A stretch of DNA of 64,000 nt from Rhizorhapis suberifaciens (GTDB lineage: Bacteria > Pseudomonadota > Alphaproteobacteria > Sphingomonadales > Sphingomonadaceae), in the NCBI RefSeq assembly GCF_014200045.1, contig NZ_JACHOV010000007.1:124001-188000 (forward strand), given 5' to 3'. Each line of letters opens with the position of its first letter. Position 1 is the stretch's first letter. Position numbers and translations under genes: made by a program. The notes beneath the pieces were generated by a model that ran no database searches, had not been told where the DNA came from, and was given only the letters and a program-made list of their open reading frames with translations. Below are positions 1 through 64,000 of the stretch, one piece after another.

Positions 1-2
1 GC

Positions 3-566
3 GTCAACCTGCACGGCGTCGTCAACGGGATCATGACCTTTGTTCCGCGAATGAAGGTACGTGGAGGCGATGCTCATATCGTCAATACCGCATCAATGGC
101 CTGTTTTCTCGCGTCGGGGGTGCCGGGGATCTACAACACGTCGAAATTTGCCGTGAGGGCGCTTACGGAATCACTGAGATACAGCCTGCAACCGCATGGC
201 ATTGGCGTGTCGCTTCTTTGCCCCGGTCTCGTCAACAGTGCGATCCACGACAGCGACAGCCTTCGCCCGGAAGCCCTGCCGGATCGGGGCAAGCCGGCCG
301 ATGTCAGCTTCAAAGCCAAGCTGGCGGATGTCCACCAGTTCGGAATGGACCCCATGGAAGTTGCCGAAAAGGTGCTGGCCGCCATCCGGGAAGACAAGTT
401 CTACATCTTTCCCCACCCGGAACATAAAGCGGAGCTGCAGGAAATCTTCGACGAGATTATCGCCGCCTATCCGGATGGGGAAACCCCCGCTAAGCGCGCC
501 GAATTCGAAGCCATTCGACGCGACAATTTCCGCGCCGCCCGCCTAAAGGCTGGCATCGCCAAATAA
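3..566 (+). CDS. Short-chain dehydrogenase, LigD/LigL-like (5' end cut by window)
   Basis: This is the C-terminal part of a short-chain dehydrogenase/reductase; the reading frame is open from base 3, so the NAD-binding N-terminus lies outside the window. The catalytic Tyr-Lys pair is visible as YNTSK, preceded by the usual Ser strand (IVNTASM). The opening stretch (VNLHGVVNG followed by TFVPRM) closely resembles, from memory, the same region of LigD, the C-alpha dehydrogenase that oxidises the benzylic alcohol of beta-aryl ethers in Sphingobium. The C-terminal tail is long, as in that group. It converges on the minus-strand catabolic operon with only 20 bases between the stop codons, and that operon carries LigF-like glutathione transferases, which supports an aromatic substrate. 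The exact substrate is inferred, not shown. Confidence 0.85.
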   Translation, partial: VNLHGVVNGIMTFVPRMKVRGGDAHIVNTASMACFLASGVPGIYNTSKFAVRALTESLRYSLQPHGIGVSLLCPGLVNSAIHDSDSLRPEALPDRGKPADVSFKAKLADVHQFGMDPMEVAEKVLAAIREDKFYIFPHPEHKAELQEIFDEIIAAYPDGETPAKRAEFEAIRRDNFRAARLKAGIAK

Positions 567-586
567 AGGGGGTTACAAGCCGGCGG

Positions 587-1453
587 TTAGGCGAGCCCCA
601 GCAGCTTGACCGCATTGTCCTTCATAATACCGGGCAGCACGTCTTCGCGAAAACCAATCTCCTTCGCAGCGTCCATCCATACATCCGGCCTGATTAGCGG
701 ATAGTCGGAACCGAACAGCATCTTCTTGCGAAGCTGGGTATTGGCGTACTGAATGATCTGCTTGGGGAAATATTTAGGCGACCAGCCGGAAAGGTCGATA
801 TAGACATTCTCCTTGTGGAGCGCCATCGACAGACTTTCGTCGGTCCAGGGCCAGCTCGGATGGGCAAGGATGATCTTCATGTCGGGAAAATCCACCGCCA
901 CATCGTCGACCATGATAGGCTGACCATATTTCAGGCGGATGCCGCCGCCCCCCTTCATGCCGGTACCCATGCCGCTATGGCCAGTGTGAAAGATGGCGGG
1001 CAAACCATATTCGGCAATCACCTCATAAAGTGGCCAGGCCATGCGGTCGCCAGGATCAAAATTCTGCATCGGAGGATGGAATTTGAAGCCTTTGACGCCA
1101 TAATCCTCAATCAGTCGCCGGGCCTCAAGCGCGCCCATCTTGCCCTTGTGCGGATCGATTGAGGCAAAGGCGATCATGATGTCGCTGTTCGCCGCCGCCG
1201 CCTCTGCAATTTCTTCGTTGGAAATACGCTTGATGCCGGTGCCGGCTTCCATGTCCACGGTGAACATGACAAAGCCGATCTGCTTTTCCCGATAATATGC
1301 AATCGTTTCCGGTATAGTGGGACGTTTTCTGTCGGCCTTGAAATATTTCGTCGAATAATCGAAGAATTCACCCATAATCGGGTCTTCAGGCTGGCGACAG
1401 GAGACCTCCGCGTGGACGTGGACGTCAATGGCCTTGAGCTTGGAAATGTCCAT
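587..1453 (-). CDS. Amidohydrolase family 2 (metal-dependent TIM-barrel hydrolase/decarboxylase)
   Basis: A 288-residue single-domain TIM-barrel protein of the amidohydrolase-2 (ACMSD-like) family. The N-terminal DVHVH metal motif is at about residues 10-14. It is followed by KFHPP, a metal-ligand histidine in HTGHSG, HPSWPW, and the C-terminal catalytic aspartate in GSDYP. Such proteins are zinc- or manganese-dependent decarboxylases, hydratases or lactonases, several of them acting on ring-cleavage products or phenolic acids. The start ATG directly abuts the stop of the quinohemoprotein dehydrogenase (1454-3565), so the two are probably co-transcribed and translationally coupled. It is the last gene of the minus-strand aromatic cluster. 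Substrate unknown; a phenolic acid or a ring-cleavage intermediate is a guess from context. Confidence 0.85.
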   Translation of the reverse strand: MDISKLKAIDVHVHAEVSCRQPEDPIMGEFFDYSTKYFKADRKRPTIPETIAYYREKQIGFVMFTVDMEAGTGIKRISNEEIAEAAAANSDIMIAFASIDPHKGKMGALEARRLIEDYGVKGFKFHPPMQNFDPGDRMAWPLYEVIAEYGLPAIFHTGHSGMGTGMKGGGGIRLKYGQPIMVDDVAVDFPDMKIILAHPSWPWTDESLSMALHKENVYIDLSGWSPKYFPKQIIQYANTQLRKKMLFGSDYPLIRPDVWMDAAKEIGFREDVLPGIMKDNAVKLLGLA

Positions 1454-3565
1454 TTATTTTCCCTTCGCCTTCGCTTCGAGGGCTTTATCCTCATTGGCGC
1501 GCTTAATTATATAATGCCGGATCGTATCGATCTGCGCCGCCGACATTATCGGCGCGAAGCTGACCATGCCGTTCTCCTTCAGGGCGCCGTCATGGACCAC
1601 CGCCTTCCAAGCATCTGCATCATTGAGAAGGCCGCTATGGCGCAGATCGGGATTAATCCCGCCAGAAACGGCTGCATCGCCGTGGCACACGCTGCAATAG
1701 CGGGCAAAGCGCGACGCTCCCTGCGCCGATACATCAGCGGGGGCCGCATCGGGTGGAGGATCGAGTGGCAGCGCATCGAGCGGCGGCGGCTCCGGAAGCT
1801 TGGTCTTGCCGCCCAGCTTGAAGACCAGAAGCCGGCTGATATTGCGCGTCGGCCCGCTGAGGTCCGACAAAATGCCGGGAGCGACGGCCCATATGCCACC
1901 CCATCCGGCCAGTACCGCCACATATTGGTCGCCATCCAGTTTATAAGTCATGGGTGGGGCGATGACGCCCGTTTGGGCAGGAAAGGACCAGAGCTTCCGC
2001 CCGTCAACGGCGGCATAGGCGTTGAACTGTCCTGCGGCACTACCCTGGAAAACAAGTCCGCCTCCGGTAGCCAGCAATCCGCCATTCCATGGCCCGGCAT
2101 AATTTACGCGCCAGCGTTCTTTCTGTGCAATGGGGTCCCAGGCGATAAGCGCGCCCTTGGTGGCGTCTCGTGCAGCCTTGCGGATGGCCTCATCGGCCGG
2201 CATAGCCCCTGCCCCGATGTCGACGCCGACGTTGAAGCCTAATTGGGACGGCTTCCAATCCTTTTCCGGAAAATAAGGAAAGCTTGCCAGGTTCGCCGGG
2301 ATGAACACCAGCTTGTTATTGGGGTCATAAGCCATCGGTTGCCAGCTATGCGCTCCCGTTGCCCCAGGGGAGCCCATAAAAGGCTTGCCAGTTCTGTAAT
2401 AGCGCGCATCCGGATTTTCGATGGGACGGCCCGTCTTCATATCGACGCCCTTGGCCCAGTTTACCGGAACGAAGTTATTGGCGGAAAGCAGCTTTCCGTT
2501 CGTGCGGTCGAGCACATAGAAAAAACCGTTCTTGGGCGCCTGCATCAACACCTTGCGAGTGCTTCCGCCGATTTTCATGTCCGCAAGAATCATGTGCTGG
2601 GTGGCGGTAAAGTCCCAGGCGTCCCCCGGTGTTGTTTGATAGTGCCAGACATATTCGCCCGTCTGCGGCTTCAGCGCGACGATGGACGACAAATAGAGAT
2701 TATCGCCCTTACCATCGGAGCGGTATAGCTGGTTCCAGGGAGAACCGTTGCCGACCCCGATGTAGAGCAAGTCTAGTTCGGGATCATAGGCCATCGCGTC
2801 CCAGACGGTGCCTCCGCCCCCATGTTCCCACCATTTGCCAAACCAGGTCTTTGCAGCCTTGGCGAGATGTTCGTCCTTGAAGCCGTCCTTGGGATTGCCG
2901 GGAACAGTGTAGAAGCGCCAAAGTTGTTTGCCCGTGTCGGCATCATAAGCCGTGACATAGCCACGCACGCCATATTCCGAGCCGCCATTCCCGATGATGA
3001 CCTTACCCTGCACCACGCGTGGCGCTCCGGTGATCGTGTAGGGTTTCGACTGATCGACGGTCACCTCACTCCAGACAGGCTTACCAGTCTGGCGGTCTAG
3101 GGCGATCAGGCGCCCGTCGAGCGTCCCGATGAAGAGCTTGTCGCCCCATGCGGCAAGACCGCGATTGACGGCGTCGCAGCAGGCCTTCACCAATGTGTCG
3201 CGCGGCACCTGTGGATCATAGGACCAGATCGGCTTGCCGGTCCTTGCATCATAGGCCTTCACCATGTTCCAGGCAGTCGAGGCATAGAGCACGCCGTCGA
3301 TCATCAGGGGAGTGCCCTCCTGACCCCGCGCGGTATCAAGATCGGCGTACCAGGAGAGGCCCAACTGGCCGACATTGCCAACGTTGATCTGCGAGAGCGG
3401 ACTGTAGCGCTGCTCATCATAAGTACGGCCCGTGGAGAGCCAATCGGCACCGGTAGCTCCGGAGGCAAGAATTCGCGCTTCGGTGACGTCCGCTTTCTGA
3501 TCACCCCCATTGGCGCAGGCTGTCAACGCCATCGTCACGGCCAGGCTGAACAGATAAAATTTCAC
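1454..3565 (-). CDS. PQQ-dependent quinohemoprotein alcohol dehydrogenase, lipoprotein
   Basis: A 703-residue type II quinohemoprotein alcohol dehydrogenase. It has an eight-bladed PQQ propeller containing the adjacent-cysteine pair KACCDA that forms the disulfide ring over PQQ, then a C-terminal cytochrome c domain with CSVCH. Such enzymes oxidise primary alcohols in the periplasm and pass electrons to other c-type cytochromes. I chose the GTG at 3565 over the ATG at 3613: a strong purine-rich ribosome site (AGGTGGGGGG) sits just before it, and the protein then opens with a compact lipoprotein signal ending in the lipobox LTAC (Cys17). A membrane-anchored quinohemoprotein is uncommon, since most of these enzymes are soluble and periplasmic. 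It is followed without a gap by the amidohydrolase and preceded by the acyl-CoA ligase. Confidence 0.9.
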   Translation of the reverse strand: MKFYLFSLAVTMALTACANGGDQKADVTEARILASGATGADWLSTGRTYDEQRYSPLSQINVGNVGQLGLSWYADLDTARGQEGTPLMIDGVLYASTAWNMVKAYDARTGKPIWSYDPQVPRDTLVKACCDAVNRGLAAWGDKLFIGTLDGRLIALDRQTGKPVWSEVTVDQSKPYTITGAPRVVQGKVIIGNGGSEYGVRGYVTAYDADTGKQLWRFYTVPGNPKDGFKDEHLAKAAKTWFGKWWEHGGGGTVWDAMAYDPELDLLYIGVGNGSPWNQLYRSDGKGDNLYLSSIVALKPQTGEYVWHYQTTPGDAWDFTATQHMILADMKIGGSTRKVLMQAPKNGFFYVLDRTNGKLLSANNFVPVNWAKGVDMKTGRPIENPDARYYRTGKPFMGSPGATGAHSWQPMAYDPNNKLVFIPANLASFPYFPEKDWKPSQLGFNVGVDIGAGAMPADEAIRKAARDATKGALIAWDPIAQKERWRVNYAGPWNGGLLATGGGLVFQGSAAGQFNAYAAVDGRKLWSFPAQTGVIAPPMTYKLDGDQYVAVLAGWGGIWAVAPGILSDLSGPTRNISRLLVFKLGGKTKLPEPPPLDALPLDPPPDAAPADVSAQGASRFARYCSVCHGDAAVSGGINPDLRHSGLLNDADAWKAVVHDGALKENGMVSFAPIMSAAQIDTIRHYIIKRANEDKALEAKAKGK

Positions 3566-3617
3566 GCTTCCCCCCACCTGATAGTCTCCATGCGATCTCA
3601 GCATGATTTTCATCGCC

Positions 3618-5177
3618 TCAATGGACGTTCCGCCCTTCCTTCCAATACCTTGCCCGCAATGTCTTTTTGTCCATCTTGCCTGCCGCCGTGCGGGGAATGG
3701 CTTCGATGAACTCCACCGTTTTGGGAGCCTTCACGCCTCCCAATCTCGCCTTTGCATGGGCAATGATGGAGTCCGCATCGACATCGCCGCGCTTCACCAC
3801 CATCGCATGAACCTGTTCGCCCCATTTGTCGTGGGGAACACCGATGACCGCACATTCAGCCACCTCATCCAATTCCATGACGGCGCCCTCCACCTCGGCG
3901 GTAAAGACATTGAAGCCGCCGGTAACGACCATGTCCTTCTTGCGGTCGACGATATAGAGAAAGCCCGCATCGTCGCGATAAGCAACGTCGCCCGTGTGAT
4001 GCCAGCCAAAGGTCCGGATTTCCTCCGTCGCCTCTGGCTTTTCGAAATAGCTGTGCGAAACCATTGCGCCGCGAACGACGATCTCTCCCGGCTCACCATT
4101 GGGAAGCAGGTTTCCGGCATCATCCATTATACCCACGCGCGCCGAGTAGCTCGGCCGGCCGCAACTCGCCAGACGCTCAGGATGATCGCCCCGCGCCGCC
4201 TTCGCGACTGTTTCAGGATCGAGCCACGTCACGATCATCGGGCATTCGACCTGCCCATAGCACTGGCACATGCAGGGTCCAAAAGTCTCCACCGCCTGAC
4301 GCAGCTTGTCCGGCGATACGGGCGATCCCACCAGGAGGAAAAGCTTCAGCGAAGAGGTATCGTGCTGGCCAAGCTCGGGCGATCCGAGCAAGCCGTAAAG
4401 CGCTGTCGGCGGCAGGTACATATGGGTAATCTTGTGCGCGGCGATGGTTCGCAACACTTTTTCCGCATCGAAGCCCGGAAGAATGACTTGGGTCGAACCC
4501 AACTGCAAGGTGGCGAGCGACACCGGTCCCGCTGCATGGGTGATAGGCGCCACAACCAATGTTTTAGGGTCGTCGGTGCGGCCACCCAAGGCGTTACCCA
4601 CGGTTTCGATCATTGTGCCCCAACCAAGATTGGTCACATTGACGCCCTTGGAGGGGCCAGTGGTGCCCCCGGTTGGGAAAATGCCGACAATGTCGTCTAG
4701 ATTGCCGAAAGGGTCGCTCCGGTCGACAAAATCCCCCGCTCGGAAGCCTTCGATGAAGTGATCGAGTGACGGATCTCCTTCAAAGTCTTGATCAAGGCAA
4801 ACACAATGGCGAAGCGTCGGCACCTGCGCCTTCAACTGAGCGACATCTTCCGCCAGGCTGCTGTCATAGAACAGCCATTCGCAGCGGACATAGTTCAGAT
4901 AGGCGACGTTGGCCTCGATGGCGTTGCGCGTATTGACCGGCACCCATTTGCCATTGGCGCGCCAGATCGAAAGCAGCGCCACCATCACTTCCCAACTATT
5001 TGGCGAATAAAGAGCGACCGGCTCCTGGTTACAAAAACCGCCGGCATACATGGCCTGCGCTACCCGCTTGGTAAGCGCGGCGGTTTCTCCAAAGGTCAAA
5101 ACCTTGCCGTCCTGAATGATAGCAGGCCGGTCGGGATTGAGATCGTGACCTCGATCGAAATAGTCGATGGCTCTCAT
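3618..5177 (-). CDS. Acyl-CoA synthetase (AMP-forming), aromatic or fatty acid CoA ligase
   Basis: A 519-residue ANL-superfamily ligase. The AMP-binding P-loop reads PTGGTTGPSKG, followed by YGQVE (A5 motif), GWHHTGD (A7), the hinge region KDMVVTGGFNV, and the C-terminal catalytic lysine in PRTAAGKMDKK. It activates a carboxylic acid to an acyl-adenylate and then a CoA thioester in the cytoplasm. Given its neighbours (alkylphenol-oxidising flavoprotein, alcohol dehydrogenase, glutathione transferases), a phenylpropanoid-type acid such as a hydroxycinnamate is plausible but not proven; long-chain fatty acid ligases share these motifs. It is preceded by an AGAGGCGG ribosome site and followed 52 bases later by the quinohemoprotein gene. 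Confidence 0.88.
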   Translation of the reverse strand: MRAIDYFDRGHDLNPDRPAIIQDGKVLTFGETAALTKRVAQAMYAGGFCNQEPVALYSPNSWEVMVALLSIWRANGKWVPVNTRNAIEANVAYLNYVRCEWLFYDSSLAEDVAQLKAQVPTLRHCVCLDQDFEGDPSLDHFIEGFRAGDFVDRSDPFGNLDDIVGIFPTGGTTGPSKGVNVTNLGWGTMIETVGNALGGRTDDPKTLVVAPITHAAGPVSLATLQLGSTQVILPGFDAEKVLRTIAAHKITHMYLPPTALYGLLGSPELGQHDTSSLKLFLLVGSPVSPDKLRQAVETFGPCMCQCYGQVECPMIVTWLDPETVAKAARGDHPERLASCGRPSYSARVGIMDDAGNLLPNGEPGEIVVRGAMVSHSYFEKPEATEEIRTFGWHHTGDVAYRDDAGFLYIVDRKKDMVVTGGFNVFTAEVEGAVMELDEVAECAVIGVPHDKWGEQVHAMVVKRGDVDADSIIAHAKARLGGVKAPKTVEFIEAIPRTAAGKMDKKTLRARYWKEGRNVH

Positions 5178-5281
5178 GCTTGCCGCCTCTGATTATCGGT
5201 TATCGCCACTTGTTTGAGATGAACCCGTGGCTCAACTTTGCTCGACACCAACGAAGATAATTTCTCTTTCTGGTTCGCCCG

Positions 5282-6058
5282 TCATCCCCAACGATTGATT
5301 TCCGGACCTATGGCCCAGCATTGGCGGGGATCGCCCACCGTGGCGCACGCCAATGCCTTCTGCACGGACGGCCGCGATGCCACCCGGTCCATCCAGGCTG
5401 TGGTCCGCGGCGCGTTCTGAAAGGGAGCAGGGCTGAGCAAGGGCATGGAAGCGAGCCAGGCATAGGTTTCAATATCGGCAATAGTAAAATCACCGAATAT
5501 CCAGTCCTTACCGTCAAGCGCGGTTTCCAGCTTTTCCACGACCTGCGCAATTTTGCTGTGGCTGTCAGCCAGCTTTTCCTCAGGGAAACGATCAGCCTGC
5601 GTTTCTTTCCAGCGCTGGGCAAGATCCTCGCACTCTATTCGAGCGATTAGAGCGTCGAACTCGTCCCCGGCCGGCGCAAGACGAGGCGCCAGATAGGCCC
5701 GCGTACCAAGAAAAGCCGCGGCTGGCGCCACACGTTCGGTCACATGGCGGCACCACATCATCACCTGCCAGCGCGCATAGGGATCGGCGGGGCGCAATGC
5801 GTTGCCTTCAACTGCTTCATCAAAATAAAGGCCGATGAAAAAGGCGTCGGCCATCGCAGTGCCGTCAGCAACCAGCGCCGGGCCTTCGCCCTCAATGCTC
5901 ATCGCCACTTCCACATCACCCTTGCAGTTCAGGGAGTGGCGTTCGCCAGCAGCAAGGTCGATGAGGCGCAGTTCGACTTCAACCCCCTTTTCAAAGGCAC
6001 ATGCAAGCGCAGTCAGCGAAGGTCCGTTGGGTTGCCCATGATACAGGATCAGGCTCAT
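5282..6058 (-). CDS. Glutathione S-transferase family protein (diverged LigF type)
   Basis: A 258-residue protein with an N-terminal thioredoxin-like GST domain and an all-helical C-terminal domain ending in a DFTIADIETYAW motif, the N-capping box of GST helix 6. It shares length and layout with the adjacent GST (6055-6828) but is clearly diverged: the glutathione-binding loop is poorly kept and the usual conserved cis-proline loop reads EGPALV. Its start overlaps the stop of that gene by ATGA, so the pair is translationally coupled. In beta-aryl ether pathways one GST cleaves the ether by forming a glutathione adduct and a second releases glutathione; this gene could play the second part, or act as a partner subunit. 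That role is inference. Confidence 0.8.
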   Translation of the reverse strand: MSLILYHGQPNGPSLTALACAFEKGVEVELRLIDLAAGERHSLNCKGDVEVAMSIEGEGPALVADGTAMADAFFIGLYFDEAVEGNALRPADPYARWQVMMWCRHVTERVAPAAAFLGTRAYLAPRLAPAGDEFDALIARIECEDLAQRWKETQADRFPEEKLADSHSKIAQVVEKLETALDGKDWIFGDFTIADIETYAWLASMPLLSPAPFQNAPRTTAWMDRVASRPSVQKALACATVGDPRQCWAIGPEINRWG

Positions 6059-6828
6059 GCCGTTTCTCCCCGCTCCAATATTTTCACTCGGCGTGTCAAC
6101 TCGGTCCTGCCTAAGGCCCAGGTCTTCTTTGTCGCCGGACGTTCATAGATTTTGCGCAGCCATTCCATGATGTGCGGCGTCTTTTGATCATTGGACAGAT
6201 CGGGCTGAGAGAGCGGCAGCGCATAGGCGAGATTGAAACCATTGATGTCCGCTAGCGTATATTGTTCGCCCACCAGCCAGGTGCTTTGCGACAGCTTTTC
6301 TTCCAATATCCTGATGCCCTTCGTCACGCGACGCTGGGATTCCGCCAACTCCTCGGCCGAGAACTGATTGTAAAGCGCCTTGCGCCAGGCCATCCGCCGT
6401 TCAGCCATGGGAATGCGCTTGATTGCGGCCTCCAGATCCTCGGGGTTACGTGCCCTGACGGAGGGGCCGACAAATATGCTCCAGCCGATCATGGAAAAGG
6501 ACGGCGCAAGCCATTGGTCCATGAACTTCATCCACCAGCGCACCTGCTGCCGCTCTACAGGACTGGCAGGCATTAACTGCGGACCTTCAAAGGCCTCGTT
6601 CACATATTCCATAATCGCGGTGGATTCTGTCAGCACCCGATCGCCATGGGTCATCACCGGGATGGTGCCCAACGGGTTCATCTTCAAATATTCCGGCCGG
6701 TGCTGGTCAAAGTTCAGCAAGTCGGTGTAGCGGCTCTCATATTCCACGCCCTTTTCGGCAAGCGTCAACATGGGCTTGCCGGAATTTGCGTTGGGTTCCC
6801 AGTGATAGAGTATAACCTCGGCGGGCAT
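6055..6828 (-). CDS. LigF-like glutathione S-transferase (putative beta-etherase family)
   Basis: A 257-residue GST. The N-terminal half has the thioredoxin fold with an ANSGKP active-site loop, NPLGTIPVM (cis-Pro loop) and LTESTAI, where the glutathione gamma-glutamyl group binds. The C-terminal half has QYTLADINGFN. Length and motifs resemble LigF of Sphingobium (from memory ANSLKP and LADICNF at the same places), a glutathione-dependent beta-etherase of lignin dimer catabolism. It has a good ribosome site (AAGGAGAGG) and overlaps the next GST by four bases. Together with the LigD-like dehydrogenase at 3-566 it suggests cleavage of an aryl ether or another glutathione-conjugating step. A general detoxifying GST cannot be excluded. 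Confidence 0.83.
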   Translation of the reverse strand: MPAEVILYHWEPNANSGKPMLTLAEKGVEYESRYTDLLNFDQHRPEYLKMNPLGTIPVMTHGDRVLTESTAIMEYVNEAFEGPQLMPASPVERQQVRWWMKFMDQWLAPSFSMIGWSIFVGPSVRARNPEDLEAAIKRIPMAERRMAWRKALYNQFSAEELAESQRRVTKGIRILEEKLSQSTWLVGEQYTLADINGFNLAYALPLSQPDLSNDQKTPHIMEWLRKIYERPATKKTWALGRTELTRRVKILERGETA

Positions 6829-6875
6829 TGGCCTCTCCTTGCACGCAGCTGAAATCTGTTCTCGGCCTGTCAGCG

Positions 6876-7158
6876 TTAATGTGGGTTGTCGATTATCAGC
6901 CAGCCCTCCGAAAGGCGTGTCATCATGTGGAAAATTCGTGGGCGGCAGCTGTCGCGCGCATGGCGTGCCTCATCCGCCTTGAACCGGCGTAGAGCATGAC
7001 AGGCTCGCCGCAGATGGTCCGGGCAATGGGACGCGATCCAATTCGGCATCCCAGGCGGCGACATACCATTGGTTCTTCACCCAGGTCGTGCCGCCAGCCT
7101 CCTTGCTCATGCCACGCATACTCCCCGGCCGGGAACTGTTGAGTCGCTCGCTCGCCAT
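6876..7158 (-). pseudogene. Remnant of a Rieske-type aromatic oxygenase (N-terminal fragment, frameshifted)
   Basis: Starting at 7158 the frame encodes a typical Rieske oxygenase opening (TWVKNQWYVAAWDAELDR). Near 7022 one G appears to be missing: shifting by one base restores PLARTICGEPVMLY, the expected continuation. Homology stops right after, before the CXH/CX2H cluster-binding region. The remaining bases hold an unrelated-looking tail in a third frame (RFKADEARHARD to SEGWLIIDNPH), perhaps the end of another gene joined by deletion. The product cannot be an oxygenase. Its place inside an otherwise intact aromatic operon suggests a lost demethylase or hydroxylase step. The identity of the tail is unknown. 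Confidence 0.7.
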
Positions 7159-7161
7159 TTA

Positions 7162-7176
7162 GTATGTGTTACATAC
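7162..7176. promoter_or_regulatory. Dyad GTATGT-GTT-ACATAC, candidate operator
   Basis: A perfect 6+6 inverted repeat with a 3-base spacer lies just upstream of the remnant Rieske gene. The ATGT...ACAT core is of the type bound by PadR, MarR or TetR regulators of phenolic-acid genes. No such regulator is in the window. It may be a relic of the oxygenase promoter or still control the genes downstream (GSTs onward). Confidence 0.4.
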
Positions 7177-7214
7177 GTTACTGTATTAGCGTCAATGGTT
7201 CTCGCCAAAAAAGT

Positions 7215-7700
7215 TCAGGCCATGGTCCACGCAAAAAGGGTTGCTTTTCGCGTAGCGTGCAACGCCATCCGGCTGCGCTTATCTTGTGCCCGGATCAGCC
7301 TGGCAAAGCTGGCGGCGGCCCCGCCGGCGCAGCAATCGAGGCGCATTTCATGCCGGACACGTCGGCCGCTCCCGATGAGTATATCACGCACGATCAGCCA
7401 ATCCGTCCAGCGTGTCATACCCGCCACCGCTTCACCGGGGGAAAGGCCGAAACCTGCCCTGGCCGTCGCCCAAAGCACCTTGTCCTCGCCTGCAATGTCG
7501 AACAGGCGCAGGCCCTCTGCCCTGGCTTGCGCTGCAAAATCGGCGCTTTCGATCCATCGGCTGTCGTAGATGGCAAGGACAGGACGGATCGGAGCAGCCT
7601 TTGCTTCCGGCGCGATCCAGCGGTTGCCCATCATAAATGCAGCGCCCGTGCTCATCCCTGCTCCGGTCAGAAACTGCCGCTTGGAGACGTCATAGCCCAT
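7215..7700 (-). CDS. Hypothetical exported protein with Tat-like signal
   Basis: A 161-residue protein I do not recognise. It opens with SKRQFLTGAGMSTGAAF, a Tat-like signal (Lys-Arg in place of Arg-Arg, followed by FL), so export to the periplasm is likely. The mature part (about residues 35-161) is mixed alpha/beta and contains SRWIES, RLFDIAGEDKVLW and TDWLIVRDIL. Two adjacent cysteines occur near position 122. The ATG at 7700 shares one base with the stop of the cytochrome gene (TGATG); a GTG one codon earlier is an alternative. The overlap with the cytochrome and flavoprotein genes suggests it helps that periplasmic dehydrogenase, for example in folding or cofactor handling, but this is inference. 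Confidence 0.7.
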   Translation of the reverse strand: MGYDVSKRQFLTGAGMSTGAAFMMGNRWIAPEAKAAPIRPVLAIYDSRWIESADFAAQARAEGLRLFDIAGEDKVLWATARAGFGLSPGEAVAGMTRWTDWLIVRDILIGSGRRVRHEMRLDCCAGGAAASFARLIRAQDKRSRMALHATRKATLFAWTMA

Positions 7701-8161
7701 CACTGTTTGGCCTTCCCCAGATAGGCCGCAATCGACTTCAACTCGGGATCGGTGACTTCAGCCCGCGAAATGCGCGGCATTGCGCCCTTGCCCTGTCGCA
7801 CCACGGCTTCCACATAGTCAGACGTCAAGTCTGAACGGTTTTCGATCAGCGCATTTTGCGGCGGCTCACCCATGCCTGTCCGCTGGGGCGTCAGGATGAT
7901 GGTGCCCATGCCGCCTTCCAAATGGCAATAGCCACAATTATGGCGGAAGAGCTGCTTGCCGTCGCGCCCCAGGGCCAATCGGTCGCCCGCGGGAGCGGCG
8001 CCTCGGGTTACATATTGCAGCATAGGCGGACCAGCGTCGGCCTGAGCTTGGCCCTGAACTTGGCCCTGAACTTGGCCTTGAGCCTGACCCTCATTGCTTC
8101 GGCCAAAAACAGCGAGCGCCACCAGCGCTGCGGCTGCCAGAACGATCGTCGGCTTGCTCAT
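7700..8161 (-). CDS. Small c-type cytochrome, partner of the flavoprotein (PchC-like)
   Basis: A 153-residue exported monoheme cytochrome c. The signal peptide (MSKPTIVLAAAALVALAVFG) is followed by a Gln/Gly-rich repeat linker, then a cytochrome domain with CGYCH and a distal Met in GAMPR near the C-terminus. The ATG at 8161 overlaps the flavoprotein stop by ATGA and has a GAGGGGG ribosome site, so the longer upstream frame is not used. In p-cresol methylhydroxylase and eugenol hydroxylase a flavoprotein and a small cytochrome c form one complex and pass substrate electrons to the respiratory chain; gene order and coupling here match that arrangement. The linker repeat is absent from typical family members. 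Confidence 0.87.
   Translation of the reverse strand: MSKPTIVLAAAALVALAVFGRSNEGQAQGQVQGQVQGQAQADAGPPMLQYVTRGAAPAGDRLALGRDGKQLFRHNCGYCHLEGGMGTIILTPQRTGMGEPPQNALIENRSDLTSDYVEAVVRQGKGAMPRISRAEVTDPELKSIAAYLGKAKQ
8041..8089. repeat. 12-base tandem repeat coding a GQVQ linker
   Basis: About four degenerate copies of a 12-base unit (plus-strand form ggccctgaactt) lie in the cytochrome gene. They encode GQAQ-GQVQ-GQVQ-GQAQ between signal peptide and heme domain. Two copies are identical. Such a unit can change copy number by slippage without breaking the frame. Confidence 0.75.
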
Positions 8162-9741
8162 GCCGCAGGCCCCCTCTTTTTCTGGTCCCCGGCATAGACG
8201 GTCGGCCAAACGCCCTGCTTGCCCGGCGCCAATATTCCGTTGGGATCGAGAGCATCCTTGACGGCCCGATTGAATCGATTGATTGCGCCTTTGTTGAAGT
8301 CGAAAGTGTCGGCGATAGGATCCATCCAATCGAGATGGGTTCGATATTCGGCGTAGCCCGCTTGGCGCGTGGCTGCGATCAATTCATCGAACATGGCGCG
8401 GACACGGGCGACCTGCTTGTCGTCATCGCGGTCATACATCAGCATGTTGACGTTGTTGCAGAAACGGCCGCCGATGGTGAAGCTGGCGTAGAAGTCGAAA
8501 TCATATTTTGTCATTATTCCGCGGCTGCGCTTCAGCTGCCCCAAGACATGGGTGCTGTTCGCCGGCACGACTGGCGAAAAGCCCATATGGGCGCTGCGCC
8601 CGCCAACCCAGTTCCCCATCATCAGCGGAACCGCCGTGGGGATACCGAGCGTCAGGTCCATATTATTGAGCGGTTCGCCAGTCTTCCATGGCGTTTCATG
8701 GAAGGGAGTATCGAGATGCTTTCCAAAAGCGGCCTTGATGACATCGGCCCGCGCACGGTTCACGGACTCATTGCCGTAAAGACGAATATCGGTGTGCCAA
8801 TAGCCGATCCCATGCTCCTTCAACAGTTCCTGGACGCGACTTTTCGGCATGGCGCCGGGTTTGTCCCAGAAGTCCGACCGCTGCCCCTTCACCACCATTT
8901 TCCCAAGCCAGCTGGGGACGAACAGGCTTTGATCAATGACGCCGCCGATCTTCAATGGGGCAAGCGTGTCGATGACCCAGCCGATATCCTCCTCTTTGGG
9001 GATGTCGATGCTGAGCAGCAGCGAATGTTCCGGCGCGGGCTGAAGCCATAGGCCCATCTTGGTCATGACGCCCAGATTGGATTGGGTGAACGCCAAGTCC
9101 CATGTGGGACCATAGCCGAACGGGAAAAGATGCCAGGCATGATTGCCCTGCATTGCGCCCATCCCTGTGCGGATGACCTCTCCTTGCGGCAGCACCACTT
9201 CCACGCCACAAATATTCTTCGCATGGAGTCCATAGGGGGTATAGCCTATGCCATGGTCCAGCGCGTTCCCCATGACCGACCCCCAGCCATTGCCGGGCAC
9301 TGACATCCATGTTTTGCCGCCATTGGCCTGAATATGTTCGTAAAGATCATAGAAGCTGACGCCGGGCTCGACCACGCAATAAGCAAGCTTGTCGTCATAT
9401 TCGAGGACCTTGTTCATCCGCCCAAGATCCAGAACGACGCTGCCTGGCAGACGAGGCGCCGCAGCGCCATAGCCTAGATTCTTGCCACGCGAGACCGGCC
9501 AGAGCGGGATCTTGTGCTGGTTGGCCAGGCGGATGATCGCCTGCACTTCCTCAACACTACCGGGCGCTATGGCGGCAGACGCGGGAAAGTCGGTCTCTGG
9601 TCCTGGCGCATAGATGTCCGCATAGGTGTCACGGTCAAGGTCGGTGGAAAGCACCCAGTCCTTGCCCACGACCGACGCGAACGCCTGCAACGCCTTGTCG
9701 AATTGCGCCGGACTGATGCGCGGCGGCAGAACAAGATCCAT
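8158..9741 (-). CDS. VAO/PCMH-family flavoprotein (4-alkylphenol methylhydroxylase-like)
   Basis: A 527-residue FAD enzyme of the vanillyl-alcohol oxidase/p-cresol methylhydroxylase family. The N-terminal FAD-binding domain contains SRGKNLGYG, PGVSFYDLY and the signature GNALDHGIGYTPYG. The C-terminal cap ends with AEYRTHL, whose Tyr-Arg pair binds the substrate phenolate in this family, and DPNGILAPGKQGVWP. These enzymes oxidise 4-alkylphenols at the benzylic carbon through a quinone methide that adds water. No signal peptide is visible, as in PchF. The downstream gene encodes a cytochrome c and overlaps by four bases, so the dehydrogenase (PCMH) type is more likely than the oxidase type. 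It has a strong ribosome site (GAGGAGAGG) and is the first gene of the cluster. Substrate candidates are cresol, ethylphenol, eugenol or vanillyl alcohol. Confidence 0.9.
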   Translation of the reverse strand: MDLVLPPRISPAQFDKALQAFASVVGKDWVLSTDLDRDTYADIYAPGPETDFPASAAIAPGSVEEVQAIIRLANQHKIPLWPVSRGKNLGYGAAAPRLPGSVVLDLGRMNKVLEYDDKLAYCVVEPGVSFYDLYEHIQANGGKTWMSVPGNGWGSVMGNALDHGIGYTPYGLHAKNICGVEVVLPQGEVIRTGMGAMQGNHAWHLFPFGYGPTWDLAFTQSNLGVMTKMGLWLQPAPEHSLLLSIDIPKEEDIGWVIDTLAPLKIGGVIDQSLFVPSWLGKMVVKGQRSDFWDKPGAMPKSRVQELLKEHGIGYWHTDIRLYGNESVNRARADVIKAAFGKHLDTPFHETPWKTGEPLNNMDLTLGIPTAVPLMMGNWVGGRSAHMGFSPVVPANSTHVLGQLKRSRGIMTKYDFDFYASFTIGGRFCNNVNMLMYDRDDDKQVARVRAMFDELIAATRQAGYAEYRTHLDWMDPIADTFDFNKGAINRFNRAVKDALDPNGILAPGKQGVWPTVYAGDQKKRGPAA

Positions 9742-9778
9742 GGCCTCTCCTCATTTGGCCCTTCGGCGAGCCATATGA

Positions 9779-9790
9779 TAACTTTTGTTA
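9779..9790. promoter_or_regulatory. Dyad TAAC-TTTT-GTTA before the flavoprotein gene
   Basis: A short inverted repeat about 38 bases upstream of the flavoprotein ATG, in the only gap before the first gene of the aromatic cluster. It is a candidate operator or part of the promoter. It is short enough to be chance. Confidence 0.3.
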
Positions 9791-9846
9791 GTTTTAGGTC
9801 AGAGGTGCAGCGACGTCAATGCGGTTTCTTGGGGCATCACTTGCGC

Positions 9847-10497
9847 TCAGGTAGCAGGCTGTTCGACGGTCATCATCTTTCCGTCGGTAATGATCACCCG
9901 GTCCCCAACTTTAGCCTGAGCGAACAGCAGGGCGGCGAACTCACTTGGCACCCCAATACAACCATGTGTAGCCCAGCCCCATTCTACGTCGCTGCCGTGG
10001 ATTGCGACGCCATCATTGGTCAGTCGAAGCATGTAGGGCATCGGTGCGTCATAGAGATTGGACACATGATCGGCGTCCTTCTCCAATATGGGAAAGCTGC
10101 CGATGGGGGTCGGCTTGTCGTCCGCGCCATAGAGAATGACAGCGGCTCCAATCTCATAGCCGCCGCGGAAGACGGAGAGCGTCTGCGCCTTAAGGTCGAT
10201 GGTGACTACCAGCGGTCCAGGCGGCACCCCCTCATCGTCCCAGACATATGTGCCATGGATGAAGGGACCTTCGATATTCAGAATTCGCTTGACCACAAAA
10301 GGATCGTTCGCGGAGGTAAGGGCCGGTTCGGAAGGGGCGCTTTTGGTGACCTTCGGCAGAGGTTTTGATATAGGCTTGGCCGCCTTGGGCGCGTGAGCGG
10401 GCAGTCCGGCAAGAGAAATTGCAAAGACCAGCGGAACCGCCGCCAATAGCGGCTTGGTCTTGACCCATGTAATGATCATCCGAATCTTGCCCGCCAT
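9847..10497 (-). CDS. L,D-transpeptidase family protein (YkuD domain)
   Basis: A 216-residue exported protein: signal peptide or anchor (TKPLLAAVPLVFAISLAGLPAHA), a Pro/Lys-rich spacer, then a YkuD catalytic domain. The conserved pair is present: the histidine in AIHGSD and the nucleophile cysteine in ATHGCIGVP. The arginine that usually follows (HGCxR) is replaced by glycine. The family forms 3-3 cross-links in peptidoglycan or attaches proteins to it, in the periplasm. I take the ATG at 10497, which has CAGGGGC upstream; the longer frame from 10539 begins with a GTG and has no ribosome site. It stands alone between the aromatic cluster and the TonB receptor, and the function of the two groups gives no hint about it. 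Confidence 0.85.
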   Translation of the reverse strand: MAGKIRMIITWVKTKPLLAAVPLVFAISLAGLPAHAPKAAKPISKPLPKVTKSAPSEPALTSANDPFVVKRILNIEGPFIHGTYVWDDEGVPPGPLVVTIDLKAQTLSVFRGGYEIGAAVILYGADDKPTPIGSFPILEKDADHVSNLYDAPMPYMLRLTNDGVAIHGSDVEWGWATHGCIGVPSEFAALLFAQAKVGDRVIITDGKMMTVEQPAT

Positions 10498-10634
10498 CGG
10501 TTGTGCCCCTGATATCCAACGGATAACCGAAACCGACAAAATGAACAGACAGCGATTTGGCGGTGTTTCGACGCGGGACGATTAATAGAGTAAATCTTAA
10601 CGTCCAGTGTTGACCGTGATCAGTCGAAGCTGTC

Positions 10635-10666
10635 GAGGCCCCTCTCCCGTGAAGAAGAAGGGCCTC
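10635..10666 (-). terminator. Stem-loop after the TonB receptor gene
   Basis: A 7-base perfect stem (GAGGCCC/GGGCCTC) with an 18-base loop lies 40 bases downstream of the receptor stop. No T-run follows, so intrinsic termination would be weak. Confidence 0.35.
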
Positions 10667-10705
10667 TCCTGCCAGGAACCTTTGCAGCAACGTGCCATTA
10701 ATCCG

Positions 10706-13090
10706 CTAGAATTGCGCCTTGACCGTCACGCCATACGTGCGCGGGTCGCCCGGCTGGCCTACGACAAGGCCGGTATTGCCTGATTGGGTGGCCAGCATGT
10801 CATAATATTTCTCGTTGAAGGCATTTTTCATCCAGCCGTAAATGTCCCATTTTTCAGGAACACGGAAACCCAGCCGGAAATTCGCGATCGAATATCCCTT
10901 GATGTCGGTATAGGCAGAGCGGGAGGGGTTGGAGGAGAATTTAAACCGGTAATTGCCTTCAAACCCAAGATAGGCCTCCCCATCCAACCCGAGCAGCTTC
11001 GCCGGCAGATTATATTCCGCTCCATAGGAAAAGGCCCATTTCGAAATGCCGGGCAGCCATTGGCCGGATATGTCGCAATTGGCGGGACTGACCCCACCCG
11101 GAGTTCCCGGCGGGCTCGCAGCCTGTCCTGGCGCCGCAGTCGTTCCCCCCGACAATTCCGGTGGGCATGGTGCATCGTCGAACTTTGCATATTCATGATC
11201 GGTAAAGGCTCCGCTGACATAGAGGCTCAGACGATCGCTCGGCCGTGCGGAGAAATCAGCCTCAATTCCGCGTACCCGAACCTTGTCCGCATTCGCCAGA
11301 TAGCCGCGCAGGACACCGAGCTGCCCATTATTGACCGTGGCCTGATAGTCCTTGATTTCCGTCCAGAAGGCCGCGAGGTTGAACGTCGCCCTACGGTCAA
11401 AAAGTTGTGTCTTCAGGCCCAGCTCGAAATGATTGACCTTCTCGGGCTTCACGGTCGCCGCGCTCAAGATGGGGCTATTGCTGGCGTCCAGTGGCAGGCC
11501 GGCAAGGTTGACCCCGCCTGATTTGAAGCTCTTGGCATAAGTGGCATAAGCCAGCACATCGTCAGCAAGCTCATAAGAAAGCGTCAGGTCACCGGAGACA
11601 TTCCAATCGCTGAAACGCGCGGTGTAGCTTTGCGGAGCGAGCACTGCGCGCTGGTCACTGGTAAGCGCCGTGTTGGTCGCATTGGTCACGGTGGCCACAT
11701 AGGAGCCGGTCTTCTTGTCATAATTGACGCGGAGACCGGGCTGGATCTTCAGCCGGTCGGTCACTTTCCAACTAAGCTGGCCGAAAGCGGCAAGGCTGGT
11801 GGTCTTGAGAATGATATCGTTTTCCGAACGCAAGCCATTCAGCACTGTCGGATCACCGGACGCGGGATTGGACGGACCGATCAACCAGCGGCTGGCCGCC
11901 AAGCCCTGTTCCTGCGCGCCCGTCGTATGCTGCTTTTGATGGTAAGCGAACAGCCCCACCACATAGTCGAAGCGGTTGCCCTCCACGGCATAACGAAATT
12001 CCTGCGAATATTGGTTCTGCTTCGAAGGATTGGCGGACACGGTGGTGATCGGAAGCCCGGTAAAATCCCGATCGTTCGACGGTCCCCAGTTCCAGAATCG
12101 CCATGCAGAGACAGAGGTCAGCGTGCCCGGTCCAAAGTTCCATTCGGTCCTGAGCGACACGCCACCGATCTCCTGGAATGCGTCCAGCGCGGTATCGACA
12201 TCGGTCACGCGGTCGAACGCATTGGTGCTGGGCGGCGCATAGTTAAAGGCTGCCGCTAAAGCCGCGAACTGACGGTTGAGCGGACGCTGGGTCGCCCCGG
12301 TTCGTACGAAAATCTGGGCGCAGCATTCCGGGTCCTGACGGTTATAATCGGCCGACAGTGTCACATCGACCGCATCGGTCGCGCGCCATAACAGCACGCC
12401 GCGCAGGCCCAGATTATCCTGCTCATTGACCCAGTTATGAGTGGTCACATTGTAAATCGTGCCCCGCCGGTCAGTTGAGGAGGCGGCCAATCGGACTGCC
12501 AGCTTGTCCTCTATGATCGGCCCCGACACGGATGCCTTGGCCTGTACATAGCCAAGGTTACCCACGCTCACTTCGGCGCGGCCCTCAAAGTTGAAACTCG
12601 GTTTGCGCGTGGTGATGTTGATGGCGCCAGCCGTCGTGTTCTTGCCGTACAGGGTCCCCTGCGGACCGCGTAGTACTTCGACCTGCTCCACATCGAGGAA
12701 GTCAAAGGTCGCGGCTGCGATCCGGCTGTTATAAACCTGGTCGATATACACGCCGACGCCCTGCTCGATGCCGTCGTTGGTGAGGCCGAACGGCGCACCA
12801 AGACCGCGAATGTTCGCGGCGGAATTGCGGGGATTGCTCGAATAGAATTGCAGCGAAGGCTGAAGCTGGGTCAGCCGCGCCACGTTAAAGCTTCCGGTGG
12901 ATTCCAACGTCCTTGAATCCACGACGGAGACAGCGACCGGCACATCCTGCACGTCTTCCGCACGTCTGCGCGCCATAACAATGATGGTATCGCCTTCGGA
13001 AGCGCCGGCAGCCGCGTCATCGGCTGCAAAAGCCTGGGTCGAAATGGCGGCCACAGATGCCGTGGCCAGCCACAGAAAACGTCTGATCAT
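10706..13090 (-). CDS. TonB-dependent outer-membrane receptor
   Basis: A 794-residue receptor: signal peptide ending at AFA, a TonB-box-like segment (DTIIVMARRR), a plug domain with NIRGLGAPFG and LRGPQGTLYGKN, then a 22-strand barrel ending in the C-terminal aromatic residue (VKAQF). It moves a large or scarce substrate across the outer membrane using TonB energy. Sphingomonads use such receptors for aromatic compounds and sulfur compounds as well as iron. It lies directly downstream of the sulfate uptake operon in the same direction, which hints at an organosulfur ligand, while the aromatic cluster on the other side allows an aromatic one. An AGGGGGA ribosome site precedes the ATG. Confidence 0.93.
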   Translation of the reverse strand: MIRRFLWLATASVAAISTQAFAADDAAAGASEGDTIIVMARRRAEDVQDVPVAVSVVDSRTLESTGSFNVARLTQLQPSLQFYSSNPRNSAANIRGLGAPFGLTNDGIEQGVGVYIDQVYNSRIAAATFDFLDVEQVEVLRGPQGTLYGKNTTAGAINITTRKPSFNFEGRAEVSVGNLGYVQAKASVSGPIIEDKLAVRLAASSTDRRGTIYNVTTHNWVNEQDNLGLRGVLLWRATDAVDVTLSADYNRQDPECCAQIFVRTGATQRPLNRQFAALAAAFNYAPPSTNAFDRVTDVDTALDAFQEIGGVSLRTEWNFGPGTLTSVSAWRFWNWGPSNDRDFTGLPITTVSANPSKQNQYSQEFRYAVEGNRFDYVVGLFAYHQKQHTTGAQEQGLAASRWLIGPSNPASGDPTVLNGLRSENDIILKTTSLAAFGQLSWKVTDRLKIQPGLRVNYDKKTGSYVATVTNATNTALTSDQRAVLAPQSYTARFSDWNVSGDLTLSYELADDVLAYATYAKSFKSGGVNLAGLPLDASNSPILSAATVKPEKVNHFELGLKTQLFDRRATFNLAAFWTEIKDYQATVNNGQLGVLRGYLANADKVRVRGIEADFSARPSDRLSLYVSGAFTDHEYAKFDDAPCPPELSGGTTAAPGQAASPPGTPGGVSPANCDISGQWLPGISKWAFSYGAEYNLPAKLLGLDGEAYLGFEGNYRFKFSSNPSRSAYTDIKGYSIANFRLGFRVPEKWDIYGWMKNAFNEKYYDMLATQSGNTGLVVGQPGDPRTYGVTVKAQF

Positions 13091-13127
13091 ATATTCCCCC
13101 TATGGGTTGGATCATGACGCCTCCGGT

Positions 13128-13137
13128 TGACCGGTCA
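13128..13137. promoter_or_regulatory. 10-base palindrome TGACCGGTCA upstream of the TonB receptor
   Basis: A perfect palindrome lies 38 bases before the receptor ATG, in the position of a promoter or operator. No partner regulator is identified, and it may be chance. Confidence 0.3.
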
Positions 13138-13203
13138 GCATAGTCATCAATGTCTGGGATAAAACCGCGCCTCCATTCGCTGGTCAGCGCATTGAGTTTA
13201 TTG

Positions 13204-13251
13204 CTCCGGAAAAGGCCGGAGTGATAGAATTGACACCCCGATTGGTCGGGG
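13204..13251 (-). terminator. Two tandem stem-loops ending the sulfate operon
   Basis: Directly after the DUF2292 stop come two hairpins: CCCCGA-4-TCGGGG (13236-13251) and CTCCGG-6-CCGGAG (13204-13221). The second has a T-rich loop, but no long T-run follows either. They probably separate the sulfate operon from the TonB receptor transcript. Confidence 0.5.
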
Positions 13252-13258
13252 CGGGAAA

Positions 13259-13438
13259 TTAAACCGGGCGAAGCCGTTTCTTCTCGGTCACGTCGATCTG
13301 CACGACGCGGTCTTCATGAATGGTGAGGGAAATTGTGCCAAAGCGCAGGCTCATCAGTGCATCCCTTACGCTCCGCAAACTTTCTTCAACATGCAGCTGT
13401 TTATCGGGACCAGCCGCCCGTCCGTTGTTACCGACCAT
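13259..13438 (-). CDS. DUF2292 (YezD-like) small protein
   Basis: A 59-residue protein. Residues 17-55 carry the DUF2292 pattern: an LRSVRDAL helix, then FGTISLTIHEDRVVQIDVTEK. This small family (YezD in Bacillus) is often linked to sulfur-assimilation genes, and here it is the last gene of the sulfate transporter operon. The start at 13438 is fixed by a perfect GGAGG ribosome site lying in the end of cysA; the ATG is only 2 bases past the cysA stop. Its biochemical role is not established. The link with sulfate transport is seen in the gene order; a regulatory or accessory role is inference. Confidence 0.8.
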   Translation of the reverse strand: MVGNNGRAAGPDKQLHVEESLRSVRDALMSLRFGTISLTIHEDRVVQIDVTEKKRLRPV

Positions 13439-13440
13439 CT

Positions 13441-14487
13441 CTAGCCTCCATTTGCAAAAGCCATGGCGCGGGATAGGCGTATGCCCACCTGCTTCCCTGG
13501 TACCGGCGCGGTGCCCTGCGAGGATAAATCCACCTCTACGGGGCGAGCGAGACCGGCAAAATGCCCCTCCACCCTCCAGTTTCCGCCCTTGCGGTAGACG
13601 TTGGTGACAAGCAGAGGCAGGCTGCCCGCACCATTGTCTTCACACAGAACGGCATCATGCGGACGGAAGTGCAGTTCGACCTGCCCCTCCGGCAAACGAT
13701 CCACCGGCACTTCTACCGGGCGGTCGAAGAACATGGGCTTGCCCCCGGACACCGAAATCGGCACGCAATTGGTTTCGCCCACAAAATCGGAAACAAAGGC
13801 GCTGCGCGGCGCCATGTAGATTTCCTCCGGTGTGCCGGTCTGCTCTATGATGCCATGGTCCATGACGACTACGCGGTCGGCGAGTTCCAGCGCCTCTTCC
13901 TGGTCATGCGTCACGAAGATCGAGGTAAGCCCCATCTGCTCATGCAGTTGGCGCAGCCAGCGGCGCAGGTCCTTGCGCACCTTGGCATCAAGGGCACCAA
14001 AAGGTTCGTCCAGCAGCAGCAGCTTAGGATCCACCGCAAGCGCCCGGGCAAGTGCGACGCGCTGCCGCTGTCCACCGGAAAGCTGCACTGGATAGCGATC
14101 TCCGACTTCTCCAAGCTGCACCAGTTCCAGCAACTCCTGGGCGCGCGCCTTGATTGCAGACTTTGCTGGGCGCAACCTGGACTTCCGCACGGTAAGACCA
14201 AAGGCCACATTTTCCGCCACGGTCATATGCTTGAATAGAGCGTAATGCTGGAAGACGAAGCCGACATGGCGGTCGGCCACGCGAAGGCCGGTTACATCTT
14301 CCCCGTCGAAGGTCACATTGCCATTGTCAGGAAACGCCAGGCCCGCGATGATGCGCAACAAGGTCGTCTTGCCAGAGCCGGACGGACCGAGCAACGCTAG
14401 GAATTCCCCCTGCCTCACCTCAAGACTGATGTTGCGGAGTGCGGAGAAACTACCAAAATCCTTGCTGATGTTTTCAAGCTTGATCAA
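13441..14487 (-). CDS. cysA: Sulfate/thiosulfate ABC transporter, ATP-binding protein CysA
   Basis: A 348-residue importer ATPase: Walker [11 protein letters not shown]-loop FQHYALF, signature LSGGQRQR, Walker [13 protein letters not shown], switch histidine in VTHDQEEA, then a C-terminal regulatory (TOBE-like) domain from about residue 235. It energises uptake of sulfate or thiosulfate through CysT and CysW. I prefer the TTG at 14487: it overlaps the cysW stop by four bases (TTGA), has GGGAG eight to nine bases upstream and gives the usual N-terminus [14 protein letters not shown]. An ATG at 14523 would add 12 residues and a 40-base overlap. The identity follows from operon context with the cognate permeases and binding protein. 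Confidence 0.93.
13445..13449 (-). promoter_or_regulatory. Ribosome site GGAGG inside the 3' end of cysA
   Basis: The full GGAGG for the DUF2292 gene overlaps the last coding bases of cysA, so translation of the two is likely coupled. It decides the DUF2292 start. Confidence 0.7.
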
Positions 14488-15320
14488 TGTCCGGTACTCC
14501 CGCGATGATAGTCGAACCGCCATTCAAGTACGCTTTTCACGACCAGCGTCACCAGGGCCAGCATGGCAAGCAAGGAGGCGACGGCGAAGGCTCCGACAAA
14601 ATTATATTCGTTGTAGAGGATCTCGACATGCAGCGGCATAGTGTTGGTCAGGCCCCTGATATGGCCCGACACCACCGATACCGCGCCAAATTCCCCCATC
14701 GCCCGGGCATTGCAGAGCAATACGCCGTAAAGGAGGCCCCAGCGCACATTGGGCAGGGTGACATGCCAGAAGGTCTGCCAGCCGGATGCGCCAAGCGAAA
14801 TCGCCGCCTCCTCATCGTCGCGGCCCTGCTCCTGCATCAGCGGAATAAGTTCGCGCGCAACGAAGGGAAAGGTGATGAAGATGGTGGCCAGCACGATGCC
14901 CGGCACAGCAAAGATGATTTGAACATTATGCGCGGCGAGCCAAGAGCCGAACCAGCCATGCGCGCCAAAGAGCAGCACGAAGATAAGGCCGGACACGACG
15001 GGAGACACTGAAAATGGCAGGTCGATAAAGGTGATCAGCAGGCTTTTCCCGGGAAAATCGAATTTGGTGATCGCCCAGGACGCCGCGAGGCCGAATACCA
15101 CATTGGCAGGCACGCTGATCGCCGCGACAATCAGTGTCAGCTTGATCGCGGCCAAAGCGTCTGGTTCGACCAGGGATGAGGCATAGGCGGAGACGCCCTG
15201 CTTCAACGCCTCGACGAAAACCGCCGCAAGCGGAAGCAGTACGAACAGTGCAATAAAGGCGAGCGCGATGCCGATGAGCGCCAGCCGCGCCGGCTTTGCT
15301 TCTTGCAGGACGAAGGTCAT
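14484..15320 (-). CDS. cysW: Sulfate ABC transporter permease CysW
   Basis: A 278-residue inner-membrane protein with about six transmembrane helices and the permease coupling motif [22 protein letters not shown], which contacts the ATPase. It pairs with CysT to form the sulfate channel. The ATG at 15320 overlaps the cysT stop by ATGA and is preferred over an upstream in-frame start at 15347. It continues into cysA with another four-base overlap, so the order is cysT-cysW-cysA as in classic sulfate permeases. Confidence 0.92.
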
Positions 15321-16201
15321 TGGCTGTTCATCCTGCGGCGGCTCCACATCTGGAGCAGGTTGATGAAGAGGAGAATGCCAAAGGACGCGATCAGCATTAC
15401 CGTTGCGATCGCCGTGGCCCCTCCATAGGCAAATTGTTCAAGTTGGGTCACGATCAGCAGCGGCGCAATTTCGGAAACATAGGGCATGTTTCCGGCAATG
15501 AAGATGACCGACCCATATTCCCCGACACCGCGCGCAAACGCCATTGCGCACCCAGTGATCAGCGCGGGAGCAATTGCCGGCAGGATGACGCGATTAAAGG
15601 TCTGCAGGCGGCTGGCTCCCAGCGTTGCGGCCGCTTCTTCGACATCCTTGCCCATATCCGACAGCACGGGTTCGACCGTTCGCACCACGAATGGCAGGCC
15701 GATAAAGATCAGCGCCACCACAACCCCCAGGGGGGTAAAGGCAACCTTCAGCCCAAGTGGTTCCAGATATTGCCCGACCCACCCGTTGGGCGCATAAAGC
15801 GCGGTCAGCGCAATACCGGCCACAGCCGTTGGCAACGCAAAGGGAAGGTCAATGAAGGCATTCACCACACCCTTTGCCGGAAAATCATAGCGGACGAGCA
15901 CCCATGCAATGAGCAGCCCGAATACGCCGTTCACCACCGCAGCGGCCGCGGCCGCGCCGAAGCTCAACCGATAGGCGGCAAGAGCCCGCTCGGAAAGCCC
16001 GACCGCCACGAATTCCGACCAGCCCATTCCCGCCGCACGAATGAATACGGCGCTTAAGGGAATAAGCACGATCAGGGACAGCCAGATCACGCTGAAACCG
16101 AACGTCAGGCCGAAGCCCGGAATGACCGACTGGCGCCTGCGCTTTTCCGCTTTTGCTGGAACTGTGGTGATCTGCAGTTGACTGCTCAATGCTATGTCCA
16201 T
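15317..16201 (-). CDS. cysT: Sulfate ABC transporter permease CysT
   Basis: A 294-residue permease with six predicted transmembrane helices and the EAA coupling loop EEAAATLGASRLQTFNRVILP. Conserved GEYGSVIFI and PFALPTAVAG segments are typical of CysT/CysU. It forms the membrane channel with CysW. It begins 8 bases after the stop of the binding-protein gene and overlaps cysW by four bases, so it is the second gene of the operon. Confidence 0.92.
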   Translation of the reverse strand: MDIALSSQLQITTVPAKAEKRRRQSVIPGFGLTFGFSVIWLSLIVLIPLSAVFIRAAGMGWSEFVAVGLSERALAAYRLSFGAAAAAAVVNGVFGLLIAWVLVRYDFPAKGVVNAFIDLPFALPTAVAGIALTALYAPNGWVGQYLEPLGLKVAFTPLGVVVALIFIGLPFVVRTVEPVLSDMGKDVEEAAATLGASRLQTFNRVILPAIAPALITGCAMAFARGVGEYGSVIFIAGNMPYVSEIAPLLIVTQLEQFAYGGATAIATVMLIASFGILLFINLLQMWSRRRMNSQ

Positions 16202-16209
16202 GTAAGCCT

Positions 16210-17241
16210 CTAACGCTTCGACACGGCGAATATCTTGTCGAATACGCCGCCGTCGTCGAAGAATCGGGCTTGTGCGGCTTTCCAGCCGCCAAAGTCCTTG
16301 TCAATAGTGACGAGGTTCAGCTTCGCGAACACAGCGGCGTATTTTTCGGCCACTTTCGGATCGCGAGGACGATAGAAATTGCTGGCGATAATGGCCTGTC
16401 CTTCCGGCGTGTAGAGGAAGCGAAGATAAGCCTCAGCCGCCTTTTCCGCGCCATGTTTCTTGGCGTTGGCGTCAAGGACGGCGACTGGCGGCTCGGCCAG
16501 AATGGAAATGGACGGAGCGACAATCTCAAACCTGCCTTTCCCCAATTCCTTTTCGGCCAAGAAAGCTTCATTTTCCCATGCGAGCAGGACATCGCCAATT
16601 CCACGTTCAACAAAAGTGGTGGTCGCGCCCCGCGCGCCGCTGTCCAGTACTGGCACTTGCGAGAACAGCTTGGTCACATAGGACTGGGCCGCGGCATCCG
16701 ACCCGCCTGCTTTCTTGCCATAGGCCCAAGCCGCAAGGAAGTTCCAGCGCGCGCCCCCGCTGGTCTTCGGATTGGGGGTGATCACCTGCACACCCGGTTT
16801 GATCAAGTCGCCCCAATCCTTGATTCTCTTGGGGTTGCCCTTGCGCACCAGAAATACAATGGTGGACGTGTAAGGGGCACTGTTGTCGGGAAGCCGGGCC
16901 TGCCAGTCGGCCGGCAGCAGCTTCGCCCGCTCGGATATGGCCTCTATATCATAGGCGAGAGCCAAGGTGACGACATCGGCCTCCAGCCCATCGATCACGG
17001 CTCGGGACTGCTTGCCCGAACCACCATGGCTCATGTTGAAATCAATCCGCTGGCCCGTCTCGCTTTCCCACTTTTTCGCGAAGGCAGCATTGATCTCCTT
17101 ATAGAGTTCACGGGTCGGGTCATAAGAGGCATTCATGAGCGTTAAGGATTTTCCATCCTTCCCTGCCTCCCCCGAACATGCCGGGAGAATGAGCAGCGCC
17201 GCCGAGGCGGCCGCGGTCAGGATGAATGTACGCTTTTTCAT
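16210..17241 (-). CDS. sbp: Sulfate-binding protein (Sbp/CysP family), lipoprotein
   Basis: A 343-residue substrate-binding protein: signal peptide with lipobox LPAC, then [16 protein letters not shown] (the family-typical opening), [13 protein letters not shown] (anion-binding loop), and [16 protein letters not shown] near the middle. It captures sulfate in the periplasm and delivers it to CysTW. The lipobox implies tethering to the membrane, whereas enteric Sbp is soluble. It is first in the operon, with ribosome site GAGAGGGGGA and two inverted repeats in its leader, and is probably induced by sulfur limitation. Sulfate versus thiosulfate preference cannot be read from sequence. Confidence 0.92.
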
Positions 17242-17253
17242 AAGTCCCCCTCT

Positions 17254-17296
17254 CGAATATTCGCCTTATCTATCTCTACTAAAAGGATAGACAAGG
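17254..17296 (-). promoter_or_regulatory. Paired inverted repeats in the sbp leader
   Basis: Two dyads lie between promoter region and ribosome site of sbp. One is the perfect palindrome CGAATATTCG (17254-17263). The other is an 11-base inverted repeat with one mismatch, CCTTGTCTATC and GATAGATAAGG (17286-17296 and 17264-17274) separated by 11 bases. They could be operators for a sulfur regulator such as the nearby Rrf2 protein, or form an RNA hairpin ahead of the ribosome site. Confidence 0.45.
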
Positions 17297-17335
17297 TAGC
17301 TAAATTTGTTTCCCCAATAGAATCTTTATCAACGG

Positions 17336-17373
17336 GCCCGCCCGGCAGCTTTGTTTGCTGCCGCCGGGCGGGC
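17336..17373 (-). terminator. Strong GC-rich stem-loop after the hydrolase gene
   Basis: A 13-14 base stem with a three-base bulge (GCCCGCCCGGC.GGCAGC pairing with GCTGCCGGGCGGGC) and a 7-base AAACAAA loop. It lies 22 bases past the hydrolase stop and before the sbp promoter region. The T-run is poor. Confidence 0.55.
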
Positions 17374-17395
17374 ACGGGCAAAAGGTTCAACATAA

Positions 17396-18070
17396 TCAAA
17401 TGCTGTTGCCAGGGAAAGGAACGACCTTGTCCTCCAACGCCTGAGTGCGGGCCAGGCTTTCGACGGAGTGGCGGGGGCGCTGCGGCTCAGCTTCGCTGGC
17501 AATGGCGATCAGCTGGTTGAGCAGATATTGTCCATATTCCCATTCACCAAGGCGCGATTCTGCGTTGATGTGTCCCACTTCCCCGGCATTGACGCAATGG
17601 CTGCCCCAGAATTTCGCCAGCGTATGGGCACGCGTGAACGAAATATAAGGATCATTGCGGCTGGCCGCGACAATGGATGGAAATGGAAGCAGGTTCTTGG
17701 GCGCGGGACCGAAGGCAGTAAGCCGACCGTCTTCCGAAGCCGTATCCACGTCCGGCGGCGCTACCAGCAGGGCGCCCGCGACAGGATGACCAAAGGGCGG
17801 GCGTTCAAGGGCGGCCCACCACGCGACCGCCAAGCACCCCAGGCTGTGTGCCGCCAGGATGACTGGACGGTCCGCCTGGCGAATGGCTGCATTAAGCTTA
17901 TTGACCCAGGTATTGCGGTGCGGACGATCCCACATGCCGAGGTCAACACGTTCGCAGTCACTGCGAACCGCCTCCCAGATCGTCTGCCAATGTCCCGGCC
18001 CCGAATTGTTTAGGCCCGGTACGGTGAGAACTAGAGGATTCTGCCGCTCAAGCGAGGAATAATAAGCCAT
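17396..18070 (-). CDS. RBBP9/YdeN-family serine hydrolase
   Basis: A 224-residue alpha/beta hydrolase of the RBBP9/YdeN family: the family opening LTVPGLNNSGPGHWQT, nucleophile elbow AHSLG, acidic residue in ASRNDPYI and the catalytic histidine in GEVGHINAES. Members are small cytoplasmic serine hydrolases of uncertain substrate. It has a GGAGATGTGTC ribosome site and a possible sigma-70-like promoter in front. It sits between the Rrf2 gene and the sulfate operon, which is a common setting for cys-linked genes, though no sulfur role is known for it. The last 25 residues are a polar extension. Confidence 0.87.
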   Translation of the reverse strand: MAYYSSLERQNPLVLTVPGLNNSGPGHWQTIWEAVRSDCERVDLGMWDRPHRNTWVNKLNAAIRQADRPVILAAHSLGCLAVAWWAALERPPFGHPVAGALLVAPPDVDTASEDGRLTAFGPAPKNLLPFPSIVAASRNDPYISFTRAHTLAKFWGSHCVNAGEVGHINAESRLGEWEYGQYLLNQLIAIASEAEPQRPRHSVESLARTQALEDKVVPFPGNSI

Positions 18071-18115
18071 GACACATCTCCTGAAACAGGCGAGTCGCCC
18101 GATGTCATGGATTTC

Positions 18116-18143
18116 ACTTTATTTCTACCCTTTCAGTTGACAA
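18116..18143 (-). promoter_or_regulatory. Possible sigma-70-like promoter for the hydrolase gene
   Basis: On the minus strand TTGTCA and TAAAGT lie 16 bases apart, about 45 bases upstream of the hydrolase ATG. The match is fair only, and alphaproteobacterial promoters are loose. Confidence 0.3.
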
Positions 18144-18183
18144 GAGGGCAGATGGCCAAATGTGGCGCAAATACGGCAATCTG

Positions 18184-18618
18184 TTACGGCAGCGTCGTAA
18201 GCTCCAGCCGCTCCACTGGATCGGCCAGGGTGATGCCGTCCAGAATCGCCGCCGTCTCGTCACGGACTTTCAACATGATCTGGTGGAGCTTGCATTCTTC
18301 CTCTGGGACGCAATTCTCACACCGTTCATGCGCAAAACGGCTGGCGCAGGGTACCAGAGCTAATGATCCGCGCGTGATACGTATGATATCGCCGTAACGA
18401 ATGTCCACGGGCGGCAGCAGCAGCCAATATCCGCCATCTCGTCCACGTTGCGTGCCCACCAGCCCTTCGCGCGCCATTTCCGACAATATGACGGTCAGGA
18501 ATTTCGCGGGAATATTTTGCGCCTCGGCAATTTCCTTCAGCTGAACAGGGCCTTGGCCGTAGCGATTTGCGAGGAATTGCAGCGCCCGCAGCGCATATCG
18601 GGTCCGTTGGGAGAGCAT
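18184..18618 (-). CDS. Rrf2-family transcriptional regulator
   Basis: A 144-residue Rrf2 protein: an N-terminal winged helix (LSQRTRYALRALQFLA, then the recognition region KEIAEAQNIPAKFLTVILSEM, and the wing GRDGGYWL), then a dimer helix. The loop carries four cysteines (CASRFAHERCENC and EEC), a spacing suited to an iron-sulfur cluster. The family includes IscR, NsrR and the cysteine regulators CymR/CysR. Its position beside the sulfate operon points to a sulfur role, but cluster-sensing of redox or nitric oxide is equally possible. I start it at 18618 because homologs begin with this MLSQRTRYAL segment; the longer frame from 18690 adds an unlikely polar extension. Confidence 0.88.
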   Translation of the reverse strand: MLSQRTRYALRALQFLANRYGQGPVQLKEIAEAQNIPAKFLTVILSEMAREGLVGTQRGRDGGYWLLLPPVDIRYGDIIRITRGSLALVPCASRFAHERCENCVPEEECKLHQIMLKVRDETAAILDGITLADPVERLELTTLP

Positions 18619-18713
18619 ATCTCCATTATTATGGTAGAAAATGGCAATGTCATGGCATTTCGGCATTTTTTTGGAAAAATCTCGCGCCACCGGACAACGA
18701 AAATGGCACGAAG

Positions 18714-19418
18714 CTAGAAGACCTTGCTCAGTCCGACCGAGCCGTAAGCGCGCGCCTTACGTCCTTCCTGAAAGCTCGCCCCGGCTCCAAGCTGGAGGTC
18801 CATATTCCTGGCTACTGACGCCGCCAGGAACGCACCAGCAATCTTCTTCGAATAAGTGGGATTGCCCATGATACCCCCTTCAACGCCGATGCGATATTTC
18901 TGCCCCTCCAACTTCCGCCCAAGCTGCAAACGACCCTCATAGGCTCCATCAAAAGGCCCCACGGACCCCACCCAGCCAAGTCGCCATGTCCGCCCATCAA
19001 GAGCGCCGTCTGTTTGCAGGCCGACATCCCAGCGGGAACCCTGCCGTTTGTTGCCAGGGTCATTCGGCGACAGATCCGTGTAGGTGTAACGAGGACCTGC
19101 CGATATATTTGCCCAACCCCATGAGCCCGAAAGCTGATATACGATCGCCGTCTCAGCCCCGACATATTTGGCGTCGATTTCGGTGGCGGCAACATCATAG
19201 CTGTAGGTGCCGCCATTGACGCTGCCGCGCAACGCGAACCCTTTGCCCAGGCGCGCTTTCGGAAATGCCTTTATGACGCCTGCATAGGCGGATTCCGATT
19301 CACTGATCGTGCCCCCCGCGAACCACACACCCGTCAACGTCTCGGCTTGTACGGGCAGGGTCTGAACAGATGCAACGATCGCGGCCACGATCAGCGCCGC
19401 TTTTCCAAACTTCGTCAT
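18714..19418 (-). CDS. bcsS: Cellulose biosynthesis protein BcsS (outer-membrane barrel-like)
   Basis: A 234-residue exported protein: signal peptide ending near VQA, then repeated amphipathic strands (FAGGTISESESAYAGV, RGSVNGGTYSYDV, YVGAETAIVYQLSG) and a C-terminal Phe, as in small outer-membrane beta-barrels. The pattern is that of BcsS, found in alphaproteobacterial cellulose loci. The ATG at 19418 overlaps the bcsA stop by ATGA and is preferred over one 12 bases upstream. Its role is unproven; a part in exporting or anchoring the polysaccharide is assumed. The usual bcsB, bcsC and bcsZ are not next to it. Confidence 0.78.
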   Translation of the reverse strand: MTKFGKAALIVAAIVASVQTLPVQAETLTGVWFAGGTISESESAYAGVIKAFPKARLGKGFALRGSVNGGTYSYDVAATEIDAKYVGAETAIVYQLSGSWGWANISAGPRYTYTDLSPNDPGNKRQGSRWDVGLQTDGALDGRTWRLGWVGSVGPFDGAYEGRLQLGRKLEGQKYRIGVEGGIMGNPTYSKKIAGAFLAASVARNMDLQLGAGASFQEGRKARAYGSVGLSKVF

Positions 19419-21658
19419 TTGTCGATCCATGCGGGCTCTCTGTGGAAAAGGGTGGGAATGTCATGGGTATCGGCAAGCAAAGCCATCTGCACGGGCGAGC
19501 CGCCGACGCTATACTGGCGGAAACCGGCCAGCTGGAGATCGTCAGCCGCGTCATGGCCGTCGACACGCAGTTTCAGATGTGAGGTCCCTGGCAATCCGGC
19601 ATAGGAAAGCACGCGGTATACTCCGTCTTCATTGCGGACAAGGCAAACCGATCCTGGCCTTCCGGGGGTCGCCAGATGACCCAATTCCCACGTCTGTTCA
19701 ATAACTTGACTGTTCCTTCGTGAAAAGGGCCGGATTGAGCGCCATGTCCTTTTGCGCGTTTCCGCCCAACCGTTCACGTCCCATTGCAAGGAATTGCCAT
19801 ACAGACATGCGTTAAGCGCATCGGCCGCCGCCGTATTGGACCAGCCGAACTGAAGGCCCAGCATCTCATTCTGGTTGCAGGCCATGTCCGTCCTTCTGGC
19901 AATCCTGCCTTGGAACGGCACCGGACCGGAGGGGAGAAGCAATTCGCCCGCCACCATGTCTCCGCGCGCCTGCCCCTTGCGGACCTCCAGGCTCATACCC
20001 AGCGAAGATACGTCCTGGGCTATGCAGTAGCGTGACTTTATGCGACCGGCCCCATCCCGTGTGGATATCCGCGCCATGAGAGGAATCGGGAAGCGGTGTT
20101 CCGACCGTCTTTGATGCAGCCTTCCCATCGCAAAGCCGAGAGCCTTGATAGCCAGCGCCGAACTGGTGGCCACCCAGAAGAGGTTGGCGATGAATGCGCC
20201 CGTTGGCATGTAAGGATGGTCATGAAATCGCAAGGCGCCAATCATCATCGACAAAATGCCGGCGGCAGCGATCATCATCTGCGGCCATAGGCTGACCGGC
20301 AGTCGCGTGTCGCCGCGCAAGCCCTTCGGAGTGACTGAGAATTGCCATTTAATCGGCAAGACCAGCGCCATCGTCGCCTTCATGAAAGTTGCAAAGCGCA
20401 GGAAATTATATTCCTCAGTCCATACCGTTTTGGCATAGCCGCGGCTGAAGATCTCGTTCACGATCATGCCGGAAAGCAGCCAGGTCGCAAAGATCAGTAT
20501 GAATTGCCATCCCGTCCAGATGATCGGCATCTTGCCGGTCACCAGCACGATGATGGGCAGGCTATAGACGATCGCCTTCTGCCATCCCTCGAAATAGGTA
20601 ATGGTCGAGGTAAGATATGCTATCCGCTGCACCAGAGTGAGACGGCCCCGAAAAAGGATGCCTTCCTTGGCCCACACCTGCATCGCGCCCCGGCCCCAAC
20701 GAAGGCGCTGGGTGGAATATTGCTCAAGATTGGCGGGCGACAGGCCAAAGGCCAACGCCTCGGCATGATAGACCGCCGACCAGCCATTCTTATGCAGGCG
20801 GAGGGAGGTGTGCATGTCCTCCGTAATCGTACCGGTTGCAAAGCCGCCAATGTCTTCCAGCGCCCGACGGCGGATAACCGCGCAGCTGCCGCAGAAGAAG
20901 GTCGCATTCCAGCGGTCCTTGCCCGGCTGAATGGCCCGATAGAACAGCGTCTGTTCATGCCAGGCCTCCTTGGATCCCGCAGAACCGCGATGCTGAAAGG
21001 AGTCCACATTGTAGAAGTCCTGCGGCGTCTGCACGAACGCCACGGAGGGATCCATGAAATAGCCAAGCGTTCGTTCCAGAAAATCGGGCGAAGGCGCATG
21101 GTCGCAGTCAAAAATTGCCACAAACGGCGCGTCGGACAAGGTCAGGGCATTATTGAGATTGCCTGCCTTGGCATGTGATCGGTCGGTCCGGGCGACATAT
21201 TTGACCTGTAGTTCGCGCGCCAAAGCCTCCATTTCGGGCCGGCAACCGTCATCCAGCAACCAGATCGCACGGGCATGCGCAACTTGCTTTGCCGCCAGCA
21301 TCGTGCAGCGGAGTATTTCCACTGACTCATTCCAGGTCGTGATAAAAATATCCGCTTCATAGCCGGGGGGCGGGGACGGCGCATGGCGCTCCACCAGCGT
21401 CCATGTCGAAAAGACATGAAGTATCAAGGTGAAGACGCCGAACAGCTCCGCCAGGAGCAGGAGGCTCGCGAGCACAGGCGCTTCCGGATTCCACAGGGGA
21501 AGGCGGTAGGCAAAATAGAATATCGACGTCGCCAGGAATGTCCCGAACGCCACCATTCCAAGGGGTTTTATGCGGTGCAGCTTGATAACCCCCGCGCCCG
21601 CCAATTTGGCGGCGCGGCGGTCCCACTGCCACGCCGTTCCGCGCGGAGCTTCGTACAT
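19415..21658 (-). CDS. bcsA: Cellulose synthase catalytic subunit BcsA-like, with PilZ domain
   Basis: A 747-residue family-2 glycosyltransferase. Transmembrane helices at about 33-50 and 60-85 precede the catalytic domain. Motifs are DDG (136-138), FDCDHAP (DxD, 184-186), TED (279-281) and QRLRW (317-321); FFCGSCAVIRR is also typical. Several more helices follow. From about residue 520 comes a PilZ domain with RRSEHR (RxxxR) and DVSSLG (DxSxxG), the cyclic-di-GMP contacts. It should polymerise UDP-glucose and push the chain through the inner membrane when cyclic-di-GMP is present. It is coupled to bcsS, and neither bcsB nor bcsC accompanies it here. A related beta-glucan cannot be excluded. 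Confidence 0.88.
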   Translation of the reverse strand: MYEAPRGTAWQWDRRAAKLAGAGVIKLHRIKPLGMVAFGTFLATSIFYFAYRLPLWNPEAPVLASLLLLAELFGVFTLILHVFSTWTLVERHAPSPPPGYEADIFITTWNESVEILRCTMLAAKQVAHARAIWLLDDGCRPEMEALARELQVKYVARTDRSHAKAGNLNNALTLSDAPFVAIFDCDHAPSPDFLERTLGYFMDPSVAFVQTPQDFYNVDSFQHRGSAGSKEAWHEQTLFYRAIQPGKDRWNATFFCGSCAVIRRRALEDIGGFATGTITEDMHTSLRLHKNGWSAVYHAEALAFGLSPANLEQYSTQRLRWGRGAMQVWAKEGILFRGRLTLVQRIAYLTSTITYFEGWQKAIVYSLPIIVLVTGKMPIIWTGWQFILIFATWLLSGMIVNEIFSRGYAKTVWTEEYNFLRFATFMKATMALVLPIKWQFSVTPKGLRGDTRLPVSLWPQMMIAAAGILSMMIGALRFHDHPYMPTGAFIANLFWVATSSALAIKALGFAMGRLHQRRSEHRFPIPLMARISTRDGAGRIKSRYCIAQDVSSLGMSLEVRKGQARGDMVAGELLLPSGPVPFQGRIARRTDMACNQNEMLGLQFGWSNTAAADALNACLYGNSLQWDVNGWAETRKRTWRSIRPFSRRNSQVIEQTWELGHLATPGRPGSVCLVRNEDGVYRVLSYAGLPGTSHLKLRVDGHDAADDLQLAGFRQYSVGGSPVQMALLADTHDIPTLFHREPAWIDK

Positions 21659-21778
21659 GCCGATGCCTTTGGTAGTTTTGGTCCTTCAGGCATCTTCGCG
21701 AAAAATGGTTAATATAGATTTAGATGGCCCCCTGGTATAAATACCTAAGAAACCATGTTTTTTTAGCCTCGCGCCCAG

Positions 21779-23299
21779 TCAAGCCGCGCGGTTTTGAAGA
21801 GCCTTTTGCCTGCGCCTCTGCACGGAAGAACCAATGCCCATGGCTTCACGATATTTGGCGACCGTGCGGCGGGCAATATCAAAGCCCTTCTCGCGCAGCA
21901 TATCCACCAGCGTGTCGTCGGACAGGATTTTACGGGGATTCTCTGCAGCGATCAGCGCCTTGATATGGCTCTTGACTGCTTCGGCTGAAACCGCCTCCCC
22001 GCCCTCGCTGCTCTGAATGCCGCTGGTAAAGAAATATTTCAGTTCATACAGACCACGAGCGCACGACAGATATTTGTTGCTGGTCACCCGGCTGACCGTG
22101 GATTCGTGCATTTCGATGGCGTCGGCCACCATGCGCAGCGTCAGCGGCCTTAGATGTGCGACCCCATGACGGAAAAAGTCTTCCTGCTGCTTCACTATTT
22201 CGCTCGCGACCTTGATGATCGTGCGTTGCCGCTGGTCAAGCGCCTTGATCAGCCAATTGGCGCTCGCGAGGCAATCGGCCAGCCAAGCCTTGGAATTCCT
22301 GTCGCGCTGGCCGTTTGCCAGCTCCACATAATAGCTGCGGTTCACGAGCAAGCGCGGAAGGGTTGAGCTGTTGATTTCAATCCCCCAACCGTCGCCGCGC
22401 TCCAATACGAAAATGTCCGGAACCACCGCCTGGCTGACGTCCGACCCATATTGCAGACCCGGCTTGGGATCATAGCTGCGCAGCTCGCGGATCATGTCCG
22501 CCAAATCTTCGTCATCGACGCCGCAGATGCGCTTCAACTGGGGTAGCGCCCCCCGCCCCACCAGTTCCAGATTATCGATCAGGCGGGCCATGGCGGGATC
22601 ATAGCGATCCGCCTCTTTCGCCTGCAGCGCAATGCACTCGGCCAGCGATCGGGCTCCGACACCAGTGGGATCGAACGTCTGGATTACCGCCAGCACCTCT
22701 TCCACCTCTTGCAGGGGGGCATTCAATCGATAGGCAGTTTCCAGAAGGTTGGCCTCCAGATAGCCGGCCTCATCGATCTGCCCGATCAGCTGCGTCGCGA
22801 TCACCATTCGGTGACCGGACAGCGCCGATCCGGCCTGCGCCAGAAGATGTTCGTGCAACGAAATGTCCGGCGCCGAAAAGCTGTCGAAATCCGGCCCCTC
22901 TTCACCAAAGCCGCCGCTGCCATGATCGCCGCTACCTAGCCCCAGGCCGCGTTCCGAGGGGGTCGGCATGTCGGCGGCGCTGTCACCACCAAAAGCGGAA
23001 CTGTCATATTCCACGTCCAGGGGATTGTCCGTGTCGCCATGGCCGCCCTCCAGCAACAGGTCGGTCGATGCCGTTTCGGGCATTTCCGGACGATTTTCCG
23101 ACGGATCGGCCGGAGGAGAGACTTCTGCCTGTTCAGGGCTCTCCCCGGCGTCGAGCAGTGGATTTTTCTCCAGCTCCTCGGCGATATAGGCCTCGATCTC
23201 CAGGTTCGACAGCGCAAGCAGACGGATCGCCTGCTGCAGTTGCGGCGTCATCACCAGCGACTGGCTTTGCCGCAGGTCGAGACGCGGGGCCAGCGCCAT
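21779..23299 (-). CDS. rpoN: RNA polymerase sigma-54 factor
   Basis: A 506-residue sigma-54: N-terminal glutamine-rich activator region (LDLRQSQSLVMTPQLQQAIRLL), an acidic, Gly-rich linker (about residues 50-125), the core-binding domain, the helix-turn-helix ESTVSRVTSNKYL, and the C-terminal RpoN box ARRTVAKYRE. It directs RNA polymerase to -24/-12 promoters and needs AAA+ activators. It lies 45 bases downstream of lptB in the same direction, the usual proteobacterial order lptB-rpoN, so the two are likely co-transcribed. No sigma-54 activator gene is in the window. Confidence 0.96.
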   Translation of the reverse strand: MALAPRLDLRQSQSLVMTPQLQQAIRLLALSNLEIEAYIAEELEKNPLLDAGESPEQAEVSPPADPSENRPEMPETASTDLLLEGGHGDTDNPLDVEYDSSAFGGDSAADMPTPSERGLGLGSGDHGSGGFGEEGPDFDSFSAPDISLHEHLLAQAGSALSGHRMVIATQLIGQIDEAGYLEANLLETAYRLNAPLQEVEEVLAVIQTFDPTGVGARSLAECIALQAKEADRYDPAMARLIDNLELVGRGALPQLKRICGVDDEDLADMIRELRSYDPKPGLQYGSDVSQAVVPDIFVLERGDGWGIEINSSTLPRLLVNRSYYVELANGQRDRNSKAWLADCLASANWLIKALDQRQRTIIKVASEIVKQQEDFFRHGVAHLRPLTLRMVADAIEMHESTVSRVTSNKYLSCARGLYELKYFFTSGIQSSEGGEAVSAEAVKSHIKALIAAENPRKILSDDTLVDMLREKGFDIARRTVAKYREAMGIGSSVQRRRQKALQNRAA

Positions 23300-23344
23300 T
23301 ATCGTCGCTCCAGCACTTTACAGATGGTGGCCCCCCCGATCATC

Positions 23345-24124
23345 TTACAGCTCGAAACCTTCGCCCAGATACAGGCGGCGCACATCCTCATTGGCGACCA
23401 GCGCCTGCGGACTGCCCGCGAACAGCACCTTGCCGTCATAGATGATGCAGGCGCGATCCACGATGTCGAGCGTTTCCCGAACGTTATGATCGGTAATCAG
23501 GACGCCAATCCCGCGTTCTTTCAACTGGCAGACCAGATCGCGAATGTCCGCGATTGAAATGGGATCGATCCCGGCAAAAGGCTCATCCAGCAGCATGATT
23601 GAGGGGCTCGCCGCCAGCGCGCGGGCGATTTCGCACCGCCGCCGCTCGCCGCCCGACAGCGCCATGGCGGAGGCGGAACGAAGGCGGGTCAGACCGAATT
23701 CGCCGAGCAATTCCTCCAGCCGCTCCTCGCGCGCCTGTCGGTCAGGTTCGGCTAGTTCAAGCACCGCCATGATGTTCTGCTCAACCGTCATGCCGCGGAA
23801 AATCGACGTTTCCTGAGGAAGATAACCCAAGCCTAATATTGCCCGGCGGTACATGGGCAGCGGCGTGATGTCGTCTCCGTCCAGCAGGATGCGCCCCGAA
23901 TCAGGCTTCACCAATCCCATGATGGAATAGAAGCAGGTCGTCTTGCCCGCGCCATTCGGGCCCAGCAGGCCGACAACCTCGCCCTTCGCCACCGAGAGCG
24001 ATACATCGCTCAGTACCGCCCGCTTGTCGTAGCTTTTGGCGATCGACACGACGGACAGACCGCTGGTCTGTGCCTGTACGGTGAGGGCAGCATCTGGCCT
24101 GTCAATGATGCCGATATCATTCAT
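23345..24124 (-). CDS. lptB: LPS export ABC transporter ATP-binding protein LptB
   Basis: A 259-residue ATPase: Walker A GPNGAGKTT, FRGMTVEQNI after the Q-loop, signature LSGGERRRCEIARAL, Walker B SIMLLDEPFAGIDP, and switch histidine in LITDHNVRET. The sequence is characteristic of LptB, which powers lipopolysaccharide extraction from the inner membrane with LptFG. Followed by rpoN as in most proteobacteria. The usual upstream partner lptA (and lptC) is absent here; nudC precedes it after a 174-base gap that holds no gene, so lptB probably has its own promoter. Confidence 0.94.
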   Translation of the reverse strand: MNDIGIIDRPDAALTVQAQTSGLSVVSIAKSYDKRAVLSDVSLSVAKGEVVGLLGPNGAGKTTCFYSIMGLVKPDSGRILLDGDDITPLPMYRRAILGLGYLPQETSIFRGMTVEQNIMAVLELAEPDRQAREERLEELLGEFGLTRLRSASAMALSGGERRRCEIARALAASPSIMLLDEPFAGIDPISIADIRDLVCQLKERGIGVLITDHNVRETLDIVDRACIIYDGKVLFAGSPQALVANEDVRRLYLGEGFEL

Positions 24125-24298
24125 TTGCGGTCCTTGTCAGTCCCCTTGCTGGCATAGAGGCCATTAACCATGCGTAAACGAGAGGCTCTGGTCTAGCCGA
24201 TTTGGCAAGCTTTGTGCATGGGGAAAGCGGCAAGGCGTTAAAAACTTTGCAGAACGGTTGGAAAATGGGGTGAATTCAATCCCAAACCGCCCGCGTCT

Positions 24299-25180
24299 TC
24301 ATTGCTGGTCCAGCCAGTTCCGCAACAGCCAATGGGCCACGGCCATTGGCGGCGGCGCTCCAAAAGGCGCTCCCTCTTCCTCCGCCAGCGCCGCACGTAC
24401 CCCCGCAGCATCGACCCACATGGCGTCCTCAATTTCCGTGCGGTCCAGCGTCAGCGCGGGGTCATCGGTTTGTCCGATGCACGCAATCATCAGGGAAGAG
24501 GGAAAGGGCCAAGGCTGGCTCATGACATAGCGCACGTTGTGAACACGAATGCCCGCCTCCTCCCATAATTCGCGGGCGACGGCTTCCTCGATTGTCTCAC
24601 CCGGCTCGACAAAGCCTGCCAGCGCCGAATAGCGGCCCGCCGGAAAGCGTGGCTGCCGCCCTACCAATATCTTTCCGTCATGTTCGGCCAACATGATCGT
24701 AACAGGATCGACTCGTGGGAAATGCATTGCCTCACAACCGGGACAGCTACGTGACCATCCCGCTTTCACGGCCCTTGTCGGAGTTCCGCAATTCGCGCAG
24801 AAACCATGGCGCTTGTGCCAGTCGAGGAGGCTACGCGCGCAACCGTAAAGCGCCAGGGCGTCAGGGCTCAGCAACGGCGCCAATTCCCATATCCGGGGGG
24901 CATAAGTGGCGGCATCCGGCACATCTCCGGAAAGTCGGGCAAACGCCGGCCCCTGTTCATCCACGCCCAGCAGAATCAGGTCCTCGGCCTCCACTGCGGC
25001 CGGAAGCGAAGTCCATACCAGCCGTCCATCATCATCCAAGGTAGGATCGAGACCGTCCAGCACCAGCAAGCGCGCCCTTGGATCCCCCAGCGCCTCCGTC
25101 AGCCGCTCCGGATCCGTCCGCACCTGATCGGCACGGTCCAGCACTCCGCCCACAAATCCCGGCTTCAGCCCATTGTTCAT
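24299..25180 (-). CDS. nudC: NAD+ diphosphatase / RNA NAD-decapping Nudix hydrolase
   Basis: A 293-residue Nudix enzyme: N-terminal NudC-specific domain, zinc ribbon with CANC and CPGC at about residues 128-146, the Nudix box GFVEPGETIEEAVARELWEEAGI split here only by its length, and the NudC signature SQPWPFPSS. It hydrolyses NADH or NAD caps on RNA to the mononucleotides. The ATG at 25180 overlaps the mutY stop by ATGA; the longer frame from 25312 would run inside mutY and is not supported. Co-transcribed with mutY, which fits a nucleotide-housekeeping operon. Confidence 0.92.
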   Translation of the reverse strand: MNNGLKPGFVGGVLDRADQVRTDPERLTEALGDPRARLLVLDGLDPTLDDDGRLVWTSLPAAVEAEDLILLGVDEQGPAFARLSGDVPDAATYAPRIWELAPLLSPDALALYGCARSLLDWHKRHGFCANCGTPTRAVKAGWSRSCPGCEAMHFPRVDPVTIMLAEHDGKILVGRQPRFPAGRYSALAGFVEPGETIEEAVARELWEEAGIRVHNVRYVMSQPWPFPSSLMIACIGQTDDPALTLDRTEIEDAMWVDAAGVRAALAEEEGAPFGAPPPMAVAHWLLRNWLDQQ

Positions 25181-26208
25181 GAAATATCCTTGTCGAGTAC
25201 CGCCTTTGCGGCCTTTGCGAATAGCGTCGGCAAACCTGCCGCGCCAATGTCCTCGACTGGCCACCATTCCCCGCTCTGGCCAAGCACGCAATCCCTTTCG
25301 GCATGCAGCCATTCGACCTGCAGGTTAAGCGCAAAATGCGTGAAAACGTGCGAAACGGACCGTTGAAGACGGCTCCACTTGCCTTGCACCGGCGGGAGAT
25401 AGGCAGGTTCTCCGCTCCAATCCGACGTTGGCAGCGCCCGCATGCCACCCAATAGTCCCTTGCCCGGGCGTCGCACCAGCCAGACATGATTGTCATTCTG
25501 AAGCCACCATACATAGCCCGCCCGTTCCGGCCGCGGCTTTTTCCTTATCTTGACGGGATAGGCGGACGGATCGGCCTTGCCCATGCACTCCTCATTCAAC
25601 GGACAGTAGGAGCATAGCGGATTGCGCACTGAACACACCGTTGCACCCAAGTCCATCATTGCCTGTGCAAAGTCGCCAGCCCGCACGTCGGGCGTGATCC
25701 GCTCGGCCGCGTTGTGAACTTCGGGCCGTCCTTGCGGCAATGGCGTGTCGATGGCAAAAAGCCTTGCCACGACGCGTTCGACATTGGCATCGATCACGAC
25801 AGCCCGTTGCCCGAAAGCGATGGCCGATATGGCAGCCGCGGTATAGGCTCCGATGCCCGGCAGTTTCAACAATTCGGCCTCGTTGGACGGGAACCGCCCT
25901 CCATATTCCCGCACCACGGTCCGGGCGCAGGCCAGAAGGTTCCGCGCCCGCGCATAATAGCCAAGACCCGCCCAGGCGGCCATCAGCTCCCCCTCATCGG
26001 CGTTGGAGAGCGCGGTCACATCGGTCCAGCGGTCGGTGAATTTCTCGAAATAAGGCCTTACCGCCGCGACGGTGGTCTGCTGCAACATGATTTCCGACAA
26101 CCAGACACGATAGGGGTCCGGCGCGTTGCTGCCGGGCGCGGCTCGCCAGGGCAGCTTCCGGGCGTGCCGGTCATAATGCGCCAGAAGCTTTGATGCGATC
26201 CATGTCAT
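25177..26208 (-). CDS. mutY: A/G-specific adenine glycosylase MutY
   Basis: A 343-residue base-excision repair enzyme: catalytic Glu39 in SEIMLQQT, helix-hairpin-helix LPGIGAYTAAAI, catalytic Asp140 in VIDANV, and the [4Fe-4S] ligands C-X6-C-X2-C-X5-C in CSVRNPLCSYCPLNEEC. A C-terminal Nudix-like domain for 8-oxoguanine recognition follows from about residue 225. It removes adenine mispaired with 8-oxoguanine. I place the start at 26208 because the family opens close to the KLPWR segment; an ATG at 26253 would add 15 residues. It is divergent from the DUF721 gene and coupled to nudC. Confidence 0.94.
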   Translation of the reverse strand: MTWIASKLLAHYDRHARKLPWRAAPGSNAPDPYRVWLSEIMLQQTTVAAVRPYFEKFTDRWTDVTALSNADEGELMAAWAGLGYYARARNLLACARTVVREYGGRFPSNEAELLKLPGIGAYTAAAISAIAFGQRAVVIDANVERVVARLFAIDTPLPQGRPEVHNAAERITPDVRAGDFAQAMMDLGATVCSVRNPLCSYCPLNEECMGKADPSAYPVKIRKKPRPERAGYVWWLQNDNHVWLVRRPGKGLLGGMRALPTSDWSGEPAYLPPVQGKWSRLQRSVSHVFTHFALNLQVEWLHAERDCVLGQSGEWWPVEDIGAAGLPTLFAKAAKAVLDKDIS

Positions 26209-26287
26209 CTCCAGCCCCGCCCTACGCGGCAAGGAGGAAAAAAGAAATTGCATATCAACCCATCGACCAACATCCTCCCGCTATGCC

Positions 26288-26824
26288 ATGATAGTCGTCA
26301 TGACGAAGCGCCCAGCAAAGACTCCAAAGGAAGAAGAGCGCCCGCGCGGCGGCCCCGCCCGCAATATAGCGGATATTGTGCCCAATATCGGCCGCGCCGC
26401 CTTTCGCCGTTTCGGTTTCGTGCAGAGCAGCATCGTCACCCGCTGGGGCGATATCGTCGGCAGCAAATATGCAGAGGTTTCTGCTCCCGAATCAATCCGC
26501 TTCCCCGTCGGGCAGAAATCGGATGGCACGCTGAACCTTATCGTCGCCAGCGGCTTTGCTCCAATGATGCAGCATGTCCTTCCGGAAATTATGGAGCGCG
26601 TGAACCGCTTCTTTGGCTATAGCGCGGTCGCGAAGGTCGCCATGCGCCAAGGCATAATTGAGCGACGCGAACCCGAACGCCGCCCGCCGCCTCGCATGCT
26701 GAAGCCGGTTCCGATAGACTTGGGCGAAGGGCTGCGCGGCATCGGCGACCCCGAATTGCGTTCGGTGCTCGAGTCGCTTGCGCAAGGGCTTGCCAATTCC
26801 AGCGGCCCTCCCAAAATTAGCTGA
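26288..26824 (+). CDS. DUF721 (DciA-like) protein
   Basis: A 178-residue protein with a basic N-terminal tail and a KH-like DUF721 domain (about 25-125): FVQSSIVTRWGDIVG, then LIVASGFAPMMQHVLPEIMERVNRFFG. DciA of this family loads the replicative helicase in bacteria lacking DnaC; alphaproteobacterial versions are less studied. The start may be 26288 or the ATG at 26300, since neither has a good ribosome site. Next come two DsbA-like genes and smc, a gene order kept in alphaproteobacteria. A DNA-replication role is inferred from the family. Confidence 0.82.
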   Translation: MIVVMTKRPAKTPKEEERPRGGPARNIADIVPNIGRAAFRRFGFVQSSIVTRWGDIVGSKYAEVSAPESIRFPVGQKSDGTLNLIVASGFAPMMQHVLPEIMERVNRFFGYSAVAKVAMRQGIIERREPERRPPPRMLKPVPIDLGEGLRGIGDPELRSVLESLAQGLANSSGPPKIS

Positions 26825-26844
26825 CCTAACTGCTCCAGGACATT

Positions 26845-27516
26845 ATGAAGCTATTAAATTTCGCCGCGCTGGCACTCACCCTATCCGCCTCCCCAGCCCT
26901 CGCGCAAAAAGTGGACTGGACGAAGCGTACGTCCATGTCCGCCATTGGCGGCTATGTCATCGGCAATCCGGATGCGAAGACCAGGCTGGTCGAATATATC
27001 AGCTACACCTGCAGCCATTGCGCCGATTTCACCAACAAGGCGGAGGCCCCGCTGAAGGTGAACTGGATTTCCAAAGGCGCTCTCAATGTAGAGGTCCGCA
27101 ATGCGGTAAGGGACCGCTTCGACCTTACCGCCGCGCTCCTCGCCCGCTGCGGCGGTCCGACGAAATTCTTCGGCAATCACCACGCGCTTTTCGCAAATTA
27201 TGCCGCCTGGATGAAGCAGGTCACCGCCTATGACGCGAAGGAACGTCCCCCTGTAACCATCGACGAGGCCATTGATGACATCGCATCCAGCACCGGGCTC
27301 TATGCCCTGATGCGGAAAAGGGGCTTCAAGCAAGCGCAGCTCAAGACCTGCCTTGCTGACACAACCGCGCGTGAAAAGGTGCTGGCGATGACGCAAGAGG
27401 CCTGGGAAGGCATCAAGATCGGTGGAACGCCCAGTTTCGTGGTCAACGGCCGCGTACTGCCCGAAGTCCATGAGTGGCAGGGGCTGGAAGCCGCATTGCC
27501 GCCCGCACGCAACTGA
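26845..27516 (+). CDS. DsbA-family thiol:disulfide oxidoreductase (soluble)
   Basis: A 223-residue periplasmic protein: signal peptide ending ALA (residue 20), then a thioredoxin-fold DsbA-like domain with active site CSHC (56-59), inserted helical domain with LLARCGG and the cis-proline loop GGTPSF. It forms or isomerises disulfides in exported proteins. AGGA sits at proper spacing before the ATG, 20 bases after the DUF721 gene. It is a paralog of the next gene, sharing GNP, CSHCADF, NPVRD-type and LLARCGG segments. Which of the two is the main oxidant is not evident. Confidence 0.88.
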   Translation: MKLLNFAALALTLSASPALAQKVDWTKRTSMSAIGGYVIGNPDAKTRLVEYISYTCSHCADFTNKAEAPLKVNWISKGALNVEVRNAVRDRFDLTAALLARCGGPTKFFGNHHALFANYAAWMKQVTAYDAKERPPVTIDEAIDDIASSTGLYALMRKRGFKQAQLKTCLADTTAREKVLAMTQEAWEGIKIGGTPSFVVNGRVLPEVHEWQGLEAALPPARN

Positions 27517-27565
27517 AGTAGATGCATCAAAACCGAAGAAGAAATCGCCGGAGCCTGCTTACCTC

Positions 27566-28309
27566 ATGAACAAAATAACCCTAATGTCCTCGCTGGCCCT
27601 TGCCCTTGCGCTCACCGCCTGTGGCGACAAGGACACCGCTTCTGAAGGCATGCCGAGCGGCAAACCGATTGCTGCGGTTCCCGCTCCTGCGGGGACCAAT
27701 TGGGCCGACACCGTAAAAGCAACGGCTGACGGCGGCTTCATCATGGGCAACCCGAACGCCCCTATAAAAATAGTGGAATTTGCTTCCCTGACCTGCAGTC
27801 ACTGCGCCGAATTCGCTGAAAAGGGCTTCCCAACGCTGCGCGATAAATATGTGAACAGCGGCAAGATAAGCTTCGAAATGCGCAACTACATCCGCGATCC
27901 GCTCGACATGACGGCATCGCTGCTCGCCCGCTGCGGCGGCGCAGAGCCCTTCTTCCCGCTTTCAGACGAACTTTTTGGCTATCAGGCGACCCTATTCGAA
28001 AAGGCGCAGGGGCTGGGCGAGGCGGGGTACAAGGCCGCACTTGAGTCCCCTGCCAATGAGCGCTTCGTGAAGCTGGGCCAATCCACCGGCCTCGTGGAGT
28101 TCGTCATGCAGCGCGGCGTCAGCGAGGATCAGGCAAAACAATGCCTGTCCGACAGTAAGTCGGCCGAAAAGCTGGCGGAAAATGTCCAAAAGGCAGGGGC
28201 GACATACCAGATTGAGGGAACGCCGACCTTTCTAATGAACGGACAAAAGCTCGACAACGTCTCAAGCTGGCCCGCCCTTGAGGCAAAGCTCCGCGAAGCA
28301 GGGGCGTGA
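27566..28309 (+). CDS. DsbA-family oxidoreductase, lipoprotein
   Basis: A 247-residue paralog of the preceding gene. The lipobox LTAC gives a lipidated Cys19 after MNKITLMSSLALALA, so it is membrane-anchored. A Pro/Ala linker leads to the thioredoxin-like domain with CSHC (77-80), LLARCGG and cis-proline EGTPTF. The start at 27566 is chosen because it yields a clean lipoprotein signal; the open frame extends upstream into the previous gene without support. A soluble and a tethered copy side by side suggests different substrates or a division between periplasm and membrane surface. Confidence 0.88.
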   Translation: MNKITLMSSLALALALTACGDKDTASEGMPSGKPIAAVPAPAGTNWADTVKATADGGFIMGNPNAPIKIVEFASLTCSHCAEFAEKGFPTLRDKYVNSGKISFEMRNYIRDPLDMTASLLARCGGAEPFFPLSDELFGYQATLFEKAQGLGEAGYKAALESPANERFVKLGQSTGLVEFVMQRGVSEDQAKQCLSDSKSAEKLAENVQKAGATYQIEGTPTFLMNGQKLDNVSSWPALEAKLREAGA

Positions 28310-28333
28310 TTGCTTAGGGGGGGCGAAAAAATG

Positions 28334-28390
28334 CTCCCCAACAGGGGGAGGCGGGCCGCGCCAAGTTCCCTCGGGGGGCTGCGGCGCGGC
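28334..28390 (+). other. Two hairpins between the DsbA-like lipoprotein gene and smc
   Basis: CTCCCC-5-GGGGAG (28334-28350) is followed by an 8-base stem GCCGCGCC/GGCGCGGC with a 20-base loop (28355-28390), ending 17 bases before the smc ATG. They could terminate the dsbA transcript or shape the smc leader. Confidence 0.4.
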
Positions 28391-28407
28391 TGCATGGAGC
28401 AGGTCCC

Positions 28408-31400
28408 ATGCAGATAAAACGGCTCAAGCTTGCCGGTTTCAAGAGCTTCGTCGATCCGGCGGAACTTCGCATAGAAGCCGGTCTTACCGGCATTGTTGGC
28501 CCCAATGGCTGCGGCAAGTCGAACTTGCTGGAAGCCATTCGCTGGGTCATGGGCGAATCGAGCGCCAAATCCATGCGGGGCGGCGGCATGGAAGATGTGA
28601 TCTTCGCAGGGACAACCACTCGTCCACAGCGCGATTTTGCCGAAGTTTCGATCCTCGCCGAACGTGAACAGCATGAACTGACCGGATCGGTCCCCGTGGG
28701 TGAGGATGGCGAGCTAGAGATCATGCGCCGCATCGAACGCGGGGCAGGCAGCGCTTATCGCGCCAACGGCCGCGACGTCCGCGCCAAGGACGTCGCCCTC
28801 ATTTTCGCCGATGCCGCGACCGGCGCGCACAGCCCCGCCCTCGTCAGCCAGGGCAAAATTGCCGCCGTAATCGCTGCCAAGCCAAATGAACGCCGCATGA
28901 TGCTGGAGGAAGCCGCCGGTATCGCAGGGCTCCACGTCCGCCGGAAGGATGCCGAACAGAAGCTGCGCGCGACCGAAGCCAATCTCGCCCGCCTCGACGA
29001 CATTCTTGCGGACATGGACAATCGTGGAAATTCGCTGCGTCGTCAGGCGAAGGCAGCCGAGCGCTATAGCCGCCTTACCGACCAGATCCGCGTCGCTGAG
29101 GCTCGCTTGATCTACGCCCGCTGGCGCGACGCAGCAACCGCCGCTGAAGCCGCTCGAGCCGAAGCCAAGCGAGCCGAAGCGCTGGTCGTCCAGGCTCAGG
29201 AGTCCCAGCAGGCCACCGCCGCATATCAGAATGAGGCGGTGAAGCAGCTAGCCATCCGCCGCAGCGAAGCGCAAAAGGCGCGCGATGTCGCAAATGAAGC
29301 CGGGCACAAACTTTCGGCGCTTAGAAGCGAGGAAGCGTCCATTCTCCAGCGCCTCACTGACCTCGACGCTCAGACTGTACGGCTGGAAGAGGACAAGGCC
29401 CGCGAGGGCTCTCTGGCCCATGATGCGGCCGAAGCGATTGAGCGCCTGACCGCCGAAGCCGAGCAGATCGCCACTCGCGTCAAGCAAACCGAAGCCATAC
29501 GCCCAGACTTCGACGCGCGCATTGCCCAGGCTGAGAGCGCAGCCCGAAATGCCGAACTCGACCTTGCCAAGGCGATGGCGAAACAAGCGAGCGAGCAAGC
29601 CGAACTGCGTGTGGCCCAGGCTGCCCTAAACGCCGCCCAAGCTGGCCTCGACCGAACGAGACGCGATGTTCAACGGCTGGAACAAGAACTTGCCGGCCTT
29701 CCCGAACCCAAGCCCCTGGAAGCCGCGCGAGACGCTGCGCTTGCCCTTCAAAACCAGGCCCGAATCGAACGGGAACGGGCGGAAACTGCCATTGCGGAGG
29801 CTGAAAGCGAACGCTTCATTGCCGCGGAATCCCGTAGCATAGCCGAATCGGCCCTCTCCACCGCCAAGGCTGCCCTAGCCGCGCTGGACAGCGAAGCGGC
29901 CGCGCTCCGAAAAGCCGTCGACAGCGAGGCAGGCCGCAATCGCGCGCTGGACCGGATCAAGGCTGCGCCTGGTTATGAACGCGCCCTGGCTGCGGCTCTT
30001 GGCGATGATCTGGAGGCCGCCATTGGCCCTGAAGGCAAGCGCCATTGGCTGGGCGCATCCCCCCTGAAAGGCGATCCCGCCCTTCCCGCCGGATGCAGTC
30101 CGCTTGCAAGCCATGTCATTGCACCTGTCGAACTGGCGCGCCGGCTGACGCAGATTGCCGTAGCTGAGCTAGACAAAGGCCAACCCCTCGCCGTGGGCCA
30201 GCGCCTCGCCACGCTCGACGGCAAGCTCCGCCGCTGGGACGGCTATGTCGCAACGGAGGGAGGCGCGGCTGCCGCCGAACGTCTGATCCGCCTCAATCGC
30301 CTTGAAGCCATCGAAGCGGCGCGGCCGGCAATCACAGCAGAGGTGGAAGCTGCCGCCGCTGGCCTCGCCGCCGCCGGAGCAGCCGCACAGGCCGCGAGCG
30401 AGAGATTGACCGGAGGACGCACCGCTTTATCACGCGCTGATCAGATGCTGCGCGATGCCCTCCGCTCCGAAGATGATGCAACCGGAAAGCTCGACCGCCT
30501 GAAAGGCCGCCGCGACGAACTTGGCGTTCGCCTGGCCGAGGTTCAGACCGATCACTCTACGGCGCAAGCAGAATTCGAAGCCGCCCGGAGCGCTCGGGCC
30601 AGCCTCCCTGATGGCAGCGAAACCGCGGAGCTGGTCGCCACGCTCAAGCAATCGAGGGAAGAGGCCCGGCGCTCGGTCAGCCAGTTACAGGCCGAACAGG
30701 CCATAACCGATCGATCGCTTGGCGCTGACCGCGATCGCCTGACCGCTGCTCAGTCCGAGGTCCGCACCTGGCGCGCCCGCGCGGGCGAAGCGGCGCGGCG
30801 CATGGAAGACATGGCTAAACGCGCCGCCCAAATTGCGGAACAGCGCGACGCCCTTGACGGCAAGCCGGAAGCGGTCGCCCGCTCCATCCGTCAACTGGAC
30901 GAAAGCAGCCACGCCCTGATGGAGGCCGCCGAAGCGCAACAGGCGGCCGAACGAGGCGCGGAAGAAGCCCTTTGCCAAGCCGAGGCGAAACATGCTCAGG
31001 CAGGCGAAGCACTGGCCGCTGCCCGCGAAGCCCGGGCGGGAGCCGTTGCTCGCGCCGAAAATCAGGAGCAGCGCCGCATCGAAATGGGCCGCATCTCCGG
31101 CGAGCGCTTCGAATGCCCCGCCCCAGTCCTTCCCGAAAAGCTCGGCTTCGAGAGCGCCGATGTGAACGACGCGAGCGAGGAATCCGATGCACTCGACAAG
31201 CTGACCCAGGACCGCGAGCGCATTGGTCCTGTCAATCTCGTCGCCGCGCAGGAACTGGCGGAACTGGAGGCGGAGCAGGCCAAAAGCCGCGCCGAAAGTG
31301 AGGAACTCACCCAGGCCATTCACCGGCTGCGCGGCTCCATCGGCAGTCTCAACCGCGAAGGCCGGACGCGTCTTCTCGCGGCGTTCGAAGCAGTGGATGG

Positions 31401-31848
31401 ACATTTCCAGCGCCTCTTCACCGCGCTGTTCAATGGGGGCCAGGCGCATCTTAAATTGATCGACAGCGACGATCCGCTGGAGGCGGGGCTTGAAATCATG
31501 GCCCAGCCGCCCGGCAAGAAGCTCGCCTCCCTCACCCTCCTGTCGGGCGGAGAGCAGGCATTGACCGCCGTGGCCCTTATTTTCGGCCTGTTTCTCACCA
31601 ATCCGGCGCCCATCTGCGTTCTGGACGAGGTTGACGCACCGCTGGACGACGCCAATGTCGAGCGCTTTTGCGACCTGCTCGACCAGATGGTTCAAGACAC
31701 CCGCACCCGCTACCTTATCGTCACTCATAACGCGGTCACGATGAGCCGGATGCATCGTCTGTTCGGCGTCACCATGATCGAAAAGGGGGTCAGCCGCCTG
31801 GTGTCCGTGGACTTAGGCGGGGCGGAACAGTTGCTGGCGGCGGAGTAA
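28408..31848 (+). CDS. smc: Chromosome segregation protein SMC
   Basis: A 1146-residue SMC ATPase: Walker A GPNGCGKSN near residue 32, a long alanine/glutamate-rich coiled coil (about 165-500), a hinge region around 515-660 (PGYERALAAALGDD onward), the returning coil, and at the C-terminus the signature LSGGEQALTAVALIF and Walker B CVLDEVDAPLDD. The length is normal for the family. It compacts and resolves sister chromosomes with ScpAB, which are not in the window. Its ATG follows CAGGTCCC. Confidence 0.96.
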   Translation: MQIKRLKLAGFKSFVDPAELRIEAGLTGIVGPNGCGKSNLLEAIRWVMGESSAKSMRGGGMEDVIFAGTTTRPQRDFAEVSILAEREQHELTGSVPVGEDGELEIMRRIERGAGSAYRANGRDVRAKDVALIFADAATGAHSPALVSQGKIAAVIAAKPNERRMMLEEAAGIAGLHVRRKDAEQKLRATEANLARLDDILADMDNRGNSLRRQAKAAERYSRLTDQIRVAEARLIYARWRDAATAAEAARAEAKRAEALVVQAQESQQATAAYQNEAVKQLAIRRSEAQKARDVANEAGHKLSALRSEEASILQRLTDLDAQTVRLEEDKAREGSLAHDAAEAIERLTAEAEQIATRVKQTEAIRPDFDARIAQAESAARNAELDLAKAMAKQASEQAELRVAQAALNAAQAGLDRTRRDVQRLEQELAGLPEPKPLEAARDAALALQNQARIERERAETAIAEAESERFIAAESRSIAESALSTAKAALAALDSEAAALRKAVDSEAGRNRALDRIKAAPGYERALAAALGDDLEAAIGPEGKRHWLGASPLKGDPALPAGCSPLASHVIAPVELARRLTQIAVAELDKGQPLAVGQRLATLDGKLRRWDGYVATEGGAAAAERLIRLNRLEAIEAARPAITAEVEAAAAGLAAAGAAAQAASERLTGGRTALSRADQMLRDALRSEDDATGKLDRLKGRRDELGVRLAEVQTDHSTAQAEFEAARSARASLPDGSETAELVATLKQSREEARRSVSQLQAEQAITDRSLGADRDRLTAAQSEVRTWRARAGEAARRMEDMAKRAAQIAEQRDALDGKPEAVARSIRQLDESSHALMEAAEAQQAAERGAEEALCQAEAKHAQAGEALAAAREARAGAVARAENQEQRRIEMGRISGERFECPAPVLPEKLGFESADVNDASEESDALDKLTQDRERIGPVNLVAAQELAELEAEQAKSRAESEELTQAIHRLRGSIGSLNREGRTRLLAAFEAVDGHFQRLFTALFNGGQAHLKLIDSDDPLEAGLEIMAQPPGKKLASLTLLSGGEQALTAVALIFGLFLTNPAPICVLDEVDAPLDDANVERFCDLLDQMVQDTRTRYLIVTHNAVTMSRMHRLFGVTMIEKGVSRLVSVDLGGAEQLLAAE

Positions 31849-31882
31849 AGTTACACTTCAACGCAGGCGGTGATGCACCTCC

Positions 31883-32923
31883 TCATAACTGACACCCTGG
31901 CCCAAAGCTCAGAACCGCATTTTTTCCACCGATGAAGAATTTCGTCCCCGCCGGTACATTGAGTTCGCACGACTTCACCGTCACGCTTTTGACGTCCGGT
32001 TCAATATAGAGCACCGGCGCGGTGGTAGTGGACGATGCAACCAGCTTGTCGATCACCACTGCGGCCCCCGTGTTTACCCACACATGCGCCGCCTCTGCGT
32101 TCACCAGCGGTGTGCCGCTATAGATCGTTCCGGCGGTGACGGTCGCCCAAAGCCGGTAATTGCGCTTGTTGCGCTCGGCATGAGTGTCATTCAGGACCGT
32201 GTTGCTGGATTTCAGGTCAAAGCCCGCGTCGCTGTTGTCATTCGACGTCACTCGCTCGATCAGGAGGCTGTTGACGGGCCGTTCGGTCGCGATACCGTCA
32301 CCATTGGTGTAGGCGCCTGGCACGGTAACCATCTGAAATCCGCTGATATAGCCATCGGAAATCGTGATGTTGCTGCCTTCATAGAGCGCAATTCCGATGG
32401 GAAGCTCCGGCGACACCTGTTGCTGCGCACGCATACGGATGTTGAAATTACTGATTGCGACCTGGTTCACGTCCCCGCGCAGGCGGATGCCCTCGCGCTG
32501 TAACTCGACCGCTTCGAAATCCTTGACGGTCAGGTTCCGGATGATCGCCCCGGTTTCCGTATACAGCCCATATTTTGCGCCTTCGATCCGCACCGGCCCA
32601 ACGGTCGCACCTTCCACCGTGCCCTTGATACGAATGGCGACGCCCCCGACCATCTGAATGAGGGCGGTGGCCCAACTGTTGAAGGATTTCAGCAGCGTTT
32701 CCGTGGTAACTGCGGTGGTGGTGCTGGTCGTGGAAGTAGTTGCCATCAGCTGCGTGGTAGTGGCAGCGCCGGAGGTCGGCACAAGAGCAAGGGTCGCCGT
32801 TTCCAACGTAAAGGGGCTCGATTCTGGGGAAGCCTGATGCGACTCGACACCGGCCCAGGCCACAAAGGCTGGAATAGATGCTGCTATGAATAAAGACGAC
32901 ATATGCTTTCCAAAAGCCATCAT
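31883..32923 (-). CDS. Secreted right-handed beta-helix protein (unknown function)
   Basis: A 346-residue exported protein I cannot name. Start 32923 is chosen for its GGCGGGG ribosome site and the signal peptide that follows (SSLFIAASIPAFVAWAG). After a threonine-rich stretch (TTSTTSTTTAVTT, about residues 62-75) come repeated short strands such as VRIEGAKYG, NLTVKDF, VAISNFNI and ITISDGYISG, the pattern of a right-handed parallel beta-helix as in pectate lyases and phage tail spikes. No catalytic motif is clear. It converges on smc and stands alone before ubiA. Polysaccharide binding or cleavage is a guess from the fold. Confidence 0.7.
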   Translation of the reverse strand: MMAFGKHMSSLFIAASIPAFVAWAGVESHQASPESSPFTLETATLALVPTSGAATTTQLMATTSTTSTTTAVTTETLLKSFNSWATALIQMVGGVAIRIKGTVEGATVGPVRIEGAKYGLYTETGAIIRNLTVKDFEAVELQREGIRLRGDVNQVAISNFNIRMRAQQQVSPELPIGIALYEGSNITISDGYISGFQMVTVPGAYTNGDGIATERPVNSLLIERVTSNDNSDAGFDLKSSNTVLNDTHAERNKRNYRLWATVTAGTIYSGTPLVNAEAAHVWVNTGAAVVIDKLVASSTTTAPVLYIEPDVKSVTVKSCELNVPAGTKFFIGGKNAVLSFGPGCQL

Positions 32924-33117
32924 GTTGAAATCCCCGCCAATAAACTTGAAGTTTAGATCGGGAATCAACGATCATTTACATGTCGTAACGACTTTTCAGC
33001 CGCCGATTTTCTCGATCTACCCGAGAACAAACTTGGATGAATTTGGATAAGTTAAAGTTAATGCGTAAATTCAATAAGTTATTATGGCATTCGGCTTGCT
33101 TGCATTCTTTTCCCGAG

Positions 33118-34035
33118 TCAGGCCGTTCCCACCACCACACAGGCCAGGAACATCAGCAGCCCCGCAAAACGGTTGGAACGGAACTTGACCAGCGGGTCCT
33201 CCCCGTCCTCACTCAGCGTTCGGACCTGCCAGGCAAAATGCAGCGCCACTGGCAAGAGCGCGGCGAGCGCCAACCCTTGGGGCCGCACCTGCCAGATCGC
33301 GGCCGCCCAGAACAACAGCGCACCGGCATAGAACATGCCCACGCCGGGACGCACCAGCCGTCCCATCCGGAGCGCACTCGACTTGATGCCGATCAGCGCG
33401 TCATCCTCCTTGTCCTGCAGTGCATAGATGCTGTCATAGCCAATGACCCAGCAGATACATCCGGCGTAAAGTGTCAGTCCCGGAGGCGTAAGAGCGCCTG
33501 TCACTTCGCTCCAGCCCACAAGCGCAGCCCAGCTGAACACCAATCCCAGCCAGGCCTGTGGCCACCAGGTGATCCGTTTCATGAAGGGATAAGCCGCAAC
33601 CGGCGCAAGGCTCGCCAGCGCCACGACCGCCGCATAGGGCGAAAGCTGCACCAGCACGATAAGGCCGATAAGGCACAACGCCAGCAGCCAAGCCCAAGCC
33701 GCCTTTAGCGCGACCGCGCCGCTCGCCAATGGCCGGCTGCGCGTCCGCTCCACTTTGGCATCCAGGTCACGGTCGACGACATCATTATAGACGCAGCCCG
33801 CACCCCGCATCGCGATACTGCCGAGAAGCAGCCACAGGATCAGGTCCCAGCGCGCCAGGGCGCCACCCGCCAGCGCCACTGCCCATGCGCCAGGCCAGAA
33901 TAGCAGCCACCAGCCGATCGGCCGATCGAACCGGGCCAGCGACGCAAAGGGACGAAAACCACGCGGCAGGATGGCGAGCAGTCCTCGGGCTTCAGTGTCC
34001 GGGACTATAGCATCGCCTTGTTTAGCCTTCTGCAT
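33118..34035 (-). CDS. ubiA: 4-hydroxybenzoate polyprenyltransferase UbiA
   Basis: A 305-residue polytopic membrane enzyme with about eight helices. The two magnesium-diphosphate motifs are NDVVDRDLD (NDxxDxxxD) and DSIYALQDKEDD, with RPIGWWLLFWP at the first helix. It attaches the polyprenyl tail to 4-hydroxybenzoate, the committing step of ubiquinone synthesis. It is divergent from rsmE across 115 bases, a pairing common in alphaproteobacteria. Confidence 0.94.
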   Translation of the reverse strand: MQKAKQGDAIVPDTEARGLLAILPRGFRPFASLARFDRPIGWWLLFWPGAWAVALAGGALARWDLILWLLLGSIAMRGAGCVYNDVVDRDLDAKVERTRSRPLASGAVALKAAWAWLLALCLIGLIVLVQLSPYAAVVALASLAPVAAYPFMKRITWWPQAWLGLVFSWAALVGWSEVTGALTPPGLTLYAGCICWVIGYDSIYALQDKEDDALIGIKSSALRMGRLVRPGVGMFYAGALLFWAAAIWQVRPQGLALAALLPVALHFAWQVRTLSEDGEDPLVKFRSNRFAGLLMFLACVVVGTA

Positions 34036-34150
34036 GCCTTATACCTGCTCCCGCTTACTCCCGAGCCTCTCAGGCCCTACCGCCTTTCGCTGCTTCCCGA
34101 AAGGCAGATGGCCTCAATAAGCTCAGCCTGAATGGAAAAGAAGAAGATCG

Positions 34151-34894
34151 ATGCCCGCAACTCCAGCATGGCCTCCAAAAAGCGCACCGCGCCTTTACGT
34201 CGATGCTCCGCTTGCCGACGGCGTGTCCGTAGCTTTGGACGGCAATCCCGCGCATTATCTGATTTCCGTCATGCGGGTAAAGGAAGGCGACATAGTCCTC
34301 CTCTTCGATAATCGCAGCGGCGAATGGGCGGCAGAGGCCCGAAACATTCGCAAACGCGATCTTTCGCTCAATGTCCTGCAACAGACTCGCCCGCTTGAAA
34401 CCGTGCCGGATTTCTGGCTGTGCGCCGCTCCCATCAAAAAGGGGCGCATCGATCTTGTCGCCGAAAAGGCCTGCGAATTGGGCGTCGCGAAACTACAGCC
34501 GGTGCTCACGCGTAGAGCGGTGGTGGACAAGCTCAATTCATCTCGTTTGCAGGCGCATCTGGTCGAGGCCGCCGAGCAATGCGGACGCACTGCGCTTCCG
34601 CAGCTCGCGGAGATGGTGAAGCTTTCCGACTTGTTGCGGCAATGGCCGCAAGGCCGCCACCTTTTCTTCGCCGACGAACAAGGGGGCACGCCGATGGCCG
34701 AGGCGCTGGCTGATCGAAAAGGTCCCGCCGCCTTTCTCATAGGCCCTGAAGGCGGCTTCGACGAAGAAGAACGCGCAGCAATCCGGGCTCATCCCGCCGC
34801 CGTGGCGGTAACTCTGGGTCCCCGCATACTGCGTGCCGAAACGGCGGCTATCGCTGCGACATCCATCTGGATGGCACAATCGGGCGACTGGTGA
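34151..34894 (+). CDS. rsmE: 16S rRNA (uracil-1498-N3)-methyltransferase RsmE
   Basis: A 247-residue SPOUT methyltransferase: N-terminal PUA-like domain and a C-terminal trefoil knot with GPEGGFDEEE and LGPRILRAETA, the S-adenosylmethionine binding signature of RsmE. It methylates U1498 of 16S rRNA in the assembled 30S subunit. The usual length is about 245. Followed by gshA in the same direction, with 95 bases between. Confidence 0.94.
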   Translation: MPATPAWPPKSAPRLYVDAPLADGVSVALDGNPAHYLISVMRVKEGDIVLLFDNRSGEWAAEARNIRKRDLSLNVLQQTRPLETVPDFWLCAAPIKKGRIDLVAEKACELGVAKLQPVLTRRAVVDKLNSSRLQAHLVEAAEQCGRTALPQLAEMVKLSDLLRQWPQGRHLFFADEQGGTPMAEALADRKGPAAFLIGPEGGFDEEERAAIRAHPAAVAVTLGPRILRAETAAIAATSIWMAQSGDW

Positions 34895-34989
34895 AGCGCC
34901 GGATTTGGTTATTAAATTATGCTAACTGTACCGGTTCCGAATGGAACTTTTATATTGGCGGATAAGGGGCAAGCCGTTAAAGGCCCAAC

Positions 34990-36363
34990 ATGAGCACGCG
35001 CACAGAATCTGGTGGGACTGATCCTGTCATCGAAACCCGCGACCAACTGGTCGCCCTGTTCGCGAGCGGCGAAAAATCCCCGGAAAAGTGGAGAATCGGC
35101 ACCGAGCACGAAAAGTTCGTATATGCACGGAAGGATCACCACGCCCCCTCCTATGAAGAGAAGGGCGGCATTCATACATTATTGGTCGGCCTCACTCGCT
35201 ATGGCTGGAGTCCGGTTCTGGAAGGCGAGAATATCATCGCGCTTTCAGGCCCTGACGGCACGATCAGCCTTGAACCCGCTGGCCAGTTGGAACTTTCCGG
35301 AGCACCACTCGACAATCTGCATCAGACCTGCGCAGAAACCGGCCGTCACCTGGAACAGGTGAAATATGTCGGGGACATGCTGGGGCTGGGCTTTTTGGGT
35401 CTGGGGATGTGGCCTGACAAGACCCGCGAAGAGCTGCCGGTGATGCCCAAGGGCCGCTATGACATCATGCTCCGCCATATGCCCCGCGTCGGGTCGATGG
35501 GCCTCGACATGATGCTGCGTACCTGCACCATACAGGTAAATTTGGATTATTGCAGCGAAGCGATGATGGCGAAGATGTTTCGCACCTCTCTTGCGCTTCA
35601 ACCGTTGGCGACGGCTCTGTTCGCCAACAGCCCCTTCATGGAGGGCAAGCCCAATGGGTTCCTTTCCTACCGCAGTCATATCTGGTCCGACACCGATCCA
35701 CATCGCACCGGGATGCTGCCCTTTGTTTTTGAGGATGGCTTCGGTTACGAACGCTATGCTGACTATGCCCTAGATGTGCCGATGTACTTCGTTTATCGGG
35801 ACGGCAAATATATCGACGCTGCCGGCCAGAGCTTTCGCGACTTTCTGAAAGGCGAGCTTCCCGCCCTGCCCGGTGAACGCCCCCGCCTCAGCGATTGGAC
35901 CGATCACTTGTCCACCGCTTTTCCGGAGGTGCGCCTGAAGACCTTCCTCGAAATGCGCGGCGCAGATGGTGGGCCTTGGAGCCGTATCTGTGCGCTTCCC
36001 GCTTTCTGGGTCGGCCTCCTATATAATCACGCTGCGCTGGACGCCGCATGGGATGTAGTCAAAGGCTGGAGCATGGAAGAACGCCAGTCATTGCGCGACA
36101 ACGTCCCGCGCCTGGCTCTCGACGCGCCCATTCCGGGTGGTCGCACTCTCAGGCACATTGCTGGAGAGATACTGGGAATTTCTGCCGGCGGCCTTGCCGC
36201 CCGCGCGCGCCTCAACGGGTCGGGCGACAATGAAACCGGCTATCTCGATTCCTTGCAGGAGATTGTCGCTTCCGGCAAAGTTCCCGCAGAGCGCTTGCTC
36301 GACCATTATCACGGCGCATGGCAAGGCGATGTCAGCAAGGTCTATGAGGAAGAGAGCTTTTGA
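34990..36363 (+). CDS. gshA: Glutamate-cysteine ligase (plant/alphaproteobacterial type)
   Basis: A 457-residue ATP-dependent ligase for the first step of glutathione synthesis. The type is the one shared by plants and alphaproteobacteria: the opening KWRIGTEHEKFVY and the strands ISLEPAGQLELSG are characteristic, and the length matches. It makes gamma-glutamylcysteine in the cytoplasm. An AAGG ribosome site is correctly spaced. Glutathione supply is relevant to the LigF-like transferases elsewhere in the window, though the genes are far apart. Confidence 0.94.
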   Translation: MSTRTESGGTDPVIETRDQLVALFASGEKSPEKWRIGTEHEKFVYARKDHHAPSYEEKGGIHTLLVGLTRYGWSPVLEGENIIALSGPDGTISLEPAGQLELSGAPLDNLHQTCAETGRHLEQVKYVGDMLGLGFLGLGMWPDKTREELPVMPKGRYDIMLRHMPRVGSMGLDMMLRTCTIQVNLDYCSEAMMAKMFRTSLALQPLATALFANSPFMEGKPNGFLSYRSHIWSDTDPHRTGMLPFVFEDGFGYERYADYALDVPMYFVYRDGKYIDAAGQSFRDFLKGELPALPGERPRLSDWTDHLSTAFPEVRLKTFLEMRGADGGPWSRICALPAFWVGLLYNHAALDAAWDVVKGWSMEERQSLRDNVPRLALDAPIPGGRTLRHIAGEILGISAGGLAARARLNGSGDNETGYLDSLQEIVASGKVPAERLLDHYHGAWQGDVSKVYEEESF

Positions 36364-36464
36364 AAGGCCGTGCTCCTGCGCGAACACCGGTCCTAAAACT
36401 TTTCCAGAGCATCGAGCGTTTAGCCTGACACGAACGGGGATGATCTCATTTAAGGCGCAACGCT

Positions 36465-37772
36465 TTATTCCGCCGCCTGTAGTTCCCCAGCAGCTCTTTT
36501 CTTGCCTCCCGTCATCCAGGCGATTGCCCTCGGCACGACGCCATTCCGCTCCATCCACTCGGCGTAGGCGCGATAATCCGGATCCGACAGCAAATGCCGC
36601 TCCTCGGTCCGTGCGCGCCAGTAATAGACGCCCCCCACCACCCCCAGCAGCGCTGTGTTCCGAACCATGTCGGTCAGACTCCCATTGCTCACCAGAAAGG
36701 GCAAGGTCGACAACCACCAGAACAGGTTCTTGGACAGATAGGCAGGATGCTTGCTCCACCGATAGGGCCCGTGCGTCAAAATTCCGCGATGGGTAAGGTT
36801 TGAAAAGCGCAGACCGAATGCCACAGTGGCCCAGGCGTAGATCGCCGTCAGCGCCACAAGTACCCCGCCCAGCATCCACAGGATGAGGGGGTGCCCCGCA
36901 AACCACCAGGCCCAATCCTGCGTCCCCGAATGATAATCAAGCGGCCCGCCATTGTTCATGAGAACGAAGGGTGGATAGCAGATAAGCGCCGCCACCCAAC
37001 CGGCGATATGCGGATTTGCCGTCCTTATATGTGCGTCGAGGGGCTTCATGGTCAGCATATAGCCCACGGTCGCGAAGGCGACGTCCACGACGAACATCAG
37101 CGCGATCAGGAACCGCGCCAGTTCAACTGGCCCCGCCAGTACATTGCCGAAGCCGGCATGCACCATATCGGCAAAGTTTCCCGGCACGATCGATAGCATG
37201 AAGGCCAGGAAGAACCCCTTCACCAGCCAACTGCGCAAATGGTTCTCCACCTCCGCACGCTCCGGTTTTCCTGCCGCTCCCACGACCAATTGTCCAAAAG
37301 CATAGGTGCCATCTCGCGGCTCGATCATGTGACGGTCCAACCAGATCACATAGGGAATGGACAGCCCGAACAGCCATGGCGCAGCGCCTGCGAACATCTC
37401 CATCGCGAACAGATAGCCGCCATCCCAGTACCAGCGCGCCAAGCAATAGAGGATCGCCAGCCCCGCCCAAGTCGCCCATAGCCCGGCGAGCTTCACCAAG
37501 CTTATGTCCAGAGTCTCCCGAAGCGGCCTCCGCGCCTTCCAGTCAATTCCCGTGGAGGGCCGCAAATGCACCTTGTCTACTAACAGCGACCAAAGCACCA
37601 TCGGCATGCCACAGGCAAACACGCCAGCCATCCCGGCATAGGGCCCGTCCATTCCCAAATGAAGCGCAAAGGCTATCCAGAGCATCAGGCCGATAAGGCC
37701 CACCACACCTGCACCATGGCTTACGGCGGATGGCGGGCAAGCGGCGGATTCATTCGGTGGTGTCACGTCCAT
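36465..37772 (-). CDS. Polytopic membrane protein with C-terminal isoprenylcysteine-methyltransferase-like domain
   Basis: A 435-residue inner-membrane protein with around ten hydrophobic helices. The last third resembles ICMT/PEMT-type methyltransferases: GPYRWSKHPAYLSKNLFWW and RARTEERHLLSDPDYRAYAE, the S-adenosylmethionine-binding signature of that superfamily. The N-terminal two thirds are an additional multi-helix region of unknown role. I begin it at 37772 (AAGGGCG ribosome site) rather than the longer frame from 37910. Substrate unknown; bacterial members methylate lipids or small molecules. It converges on gshA. Confidence 0.78.
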   Translation of the reverse strand: MDVTPPNESAACPPSAVSHGAGVVGLIGLMLWIAFALHLGMDGPYAGMAGVFACGMPMVLWSLLVDKVHLRPSTGIDWKARRPLRETLDISLVKLAGLWATWAGLAILYCLARWYWDGGYLFAMEMFAGAAPWLFGLSIPYVIWLDRHMIEPRDGTYAFGQLVVGAAGKPERAEVENHLRSWLVKGFFLAFMLSIVPGNFADMVHAGFGNVLAGPVELARFLIALMFVVDVAFATVGYMLTMKPLDAHIRTANPHIAGWVAALICYPPFVLMNNGGPLDYHSGTQDWAWWFAGHPLILWMLGGVLVALTAIYAWATVAFGLRFSNLTHRGILTHGPYRWSKHPAYLSKNLFWWLSTLPFLVSNGSLTDMVRNTALLGVVGGVYYWRARTEERHLLSDPDYRAYAEWMERNGVVPRAIAWMTGGKKRAAGELQAAE

Positions 37773-37955
37773 GATGTCGCCCTTAACGGAAAAGGGTAAG
37801 CAAGCGGTGAAAAGCCGTCGACCTCGTGGCGAATGCGCGCAAGTTAGTCGAAAGTGGGAGCGCAATTTCCCTGTCCGGCCATCAATAATCTGTTCAACCT
37901 CGGCATTCAATAATGCTAATTTGTGAAGGCTCGCTGCCGATTTTCAGGATTATCC

Positions 37956-38420
37956 ATGCGCTTGTTTCTTATCAGCCTCGCCCTACTTGCTGCGTGCAGC
38001 GCGGACAAACCCGCCGACAAAGAGCCGCAGCGCATTATGGACGAAAGCGGGACCATCCTGCTCACCATCCATTCGGGCGCCAAAGTTCACCGCTTCCAAG
38101 TGGAACTCGCCCGCACCCCTGACGAGCAGGCGAAAGGCCTCATGTTCCGCAAACAATTGCCCCCCATGGGCGGCATGCTCTTCCCATTCGATCCGCCTCA
38201 GGTTGCAAGTTTCTGGATGAAGAACACAGTCATTCCGCTCGACATGATCTTCATCAGGCCGGACGGCACCATCGCTCATATCGCCGCCAATGCCGAGCCT
38301 TATTCCCTCACTCCCGTGTCGGCTGGCCAGATGAACAGCGCCGTGCTTGAAATCGCCGGAGGACGCGCCGCCGAATTGGGCATCAAGGAAGACGACAAGG
38401 TTAGGTGGACTGCCCGTTGA
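37956..38420 (+). CDS. DUF192 family lipoprotein
   Basis: A 154-residue protein with a lipoprotein signal (lipobox LAAC at about residues 13-16) and a DUF192 domain carrying the family motifs AKGLMFRKQLP, MLFPF and FWMKNTVIPLDMIFI. The fold is a small beta-barrel of unknown biochemical role. The start at 37956 follows CAGGAT. An earlier GTG at 37923 lacks the signal. It ends 7 bases from the stop of the decaheme cytochrome gene, on the opposite strand. Confidence 0.87.
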   Translation: MRLFLISLALLAACSADKPADKEPQRIMDESGTILLTIHSGAKVHRFQVELARTPDEQAKGLMFRKQLPPMGGMLFPFDPPQVASFWMKNTVIPLDMIFIRPDGTIAHIAANAEPYSLTPVSAGQMNSAVLEIAGGRAAELGIKEDDKVRWTAR

Positions 38421-38427
38421 CCCCCGG

Positions 38428-41400
38428 CTATTGCGGCAATAGCATCGGCGGCCGCCATCCGTTCATGTCCACCTCGTCCCGAACCTTGTACGGCACGCCG
38501 CGCGAGTTGAGGAACAATCGCTCCATTTCCGGCCGGGTAAAGGGCCGCGAGCCAAGACGTCCGAACACCGCCATCTGCCCGCCTGTCTCGTCCACGGCGC
38601 GATCGCGATCCAAGCCCTTTGAGAGCGACACGGCGGGACTTGGCGTTCTCGCCCAGGCGATCAGCTCCGGCTTCGGCGCGGGAGAGAAGCCATAGAAATT
38701 GGGCTGGCTGTCAGGGCTGGTAAGCTGCAAAACTTTAAGGCCATTCCGCCCATCGGCTACATAGGCGAAGAGCGAGGCGTTAGTACTTCCCACTATCACA
38801 TCCTCGACATCATTCATCAGGCCGCCGAATGTCTCCTTCGCATAAATGCTGGGTGCCGCGGGGTTGGTGATATTGATGATCGCCAGCCCGTCCTGCTTCG
38901 CCGCCACATAGGCATAGGTCCGGGCGAGATAGAGGCGTTGAGCATTGGCCAGCGGAATGGCCCCAGAGGAAACCGCGACCGGATTGTCCATCCGTGTCAC
39001 GTCGAACAAGTTCACGCCGTTCCTGTCGGTTATCCAGAGATAGCGGAACTGAAGCGCCGACGCCCGTGCATCCTCCAGAGGACGCACGGCCGTAATGCGA
39101 GGCTTGAGAGGATCGTCGAGGTCAACCACCACCAGTCCCTTGGCCGCCGTAATATAGGCATAATGACCGGCAAGCGTGATGTGCCGCGCGCCGTTCAGCA
39201 CCCCACCCTCATTCCAGGTCAGCGCCCGCCCAAGGAAATTATTGCCGAAGTCGCCGTCGGCCATGGTGTTGATATTGACGAGGATCAAGCCTTCCTCGCT
39301 GTCGGTGATGACAGCATAGTTATAGATGGGGTGGAAAGGCTGCTCCTGATTAATTTTGCGCAGTTCCGGCGTACTGCGCAGCGGATTGATCGGCTGATTG
39401 GTGGCGAGCGCCATACAGGTGGCGTTCTTCGTCTTCACGCGGGTGTCATGACCCAGGGCAGAGAAGGGGGCGGAAACGATCCGTTCTGAAAAGCCCTTAT
39501 TGGCGACCGAAGCCACGTCATAGACGCGGAAGCCGCCTTTGCCCTCGGCAGCGAACATATATTCGCCGCGTAATTGCAGGCAGCCGACCCGGCCCTTCGT
39601 GCCTTGCGTGATATTGGCGAATTCCTCCAGCGGCTGCGTTTCGCCAGACAGCTTCTTGTCGAACCGTTTGCCACGCACCCAGTTCTTCAGCTCCCGCTTA
39701 TTCTGATCGACATGCAGCTTCCAATAATCGGGATAGGCATATTTCTGAAGGTAGGAGCCGATCACCGCCTGCGGCTCTTCCCATTCAGTGACCCGGACCG
39801 CTTCAAAGCCGCCTTCAAGCCCAGTCCAGGCATGCAAACCGACGAAGTTCACATAGTTCGTGCCGAGCAACAGCAACTGCGCCATGATCGCGTTATTGTC
39901 ATTGTCTTCGCTAAGATGGCAGTCGCTGCACTGCTTCGTTTCGGTCTTGCGCACGGTGTGAGGGAAATGGGGAGCAAACGCTTGACTCGAAAAGCCAATG
40001 CCGCTGATGGGCGGCTGTTGGATATAGATGCGCTCTCGGTTGATATTGGTCGAGGAAAGCACCAGCGCGGAGGTCGAGCGGACCGGAGCGATCTGGTTGC
40101 CCTTGGTGGTCATGTGACGCCCAAGCTGGAACATGTCCTCGCGCGCTACCTGTGGGTTGTAGGTTGCGAAATTGCGGGTTTCCTCCCCGTCATAATGGTG
40201 GGTCTTTGTCTTCCAGTTTGCCTCGATGGGCAAGTGACAACCGCCACAGCTCGTGGTCCAACTGAGATGGCAGGTGAAGCAGGCCATCTCCTCATCCTTG
40301 TGGGCGCGGTCAACCTTTGTCACGCCGGGACCGAAGGCATAAACGCCGTTCTCCGCGCTTGACCGGCTCATCAGCTTCGCCCGTGCAGCCTTGGCATTAA
40401 AGTGCGGATTTCCTTTCGTCACGCTGTCCTTAACGAGGCTGACTTCCCATTCCAGATTCGGATCGACGATAGAACGCTGGATCAGCTTGCGGTTGCCTGC
40501 GCCGTCATAAATCCATTCGAAGCGCCTTTTGCCATCGGCGTTACGAAGCAAGGCAAGATTGTTGCCCTGCGGCCGCGCGGCGGGGCCAGAGGTCAGCAAT
40601 GTGGGATAGGCGTCCGCCGTCCCATGACAGTCCTTGCATCCAATCTCGACCGCATTGGCCACTTCGCCATAGATGAGGCCATTGCCATGACTATCCTGCG
40701 CGAAATGGCAGTCGGCGCATTGCAGGCCCTTTTCCGCGTGAATGTCCATCATGTGCACGGTTTTGCCGGGGTTGACACCGGGCGGCACGAACTTGCCCTC
40801 GTCCGCCTTGCGCCATTTTTCCGGATCGTCATTGGCGACGACCTTGCCGTCGGCATCGAGCAGATTGCCCTCACGATCCCGTTTCAGGATCGCCCGGAAA
40901 TTCCACCCATGACCATGATAGTCCGCGAATTGCGTATCTTTCAGCTTTGGGTTGAGGTCATACACATCGCGCAAGAAATCGACGTCCGCCCATTTGCCGC
41001 GTGGAGCCGCACCTTCCGGATTGCGCTCCAGGACCTTGTGGACTTCCTCGGCGGTCGGATATTTCTGCTTTTCCGGCCACATATGCTGCGCGTCGGACTC
41101 ATAGTCCCACATGGTGTAGCCCAGATAGCTGTTCAGGAAGATATTGGGCTGGTGCATATGGCAGTTCATGCACTGGCTGGTCGGGATTGCGCGGGTAAAT
41201 GCGTGACGCAAGGGGTGGCCTCGCTCCCTTATGCCGGGCTGTTTCAACGCTCCGTGGCCTCCGCCATGACCATCGTCCTGCCCGCCCTCCATCTTGTCCT
41301 TGATGGTGGGATCGATAGTGATCGTCTGACCATCGCGGCCATATTGCGCATAGATCAGGCTATGCCGGGGCTCCCGATCATTGGCGTAAATCACATGGCA

Positions 41401-42507
41401 GGAGGTGCAGCCCGAATGGCGATAGTCGCCCGGCTGGTCATTGGTCCCCATGAACCAGGTAAAGGGATCGTTGAGCCGCGTCTTGTGAATGTTGAGCACC
41501 GGAATAGCCACGCGCAGGCCGGTTCCTGGCCCACGGTTGGACTGCTTCAAATCCGGGCGGCCCGGCTCCTCCAGCCGTTGGATCGAGCCCGTGGGATTTG
41601 GCAGCCCGATCTCGGGAAATTGCGTGTTGATGTTACGTCCGCCGCGCTCGAACACCCGGAAAATATCGCCGGGCGGAATAACCTGCCAGGTAGGAAGCGG
41701 ATAAAGTTCGGCCAACGCACCGCGTTTCTTCTGTTCATCGGTTAGGGTTCCGGGCGGCGTTCCTGGAGATATGATCTTCGCCGCCTCTCCCTCTTTTGTG
41801 TAGGCCTCGCCAAAGATGTAGTTTTTGAACGGAACGATGCCATTATTATAAGCAGCGCCGCCCCAAAGCATCGCGCCCGATGCCATTAACGACCGTTCGG
41901 CGGCTTCAATGGTTTCGATATGGCAGGCGCCGCATGCTTCCCGCGCGACGCGGTAATCGCCGGGATTGATGAAGCGTATATATTCGGGCGCTTCCTTGTT
42001 GAGCAGGGCATAGCTGCGTTTCGGATTGGCCGAAGACGGAAAGTGCCAGCTTTCGGGATATTTGGGCAGCACATGCGCCTTGTCGCGTGCAGCCACATAG
42101 GCGGGATGGTCATGCGGCAGGTCGGCGTCGCCTTTGACTGCCGCATTACCGCCATGACAATCGACGCAGCCCAGCTTTACGGCAGGGGTGGCGTGCATGC
42201 TCGGCTGGTCGGTCTGAACATGACAGCTGTAGCAGCCGGACGATTTTACCGCGACATCCTCGTCGGTTTGGCTCATTGGCGCGGGCGGAGTGACGGCATA
42301 GGTGCGCTGAACCGGCTTTTCGTCGTCGCTGGCGAAAGTGGCGGTGAGGGGGATGAGGAGGAAGAGGGCGAGGAGAAACGCTAACCTCGCCCATCCCCAC
42401 TCGTGGAGGCGGGAATCTATCTCCTGCCTTCTCCACAGACGCGAGGTCCGGAGATGGATTCCCGCCTCCGCGGGAATGACGAGGAAAGGGGGACGTCCAA
42501 CCCCCAT
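38428..42507 (-). CDS. Decaheme cytochrome c fused to an LVIVD-type beta-propeller
   Basis: A 1359-residue exported multiheme protein. The first 37 residues are an unusual arginine-rich lead, followed by the hydrophobic signal core (LAFLLALFLLIPLTATFA). Ten CXXCH sites occur at about 92, 114, 192, 367, 446, 597, 624, 743, 754 and 860, most followed by further histidines that could be distal ligands. From about residue 990 to 1320 come LVIVD-type propeller repeats (GGFRVYDVAS, GLVVVDLDDPLKP, GVNLFDVTRMDNP, GLAIINITNPAAP). This domain occurs on surface or secreted proteins. The ATG shares one base with the stop of the barrel gene (TGATG), and no other start exists before the signal core. The likely role is electron transfer across or beyond the outer membrane, inferred from hemes and neighbours. 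Confidence 0.88.
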   Translation of the reverse strand: MGVGRPPFLVIPAEAGIHLRTSRLWRRQEIDSRLHEWGWARLAFLLALFLLIPLTATFASDDEKPVQRTYAVTPPAPMSQTDEDVAVKSSGCYSCHVQTDQPSMHATPAVKLGCVDCHGGNAAVKGDADLPHDHPAYVAARDKAHVLPKYPESWHFPSSANPKRSYALLNKEAPEYIRFINPGDYRVAREACGACHIETIEAAERSLMASGAMLWGGAAYNNGIVPFKNYIFGEAYTKEGEAAKIISPGTPPGTLTDEQKKRGALAELYPLPTWQVIPPGDIFRVFERGGRNINTQFPEIGLPNPTGSIQRLEEPGRPDLKQSNRGPGTGLRVAIPVLNIHKTRLNDPFTWFMGTNDQPGDYRHSGCTSCHVIYANDREPRHSLIYAQYGRDGQTITIDPTIKDKMEGGQDDGHGGGHGALKQPGIRERGHPLRHAFTRAIPTSQCMNCHMHQPNIFLNSYLGYTMWDYESDAQHMWPEKQKYPTAEEVHKVLERNPEGAAPRGKWADVDFLRDVYDLNPKLKDTQFADYHGHGWNFRAILKRDREGNLLDADGKVVANDDPEKWRKADEGKFVPPGVNPGKTVHMMDIHAEKGLQCADCHFAQDSHGNGLIYGEVANAVEIGCKDCHGTADAYPTLLTSGPAARPQGNNLALLRNADGKRRFEWIYDGAGNRKLIQRSIVDPNLEWEVSLVKDSVTKGNPHFNAKAARAKLMSRSSAENGVYAFGPGVTKVDRAHKDEEMACFTCHLSWTTSCGGCHLPIEANWKTKTHHYDGEETRNFATYNPQVAREDMFQLGRHMTTKGNQIAPVRSTSALVLSSTNINRERIYIQQPPISGIGFSSQAFAPHFPHTVRKTETKQCSDCHLSEDNDNNAIMAQLLLLGTNYVNFVGLHAWTGLEGGFEAVRVTEWEEPQAVIGSYLQKYAYPDYWKLHVDQNKRELKNWVRGKRFDKKLSGETQPLEEFANITQGTKGRVGCLQLRGEYMFAAEGKGGFRVYDVASVANKGFSERIVSAPFSALGHDTRVKTKNATCMALATNQPINPLRSTPELRKINQEQPFHPIYNYAVITDSEEGLILVNINTMADGDFGNNFLGRALTWNEGGVLNGARHITLAGHYAYITAAKGLVVVDLDDPLKPRITAVRPLEDARASALQFRYLWITDRNGVNLFDVTRMDNPVAVSSGAIPLANAQRLYLARTYAYVAAKQDGLAIINITNPAAPSIYAKETFGGLMNDVEDVIVGSTNASLFAYVADGRNGLKVLQLTSPDSQPNFYGFSPAPKPELIAWARTPSPAVSLSKGLDRDRAVDETGGQMAVFGRLGSRPFTRPEMERLFLNSRGVPYKVRDEVDMNGWRPPMLLPQ
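42405..42477. repeat. Palindromic repeat (dRS3/REP-like) inside the decaheme coding start
   Basis: A 13-base perfect inverted repeat GGAGGCGGGAATC (42405-42417) and GATTCCCGCCTCC (42457-42469) encloses 39 bases. The right arm also forms an 8-base hairpin ATTCCCGC-4-GCGGGAAT (42458-42477). The ATTCCC-N8-GGGAAT core matches the dRS3 type of interspersed repeat. Read in the gene's frame it encodes VIPAEAGI and runs through without a stop, lengthening the signal peptide N-terminus. Confidence 0.85.
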
Positions 42508-44402
42508 CAGAAACTCACAATCGCGTTGGCGAGGATCGAATAATAAGCGCCGTTCCCCTCCTGATTGTCGAAAAGGTCCCGAAAACCGTCACCCGCGATC
42601 AGTGTGGCGGCGGATAGCCGAAAGACGATGTTCTGCGTCGCTTTGGGCCGCCAGATCGCGGCGGCGGAAAGGTCCCAGCCGATGTCGCCTGGAATGCTGC
42701 CTTCATTACGCAGCGCCTGGAGCACCGCTGTATTTTCAAACCAGAGATGATTGGCATTGCCCGAAAGCCGCAAGGCAGGGGTCAAATCGAAGTCGGCCCC
42801 GGCCCCCAGCAGAATTGTACCCGGGTTATTGAAATTGCTTTGTCCCTGCTCTTTGGACGAGCGCAGACTGTTCAAAATGCCATTGCGGCCATTGATGCTG
42901 ATAGCGCGCCCTCCGCCAGCGAAGGGGATCGTCTGCCGGATCCAATAGCTTGTATCCGCACCGGCAAAGATCGGGTTCTCGAAAATGGCGTCGAAGCCAC
43001 CTTCCGTGTCGTCATGGGGATCGCTGTCGCCGCTGGCATAGAGGCCCGAGGCGCGGAAACGCATCCAATCATGGTCATAGCTGAGTTCAGCGGCCGCGAA
43101 GAATGCGCGGATTTTCGCCTCTTCACTGGTGAAGAAGCTGTTCCGGTCCTTGCCCAGCGCGCCATAGATCGCTCCGGTGACATTGACGCGCCCCACCCGG
43201 CCATCGGCATTGTAGCCCAAATACAGAACGTCATAGTCGCGGCCCCGAAGATCCCCCAGCAGCGCGGGACGAACCGGAAAGCCGTTATCATCGACCTCGA
43301 TCTCGCCACCCTCGCGATTGCGGTTATAGACTGCCGTCAGCTGGCTGGTGAGGCCGGGAAAAGGAAGGTCCTGCCGGTATAGATTGGCGATGAAGACCAA
43401 ATCGTCGCGGGGGCGCTGAACAATGCTGTTGAGTCCGCTGTTGGTGTCTTTCTCCAGCCGCCAGAAAGCCGCCAGATTGAACTGAAAACGGTTATTGTCG
43501 CGATTGCCGAAAAAGCGGATGCCAAGCTGCTGATCGTTGAACAGGAAGCCACGAAAGTCGCTTTGAAACGGCTGAATCCCCACACGGATGGACTCAAAAT
43601 CATAGCGGTCGGACGTGTTGCGCAGGTGATAGTCGATAAACGCTTCCTGCACGCCCAGAAAGTGGTCGGTCCGGTGGCTGGGTCTGGATGGCTTGACCGA
43701 AAGCACCCGCCGTTCCGGCACGTTCACATGATTGATATTGTATGCGAGCGTCAGCCGGTACTCGATCTCCGGGGGCTTGAAGGCGGTCGCCCCCTTGATC
43801 AGCGCGACACCGCCGATGAAAGTTTGCGAGAGCACATAGCTCGCATCTTTGCCAAATACGTCCAGGCTCCCGGGGCGCTCTGTCGTCTGAACGCCTACAG
43901 GAATGGGAAAAGTACGCGGCTCAATCACTGTGTCGGACACAGCGTTCACGACCAGAAACCAGTCATCGCCTTTGATTGACAGCCAGGGGACCTTCGCGCG
44001 GTCGATCGGGCGGTCGCCCTTTAGCGTGTTCTGGTTATAGGGATCGAACCAGCGCTCCTTCACCAGCCCCAGCGATTCTATGAGACGCCAGCGGTCGGGG
44101 ATGGGAAATTGGTCTGTTGGAAAGGCTTCGGGAGGCGGCGGACGCACCGCCCCTTCATTTTCCTGCGTTACCCGCTCGGGCAGGGAACGTTGCCGACCTG
44201 GACGCATGCGCCCTTCGATCAAGGCGTCGTCGGCCTTGCTTTGGGGTGGTTGCTCGCCATCAACCAAAACTGTTTCAGCCGACATTTCCTGCCGTTGGTC
44301 CGGCGCGAATGTGTCTCTACTCCGCTCGACGGGAACGGTGACGGGGTCAGTGCTCCCTTGAGCCGCCGCTAAAGCCAGAGCGGATAGTATCAATATGGTC
44401 AC
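42507..44402 (-). CDS. Predicted outer-membrane beta-barrel (porin-like) of the cytochrome operon
   Basis: A 631-residue protein with a short signal peptide (MTILILSALALAAAQG), a polar proline-rich region to about residue 110, and then many alternating amphipathic strands up to a C-terminal Phe (ILANAIVSF), the outer-membrane assembly signal. Strands such as YRLTLAYNINHVNV and FQFNLAAFWRLEK and aromatic girdles point to a large barrel of at least 16 strands. No CXXCH or CXXC is present. It begins with GTG overlapping the preceding stop (GTGA) and ends one base into the decaheme ATG. In porin-cytochrome conduits a barrel surrounds a multiheme cytochrome; this is the natural candidate here. Not obviously similar to MtrB or OmbB. 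Confidence 0.75.
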   Translation of the reverse strand: MTILILSALALAAAQGSTDPVTVPVERSRDTFAPDQRQEMSAETVLVDGEQPPQSKADDALIEGRMRPGRQRSLPERVTQENEGAVRPPPPEAFPTDQFPIPDRWRLIESLGLVKERWFDPYNQNTLKGDRPIDRAKVPWLSIKGDDWFLVVNAVSDTVIEPRTFPIPVGVQTTERPGSLDVFGKDASYVLSQTFIGGVALIKGATAFKPPEIEYRLTLAYNINHVNVPERRVLSVKPSRPSHRTDHFLGVQEAFIDYHLRNTSDRYDFESIRVGIQPFQSDFRGFLFNDQQLGIRFFGNRDNNRFQFNLAAFWRLEKDTNSGLNSIVQRPRDDLVFIANLYRQDLPFPGLTSQLTAVYNRNREGGEIEVDDNGFPVRPALLGDLRGRDYDVLYLGYNADGRVGRVNVTGAIYGALGKDRNSFFTSEEAKIRAFFAAAELSYDHDWMRFRASGLYASGDSDPHDDTEGGFDAIFENPIFAGADTSYWIRQTIPFAGGGRAISINGRNGILNSLRSSKEQGQSNFNNPGTILLGAGADFDLTPALRLSGNANHLWFENTAVLQALRNEGSIPGDIGWDLSAAAIWRPKATQNIVFRLSAATLIAGDGFRDLFDNQEGNGAYYSILANAIVSF

Positions 44403-46360
44403 AGCCCCTCACACACATTCTGCTGGGAGGTGCCGATAAAAGGCGCGAAGGGACAATTGATGTAACGCAGTCGAACGCCCGCGCCCACATCGACCACGAT
44501 CTGATCCGCCCGGATTCCCATTGGCGCATTGCCGATGTCGCCCACTCGAATTCCACCTTCATGGGTGCCAAGAAAACTGATCATGTCGTCCTGGTCGATG
44601 CCGTCGCCCGACACGCCGATCGCGCCCACGAGCTGGTTGCCGCGATAAATCGGGACTGAACCCGGAAAGATCTGAATGCCATTGGCCAACCGGTTCTGCC
44701 CTGGCGTCGCCGTACAGGCTTGCGGCGTGTCGGTCGCGCTCGCGCCTGCGACATAATCGAGGTGCGCGCCCAAATTGCCAATAATGAGCGCCGACTGCAG
44801 GCCGGTCGAAAATGGATTGAACTGTGCGATGGGACGGGAAAGCGGCCCGTGCGGTTGGCCTACTTCTCCATCCGGGAAATAGGGGCGGGAAAGGTTGCCA
44901 CCCGCCCGGTCCGAAAAGGCGTAGGTCCCGGTCAGCGCGGTCTGATCGTCAAGGAAAGTCCGCGTCGCCTGTACGAAGCCCTGCACATCGCTGCTGGGAT
45001 TGGCCAGTAGGTCGCTTGCCGCATTGGGCCCGGAAAAAAAGGCCGCCGTGCGCGCTTTTTGTAGCGACACGTCAATGCCAAAAATGGGAGCGTCGGGTGA
45101 ACGGATGATACCCAACACGGCTCCATTAGTGTCGACAATGGAAATGCTGACCTGAGCTCGGCTGTCTAGCGGCTGACGGATTTGGGCCCGCGCCCGACCC
45201 ATGACTCCGAACGCCTCTTCAAGCACCGCCCGCACCTCTGCTGCCGAGAGCGGCTGGGCCACTGCATCCGTTCCTGCGCGAATGGGATAGCGATTGCTTC
45301 CCATACCGTCGGTCAGAACAAAGGCGTCGCGGTCGCCGAATTCGGCGGACGTCGAGGCGCGTACGCCCGAGGCTTCACTACCATAAGGAGTGCCAGCGGC
45401 TATGGCCGGCGCAGGGCTGCCGAAATAACCGGTGACCGCCACCAGGGACCCGGATGTTGCCGCATAACTGGCATTACCATTGCTCGTCAGGCCCGAATAG
45501 CTCGCATCGGAATAGCGCAGCGATGTACCGTCGACGGTAATATGATTGGCTCGGATGGTCTCCGGCGCTTCAAAGCCCAATGTTCCTGCAAGCGCGATGA
45601 ACTCTTCGGCGTCACTGTCAACATCGGTCACATTACGGTCGATGCCATAATCGCCATCGGCCATCACGCCAATGCCGCCCACCAACACGCCATTCTTGTA
45701 AAGCGGAAACCCGCCCGGATCACCCGCAAGGCCGAGCGGCGAGCGCTTGGGCCCAATCAAAGCGCCCGCGCCACTGCTGATATAGCGGGTGGCAAGATCA
45801 GAGCAGGGAAGTTGACTGAACTGCACACCGAACAAGGGGCCGCTTTCAAGCCCAACCGTCCCTGGGGCTGGCGGGAAATGTTCCTGCAGGATCATGCTGG
45901 CGGTACGCGTGGAAAAGGCATTGCCGCCGCTGGACAAATAAGCGCCGGTTATTGCCTTGGCGATTGCCCCGGCCTCTGCGGGGAAAGAGACGTTCTGCAC
46001 GTCCATGTTTACGCCATTGGGGGCAGCGCTGGCCGTCGCTGTCGCGGCCGCGCCCGGCATGCGGAACACGGCGAGCACATTTCCTACCCGGTCAGTCACT
46101 GCAATGACGGCGGGCAGATTGCGCGCCAGGGCCTCAGCGGCGGAGTTGGCAAGGACCTGTTCAACATCGGCAATGGAAAGCGCTTCCTGCGCCGGTACGG
46201 TATAGAGTTGAGACGTCGTGGGGGTGGGCGCAGGCGAACCGCCGCCGCCTTCCGACCCCTCTCCACCACAAGAGGAAAGGACCAAGGCCGCGCCGGCGAG
46301 GAAGGAGGTCAGCCAACCCCTGACCGCTTTCTGTCCTGCAAAGTTGCTCATTTTTTTCAT
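44399..46360 (-). CDS. Lipoprotein with two GlcG/HbpS-like heme-binding domains
   Basis: A 653-residue protein: lipoprotein signal with lipobox LSSC at about residue 30, a Gly/Ser/Pro-rich tether, and two copies of the GlcG/HbpS (DUF336) fold. Copy one (about 55-290) has LSIADVEQVLANSAAEA, VIAVTDRVGNVLAVFRM and GVLVGGIGVMADGDYGID. Copy two (about 370-640) has LSAAEVRAVLEEAFGVM, SISIVDTNGAVLGIIR and NQLVGAIGVSGDGIDQDD. HbpS of Streptomyces binds heme and responds to redox stress; other members take glycolate-related ligands. The ATG overlaps the cytochrome stop (ATGA), with AAGGGCG upstream. Inside a cytochrome operon a role in heme handling or in holding the complex is plausible but unproven. 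Confidence 0.82.
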   Translation of the reverse strand: MKKMSNFAGQKAVRGWLTSFLAGAALVLSSCGGEGSEGGGGSPAPTPTTSQLYTVPAQEALSIADVEQVLANSAAEALARNLPAVIAVTDRVGNVLAVFRMPGAAATATASAAPNGVNMDVQNVSFPAEAGAIAKAITGAYLSSGGNAFSTRTASMILQEHFPPAPGTVGLESGPLFGVQFSQLPCSDLATRYISSGAGALIGPKRSPLGLAGDPGGFPLYKNGVLVGGIGVMADGDYGIDRNVTDVDSDAEEFIALAGTLGFEAPETIRANHITVDGTSLRYSDASYSGLTSNGNASYAATSGSLVAVTGYFGSPAPAIAAGTPYGSEASGVRASTSAEFGDRDAFVLTDGMGSNRYPIRAGTDAVAQPLSAAEVRAVLEEAFGVMGRARAQIRQPLDSRAQVSISIVDTNGAVLGIIRSPDAPIFGIDVSLQKARTAAFFSGPNAASDLLANPSSDVQGFVQATRTFLDDQTALTGTYAFSDRAGGNLSRPYFPDGEVGQPHGPLSRPIAQFNPFSTGLQSALIIGNLGAHLDYVAGASATDTPQACTATPGQNRLANGIQIFPGSVPIYRGNQLVGAIGVSGDGIDQDDMISFLGTHEGGIRVGDIGNAPMGIRADQIVVDVGAGVRLRYINCPFAPFIGTSQQNVCEGL

Positions 46361-47763
46361 CTAAGCGCCCTTATGCTTGCCGCCGCGCTGGCCAAGGCCG
46401 CCCGGAACTCGCCTGGACGATAAGCATTGGGATCTTTCACGGCCGTATAGGCGCGATTTACATTGGCCCGGATGCCTGCCGCCGCGCCCAGGGTGACTTG
46501 ACCCGATTTGACCAGCGCGTTGAGCAGAGTGTCGACCGCCATTACCGCCTGCACGGACCCTTCATAGTCGGTAAAGCGGGGAGAAATGGCGTTGCCCGCC
46601 AGCGCCTCGATGATGGCGAAGGTCTTGTCTCTGCCGAACGTCGCTGAGCTGAATGCCTCTGTCAGCGCCGCAGCGGTCTGTCGCAACTGGCTCGCCGCGC
46701 CCACCGCCGAAGCGCGATCCTTGGCCAAAGCTGCATGAAAAGCACGGCTATCGGTGTCAAAGCGCGAGGCCAGCGCCGGAGCCGCCACTTTCGCCGCGGC
46801 CGAAAGCATGATCATATTCTCGTCATTATAGGGCGGCATGCCGCCTGGTATCGGCCGTCCGGGATTGTCAACAAACGTCCGTGTCGCCTTGTCGCCGTCA
46901 TAGATCGGCCGGTGGCAGCTATGGCAGTCGAAGAAGTAGAATTCCGGGAATACGCCGTCATTACCAAGCTCATGGTCGGTATAAAGCGAAAGCGAGCGCT
47001 GGAGCGCGATCGTCTGCCCTACCGCCCACATGCGGAGATTGTCCGATCGCCCCTTCCGACGGATATAATCGGCATCCTCGTCATGGTGCTGCTGCAGCGT
47101 TGAGAAAAGATCGAGCTCAAAGCTGATACGGGGATGCCCGGCCGCCATGATCCTGTGGGTTACGAACTGGCCTCCTTTGGAGCTGCCGAAATGACAATCG
47201 AGGCAGGCAGATGCCCGGGCTCTTGGGTTTTCAAGAGGGGTCATGCCTCGCTCAACATTTGCGGCGTGGGTAGCGCCAACCGCATAATGGCTCGATATCC
47301 ATCCAGATGCGCCGCCATGGCAGCCTTCGCATCCAACCCCGTCGGACAGCTGAAAACGTGCGCCGCGCTTTCCGGCCGGTGCAGGGTCGGCGTGGCAGCC
47401 AAGGCACATGGGCGAGGAACTGGCGTCGCCAATGCCCAGATTGCGCGCGATTTCGCGGCTGCGGCCGCTGGAGAGGACAGCGAAGGCCCGGCTGTGTGCG
47501 CCCCCCGGCGTGGAAGGCTCCTGCCATCGCATCAGTTCATCCTGACGCACGATCTTGCCATCGGCCTCCATTCGGCCATGGCAAGTCGTTCCCGCACAGG
47601 AGGCGACACCAAGGTGAATATTGCCTTCATTCGACGTCGCGGCAACGACCGGGGCTACCGAGGGCGCCGCGCCTGTGAAGACAATGGCCGCCGCCAATAC
47701 CAAGAGGACACAGGCCATCGCCCAGATCCCGCGATGGTTTTCAGCGTCGCTCCCCGATGGCAT
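46357..47763 (-). CDS. Pentaheme cytochrome c with one CX4CH site (c554-like)
   Basis: A 468-residue exported cytochrome. A signal or anchor helix (about 15-42) is followed by heme sites CAGTTCH (56-62, a CX4CH instead of CXXCH), CLGCH (120), CEGCH (145), CLDCH (187) and CHSCH (280). The rest, to 468, is an alanine-rich helical region without hemes. Layout and spacing recall the cytochrome c554 family of multiheme electron carriers. The start at 47763 has a good AGGGGGA site, so the long frame upstream is discounted. It is the first gene of the operon and may link the quinone pool or periplasm to the later decaheme protein. Confidence 0.83.
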   Translation of the reverse strand: MPSGSDAENHRGIWAMACVLLVLAAAIVFTGAAPSVAPVVAATSNEGNIHLGVASCAGTTCHGRMEADGKIVRQDELMRWQEPSTPGGAHSRAFAVLSSGRSREIARNLGIGDASSSPMCLGCHADPAPAGKRGARFQLSDGVGCEGCHGGASGWISSHYAVGATHAANVERGMTPLENPRARASACLDCHFGSSKGGQFVTHRIMAAGHPRISFELDLFSTLQQHHDEDADYIRRKGRSDNLRMWAVGQTIALQRSLSLYTDHELGNDGVFPEFYFFDCHSCHRPIYDGDKATRTFVDNPGRPIPGGMPPYNDENMIMLSAAAKVAAPALASRFDTDSRAFHAALAKDRASAVGAASQLRQTAAALTEAFSSATFGRDKTFAIIEALAGNAISPRFTDYEGSVQAVMAVDTLLNALVKSGQVTLGAAAGIRANVNRAYTAVKDPNAYRPGEFRAALASAAASIRALR

Positions 47764-47869
47764 TGCGTAATTCCCCCTGACCGGACACTTATTCTCTTCG
47801 GCCCGTTCATCCGGCCTATTGCCGGGTCGGGTCATCGGTTTCAAGTTTTTTGCGAGCCCCGTCAGTTCC

Positions 47870-50800
47870 TTAATGCTGTGCACAACCGCTGGTTTCCGCG
47901 GCTCCATCGCAGCTCGGCATCCACAGATCGTCATTGCCCGCACCCGTTACAGGCTCGTCGATCAGAGGCGGATAGCCGAAAGGCTGGAAGTCCTTCAACT
48001 CAACGACAATCGTCGGGAAAAGGTCGGATGGGGTGCCGGTGTCAGCCGGATCAAGCGGCTCTCTGATCTCATCATGCGGGGGAGGTGTCAAACCGTCATC
48101 AATGCCCGTCACCGCGCCACATAACGACGGATTAGCGATGAAACAGCCATTGATCGTCGAACGCGGATCGAAACCTCCGCTGACGCTGGTCGCCGGTATA
48201 ACGTCGGCACCGCTCACAAAACTGCCGCTGCTTCCGACCAGGCGGCCATTTATGGCGATGCGCGTTCGGTCGGTTTCGGCGCTTATGATGATGTTGTTCG
48301 CTGTAAAGCCACGCCGATCCGCTATGGCGTCTGAAGCACCAAGATTTTGAATATAAAGCCCATTGGCGATGTCGAAGCTGATGGTGCCGGCCCTTAAAGC
48401 TCCTTCATCAAGCACCACGCCATCGTTCAAGGCGAGCCTGTTATTGATCATACCCATGGTGGCCGCATTCCCGACATCGGTGATTGCGGCGGCGGTTGCG
48501 ACAATCACATCGTCTGAAGCAAGCCGCAGGAGGCCGGTAAGCCCGCCATTAACGTTTCGCATATCGATCGAGCCTAGACCGGCGATAACCTCCAGAGTGT
48601 CACCTGCGGTCAGGTCAAACAGATTGCCGGCGTTGAAATCGGTAAGCCTAACCGCACCAACGACCCGCAGCTTGCCCGGCGTCGAAATGGACAGGATGCC
48701 GCTGGGGCCCAAATTACCGCCGCTTCCCGCTCCCAATGTGAAGCCATCGACTATCAGATCGGCGGTGCTGGACGCCGCCAGCCGCGGTCCGGTGATGCTG
48801 ATCGCGTTGGAAAAGAGCCGCAGCATTTCGGCGGCCGACAGGCTGTAGCCGCTGCTATTGTCCAAGCCCCCCATATAGGTCGGGCGACTGTCGTCATTAT
48901 TCGCGAGTTCGAGCGAAACCGTCCCGATCCTGGATCCAATTTGCGCGCCCGAACCGATGACGATGTCGGATGAAGCTATGGAGATGCCATTGCCGGAAAG
49001 GAGCCCGTTTACGGTTGCGGTACCCAGGGCGTCGATGTCGATGACAGGGGCAGAGACGGCATCAAGCGTAACGTTACCCCGGCTGGTATAGTAGAAACCG
49101 GAGCTGGCGTTGGCGGCGGAACCAAGGCCCATTGCCGTCAGGTTTCCGGTCGCAAGACTGCCCCCGGCGAAGCTTGCGGTGTCACTGATTTCCATACGTC
49201 CGGAACGAATGGTCATTCCTGAGCCGCTGACATCGAGGGTCAAACTGCCAAGCGCGCGTGCGCCGGTTGCGGCAGCGGTATCGGCGTTGGTGACACGCAC
49301 GAAGCCGCCCGTGCCGTTCCCAACCGTTCCGGAGAGGCCGCTGCCGCCCGTACCAGCCGCGCCGCCAATACCTTCAGATTCCAGGGTCAGCGCCCCAACA
49401 GTATAGCTCGCATCTTGTGCGTCGAATGACGCCAAACCTCCAAGGCCATCACCACCAGAGCCGCTATTGCCGAAGCCGAAACTATCGCCGCCGATGCCGC
49501 CCTGACCATTGGCCAAGATTTCCAGGGAGGTTGTGGTCAGGCTGGCTCCGGCGTTGAGATCAACTTGCGCGGTTCCGCCGAACCCAGCGCCTCCCGACGT
49601 CGCGTTGTCGTCGGTCACCGCGTCGGTGTTGCCGCCCCGGCCAGACGCATCGACACTGATGTCGCCCGCGCTCAGGGTTCCATCCGCCAGAATCAATTGC
49701 GATGTGCCACCTGTGCCGACTCCGCCGGGGCTCATGAGGTTACCGGCGGAGCTGGGAGCGCGTGCGAAACCACCGGTTCCGATGGCCGAAATCTCCAACA
49801 AACCGACAATGTCGGCGAAACCGCCATTCAGGTTGAATATTGCCTGGCCGCCAAATCCACTGCCCGCGATAAAGGCCGCAGGACCGGGGCTTTCTCCCGC
49901 TTCTCCGCCAAGGCCGTCCGCTGTCATCGAGATCGACTGAGCGCTGAGCAAGCCACTCAGCACATCGATACGTACCGAACCGCCCCGACCGGTTCCGCCG
50001 ACGCCCTCGCCAAAATATTCGCCCGGCATGCCTATGCCATCGGCGCTGATGCTAAGGTCGCCAAACGTCATTGCGGCGCTGTTCGAGCCTCCGGTCAGTA
50101 ATTCCAGCAGCACCGATCCGCCCGTGCCATTTCCAGCCGTTCCGCCAGTCAGTTCGCTGCCGCCATAACCGTTGGCGGAAATGAAAATCGGTCCGTCCGA
50201 CGCGAAAATACCATCCTGCGCGGTTATTACGATATCGCCGCCGGTGCCGTTGCCGCCCACCGGCCCTCGCCCTCCCTCAGCCTGGGCGGTGATCTCGCAA
50301 TTGCCGTTCGCGCATCCGGTGAGGATGAACTGACCGAGATTGCTTGTGGAAATGTTGACGTCGCCACCGTTGGCAGCGCCCGCGATACCGCCCGGCTCTG
50401 CATTCCCGCCGCTGGCGCGCGCGAAAATGGACATGGTGTCGAGGTTAAGCGTACCGCCATTCACGCTGATCTGGGCCGTGCCGCCAGCATTGCTGCCGCC
50501 ATTGATGGGAATCGGCAATGAAGAAAATTGCGTACCCGCTGAGACGTCCATTTGCAGGTCGCCAGCGCTGACGGTGCCGCCCGTCATTGCGATGCGGACA
50601 GTGCCGCCGGTGGCATCCCCTGAACTCCCCTCCCCTACACCGGCCGTGGCGGTAGAGAATAATTGTATATTGGCAGCCGATATATCGCCGCCATCGGTGC
50701 GGATTTCCGAAGTGCCGCCCGTCGCGTTGCCTCCGGTCCCGCCGGTTGCAAAATTATCCAGCCCAGTCGCGCTGCTGCCAAGCGTCAGCGCGCCGCCAAC

Positions 50801-52075
50801 GGTGACTTGGCCGGTGCCATTGGCAAAGAGGGTGGAAATCCCGCCCACTCCAGCAAATCCAGCATCCAGCGACAGATCGCCGGTAACATCGATGGTTTCG
50901 CCGCTATCGACCCCGGCGGTAATGGATGTAACCGCCTTGAAGTTCGCATTTCCACCGAAGCTAATGGTGCCAGAGCTAGTCGGATTGACGGTCGTGGAGC
51001 CTGACGCCCGGCCATCGACATTCGAAACAAAGCTGCTGTTGCCGATCGAAATATTGGCATTGGCGCTGGTGGTGCTATTCCGGATGCCCAACGACTGGCC
51101 GCCGAGAATATCATGTCCAGCCGACAAGATTACCGCGCTGTCCTGCGTCGCCGCAGACGCTGCCGGTGAATAACCGAAATTTCCCGTAAGCAGCATTGTA
51201 AGGGCGCTGTTCTTCGGAACCGCCGCGAGGAAAGCCCGCTGCGGACCGGCGTCTGGGGTGAGGTTCGTCGTGCCGGTGTGGATGACACCATTGGCGTTGG
51301 TCGTACCAGTCCCTATCGAAATGTCGAACAGACCGTTATTTATAGTGATGTTCGCGGCTTCTGCCCCGACATAGGCGACAGAGCCATTGACATTCACCGT
51401 GCCTCTCTGTTCGACCAATGGAGCCACGAGCGCCACATAACTCCCCGCCGCCAACGCGTTGATCTGAGCGCCCGGCTGAATCGTGACGCGAGAAGTACTT
51501 CCGGAAGTGCCCGCGAAGCGGATCTCGCCGCCAGCGCCAAACAAGCCAGGCCCCGATGTGTCGATCGCATTGGTTGTAAGGACAAGCGATCCCACGTCAA
51601 ATACCGCCGTTGGTCCGGCAATGATGCCGCCGGGAGAATAGAACCAGACGGCGCCGCCTGGACCATTGCCCAGCTGCGATTGAACCGTGCCGTTGAATGC
51701 GACCGGGCGAAGCGTAGGATTACCGCCGCCATCCACCGGCAGGATACGATTGAGAACGGTAAAATTGGTCGATCCGGAAGGGTCCTGAAAAATCGCTGTA
51801 GAGCCATTGGGCAGGAAGTTGACCGTCCCTGTACCCGCCGTGTCGGAAGGCTGCCAATCGATCACCGCCTGGCTGCTGCCAAGGGTGATGGTGTCGACGG
51901 TGCTTCCCTGACTGATGCTGACGGAACCGCTGACAATCGTAGGAGTGCCCTGGAAAGCCTGACCCTGCGCCTGCGGCGCCTTGGCCAGCGTTGAAAGCGC
52001 GAGGGCGAGAGCGCAGCCATTGAGCAGCGCAGCAGCCTTGCGGTTGCGGGACTGGAAAAGAGCGGACCGCATCAT
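47870..52075 (-). CDS. Two-partner-secretion exoprotein, filamentous hemagglutinin type (TpsA)
   Basis: A 1401-residue secreted protein: signal peptide (KAAALLNGCALALALSTLAKAPQAQGQ), a haemagglutination-activity (TPS) domain to about residue 300 with INQ-like turns (IDWQPSD, GGIIAGPTA, FDVGSLVLTT), then a long glycine/threonine-rich repeat region with recurrent GGxGxGG and NGTGG turns typical of a parallel beta-helix. The last 90 residues are acidic and proline-rich and carry five cysteines in total from about 1315 on. It is exported by the adjacent TpsB and may act as an adhesin or surface matrix. Its ATG overlaps the transporter stop (TAATG), with GGAGG in front. Confidence 0.88.
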   Translation of the reverse strand: MMRSALFQSRNRKAAALLNGCALALALSTLAKAPQAQGQAFQGTPTIVSGSVSISQGSTVDTITLGSSQAVIDWQPSDTAGTGTVNFLPNGSTAIFQDPSGSTNFTVLNRILPVDGGGNPTLRPVAFNGTVQSQLGNGPGGAVWFYSPGGIIAGPTAVFDVGSLVLTTNAIDTSGPGLFGAGGEIRFAGTSGSTSRVTIQPGAQINALAAGSYVALVAPLVEQRGTVNVNGSVAYVGAEAANITINNGLFDISIGTGTTNANGVIHTGTTNLTPDAGPQRAFLAAVPKNSALTMLLTGNFGYSPAASAATQDSAVILSAGHDILGGQSLGIRNSTTSANANISIGNSSFVSNVDGRASGSTTVNPTSSGTISFGGNANFKAVTSITAGVDSGETIDVTGDLSLDAGFAGVGGISTLFANGTGQVTVGGALTLGSSATGLDNFATGGTGGNATGGTSEIRTDGGDISAANIQLFSTATAGVGEGSSGDATGGTVRIAMTGGTVSAGDLQMDVSAGTQFSSLPIPINGGSNAGGTAQISVNGGTLNLDTMSIFARASGGNAEPGGIAGAANGGDVNISTSNLGQFILTGCANGNCEITAQAEGGRGPVGGNGTGGDIVITAQDGIFASDGPIFISANGYGGSELTGGTAGNGTGGSVLLELLTGGSNSAAMTFGDLSISADGIGMPGEYFGEGVGGTGRGGSVRIDVLSGLLSAQSISMTADGLGGEAGESPGPAAFIAGSGFGGQAIFNLNGGFADIVGLLEISAIGTGGFARAPSSAGNLMSPGGVGTGGTSQLILADGTLSAGDISVDASGRGGNTDAVTDDNATSGGAGFGGTAQVDLNAGASLTTTSLEILANGQGGIGGDSFGFGNSGSGGDGLGGLASFDAQDASYTVGALTLESEGIGGAAGTGGSGLSGTVGNGTGGFVRVTNADTAAATGARALGSLTLDVSGSGMTIRSGRMEISDTASFAGGSLATGNLTAMGLGSAANASSGFYYTSRGNVTLDAVSAPVIDIDALGTATVNGLLSGNGISIASSDIVIGSGAQIGSRIGTVSLELANNDDSRPTYMGGLDNSSGYSLSAAEMLRLFSNAISITGPRLAASSTADLIVDGFTLGAGSGGNLGPSGILSISTPGKLRVVGAVRLTDFNAGNLFDLTAGDTLEVIAGLGSIDMRNVNGGLTGLLRLASDDVIVATAAAITDVGNAATMGMINNRLALNDGVVLDEGALRAGTISFDIANGLYIQNLGASDAIADRRGFTANNIIISAETDRTRIAINGRLVGSSGSFVSGADVIPATSVSGGFDPRSTINGCFIANPSLCGAVTGIDDGLTPPPHDEIREPLDPADTGTPSDLFPTIVVELKDFQPFGYPPLIDEPVTGAGNDDLWMPSCDGAAETSGCAQH

Positions 52076-53808
52076 TATTGCCTCCACGGAACAAGCTTGG
52101 TCGTCACGGACAGCAACAGCCGGGGGTCACCCCGCCTGTTCAAAAATCCTGTCCGTTCCATCGGAACGGCCAATGTCAGGTCCACCCGCGCGTGATTGCC
52201 CCAGGCGCCACGGATGCCTCCCCCGGCAGAGTAGAGCTTTTGCGGATCAAGTCCGGCAAAGGCACTGTCCTCGTTCCAGATCCAGCCAGCGTCGAAAAAG
52301 GCGAAGGGCTGGAAAGCAAGGGCATTGACGCCCTTGGGCATGATGCTGCCATAGCGGACCTCCGCCTGCAGGCCGATGCCGCTGTCGCCAATGATCGTGC
52401 CTGGATCATAGCCGCGGCCGAAACTGTAATTGCCCGCGGACATCTCCTCATAGCTGAGCAGCGGATCGGGGCTGTATTGGAAACGGGGAGACAGGCTGAA
52501 AGTCAGCTTTGGCGTGGGGCGATATTCGCCATAGGCCGTCGCTCTCAATACGAGCGCGGTGGGATCAGCCTCTGGTTTGGCGGTCAGGCTTCCCGGCTTG
52601 CTGGCATCGAAAATCGACAATCCGTGCCGCGCCTCGACCGAACCACCGGCACGCCACCGTGGCTCGGCCCCGCTATAGCCGATAGTGCTGCCCAAACTGG
52701 CGCTGTCGATGATGTCATAATCCAGCCGGGCATAGAGAACGCGAAGCTTGTCCTTGCTCAGCCGAATTGGGCCGAAATCGACTTTCTGGTCGACGAATTC
52801 AAAGCCCAGCGTACCGAGAAGGTTCTGCGACTGACGCCGGATCAGTGGATAACTGCCCGCCAAGCCTGCGATCAGGGTCTGCGATTTAATATCCAGGCCG
52901 ATATCCGGATTGGTCCAGGCGTAGGTGAGATCGCCGGTCAGGCGAAGACCGTCATGACCAACAAAAAAGCTGTGCCCCGCCTGCAGCACGGTCTGTTCGG
53001 ACACATCGGCGGTGTTGAAGATACTGAACGTCGTCATGTCGCCCAGGCCAGTGAGGTCATTGACCTGCACCCGCGCCAATCCGCCCCAGCGGCCAGTGTC
53101 GTTGGAGCCGTAATTCTGGACATTCGCATCAACCTGAAACCGCTGCCTTGTGACCAGAACTTCGCCGACCACCTCACCAGGAGCAGTATTGGCGGGCCGA
53201 AGAGTAAGACGGACATCATAGCCGGGAAGGTCCCCGGCAAGCAGTAAGTGACGCTCCGCCTCATGGATGTTGAAGAGCGGGCGGTCCTTGATCGCCTCCA
53301 GATGCGCTGCGATCAGCTTTTCGCCACGGCCGGCATCGCCACGCACTTGCACGCCAACAAGTTTCGCGAGCAGCACGTCAAAGCGTACGACGCCCCCTTT
53401 CTCGATACGTTGGGGCGGAACCTGGATAGCCGCCAGATACCCCCCCTCCCGAAGGATGGTCGCGGCGCTGTCCCGGATGTCGCACAGCGCCGCTATCGGG
53501 ATCTCCCGCCCCGTCTGTCCTTCCCAGGCCGGGCGCAGCATCTCCGGGGAAAGGCCCTGAAGCCCTTCGAACTGGACTGCCGATAGAGTGACCGTCATCT
53601 TGGCATATTGAGGATCGGCCAGCGGGCATGGGGCGCGTTCGATGTCACCTTCCACCGTTACCCGCGCCGGAGGCAGCGGAGCGGCCAGGGGCGGACGTCC
53701 ACGCTCGATTTCTTCGCGCGTGGGAGCGCCGCTTGTCTGCGCCATGAGAGTTGTCGGCAATAACGCGGGGCCCAGCAGAACACAGGCCAGTGAACGGGCA
53801 AAGCCCAT
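52075..53808 (-). CDS. TpsB transporter (ShlB/FhaC/HecB family)
   Basis: A 577-residue outer-membrane translocator: signal peptide (MGFARSLACVLLGPALLPTTLMAQ), a proline-rich segment, POTRA domains (about 55-215; the second contains PLFNIHEAERHLLLAGDLPG) and a 16-strand barrel ending in LVPWRQ. It exports the adjacent exoprotein. The motif VRYGSIMPKGVNALAFQPFAFFDAGW near the end is typical. The start at 53808 has AGGGGAA upstream; the longer frame from 53892 is not used. A 207-base gap separates it from the FecR gene, so it may have its own promoter or be read through. Confidence 0.9.
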   Translation of the reverse strand: MGFARSLACVLLGPALLPTTLMAQTSGAPTREEIERGRPPLAAPLPPARVTVEGDIERAPCPLADPQYAKMTVTLSAVQFEGLQGLSPEMLRPAWEGQTGREIPIAALCDIRDSAATILREGGYLAAIQVPPQRIEKGGVVRFDVLLAKLVGVQVRGDAGRGEKLIAAHLEAIKDRPLFNIHEAERHLLLAGDLPGYDVRLTLRPANTAPGEVVGEVLVTRQRFQVDANVQNYGSNDTGRWGGLARVQVNDLTGLGDMTTFSIFNTADVSEQTVLQAGHSFFVGHDGLRLTGDLTYAWTNPDIGLDIKSQTLIAGLAGSYPLIRRQSQNLLGTLGFEFVDQKVDFGPIRLSKDKLRVLYARLDYDIIDSASLGSTIGYSGAEPRWRAGGSVEARHGLSIFDASKPGSLTAKPEADPTALVLRATAYGEYRPTPKLTFSLSPRFQYSPDPLLSYEEMSAGNYSFGRGYDPGTIIGDSGIGLQAEVRYGSIMPKGVNALAFQPFAFFDAGWIWNEDSAFAGLDPQKLYSAGGGIRGAWGNHARVDLTLAVPMERTGFLNRRGDPRLLLSVTTKLVPWRQ

Positions 53809-54015
53809 AAAAATTCCCCTTTCGTCCGCCGCATTTTTGCGGCCGGCTCTATGCCCCAAACCTACCCCAGAAGGAGCCGGATGATTGATCACGCCATCAT
53901 TATCTGGTCATGGAAGTACCGCTTTAGCACGGCTTTTTTGCTTCGGCCCTGCTATCAGCGAAGCGGTTTTCATGCAAGCAAACAGCCTGAATTCCGTCGC
54001 TTTTTCATGTGACCC

Positions 54016-54792
54016 CTACCCCTCAGGAATGGGCTGCGCATCGGGTAGCGCGACGGTATCGACCAAAAGGTTCAGTTGCGCCTCGCAGCCGCGGCTGATC
54101 AGCATCGATGCCATGCTTTCAAGCCCCTCGCTTTGCGGCCCCAGTACCGCAAAGCTGATCTTGACCGGCTTGTCGGGACCGCCCCAGCTTAAATGATAGC
54201 TGCCCCCATCCGTCACCGGCAATGCGGCGGGCCAGGCGGCACGAAACTGTCCTTTTTCGAAAGCGATGGTGGCGCTGAGTCCGTTTTTATCGTCTCGCGC
54301 CGTCACCAACAGAGCCTGCGTCAAATCCGGCCGCCAAAGCTGGACATTGGCGGGATCAGGCACGCAGACCTTTGAACTTTGGCTGATATCCACATACCAA
54401 AGATTGGGACTGCGCGGCATTTTTCCTGCGTCAGCGCCGCCTCTCACCGCGCCGGTACGGGCACGCCGAATCCGCTGCGTTCCAAGAAGGCCGGCCAGGC
54501 TGTTGCGGGTGTCGCCGGCGGTGCTGGAAGCAGCGCTGGTGTTGAAGTTGCCAGGGCCCTTCAAGGTGCGCGTACCGCGTCCGTCGAGCACCGTCAGCAC
54601 ATCTCCCGCCTTTAGCGCGATCATGCTGTTATCCGCGATCTTCCTGCCCGGCGGATAGCTGCCCGCCGAAGGTCCGGCGGCCTTCACCACGATAGTCTCA
54701 GCCAGTACCGCACCGCTGGGAAAGGCAAGCAGGGCCACGCCGAAGACAAATGGTTTCAATGAGTTGATTCGGAACATCTTAGTCGAGAACAT
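54016..54792 (-). CDS. FecR-domain exported protein
   Basis: A 258-residue protein: N-terminal signal anchor (FVFGVALLAFPSGAVLA), then a FecR-type domain (IVVKAAGPSAGSYPPGRKI, ALKAGDVLTVLDGRGTRTLKGPG, where a PG-ended strand closes the fold) and a second beta-rich half of unknown type with two cysteines. FecR domains in non-iron settings sit in the periplasm next to large surface proteins. The ATG at 54792, with GGAGG five bases upstream, overlaps the cyclase gene by 14 bases; an ATG at 54777 is an alternative. Not a FecIR iron regulator: no sigma factor is beside it. Confidence 0.78.
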   Translation of the reverse strand: MFSTKMFRINSLKPFVFGVALLAFPSGAVLAETIVVKAAGPSAGSYPPGRKIADNSMIALKAGDVLTVLDGRGTRTLKGPGNFNTSAASSTAGDTRNSLAGLLGTQRIRRARTGAVRGGADAGKMPRSPNLWYVDISQSSKVCVPDPANVQLWRPDLTQALLVTARDDKNGLSATIAFEKGQFRAAWPAALPVTDGGSYHLSWGGPDKPVKISFAVLGPQSEGLESMASMLISRGCEAQLNLLVDTVALPDAQPIPEG

Positions 54793-56758
54793 ATTCCCCT
54801 CCAGCCTCACCGTGCTCAAGACGGTATAGCAGATTGGCCAGGGCGGCGTCATCCACATGGCGTTCGGCATAAGCCGAAAGTTCTGTGACGGCGCCGCTCC
54901 TGTTGGTTGATAACTGATTCATCATCGCCCGGATGTGATCGAGGTCACTAATGTCGAGGTCCGGTCTTGGTTCGAAGATGTCGACCGGCGTTGCCCGTCC
55001 GCGAAGCACCACCCGTCCCATGGGCCGCCACCAGCCGAGACTGGATCGCTCCACCGCCTCGCGGCTGGCGATGACGCTGGAGCCAAGTTGCTTGTTTGCA
55101 GCCTCCAGCCTTGCCGCCGTGTTCATGCTGTCACCCAGCGCTGTATACTGGATACGACCCTCACCCCCGAAATTTCCAACGATTGCCTCCCCGAAATGCA
55201 GGCCCACGCGAGTCCGGCCTATTGGCGGCACTCCGTCGGGGATGTCGGCGCGGAAGGCTTCGCCTGCTTGCCACATGGCGTAGGCGGCGCGGGCGGCGCG
55301 TTCGCCATCGTCAGGACGGGAAATGGGAGCGCCCCAGAAGGCGACGACGGCATCGCCCACGAATTTGTCGATCGTTCCGCCATATTCCAGCACCACATCG
55401 CTCAGCATGTCGAGATAACGGTTCAGCAGGCTCGCCACCATTTCCGGCTCGATGGCATGGGACAGCTTGGTGAACCCTTCCAGGTCCGTGAAAACGACGA
55501 AAATATCCCGTTTTTCGCCATGAAGGGCGAGGCGCTCCGGATCGTTCAATATCTCCTGAGCAATGTCCCGGGGCAGATATTTGCCCAAGGCCGACTGAGC
55601 GAATTTGCGCTGTTCGGAACCCACGGCGCGCGCCGCCGAACCCACCACCGCATAGGTGATGAACCAGCCAAGCGCCCAGCCGCTCGCCGGCAGGAACTGC
55701 GTATCCGTGCCATGTGCCTGTAGATAAAATGGCAAGGCGACGAAAAATGCCAGCTGCAGAAGAATGAACAGAGCAATTTTCCAGTTCTTGCCCTCCAGCA
55801 GGCTGGTAAGAATGCTCGCGGCTGCCGCCAGCAAGGCTGCCATCCACAGAGCCACTCCGGGCATCTGTTCGGGACGATCGCCATCCAGATATTGGGCGAG
55901 TATGTTGGCGTGGACCTCCAGCCCGATCATGCGATCCCCGGTGATCGCCGTCATCGGTGTTTCGAACTGATCGAGATCGACAATATCTCCGCCGATCAAT
56001 ACATGGCGGCCCTTCACCTGGTCGGCAAAGGCGGCGGCGGTGTCGGGGTTGGCGAAGAGATCGATGGGGAAGGACGCTATGACCGGCCGGTCTTCCGACA
56101 GCGGCAGGCGATAGCGGATACTGCCCATGTAGCCCTGAAACGCGCTATTTCCTGCCATGGCCGTGGCCAGCAGCGGCGGCAGATTTGAAGGCTGTGCGGG
56201 CCAGCTTCTGGCGACACCGTCGCCGTCCACCTCCAACCGGATGCTCGCGGGGCTTACCTTTGTGCCTTTCAGGCGGGCCATGAACTGGTCTAAAAATTGC
56301 TGCTGGCGATATTCGATATTGTCGGCATTGGTATTGATGTCGGCATAAGCGAGAAAGGTCGGCGTCTTCAATCCCGCGAATACAGCCAGCAACTGCTGAT
56401 CCTCATCCTGCGGCTGATCTATGAGGATATCGATACCGATTGCCTTCGCTTCCAAGGCGTCGATATTGGCAAGCGCCCGCGCCAATGTTGCGCGATCCAG
56501 CGGCGAACGCTTCTTCGTATCAATGAGCGTATCGTCCGTATAGACGATCATGACTATGCGATCGTCCTGTTCGACATGGGCCGCCGTCGCGGTCATGCGC
56601 AAATCATAAAAGGCCCGTTCAGCCTGCCCGATGAAGGGAAGATACCAGCTATATCGGGCCACCAGCACTCCAAGCAGCACGAACAGCAATGTTCCCGCAA
56701 CACGGCCTATGCCAATGTTGCGTAACATTCGATCAGGCTGACGAAGGAAGGATTTCAC
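54779..56758 (-). CDS. CHASE2-domain adenylate cyclase (class III)
   Basis: A 659-residue membrane enzyme. A first helix (about 20-36) is followed by a periplasmic CHASE2 sensor domain (about 45-300) with FYDLRM and IGIDILIDQPQ. Three helices (about 305-373) precede a cytoplasmic class III cyclase domain from about residue 417. Metal aspartates are D425 (FTDLEGFT) and D469 (KFVGDAV); the base-selecting pair is K465 with T539 (YTALGD), which points to ATP; the transition-state residues N546 and R550 (NTAARLE) are present. It should make cAMP in response to a periplasmic signal. The GTG at 56758 overlaps the preceding stop (GTGA); a TTG further up is less likely. Confidence 0.88.
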   Translation of the reverse strand: MKSFLRQPDRMLRNIGIGRVAGTLLFVLLGVLVARYSWYLPFIGQAERAFYDLRMTATAAHVEQDDRIVMIVYTDDTLIDTKKRSPLDRATLARALANIDALEAKAIGIDILIDQPQDEDQQLLAVFAGLKTPTFLAYADINTNADNIEYRQQQFLDQFMARLKGTKVSPASIRLEVDGDGVARSWPAQPSNLPPLLATAMAGNSAFQGYMGSIRYRLPLSEDRPVIASFPIDLFANPDTAAAFADQVKGRHVLIGGDIVDLDQFETPMTAITGDRMIGLEVHANILAQYLDGDRPEQMPGVALWMAALLAAAASILTSLLEGKNWKIALFILLQLAFFVALPFYLQAHGTDTQFLPASGWALGWFITYAVVGSAARAVGSEQRKFAQSALGKYLPRDIAQEILNDPERLALHGEKRDIFVVFTDLEGFTKLSHAIEPEMVASLLNRYLDMLSDVVLEYGGTIDKFVGDAVVAFWGAPISRPDDGERAARAAYAMWQAGEAFRADIPDGVPPIGRTRVGLHFGEAIVGNFGGEGRIQYTALGDSMNTAARLEAANKQLGSSVIASREAVERSSLGWWRPMGRVVLRGRATPVDIFEPRPDLDISDLDHIRAMMNQLSTNRSGAVTELSAYAERHVDDAALANLLYRLEHGEAGGEYVLD

Positions 56759-59700
56759 TGAGCCAGCAAAGGCCGAGCGCCATCGCCAATGATCGCGAAA
56801 CCTGACCAATAAAAGGGGTGTGAGGTTTCGGCACTGTCCATCAGGGGCAATTGCGCCTTTTGCAGCGCAATACCAATGCTTTCGCCGGTCCCGTGTCCGA
56901 ACAGCCCGCCAATCAAGCGCTCTGTCGCGTTATAATCGTCAGGAGCCGGCCAGTGACTCGCCACGATGGCCCTGCCGCCAGCGCCGATGAATGCGCGCAC
57001 CAGTCCGTCGAGCGCAGTGCCGCCGCCGGTGCCGATACCGGCCGCCCGAGTTGCTTCCCTGCTTGCCTGCCCCGCCGTGTCGCATGCCGACAATATGACC
57101 AGGTCGGCGTCGAGCTTCAGATCAAAAATTTCGCTGAAGTTCAGCAAGCCATCGGAATTGCCGCCGCCAAAGGAGGTGAGCAAGGCCGGACGCGCGGGGC
57201 ATCCGCTATGAGGAGGAGTGACCAATCCGTGGGTCGCGAAGTGCAGCACGCGATAGTCGCGAAGGTCAGTGCGCGCCATGATTGCACTATCGGTGAAAGC
57301 CACGTCCGTCATTATCTCGGTGCCGGCTGGTCCCAATAGGTTGGCGGCTTGCCGAAGTTCGGTGGCCGCGATCGGGCGGTTCCATTCGTCGAGCGGCCAT
57401 TGGCATTGGGCTTCGGGTGTTCCGGAAACCGGACGCGTCATTACCGCTGGAGTAGCGTGCGGGACCGGAGCATTTTGACCCAACCCCAGATAATTGCGTG
57501 TCCCGCGCGACGCACCGGCCAGGCGAGCGTCCCGGAAGCCTCGCACCGATACCGTCGTGCTGATCGCTCGATTGCGGCCCAGCCACTGGATATCCCGGAA
57601 GTCGAATTCATCCGCATTGGGATCCTCAATGCGCTTGAGATAGGCATCGACGCCTGCCTGATCCGATATCAGCAGATTGGGCGGCAGGCGCAGCATCGCG
57701 CCGTCCGGTTCGAAGATGAGATGCCTAACCGAGGAAAGCCGCGTGTCCACGGGAGCGAACAGATCAAGATATAGCGAACGGGCTAGTTCCACGTCGAAGG
57801 GGTAAGTGGTCTGCGCGCCCGCTACGACCGCGGAAATCGTCTCGCGCAAAACATCGACCTTGCGTTCCAGTTCGGCGCTGGAGATCGGCAGGCGATATCC
57901 CGTCGCACCTGTTCCATCCACATAGAGGGCAAACAGCGAACCGCCGACACGAGCGAGCTTCATATAAGCCTCGCCGGACTTCAGCGTGGCGCGGAGGGCA
58001 TCGAGCGTCACCGTTTCCCGCGAAACGGCGCGATACTGCGGATAGGCAGCAAGTGCGGCCTGAGTTTCCACCTGCTGCCGGCTAAGATCGGCGATCTTCT
58101 GTCGAGCGCTTTCGATGAGGGGGACGGCGCTTGCATCCTGTCCCCCAAGCGCCAGCTGGGACAATTCGATCCTTGCCCGCTCTATATCGCGGGAAAGGGA
58201 GACGGACTGCCGGAAAAGCCTGGCCGCTTCATTGTCTCCGGCCTGAAGCTCACGGGAAAGGACTTCCAGTGTGTCCGCAGCGCCCGGCCGCACCAGAAGC
58301 TGGCTTGCCAGGAACATGTCAGCAACCAGCTCTGGCCGGGAGGGGATTTCAGCAGCAAGCACATTGAAATAGGGCTGAAGCTGGTTGGCGATGCCCGTTA
58401 CGCTGGACCCATTAGCGGCGGTGCTTGCGACGATGTCGTGATACAGCGTCAGCGCTTCGCGATTTCGATTCTGCCGCACCAGAAAAGACGCAAGCCTTGC
58501 GCGCGCGCCGTTCATGGCGGCGGTCTCTGGATATTGCGTCGCCAGCAGCTTCAGGGCTTGGCGAAGCCTGTCGTCCGCTGCGCCGGCGTCACCCTCCGCC
58601 TCATATGTCAGGGCAATTTCGGCCAGCAGTTGCGCACGAAGACGCGAGATGGAGCTAACCCGCCCCCCGCGCACCGCAATCGCGCCTCCCAGCGCCCGTT
58701 CGAGCATCGACCGGGCTTCTTTTGGCTTCCCCTGAAGCCGAAGCAACGTACCCCGGAGCTGCCCGGCCTGCGCGTCGATAATGGCCGCGCGTTCGTCCGC
58801 TGTCAGACGAACGTCCTGCGACAGGCTCAACGTTTTTGAAGCGACGCCGCTGTTGATCTCGGCGGCAAGCTGCGGCGTCAGTTCGACGGCAGCGTCAGGG
58901 GTCGGATTCGCTTTGGGGGCCGCCGTCAGCGGGCGATCCAATATGGCTGCGGCGTCGCCATATCGGCGCTGGTTCAACATGTGCATCGCCAGAAAATTGC
59001 GGCGGAGGCGTTGTTGCACCCTGTCGCGGGTCGCGATTTTGGACGCTTGTGCAAACAGAGCATCGGCTTGGTCGAACTCGCTAAGGTTCGAAAGCTGAAG
59101 CGCTTGGTTGATCAAATATTCGTGGCCGCGCGCTTCACGCTCTGCAAAAGGCACGCTCGCCAGATCATTGTCCCCGAGCCGATCCTGCAAGGTGTCGAAA
59201 AACTCCGCCGCCTCGGCGTAATTGCCGCTGTTATTGCGCCGGTAGCCTTCGGCCAGCGATGTTTGCGCATCCAGGGTGCCCGCCTGCAACCGGGCGAAAG
59301 CGGCGGGATCATCCGAACCGCTGGTGGCAATCGCTATCTGACCATCAACGGGCTTATCGGCAACGATAGTCCGCAACGCCAATAGCAAAGCGCTGTCATA
59401 GCTTTCAAATCCTTGCACGGCATAGGTGACCTTGCCGGCGCGATATTCGTGAACGACATAGCCAAGCTTCGCTCCAGGCAGCCGACACTGGCGGGAGGTT
59501 ACATCGCCCAGGCCTGCAATCTGCGTCCTAGCTGGCGGGTCGCAACTGACATCCTGCTTACGGCTGGCGATCAGCCGCGCCTGAAGGTCTCCGCCACCAT
59601 TGCGCAATGCGTAAAGCTGACCCACAGGCTGCGCCGCATCGCGGCAGACCAGCATCCACGTTCGGTCGAACATTCCCTGGACCGCAGGATCCGACGATTG

Positions 59701-59841
59701 GCTTTGCGCCTGGCAAAGCACGCCGCCGCCGCTACCGAGGCGGAAGCTGTCGGCCAAGCTTGGCCTTATGTCCTGCGCCCAGAGCGGGCTGGCGAATGAA
59801 GCGGAAGCCATAAAGGCCGCATGAACCAGGCGCAGTCGCAC
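56755..59841 (-). CDS. Exported TPR-CHAT protein (caspase-like protease family)
   Basis: A 1028-residue protein. A signal peptide (MRLRLVHAAFMASASFASPLWAQ) precedes a long helical tetratricopeptide-like region (about 200-600) with recurring Ala-Leu helices such as EAAEFFDTLQDRLGD and EARSMLERALGGA. A CHAT domain fills the C-terminus; its catalytic pair is His871 (LHFATHG) and Cys920 (LSACDTAG). CHAT proteins are caspase-fold proteases, usually cytoplasmic. The signal indicates this one is periplasmic or anchored. I use the GTG at 59841 with GGGGGA five bases upstream. It is the first gene of the group and is coupled to the cyclase. Substrate unknown; the TpsA exoprotein is a natural suspect. 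Confidence 0.88.
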   Translation of the reverse strand: MRLRLVHAAFMASASFASPLWAQDIRPSLADSFRLGSGGGVLCQAQSQSSDPAVQGMFDRTWMLVCRDAAQPVGQLYALRNGGGDLQARLIASRKQDVSCDPPARTQIAGLGDVTSRQCRLPGAKLGYVVHEYRAGKVTYAVQGFESYDSALLLALRTIVADKPVDGQIAIATSGSDDPAAFARLQAGTLDAQTSLAEGYRRNNSGNYAEAAEFFDTLQDRLGDNDLASVPFAEREARGHEYLINQALQLSNLSEFDQADALFAQASKIATRDRVQQRLRRNFLAMHMLNQRRYGDAAAILDRPLTAAPKANPTPDAAVELTPQLAAEINSGVASKTLSLSQDVRLTADERAAIIDAQAGQLRGTLLRLQGKPKEARSMLERALGGAIAVRGGRVSSISRLRAQLLAEIALTYEAEGDAGAADDRLRQALKLLATQYPETAAMNGARARLASFLVRQNRNREALTLYHDIVASTAANGSSVTGIANQLQPYFNVLAAEIPSRPELVADMFLASQLLVRPGAADTLEVLSRELQAGDNEAARLFRQSVSLSRDIERARIELSQLALGGQDASAVPLIESARQKIADLSRQQVETQAALAAYPQYRAVSRETVTLDALRATLKSGEAYMKLARVGGSLFALYVDGTGATGYRLPISSAELERKVDVLRETISAVVAGAQTTYPFDVELARSLYLDLFAPVDTRLSSVRHLIFEPDGAMLRLPPNLLISDQAGVDAYLKRIEDPNADEFDFRDIQWLGRNRAISTTVSVRGFRDARLAGASRGTRNYLGLGQNAPVPHATPAVMTRPVSGTPEAQCQWPLDEWNRPIAATELRQAANLLGPAGTEIMTDVAFTDSAIMARTDLRDYRVLHFATHGLVTPPHSGCPARPALLTSFGGGNSDGLLNFSEIFDLKLDADLVILSACDTAGQASREATRAAGIGTGGGTALDGLVRAFIGAGGRAIVASHWPAPDDYNATERLIGGLFGHGTGESIGIALQKAQLPLMDSAETSHPFYWSGFAIIGDGARPLLAQ

Positions 59842-60103
59842 AATGTCCCCCATATGCTTTGCCGGAGCCCGCCGGTACGGCGCTTGCTATTTTCGTTTGA
59901 GGCCCCGGTCGGTGCTACAGTCTCGCGCCTTGCCGAGCAAGAGCTTAGGGACCCAAACCGTAACGGCAATCGGCGCAGAACCACTTATATCAAGGCGGAA
60001 AAAAACGGCATCTCCAGCGTTGGCCGCATGGTAAGCAGGAACTCTGACTATGGATTTTGGCAACTATCCTTAGGCTGAGTTTCGTCAATATAAGGTGAGT
60101 TCG

Positions 60104-61578
60104 ATGGCCGTTCCCAAATTATCCGACCCCAGTCTTTTTGCCGACCGGGCCTATATAAATGGCGAATGGCGGCCCGCTGCATCGGGGGCGACCATTGCCG
60201 TCGAGGACCCGGCCACAGGCGAGGTGATCGGCCATATTCCCAACTGCGATGGTTCCGACACCCGCAGCGCAATTGATGCCGCCAATGCAGCCTTTGGCCC
60301 ATGGCGGACGCTACCAGCCGGGGAGCGGGCGGTCCTCCTTGAGTGCTGGTATGACCTCATCATGGCGAATATCGGCGACCTTGGCCGAATCATGACTGCG
60401 GAGCAGGGCAAGCCCATTGCCGAGGCGGAGGGCGAGATTCGCTATGCGGCGAGCTTCATCAAATGGTTCGCGGAAGAAGGCCGAAGAGTGGTCGGCTCTT
60501 CCGTTCCTGCCCCCACGTCCGACCGCCGTATCCTGATCATGAAAGAGCCAGTCGGCGTTGCGGCAGCGATTACGCCCTGGAACTTTCCGGCAGCGATGAT
60601 CACGCGCAAATGCGCGCCTGCCTTGGCGTCCGGCTGCCCGATAGTGGTGAAGCCGTCGGAGTCGACTCCCTTCACGGCGCTTGCCTTGGCCCGGTTGGCG
60701 GCGAAGGCGGGCTTTCCTGCCGGTGTTGTCAATGTCGTCACTGGTTCGGCGCAGGCAATCGGGGCGGAGATGTCCTCCAACCCCATGGTCCGCAAGCTCT
60801 CTTTCACAGGATCGACGCGGATTGGATCGCTGTTGATGAAGCAGTGCGCCGACACCGTCAAACGGCTGAGCCTGGAACTGGGAGGCATGCGCCCCTCATC
60901 GTCTTCGACGACGCCGATCTTAACATCGCGGTCGAAAGCGCGATGATGAGCAAGTTTCGCAATGCCGGCCAAACCTGCGTCTGCGCCAATCGCATCCTGG
61001 TGCAGGACAGCGTATATGATGACTTCGCGGCAAGGCTGGCGCGGAAGGTCGAAGCGCTGAAAGTCGGCCCGGGCAACGCGCCCGGCACGACCATAGGGCC
61101 GCTCATCAATAAGTCGGCTACACAGAAAGTGCATGAGCATGTCGAAGATGCGCTCTCCCATGGCGCGAAGATTTACGCCAGTGTGGCCACCGATCTCGAT
61201 CCCGCCCGCTATGCTACCCCCATGGTGCTGACCGGCGCAAAGCAGGACATGCGGTTGGCCAGCGAAGAAACGTTCGGCCCGGTCGCGCCTCTGTTCCGTT
61301 TCAGCCATGAAGATGAGGCCATCGAAATGGCCAACGCCACCTCCTTTGGCCTTGCCTCCTATTTCTATACGGACAACCTCCACCGCGCCTTCCGCGTCGC
61401 TGAACGGCTGGAGGCCGGGATGGTGGCGCTGAACACCGGTTCGGTTTCCATGGAAATGGCGCCTTTTGGCGGCGTGAAGCTGTCGGGCCTGGGCCGGGAA
61501 GGCGGACAAGCCGGGATCGAGGAATATCTGGAGATCAAGACCTTCCACATAGCCGGCCTGAAAAGCGCGGAGTCATAA
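60104..61578 (+). pseudogene. gabD: Succinate-semialdehyde dehydrogenase (GabD-like), frameshifted
   Basis: The two halves of one aldehyde dehydrogenase lie in different frames. Codons from 60104 (ribosome site AAGGTGAG) give INGEWRPA, WNFPAAMITRK, SFTGST and the catalytic-glutamate motif LELGG. At about 60887 one A appears to be missing: GGCATGCGCCCC should read GGCAATGCGCCCC (GGNAPL). The second frame then continues with APLIVFDDAD, the active-site cysteine in NAGQTCVCAN and ends in GLGREGGQAGIEEYLEIK, the GabD-type C-terminus. Apart from this single base the protein would be complete (about 490 residues) and well conserved, so a very recent mutation or a sequencing error are both possible. 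It would oxidise succinate semialdehyde or a similar aldehyde with NADP. Confidence 0.88.
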
Positions 61579-61664
61579 CGGCGCTACACGGGACGAGCAC
61601 GGGACTACGCGCCGATGCCTTAACAGGGCTGTTCGGCGAGCAGCAGAAAAGCTAAGCTTTTCCC

Positions 61665-62831
61665 ATGGCTATAACCGAACACGTCCTCGACGACCTGATC
61701 GATCCCCTGGTGGCGTTCCGTCGTGACCTGCATGCTCATCCCGAGCTCGGCTTCGAGGAGTTCCGCACCGCCTCACGGATCGCAGAAGCATTGCAAGGCA
61801 TCGAAGGGATAGAGGTTTTTACCGGCATTGGTGGAACCGGCCTTGTCGGCGTGCTGAAGTCCGGAAGCTCCGATCGCTCCATCGGCCTGCGCGCCGACAT
61901 GGATGCGTTGCCGATCCATGAGGAGACCGGACTTCCCTATGCAAGCTGCAAGCCAGGTGTCTTTCATGGCTGCGGTCATGACGGGCATGTGGCGATGTTG
62001 CTGGGTGCTGCCCGGCACCTAGCACGGACGAAGCGGTTCGACGGCACGGTTTACTTTATCTTCCAGCCCGCTGAAGAAGGACAGGCGGGTGCCCGGGCGA
62101 TGATCGAGGCCGGGCTCTTCGACCGATTTCCGGCCGATGAAGTCTATGCCCTTCACAATTGGCCCGATCTGCCAGCGGGAACGGCGGCAACTCGCCCCGG
62201 CCCGATCATGGCGGCGGCGGACAGGTTTGAAATCGTGCTGCAGGGCAAGGGCGGACACGCCGCCATGCCACACCACACGCCCGACGCCATCCTGGCCGCA
62301 AGCGACCTTGTGGGGCAGCTCAATACCATTGTCGCCCGACGCATCCCTCCGACGCGACCGGCCGTGCTGTCGATCACACAAATCCATGGGGGGCATGCTC
62401 ATAACGTCCTGCCACCCAGCGTCGCCGTCAGCGGCACGGTCCGCAGCTTCGATCCTGCCGTGCAGGACATCGTCGAAGCGGCCCTGCGGCAGATTGCAGA
62501 GGGCGTCGCGCTTGCCAGCGGGACCAGGGCAAAGGTGACTTACGACCGCTCTTACCCGGCCACGATCAATGATCCCGAAGCGGCGGCGAAGGCCTTGGCG
62601 GCGGCAGCGTGCGTCTGCGGCCATGCCCATGTCGCTCCCGATCCCGCCTTCACGGCAGAGGATTTTTCCTTCATGCTTCAAGCAAGAAAGGGTGCCTATT
62701 CCTGGTTGGGGCAAGGGCGGGGCAAAAGCAGCGTGCCCCTTCACCATCCGCGCTATGATTTCAACGATGACGTGCTTGCCACCGGACTGAACTGGCATGT
62801 GACACTGGCGGAGCAGCTACTTTCCGTCTGA
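61665..62831 (+). CDS. M20 amidohydrolase (hippurate hydrolase-like)
   Basis: A 388-residue metallopeptidase of the M20D group: metal motifs GCGHDGHVAMLLGAA and PAEEGQAGA, the substrate-facing HNWPDLPAGT and a lid domain with KGGHAAMPH. The C-terminal HHPRYDFNDD provides the last metal ligand. Members hydrolyse N-acyl amino acids such as hippurate or N-acetylated compounds. It lies 86 bases downstream of the aldehyde dehydrogenase, in the same direction, and could be co-transcribed. The exact substrate is unknown. Confidence 0.9.
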   Translation: MAITEHVLDDLIDPLVAFRRDLHAHPELGFEEFRTASRIAEALQGIEGIEVFTGIGGTGLVGVLKSGSSDRSIGLRADMDALPIHEETGLPYASCKPGVFHGCGHDGHVAMLLGAARHLARTKRFDGTVYFIFQPAEEGQAGARAMIEAGLFDRFPADEVYALHNWPDLPAGTAATRPGPIMAAADRFEIVLQGKGGHAAMPHHTPDAILAASDLVGQLNTIVARRIPPTRPAVLSITQIHGGHAHNVLPPSVAVSGTVRSFDPAVQDIVEAALRQIAEGVALASGTRAKVTYDRSYPATINDPEAAAKALAAAACVCGHAHVAPDPAFTAEDFSFMLQARKGAYSWLGQGRGKSSVPLHHPRYDFNDDVLATGLNWHVTLAEQLLSV

Positions 62832-62843
62832 TCCGCGTCCAAA

Positions 62844-63632
62844 CTACATTTCCCAATATAGCGCTACGGGTATGACGCCGATCGCCACCTTCAACAAAAA
62901 TCCTAGCCTTCTCACTCTTATAGTCTGCCGCTCGAGCCACCGACGCAATCGCTGGCGCGGATGGTAATATAAAGCGCTCTTCTCTGTTTGAAACCTTGTG
63001 TCACCAATGATGGACGGGACATGCTCTTCGATAATCGGGGCTGGAAACAGCGCCAAATTGCGGATGCCATGTTCCCAGCTGCGGTCCATTTGATCGTCCA
63101 ATGGCCTTTGGATAATTGCACAGGCGCTGAGAAACGCGCGCGCGCCTTCCTGCGTTATAACGTAAGCCTGTGTGCCATAGACATATCCCATATACTCAAT
63201 AAGGCTTCGGGAACGATTCAGAAAACGCCACTCTACAACTCTGAAGAACCCCGGCTTCTTGCTGTAAAGCCGCATGTATGGAATTTTCATCGCAGCAAAG
63301 TCCAGCGAAGCGAGCTCTGAAAGAAAAGCCCAGTCCACGAGGGTGTCGTCTTCAAGGATGATGCATTGGGGCGTGTTTTGGCGCACCATATCCTGCCAAA
63401 TCGCATAATGGCTTGAATAGCAGCCAATCTCGCCTTTTGTGAGTTGTCGGCCCTTGTTCCTCTCTACAGCGTCCGCATCATAGCGGAGACCTTCTGGAAG
63501 ACCGGTTCGCGCATCGAAGAACCGCCAGGGCACATTGATTTTTCGGGCTCTAGCAATGAAGGCCTTTCGGCGCTCAAGGGCACCAGGGTTCGAAATAACA
63601 AGGAGTTGAACTAAATAATCTCTGTCCGCCAT
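62844..63632 (-). CDS. Glycosyltransferase family 25 (LPS-type)
   Basis: A 262-residue family-25 glycosyltransferase: KGEIGCYSSHYAIW, the acidic ILEDDTLVDW (metal/nucleotide-sugar binding), GTQAYVITQEGARAFL and PLDDQMDRSW. These enzymes add galactose or related sugars to lipopolysaccharide or surface glycans. The N-terminus has VQLLVISNPGALERRK in the usual first strand. Base composition is visibly lower in GC than neighbours, and it stands between a core gene and tRNA-Arg. A hydrophobic segment at the C-terminus (about 240-256) could anchor it. It converges on the M20 gene, 12 bases apart. Confidence 0.83.
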   Translation of the reverse strand: MADRDYLVQLLVISNPGALERRKAFIARARKINVPWRFFDARTGLPEGLRYDADAVERNKGRQLTKGEIGCYSSHYAIWQDMVRQNTPQCIILEDDTLVDWAFLSELASLDFAAMKIPYMRLYSKKPGFFRVVEWRFLNRSRSLIEYMGYVYGTQAYVITQEGARAFLSACAIIQRPLDDQMDRSWEHGIRNLALFPAPIIEEHVPSIIGDTRFQTEKSALYYHPRQRLRRWLERQTIRVRRLGFLLKVAIGVIPVALYWEM

Positions 63633-63834
63633 AACTAACTATGGTGGTTACCTCCTACGCAACCCCCAAGCGGAATTTGTATTGTGAACCAAACCAAAGG
63701 TCATAGCAATATGCGCGGCAACTTTATCAGTGTCTCCTTCACTGTGTAGGCGGCATATCTTTGACTAATCGGTCGCAGCGGCGTTCCAATTCTGAATTGT
63801 AGAAGAATTAGATAAATTATTGAAAAGCAATCAA

Positions 63835-63911
63835 TGGTGACCCCGGCGTGACTCGAACACGCAACATCCTGCTTAGAAGGCAGGTGCTCTATCCAGTTGA
63901 GCTACGGGGCC
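63835..63911 (-). tRNA. tRNA-Arg (anticodon TCT)
   Basis: A 77-base cloverleaf on the minus strand: acceptor GGCCCCG/CGGGGTC (one G-T pair at the second position), D-stem GCTC/GAGC, anticodon stem CCTGC/GCAGG with loop CTTCTAA (anticodon TCT), T-stem GCGTG/CACGC, discriminator A and encoded CCA. It reads AGA codons, rare in this GC-rich genome. The 3' end of such tRNAs is a common integration site, but no integrase or duplicated end is visible. Confidence 0.95.
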
Positions 63912-64000
63912 CGTTGCTGGGCGGGGCATAGCGCGGATTGCAAAGCGTGAAAACCGGGATATTCACAGTGAATGACTGAAAATCCCTCCTCCTCGCTCGC

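Follow-up and report, generated by a model that had tools for sequence, protein, structure and literature searches.

The four overlapping genes described here from Rhizorhapis suberifaciens (38428 to 47763 of the window, the 64-kb stretch of DNA that was analyzed) make up the outer-membrane half of a seven-gene chain that is conserved and spans the cell envelope. Of the seven proteins in the chain, theirs probably form the module that lies in the periplasm and at the outer membrane. On the strength of domains and cofactor motifs, we think it rather likely that this chain would export electrons, being fed by NAD(P)H, gated by cyclic nucleotides and completed by a terminal module at the outer membrane.

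Four overlapping genes encode two cytochromes, a lipoprotein and a barrel

Direct reading of the sequence confirmed the four overlapping minus-strand genes of the initial annotation, joined by ATGA (PENTA/GLC), GTGA (GLC/BAR) and TGATG (BAR/DECA) junctions (Table 1). Profile searches and motif counts agreed with its assignment of a pentaheme cytochrome with one CX4CH, a lipoprotein with two HbpS domains, a barrel ending in Phe and an LVIVD decaheme protein. DECA, 1359 amino acids long, has 10 CXXCH motifs and two LVIVD repeats above the Pfam cut-off. All 10 heme motifs are kept across 18 homologues, and all five in PENTA (4 + 1) across 19; because the heme motifs of both proteins are invariably kept, the four-gene observation is not due to chance. 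Codons ~2 to 40 of DECA contain an inserted palindromic repeat of the VIPAEAGIH type, which is absent from a congener (locus L051); the signal peptide is therefore located deeper in the reading frame than the first ATG would suggest. PENTA matches the Pfam family Cytochrome_C554 (6e-10). GLC lacks CXXCH and is predicted to be a lipoprotein with HbpS-like domains: its lipobox is LVLSSC, with Cys31 invariant in 18 homologues, and it matches PF03928 (HbpS-like) at 9.7e-23 in three stretches, while its best solved relative is EfgA, not HbpS. Signal peptides and the lipobox were assigned by eye.

Table 1. Features of the four-gene set and its upstream neighbors
Feature	Position	Strand	Basis
DECA, decaheme c-type cytochrome with C-terminal LVIVD beta-propeller; Sec signal peptide, no lipobox	38428..42507	-	motif and profile matches
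BAR, outer-membrane beta-barrel, ~18 strands, C-terminal Phe	42507..44402	-	model and fold match
GLC, lipoprotein with two HbpS/GlcG-like domains	44399..46360	-	profile matches, lipobox
PENTA, pentaheme cytochrome (4 CXXCH + 1 CX4CH), C554-like core	46357..47763	-	motif and profile matches
FHA-like two-partner-secretion exoprotein, frequent upstream neighbor	47870..52087	-	cluster 16; adjoins PENTA in several Sphingobium/Novosphingobium loci
ShlB/FhaC-type secretion partner	52075..53892	-	PF03865, 3.6e-23
Protein without assigned function, kept beside the CHASE2 cyclase	54016..54870	-	neighbor cluster 15
CHASE2 sensor with class III nucleotide cyclase	54779..56809	-	neighbor cluster 9, found close to the operon at 30 loci
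CHAT-TPR protein, last in the upstream chain of overlapping genes	56755..59853	-	PF12770, 1e-48

The outer module stays together across genomes

All 18 Sphingomonadaceae loci with full flanks share the gene order PENTA-GLC-BAR-DECA, and their flanks differ. Elsewhere PENTA changes position between loci, while GLC, BAR and DECA are almost never separated. The expectation that the genes would stay together thus held for all four in Sphingomonadaceae and for GLC-BAR-DECA almost everywhere; the scattering in close relatives that was named as evidence against it was not found, although PENTA moves. Among 99 relatives, DECA occurs in 22, comprising every member of the family in the sample and none from other families of the order. 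Wider sampling gave 29 of 385 genomes of the class, 11 of 398 across the phylum and 12 of 321 in a second class. One scan of genome contigs found at least 594 loci with confirmed relatives, and the best 80 of them are almost all from sphingomonads (Sphingobium, Sphingomonas, Novosphingobium, Erythrobacter, Porphyrobacter, Sphingopyxis, Blastomonas and others). In a tree of 53 DECA proteins, the second class falls into a single clade, separate from a clade that holds the sphingomonads and two close outside sequences; therefore, the spread was mostly vertical.

Three further genes supply the inner half

Neighbor clustering showed that outside the sphingomonads three further genes, cl4, cl6 and cl3, stand before GLC-BAR-DECA. 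The operon cl4-cl6-cl3-GLC-BAR-DECA is found in other alphaproteobacterial families and in the second class with PENTA usually adjacent; in those loci of the second class long enough to show the order, PENTA usually comes last. In many sphingomonads the three genes lie downstream and convergent (43 of the 63 loci with enough flank). In the source genome they are on a separate contig (C3) together with an SpdA/CpdA-like cyclic-nucleotide phosphodiesterase, and cl4 and cl6 are joined there by an ATGA-type overlap.

The cl4 protein (~800 amino acids) combines a pyridine-nucleotide-disulphide oxidoreductase (YpdA/TrxB-like) with two cyclic-nucleotide-binding domains and DmsB-like 4Fe-4S domains, and its domains and motifs predict an NAD(P)H/FAD flavoprotein with four 4Fe-4S clusters. 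Across 62 cl4 sequences there is little or no variation in the glycines for FAD and NAD(P), in 16 Cys, or in the E and R of the two cyclic-nucleotide cassettes. The cl6 product, a membrane protein of ~280 amino acids with five His invariant in 50 sequences, is a putative b-type cytochrome by sub-threshold similarity to b561. The cl3 protein (~600 amino acids) is an inner-membrane decaheme cytochrome with an FHA domain, one membrane span and 10 hemes.

The two halves also co-occur. Among the 99 relatives, cl4 is present in 21 of the 22 genomes with DECA and in 0 of the 77 without it (Fisher p 1.4e-20, a value uncorrected for kinship), and the sole exception is a genome that is 67% complete. Since the halves lie at least ~25 kb apart or on different contigs in nine Sphingomonadaceae genomes, proximity does not explain this co-occurrence. 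Linkage and co-occurrence together support the view that the four genes belong to a larger electron-transfer chain.

Across the 385 genomes of the class, all 29 with DECA have cl4, and seven more have cl4 without DECA. One of these contigs ends at GLC (L235) and another carries cl4 alone (L234). Two (L233 and L236) have cl4-cl6-cl3-PENTA and no outer module nearby, so the inner chain can serve something else. In the remaining three (L237 to L239), which have cl4 and cl3, PENTA stands beside a different five-heme cytochrome with weak similarity to ExtKL and a different barrel-like protein that ends in Phe. Judged by its predicted components, this set resembles a substitute outer module attached to the same inner chain, which fits interchangeable outer modules.

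The barrel models as an 18-strand porin

Profile searches with BAR found no Pfam family at an E-value of 0.1 or lower, no match to TIGR03509 (MtrB/PioB) and no solved relative; among NCBIfam porin models there was only a weak match to DESULF_POR1 (E 0.0057). The protein ends in IVSF, and its AF2 model from 20 sequences has 18 strands, with a pLDDT of 56 overall and mostly 65 to 85 in the strands. AlgE and OprD-family (Occ) channels come first among the fold neighbors (Foldseek 2e-11; VIA Z ~17 over 280 to 350 residues), and no MtrB/PioB structure is among the neighbors listed by Foldseek or VIA. The idea that the barrel sheathes a cytochrome was therefore not borne out, BAR modeling instead as a porin of the AlgE/OprD family, an outcome that the initial annotation had named as evidence against its proposal. 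At this modest confidence, an MtrCAB-style arrangement with the cytochrome in the barrel is neither supported nor excluded by the model. Conduits of the MtrCAB/PioAB type have barrels of 26 to 28 strands, wide enough to sheathe a cytochrome. Because BAR models with 18 strands, against the 26 of the MtrB barrel, we favor the view that it is a pore through which a small substrate passes, or else a platform for docking. For DECA the model has a pLDDT of 42, and the propeller is the only part confidently modeled.

A nucleotide cyclase adjoins the operon

The CHASE2 protein upstream is the only one in the genome and belongs to an overlapping gene chain. Genes of the upstream set (FHA exoprotein, FhaC, CHASE2, CHAT and the unassigned protein) are found upstream in 39 of 79 sphingomonad loci, and in a locus from another family (L186) relatives of FhaC, FHA, CHASE2 and CHAT flank the operon again. 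The link of the CHASE2 cyclase and the phosphodiesterase to the chain comes from gene neighborhood, nearly all of it in Sphingomonadaceae. The cyclase is the likely source of the cyclic nucleotide. Because cl4 has cyclic-nucleotide domains, a phosphodiesterase stands beside cl4 and the cyclase adjoins the operon, cyclic-nucleotide gating of the chain is a reasonable inference. Neither the cytoplasmic and inner-membrane half nor the cyclic-nucleotide link had appeared in the initial annotation.

DISCUSSION

The genomes show directly which components exist, which cofactor motifs they carry, and how they are linked and co-occur; from this we infer the electron direction, the order of the carriers, the substrate, the location of DECA and the control by cyclic nucleotides. 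Searches of the source genome with PF13435 and PF14537 found three multiheme cytochromes, namely, PENTA, DECA and cl3; a NapC/CymA-type quinol feed (PF03264) and an MtrB/PioB-family barrel (TIGR03509) had no match in the genome. With these three multihemes and neither NapC nor MtrB/PioB found, a path cl4-cl6-cl3-PENTA-DECA is the natural reading. Electrons would leave NAD(P)H at cl4, pass through FAD and then the four 4Fe-4S clusters, and be carried across the inner membrane by the b hemes of cl6 to the periplasmic decaheme of cl3, from which PENTA would hand them to DECA, the end of the chain. BAR and the lipoprotein GLC would hold DECA at the outer membrane, where it may reduce a compound entering through the 18-strand barrel or meeting the complex there, and GLC may bind that compound. 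The two cyclic-nucleotide-binding domains of cl4 would gate the flow, the signal being made by the adjoining CHASE2 cyclase and removed by the SpdA/CpdA-like phosphodiesterase.

The outward direction follows from the cytoplasmic end, because this is an NAD(P)H-type flavoprotein; for the same reason the oxidation of an insoluble donor, as proposed in the initial annotation, is less likely than electron export. Such an inward flow, with DECA and PENTA oxidizing an extracellular or periplasmic donor and electrons reaching NAD(P)+ through cl4, appears very unlikely: the cofactor set is reversible in principle, but NAD(P)+ reduction needs a low-potential donor and the operon encodes no link to a terminal oxidase. 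It is still less probable that the genes handle heme or iron, with GLC binding or degrading heme and the cytochromes serving as heme sinks or as a ferric reductase for iron uptake. The HbpS-like domains of GLC speak for it, since members of the HbpS family bind heme; however, the nearest solved relative of GLC is EfgA, and there is no TonB receptor or heme oxygenase among the recurring neighbors read or scanned.

Two further alternatives were weighed. A true extracellular conduit, with DECA or part of it inside BAR and its hemes or propeller exposed so that electrons reach acceptors that are insoluble or bulky, after the manner of MtrCAB or Geobacter Ext/Omb-Oma-Omc, is conceivable though doubtful. 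Against it, the modeled lumen, with 18 strands as in AlgE/Occ, looks too narrow for an MtrA-like protein, there is no lipoprotein cytochrome, and the host genera named above are mostly aerobic. In its favor, GLC, BAR and DECA are almost never apart, and two of the three elements of a Geobacter conduit are found here: PENTA and DECA as multiheme c-type cytochromes, predicted to be periplasmic by heme motifs and signal sequences, and BAR as an integral outer-membrane beta protein, suggested with modest confidence by model, fold match and C-terminal Phe. The third is an outer-membrane lipoprotein with a redox cofactor, which GLC could be by its invariant lipobox Cys and HbpS-like domains, with no CXXCH; Geobacter extHIJKL is also termed a putative conduit though its lipoprotein is not a cytochrome (PMC6148476). 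Rather unlikely is a periplasmic or outer-membrane reductase for one specific soluble substrate, detoxifying or nutrient (selenite or tellurite, for example), with BAR as the uptake pore; it amounts to the preferred explanation with the substrate fixed. The best NCBIfam match of DECA is to ExtM of the Geobacter selenite/tellurite operon (NF040943, 1.1e-16), but it is local and reaches 60.3 bits against a cut-off of 800. BAR, as modeled, resembles substrate-selective porins, and loss of ExtI lowers selenite and tellurite reduction but not that of Fe(III) (PMC5877670). A tellurite reductase purified from the sphingomonad Erythromonas ursincola was also considered as a product of these genes and rejected, because its subunits (62 and 55 kDa, with GroEL as the nearest mass-spectrometry match) do not point to the operon (PMC5488091).

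Seven genes of this arrangement have apparently not been described before. We found no earlier description of the system in open-access papers, including searches for LVIVD with multiheme proteins, for combinations of cyclic-nucleotide, FHA, ferredoxin and cytochrome, and for RefSeq product names; public records give the proteins generic names such as "hypothetical protein" or "multiheme c-type cytochrome." Most known outer-membrane electron conduits belong to anaerobic metal reducers or to phototrophic iron oxidizers; here, groups that are mostly aerobic (Sphingobium, Novosphingobium, Erythrobacter and others) conserve what would be a complete chain leading from NAD(P)H to the outer membrane. 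Multihemes are so few in the genome that one series of deletions could reveal what use an aerobe makes of an outer-membrane electron outlet and, likewise, whether cyclic nucleotides gate it. A wider reading, which seems to us possible but less likely than not, is that Proteobacteria of mostly aerobic habit separately evolved a system for extracellular electron transfer that would be powered by NAD(P)H, independent of quinone and NapC, switched by CHASE2 cyclase and cyclic nucleotide, and fitted with interchangeable outer modules (GLC-BAR-DECA, or a five-heme cytochrome with a barrel).

As in MtrCAB and PioAB, a barrel is combined with multiheme c-type cytochromes at the outer membrane. However, the genome yielded no match to an MtrB/PioB barrel or a NapC-type quinol dehydrogenase, there is no lipoprotein cytochrome, and the proteins of the 64-kb window include no DmsE/MtrA decaheme: with TIGR03508, DECA gives nothing at an E-value of 0.1 or lower, and PENTA scores 13.6 bits against a cut-off of 192. 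These results agree with the earlier view of a redox system separate from MtrCAB/PioAB. Descent of DECA from the MtrC/MtrA kind was rejected, the MtrC domain match being sub-threshold only and no solved relative being found by profile. BAR shares with AlgE and OprD (Occ) an 18-strand fold, in a model of modest confidence, but it has ~10 to 13% identity to them, no Pfam porin match and cytochrome neighbors.

Among described systems the Geobacter extHIJKLMNOPQS cluster comes closest; its parts include a lipoprotein, a porin, a pentaheme, a large multiheme and a decaheme cytochrome, an Fe-S protein and a cytochrome b (PMC5877670, PMC6148476). The parts list here is alike, with a non-cytochrome lipoprotein, a porin-like barrel, a pentaheme, a larger multiheme, a second decaheme, an Fe-S protein and a cytochrome b; no component reaches the Ext family cut-offs. 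The chain would work like the ext system, and the family scores do not place it within that system. The lipoprotein has HbpS domains here and is a rhodanese there, the LVIVD propeller and the FHA-domain cytochrome belong to the present set, and where ext has a Rieske protein as its Fe-S partner, the present set has an NAD(P)H/FAD/cyclic-nucleotide protein. DmsB-type 4Fe-4S subunits, YpdA/TrxB flavoproteins and CRP-like cyclic-nucleotide domains are each recognizable in cl4, but unlike those proteins it fuses them in one chain of ~800 amino acids tied to a cytochrome b and multihemes. The chain is of a known kind, trans-envelope multiheme electron transfer, and its cytoplasmic end is unusual.

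Genomic context and variants of the operon

DECA, the decaheme protein with the LVIVD propeller, is present on 13 plasmid records. The conjugative 959-kb plasmid of Sphingobium herbicidovorans (L208, NZ_CP020539.1) carries together both halves, cl4-cl6-cl3 (NAD(P)H/FAD protein, b-type cytochrome and FHA-domain decaheme) and the pentaheme PENTA with the outer module GLC-BAR-DECA (HbpS-domain lipoprotein, beta-barrel and DECA), and one genome of the second class, outside Alphaproteobacteria, holds the operon in two copies (L226 and L227 of G937).

Upstream of PENTA, overlapping genes run almost without a break up to it, and other genomes also have this set beside the operon, in one case (L186) in a different family. 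An in-frame palindromic repeat encoding FLVIPAEAGIH... is placed at the start of DECA, ahead of the signal peptide; it is absent from a congener (L051). L036 and L051 have further repeat-like insertions where genes begin. Between cl3 and GLC, seven non-sphingomonad loci encode a small secreted protein (cluster 21, about 150 to 200 aa) that matches no family.

Positions of neighboring and variant features
Feature	Position	Composition
Upstream chain into PENTA	window 47870-59853	FHA-like exoprotein, FhaC, unknown protein, CHASE2 cyclase, CHAT-TPR protein
DECA repeat	window 42390-42500 (- strand)	
cl4-cl6-cl3 + PENTA	L233:7731-14088; L236:6964-14438	
Cluster 21 protein, examples	L183:11008-11667; L184:4077-4607	
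Alternative outer module	L237:3347-8461; L238:11747-16522; L239:4347-9309	PENTA, 5-heme cytochrome, Phe-ended barrel-like protein

The outer module was not found near cl4-cl6-cl3 and PENTA in L233 and L236. Three genomes without DECA have an alternative outer module, which lies near cl4 and cl3 in L237 and L239 and shares its contig region with cl4 in L238; its barrel-like protein has about 535 aa, and its 5-heme cytochrome is weakly ExtKL-like.
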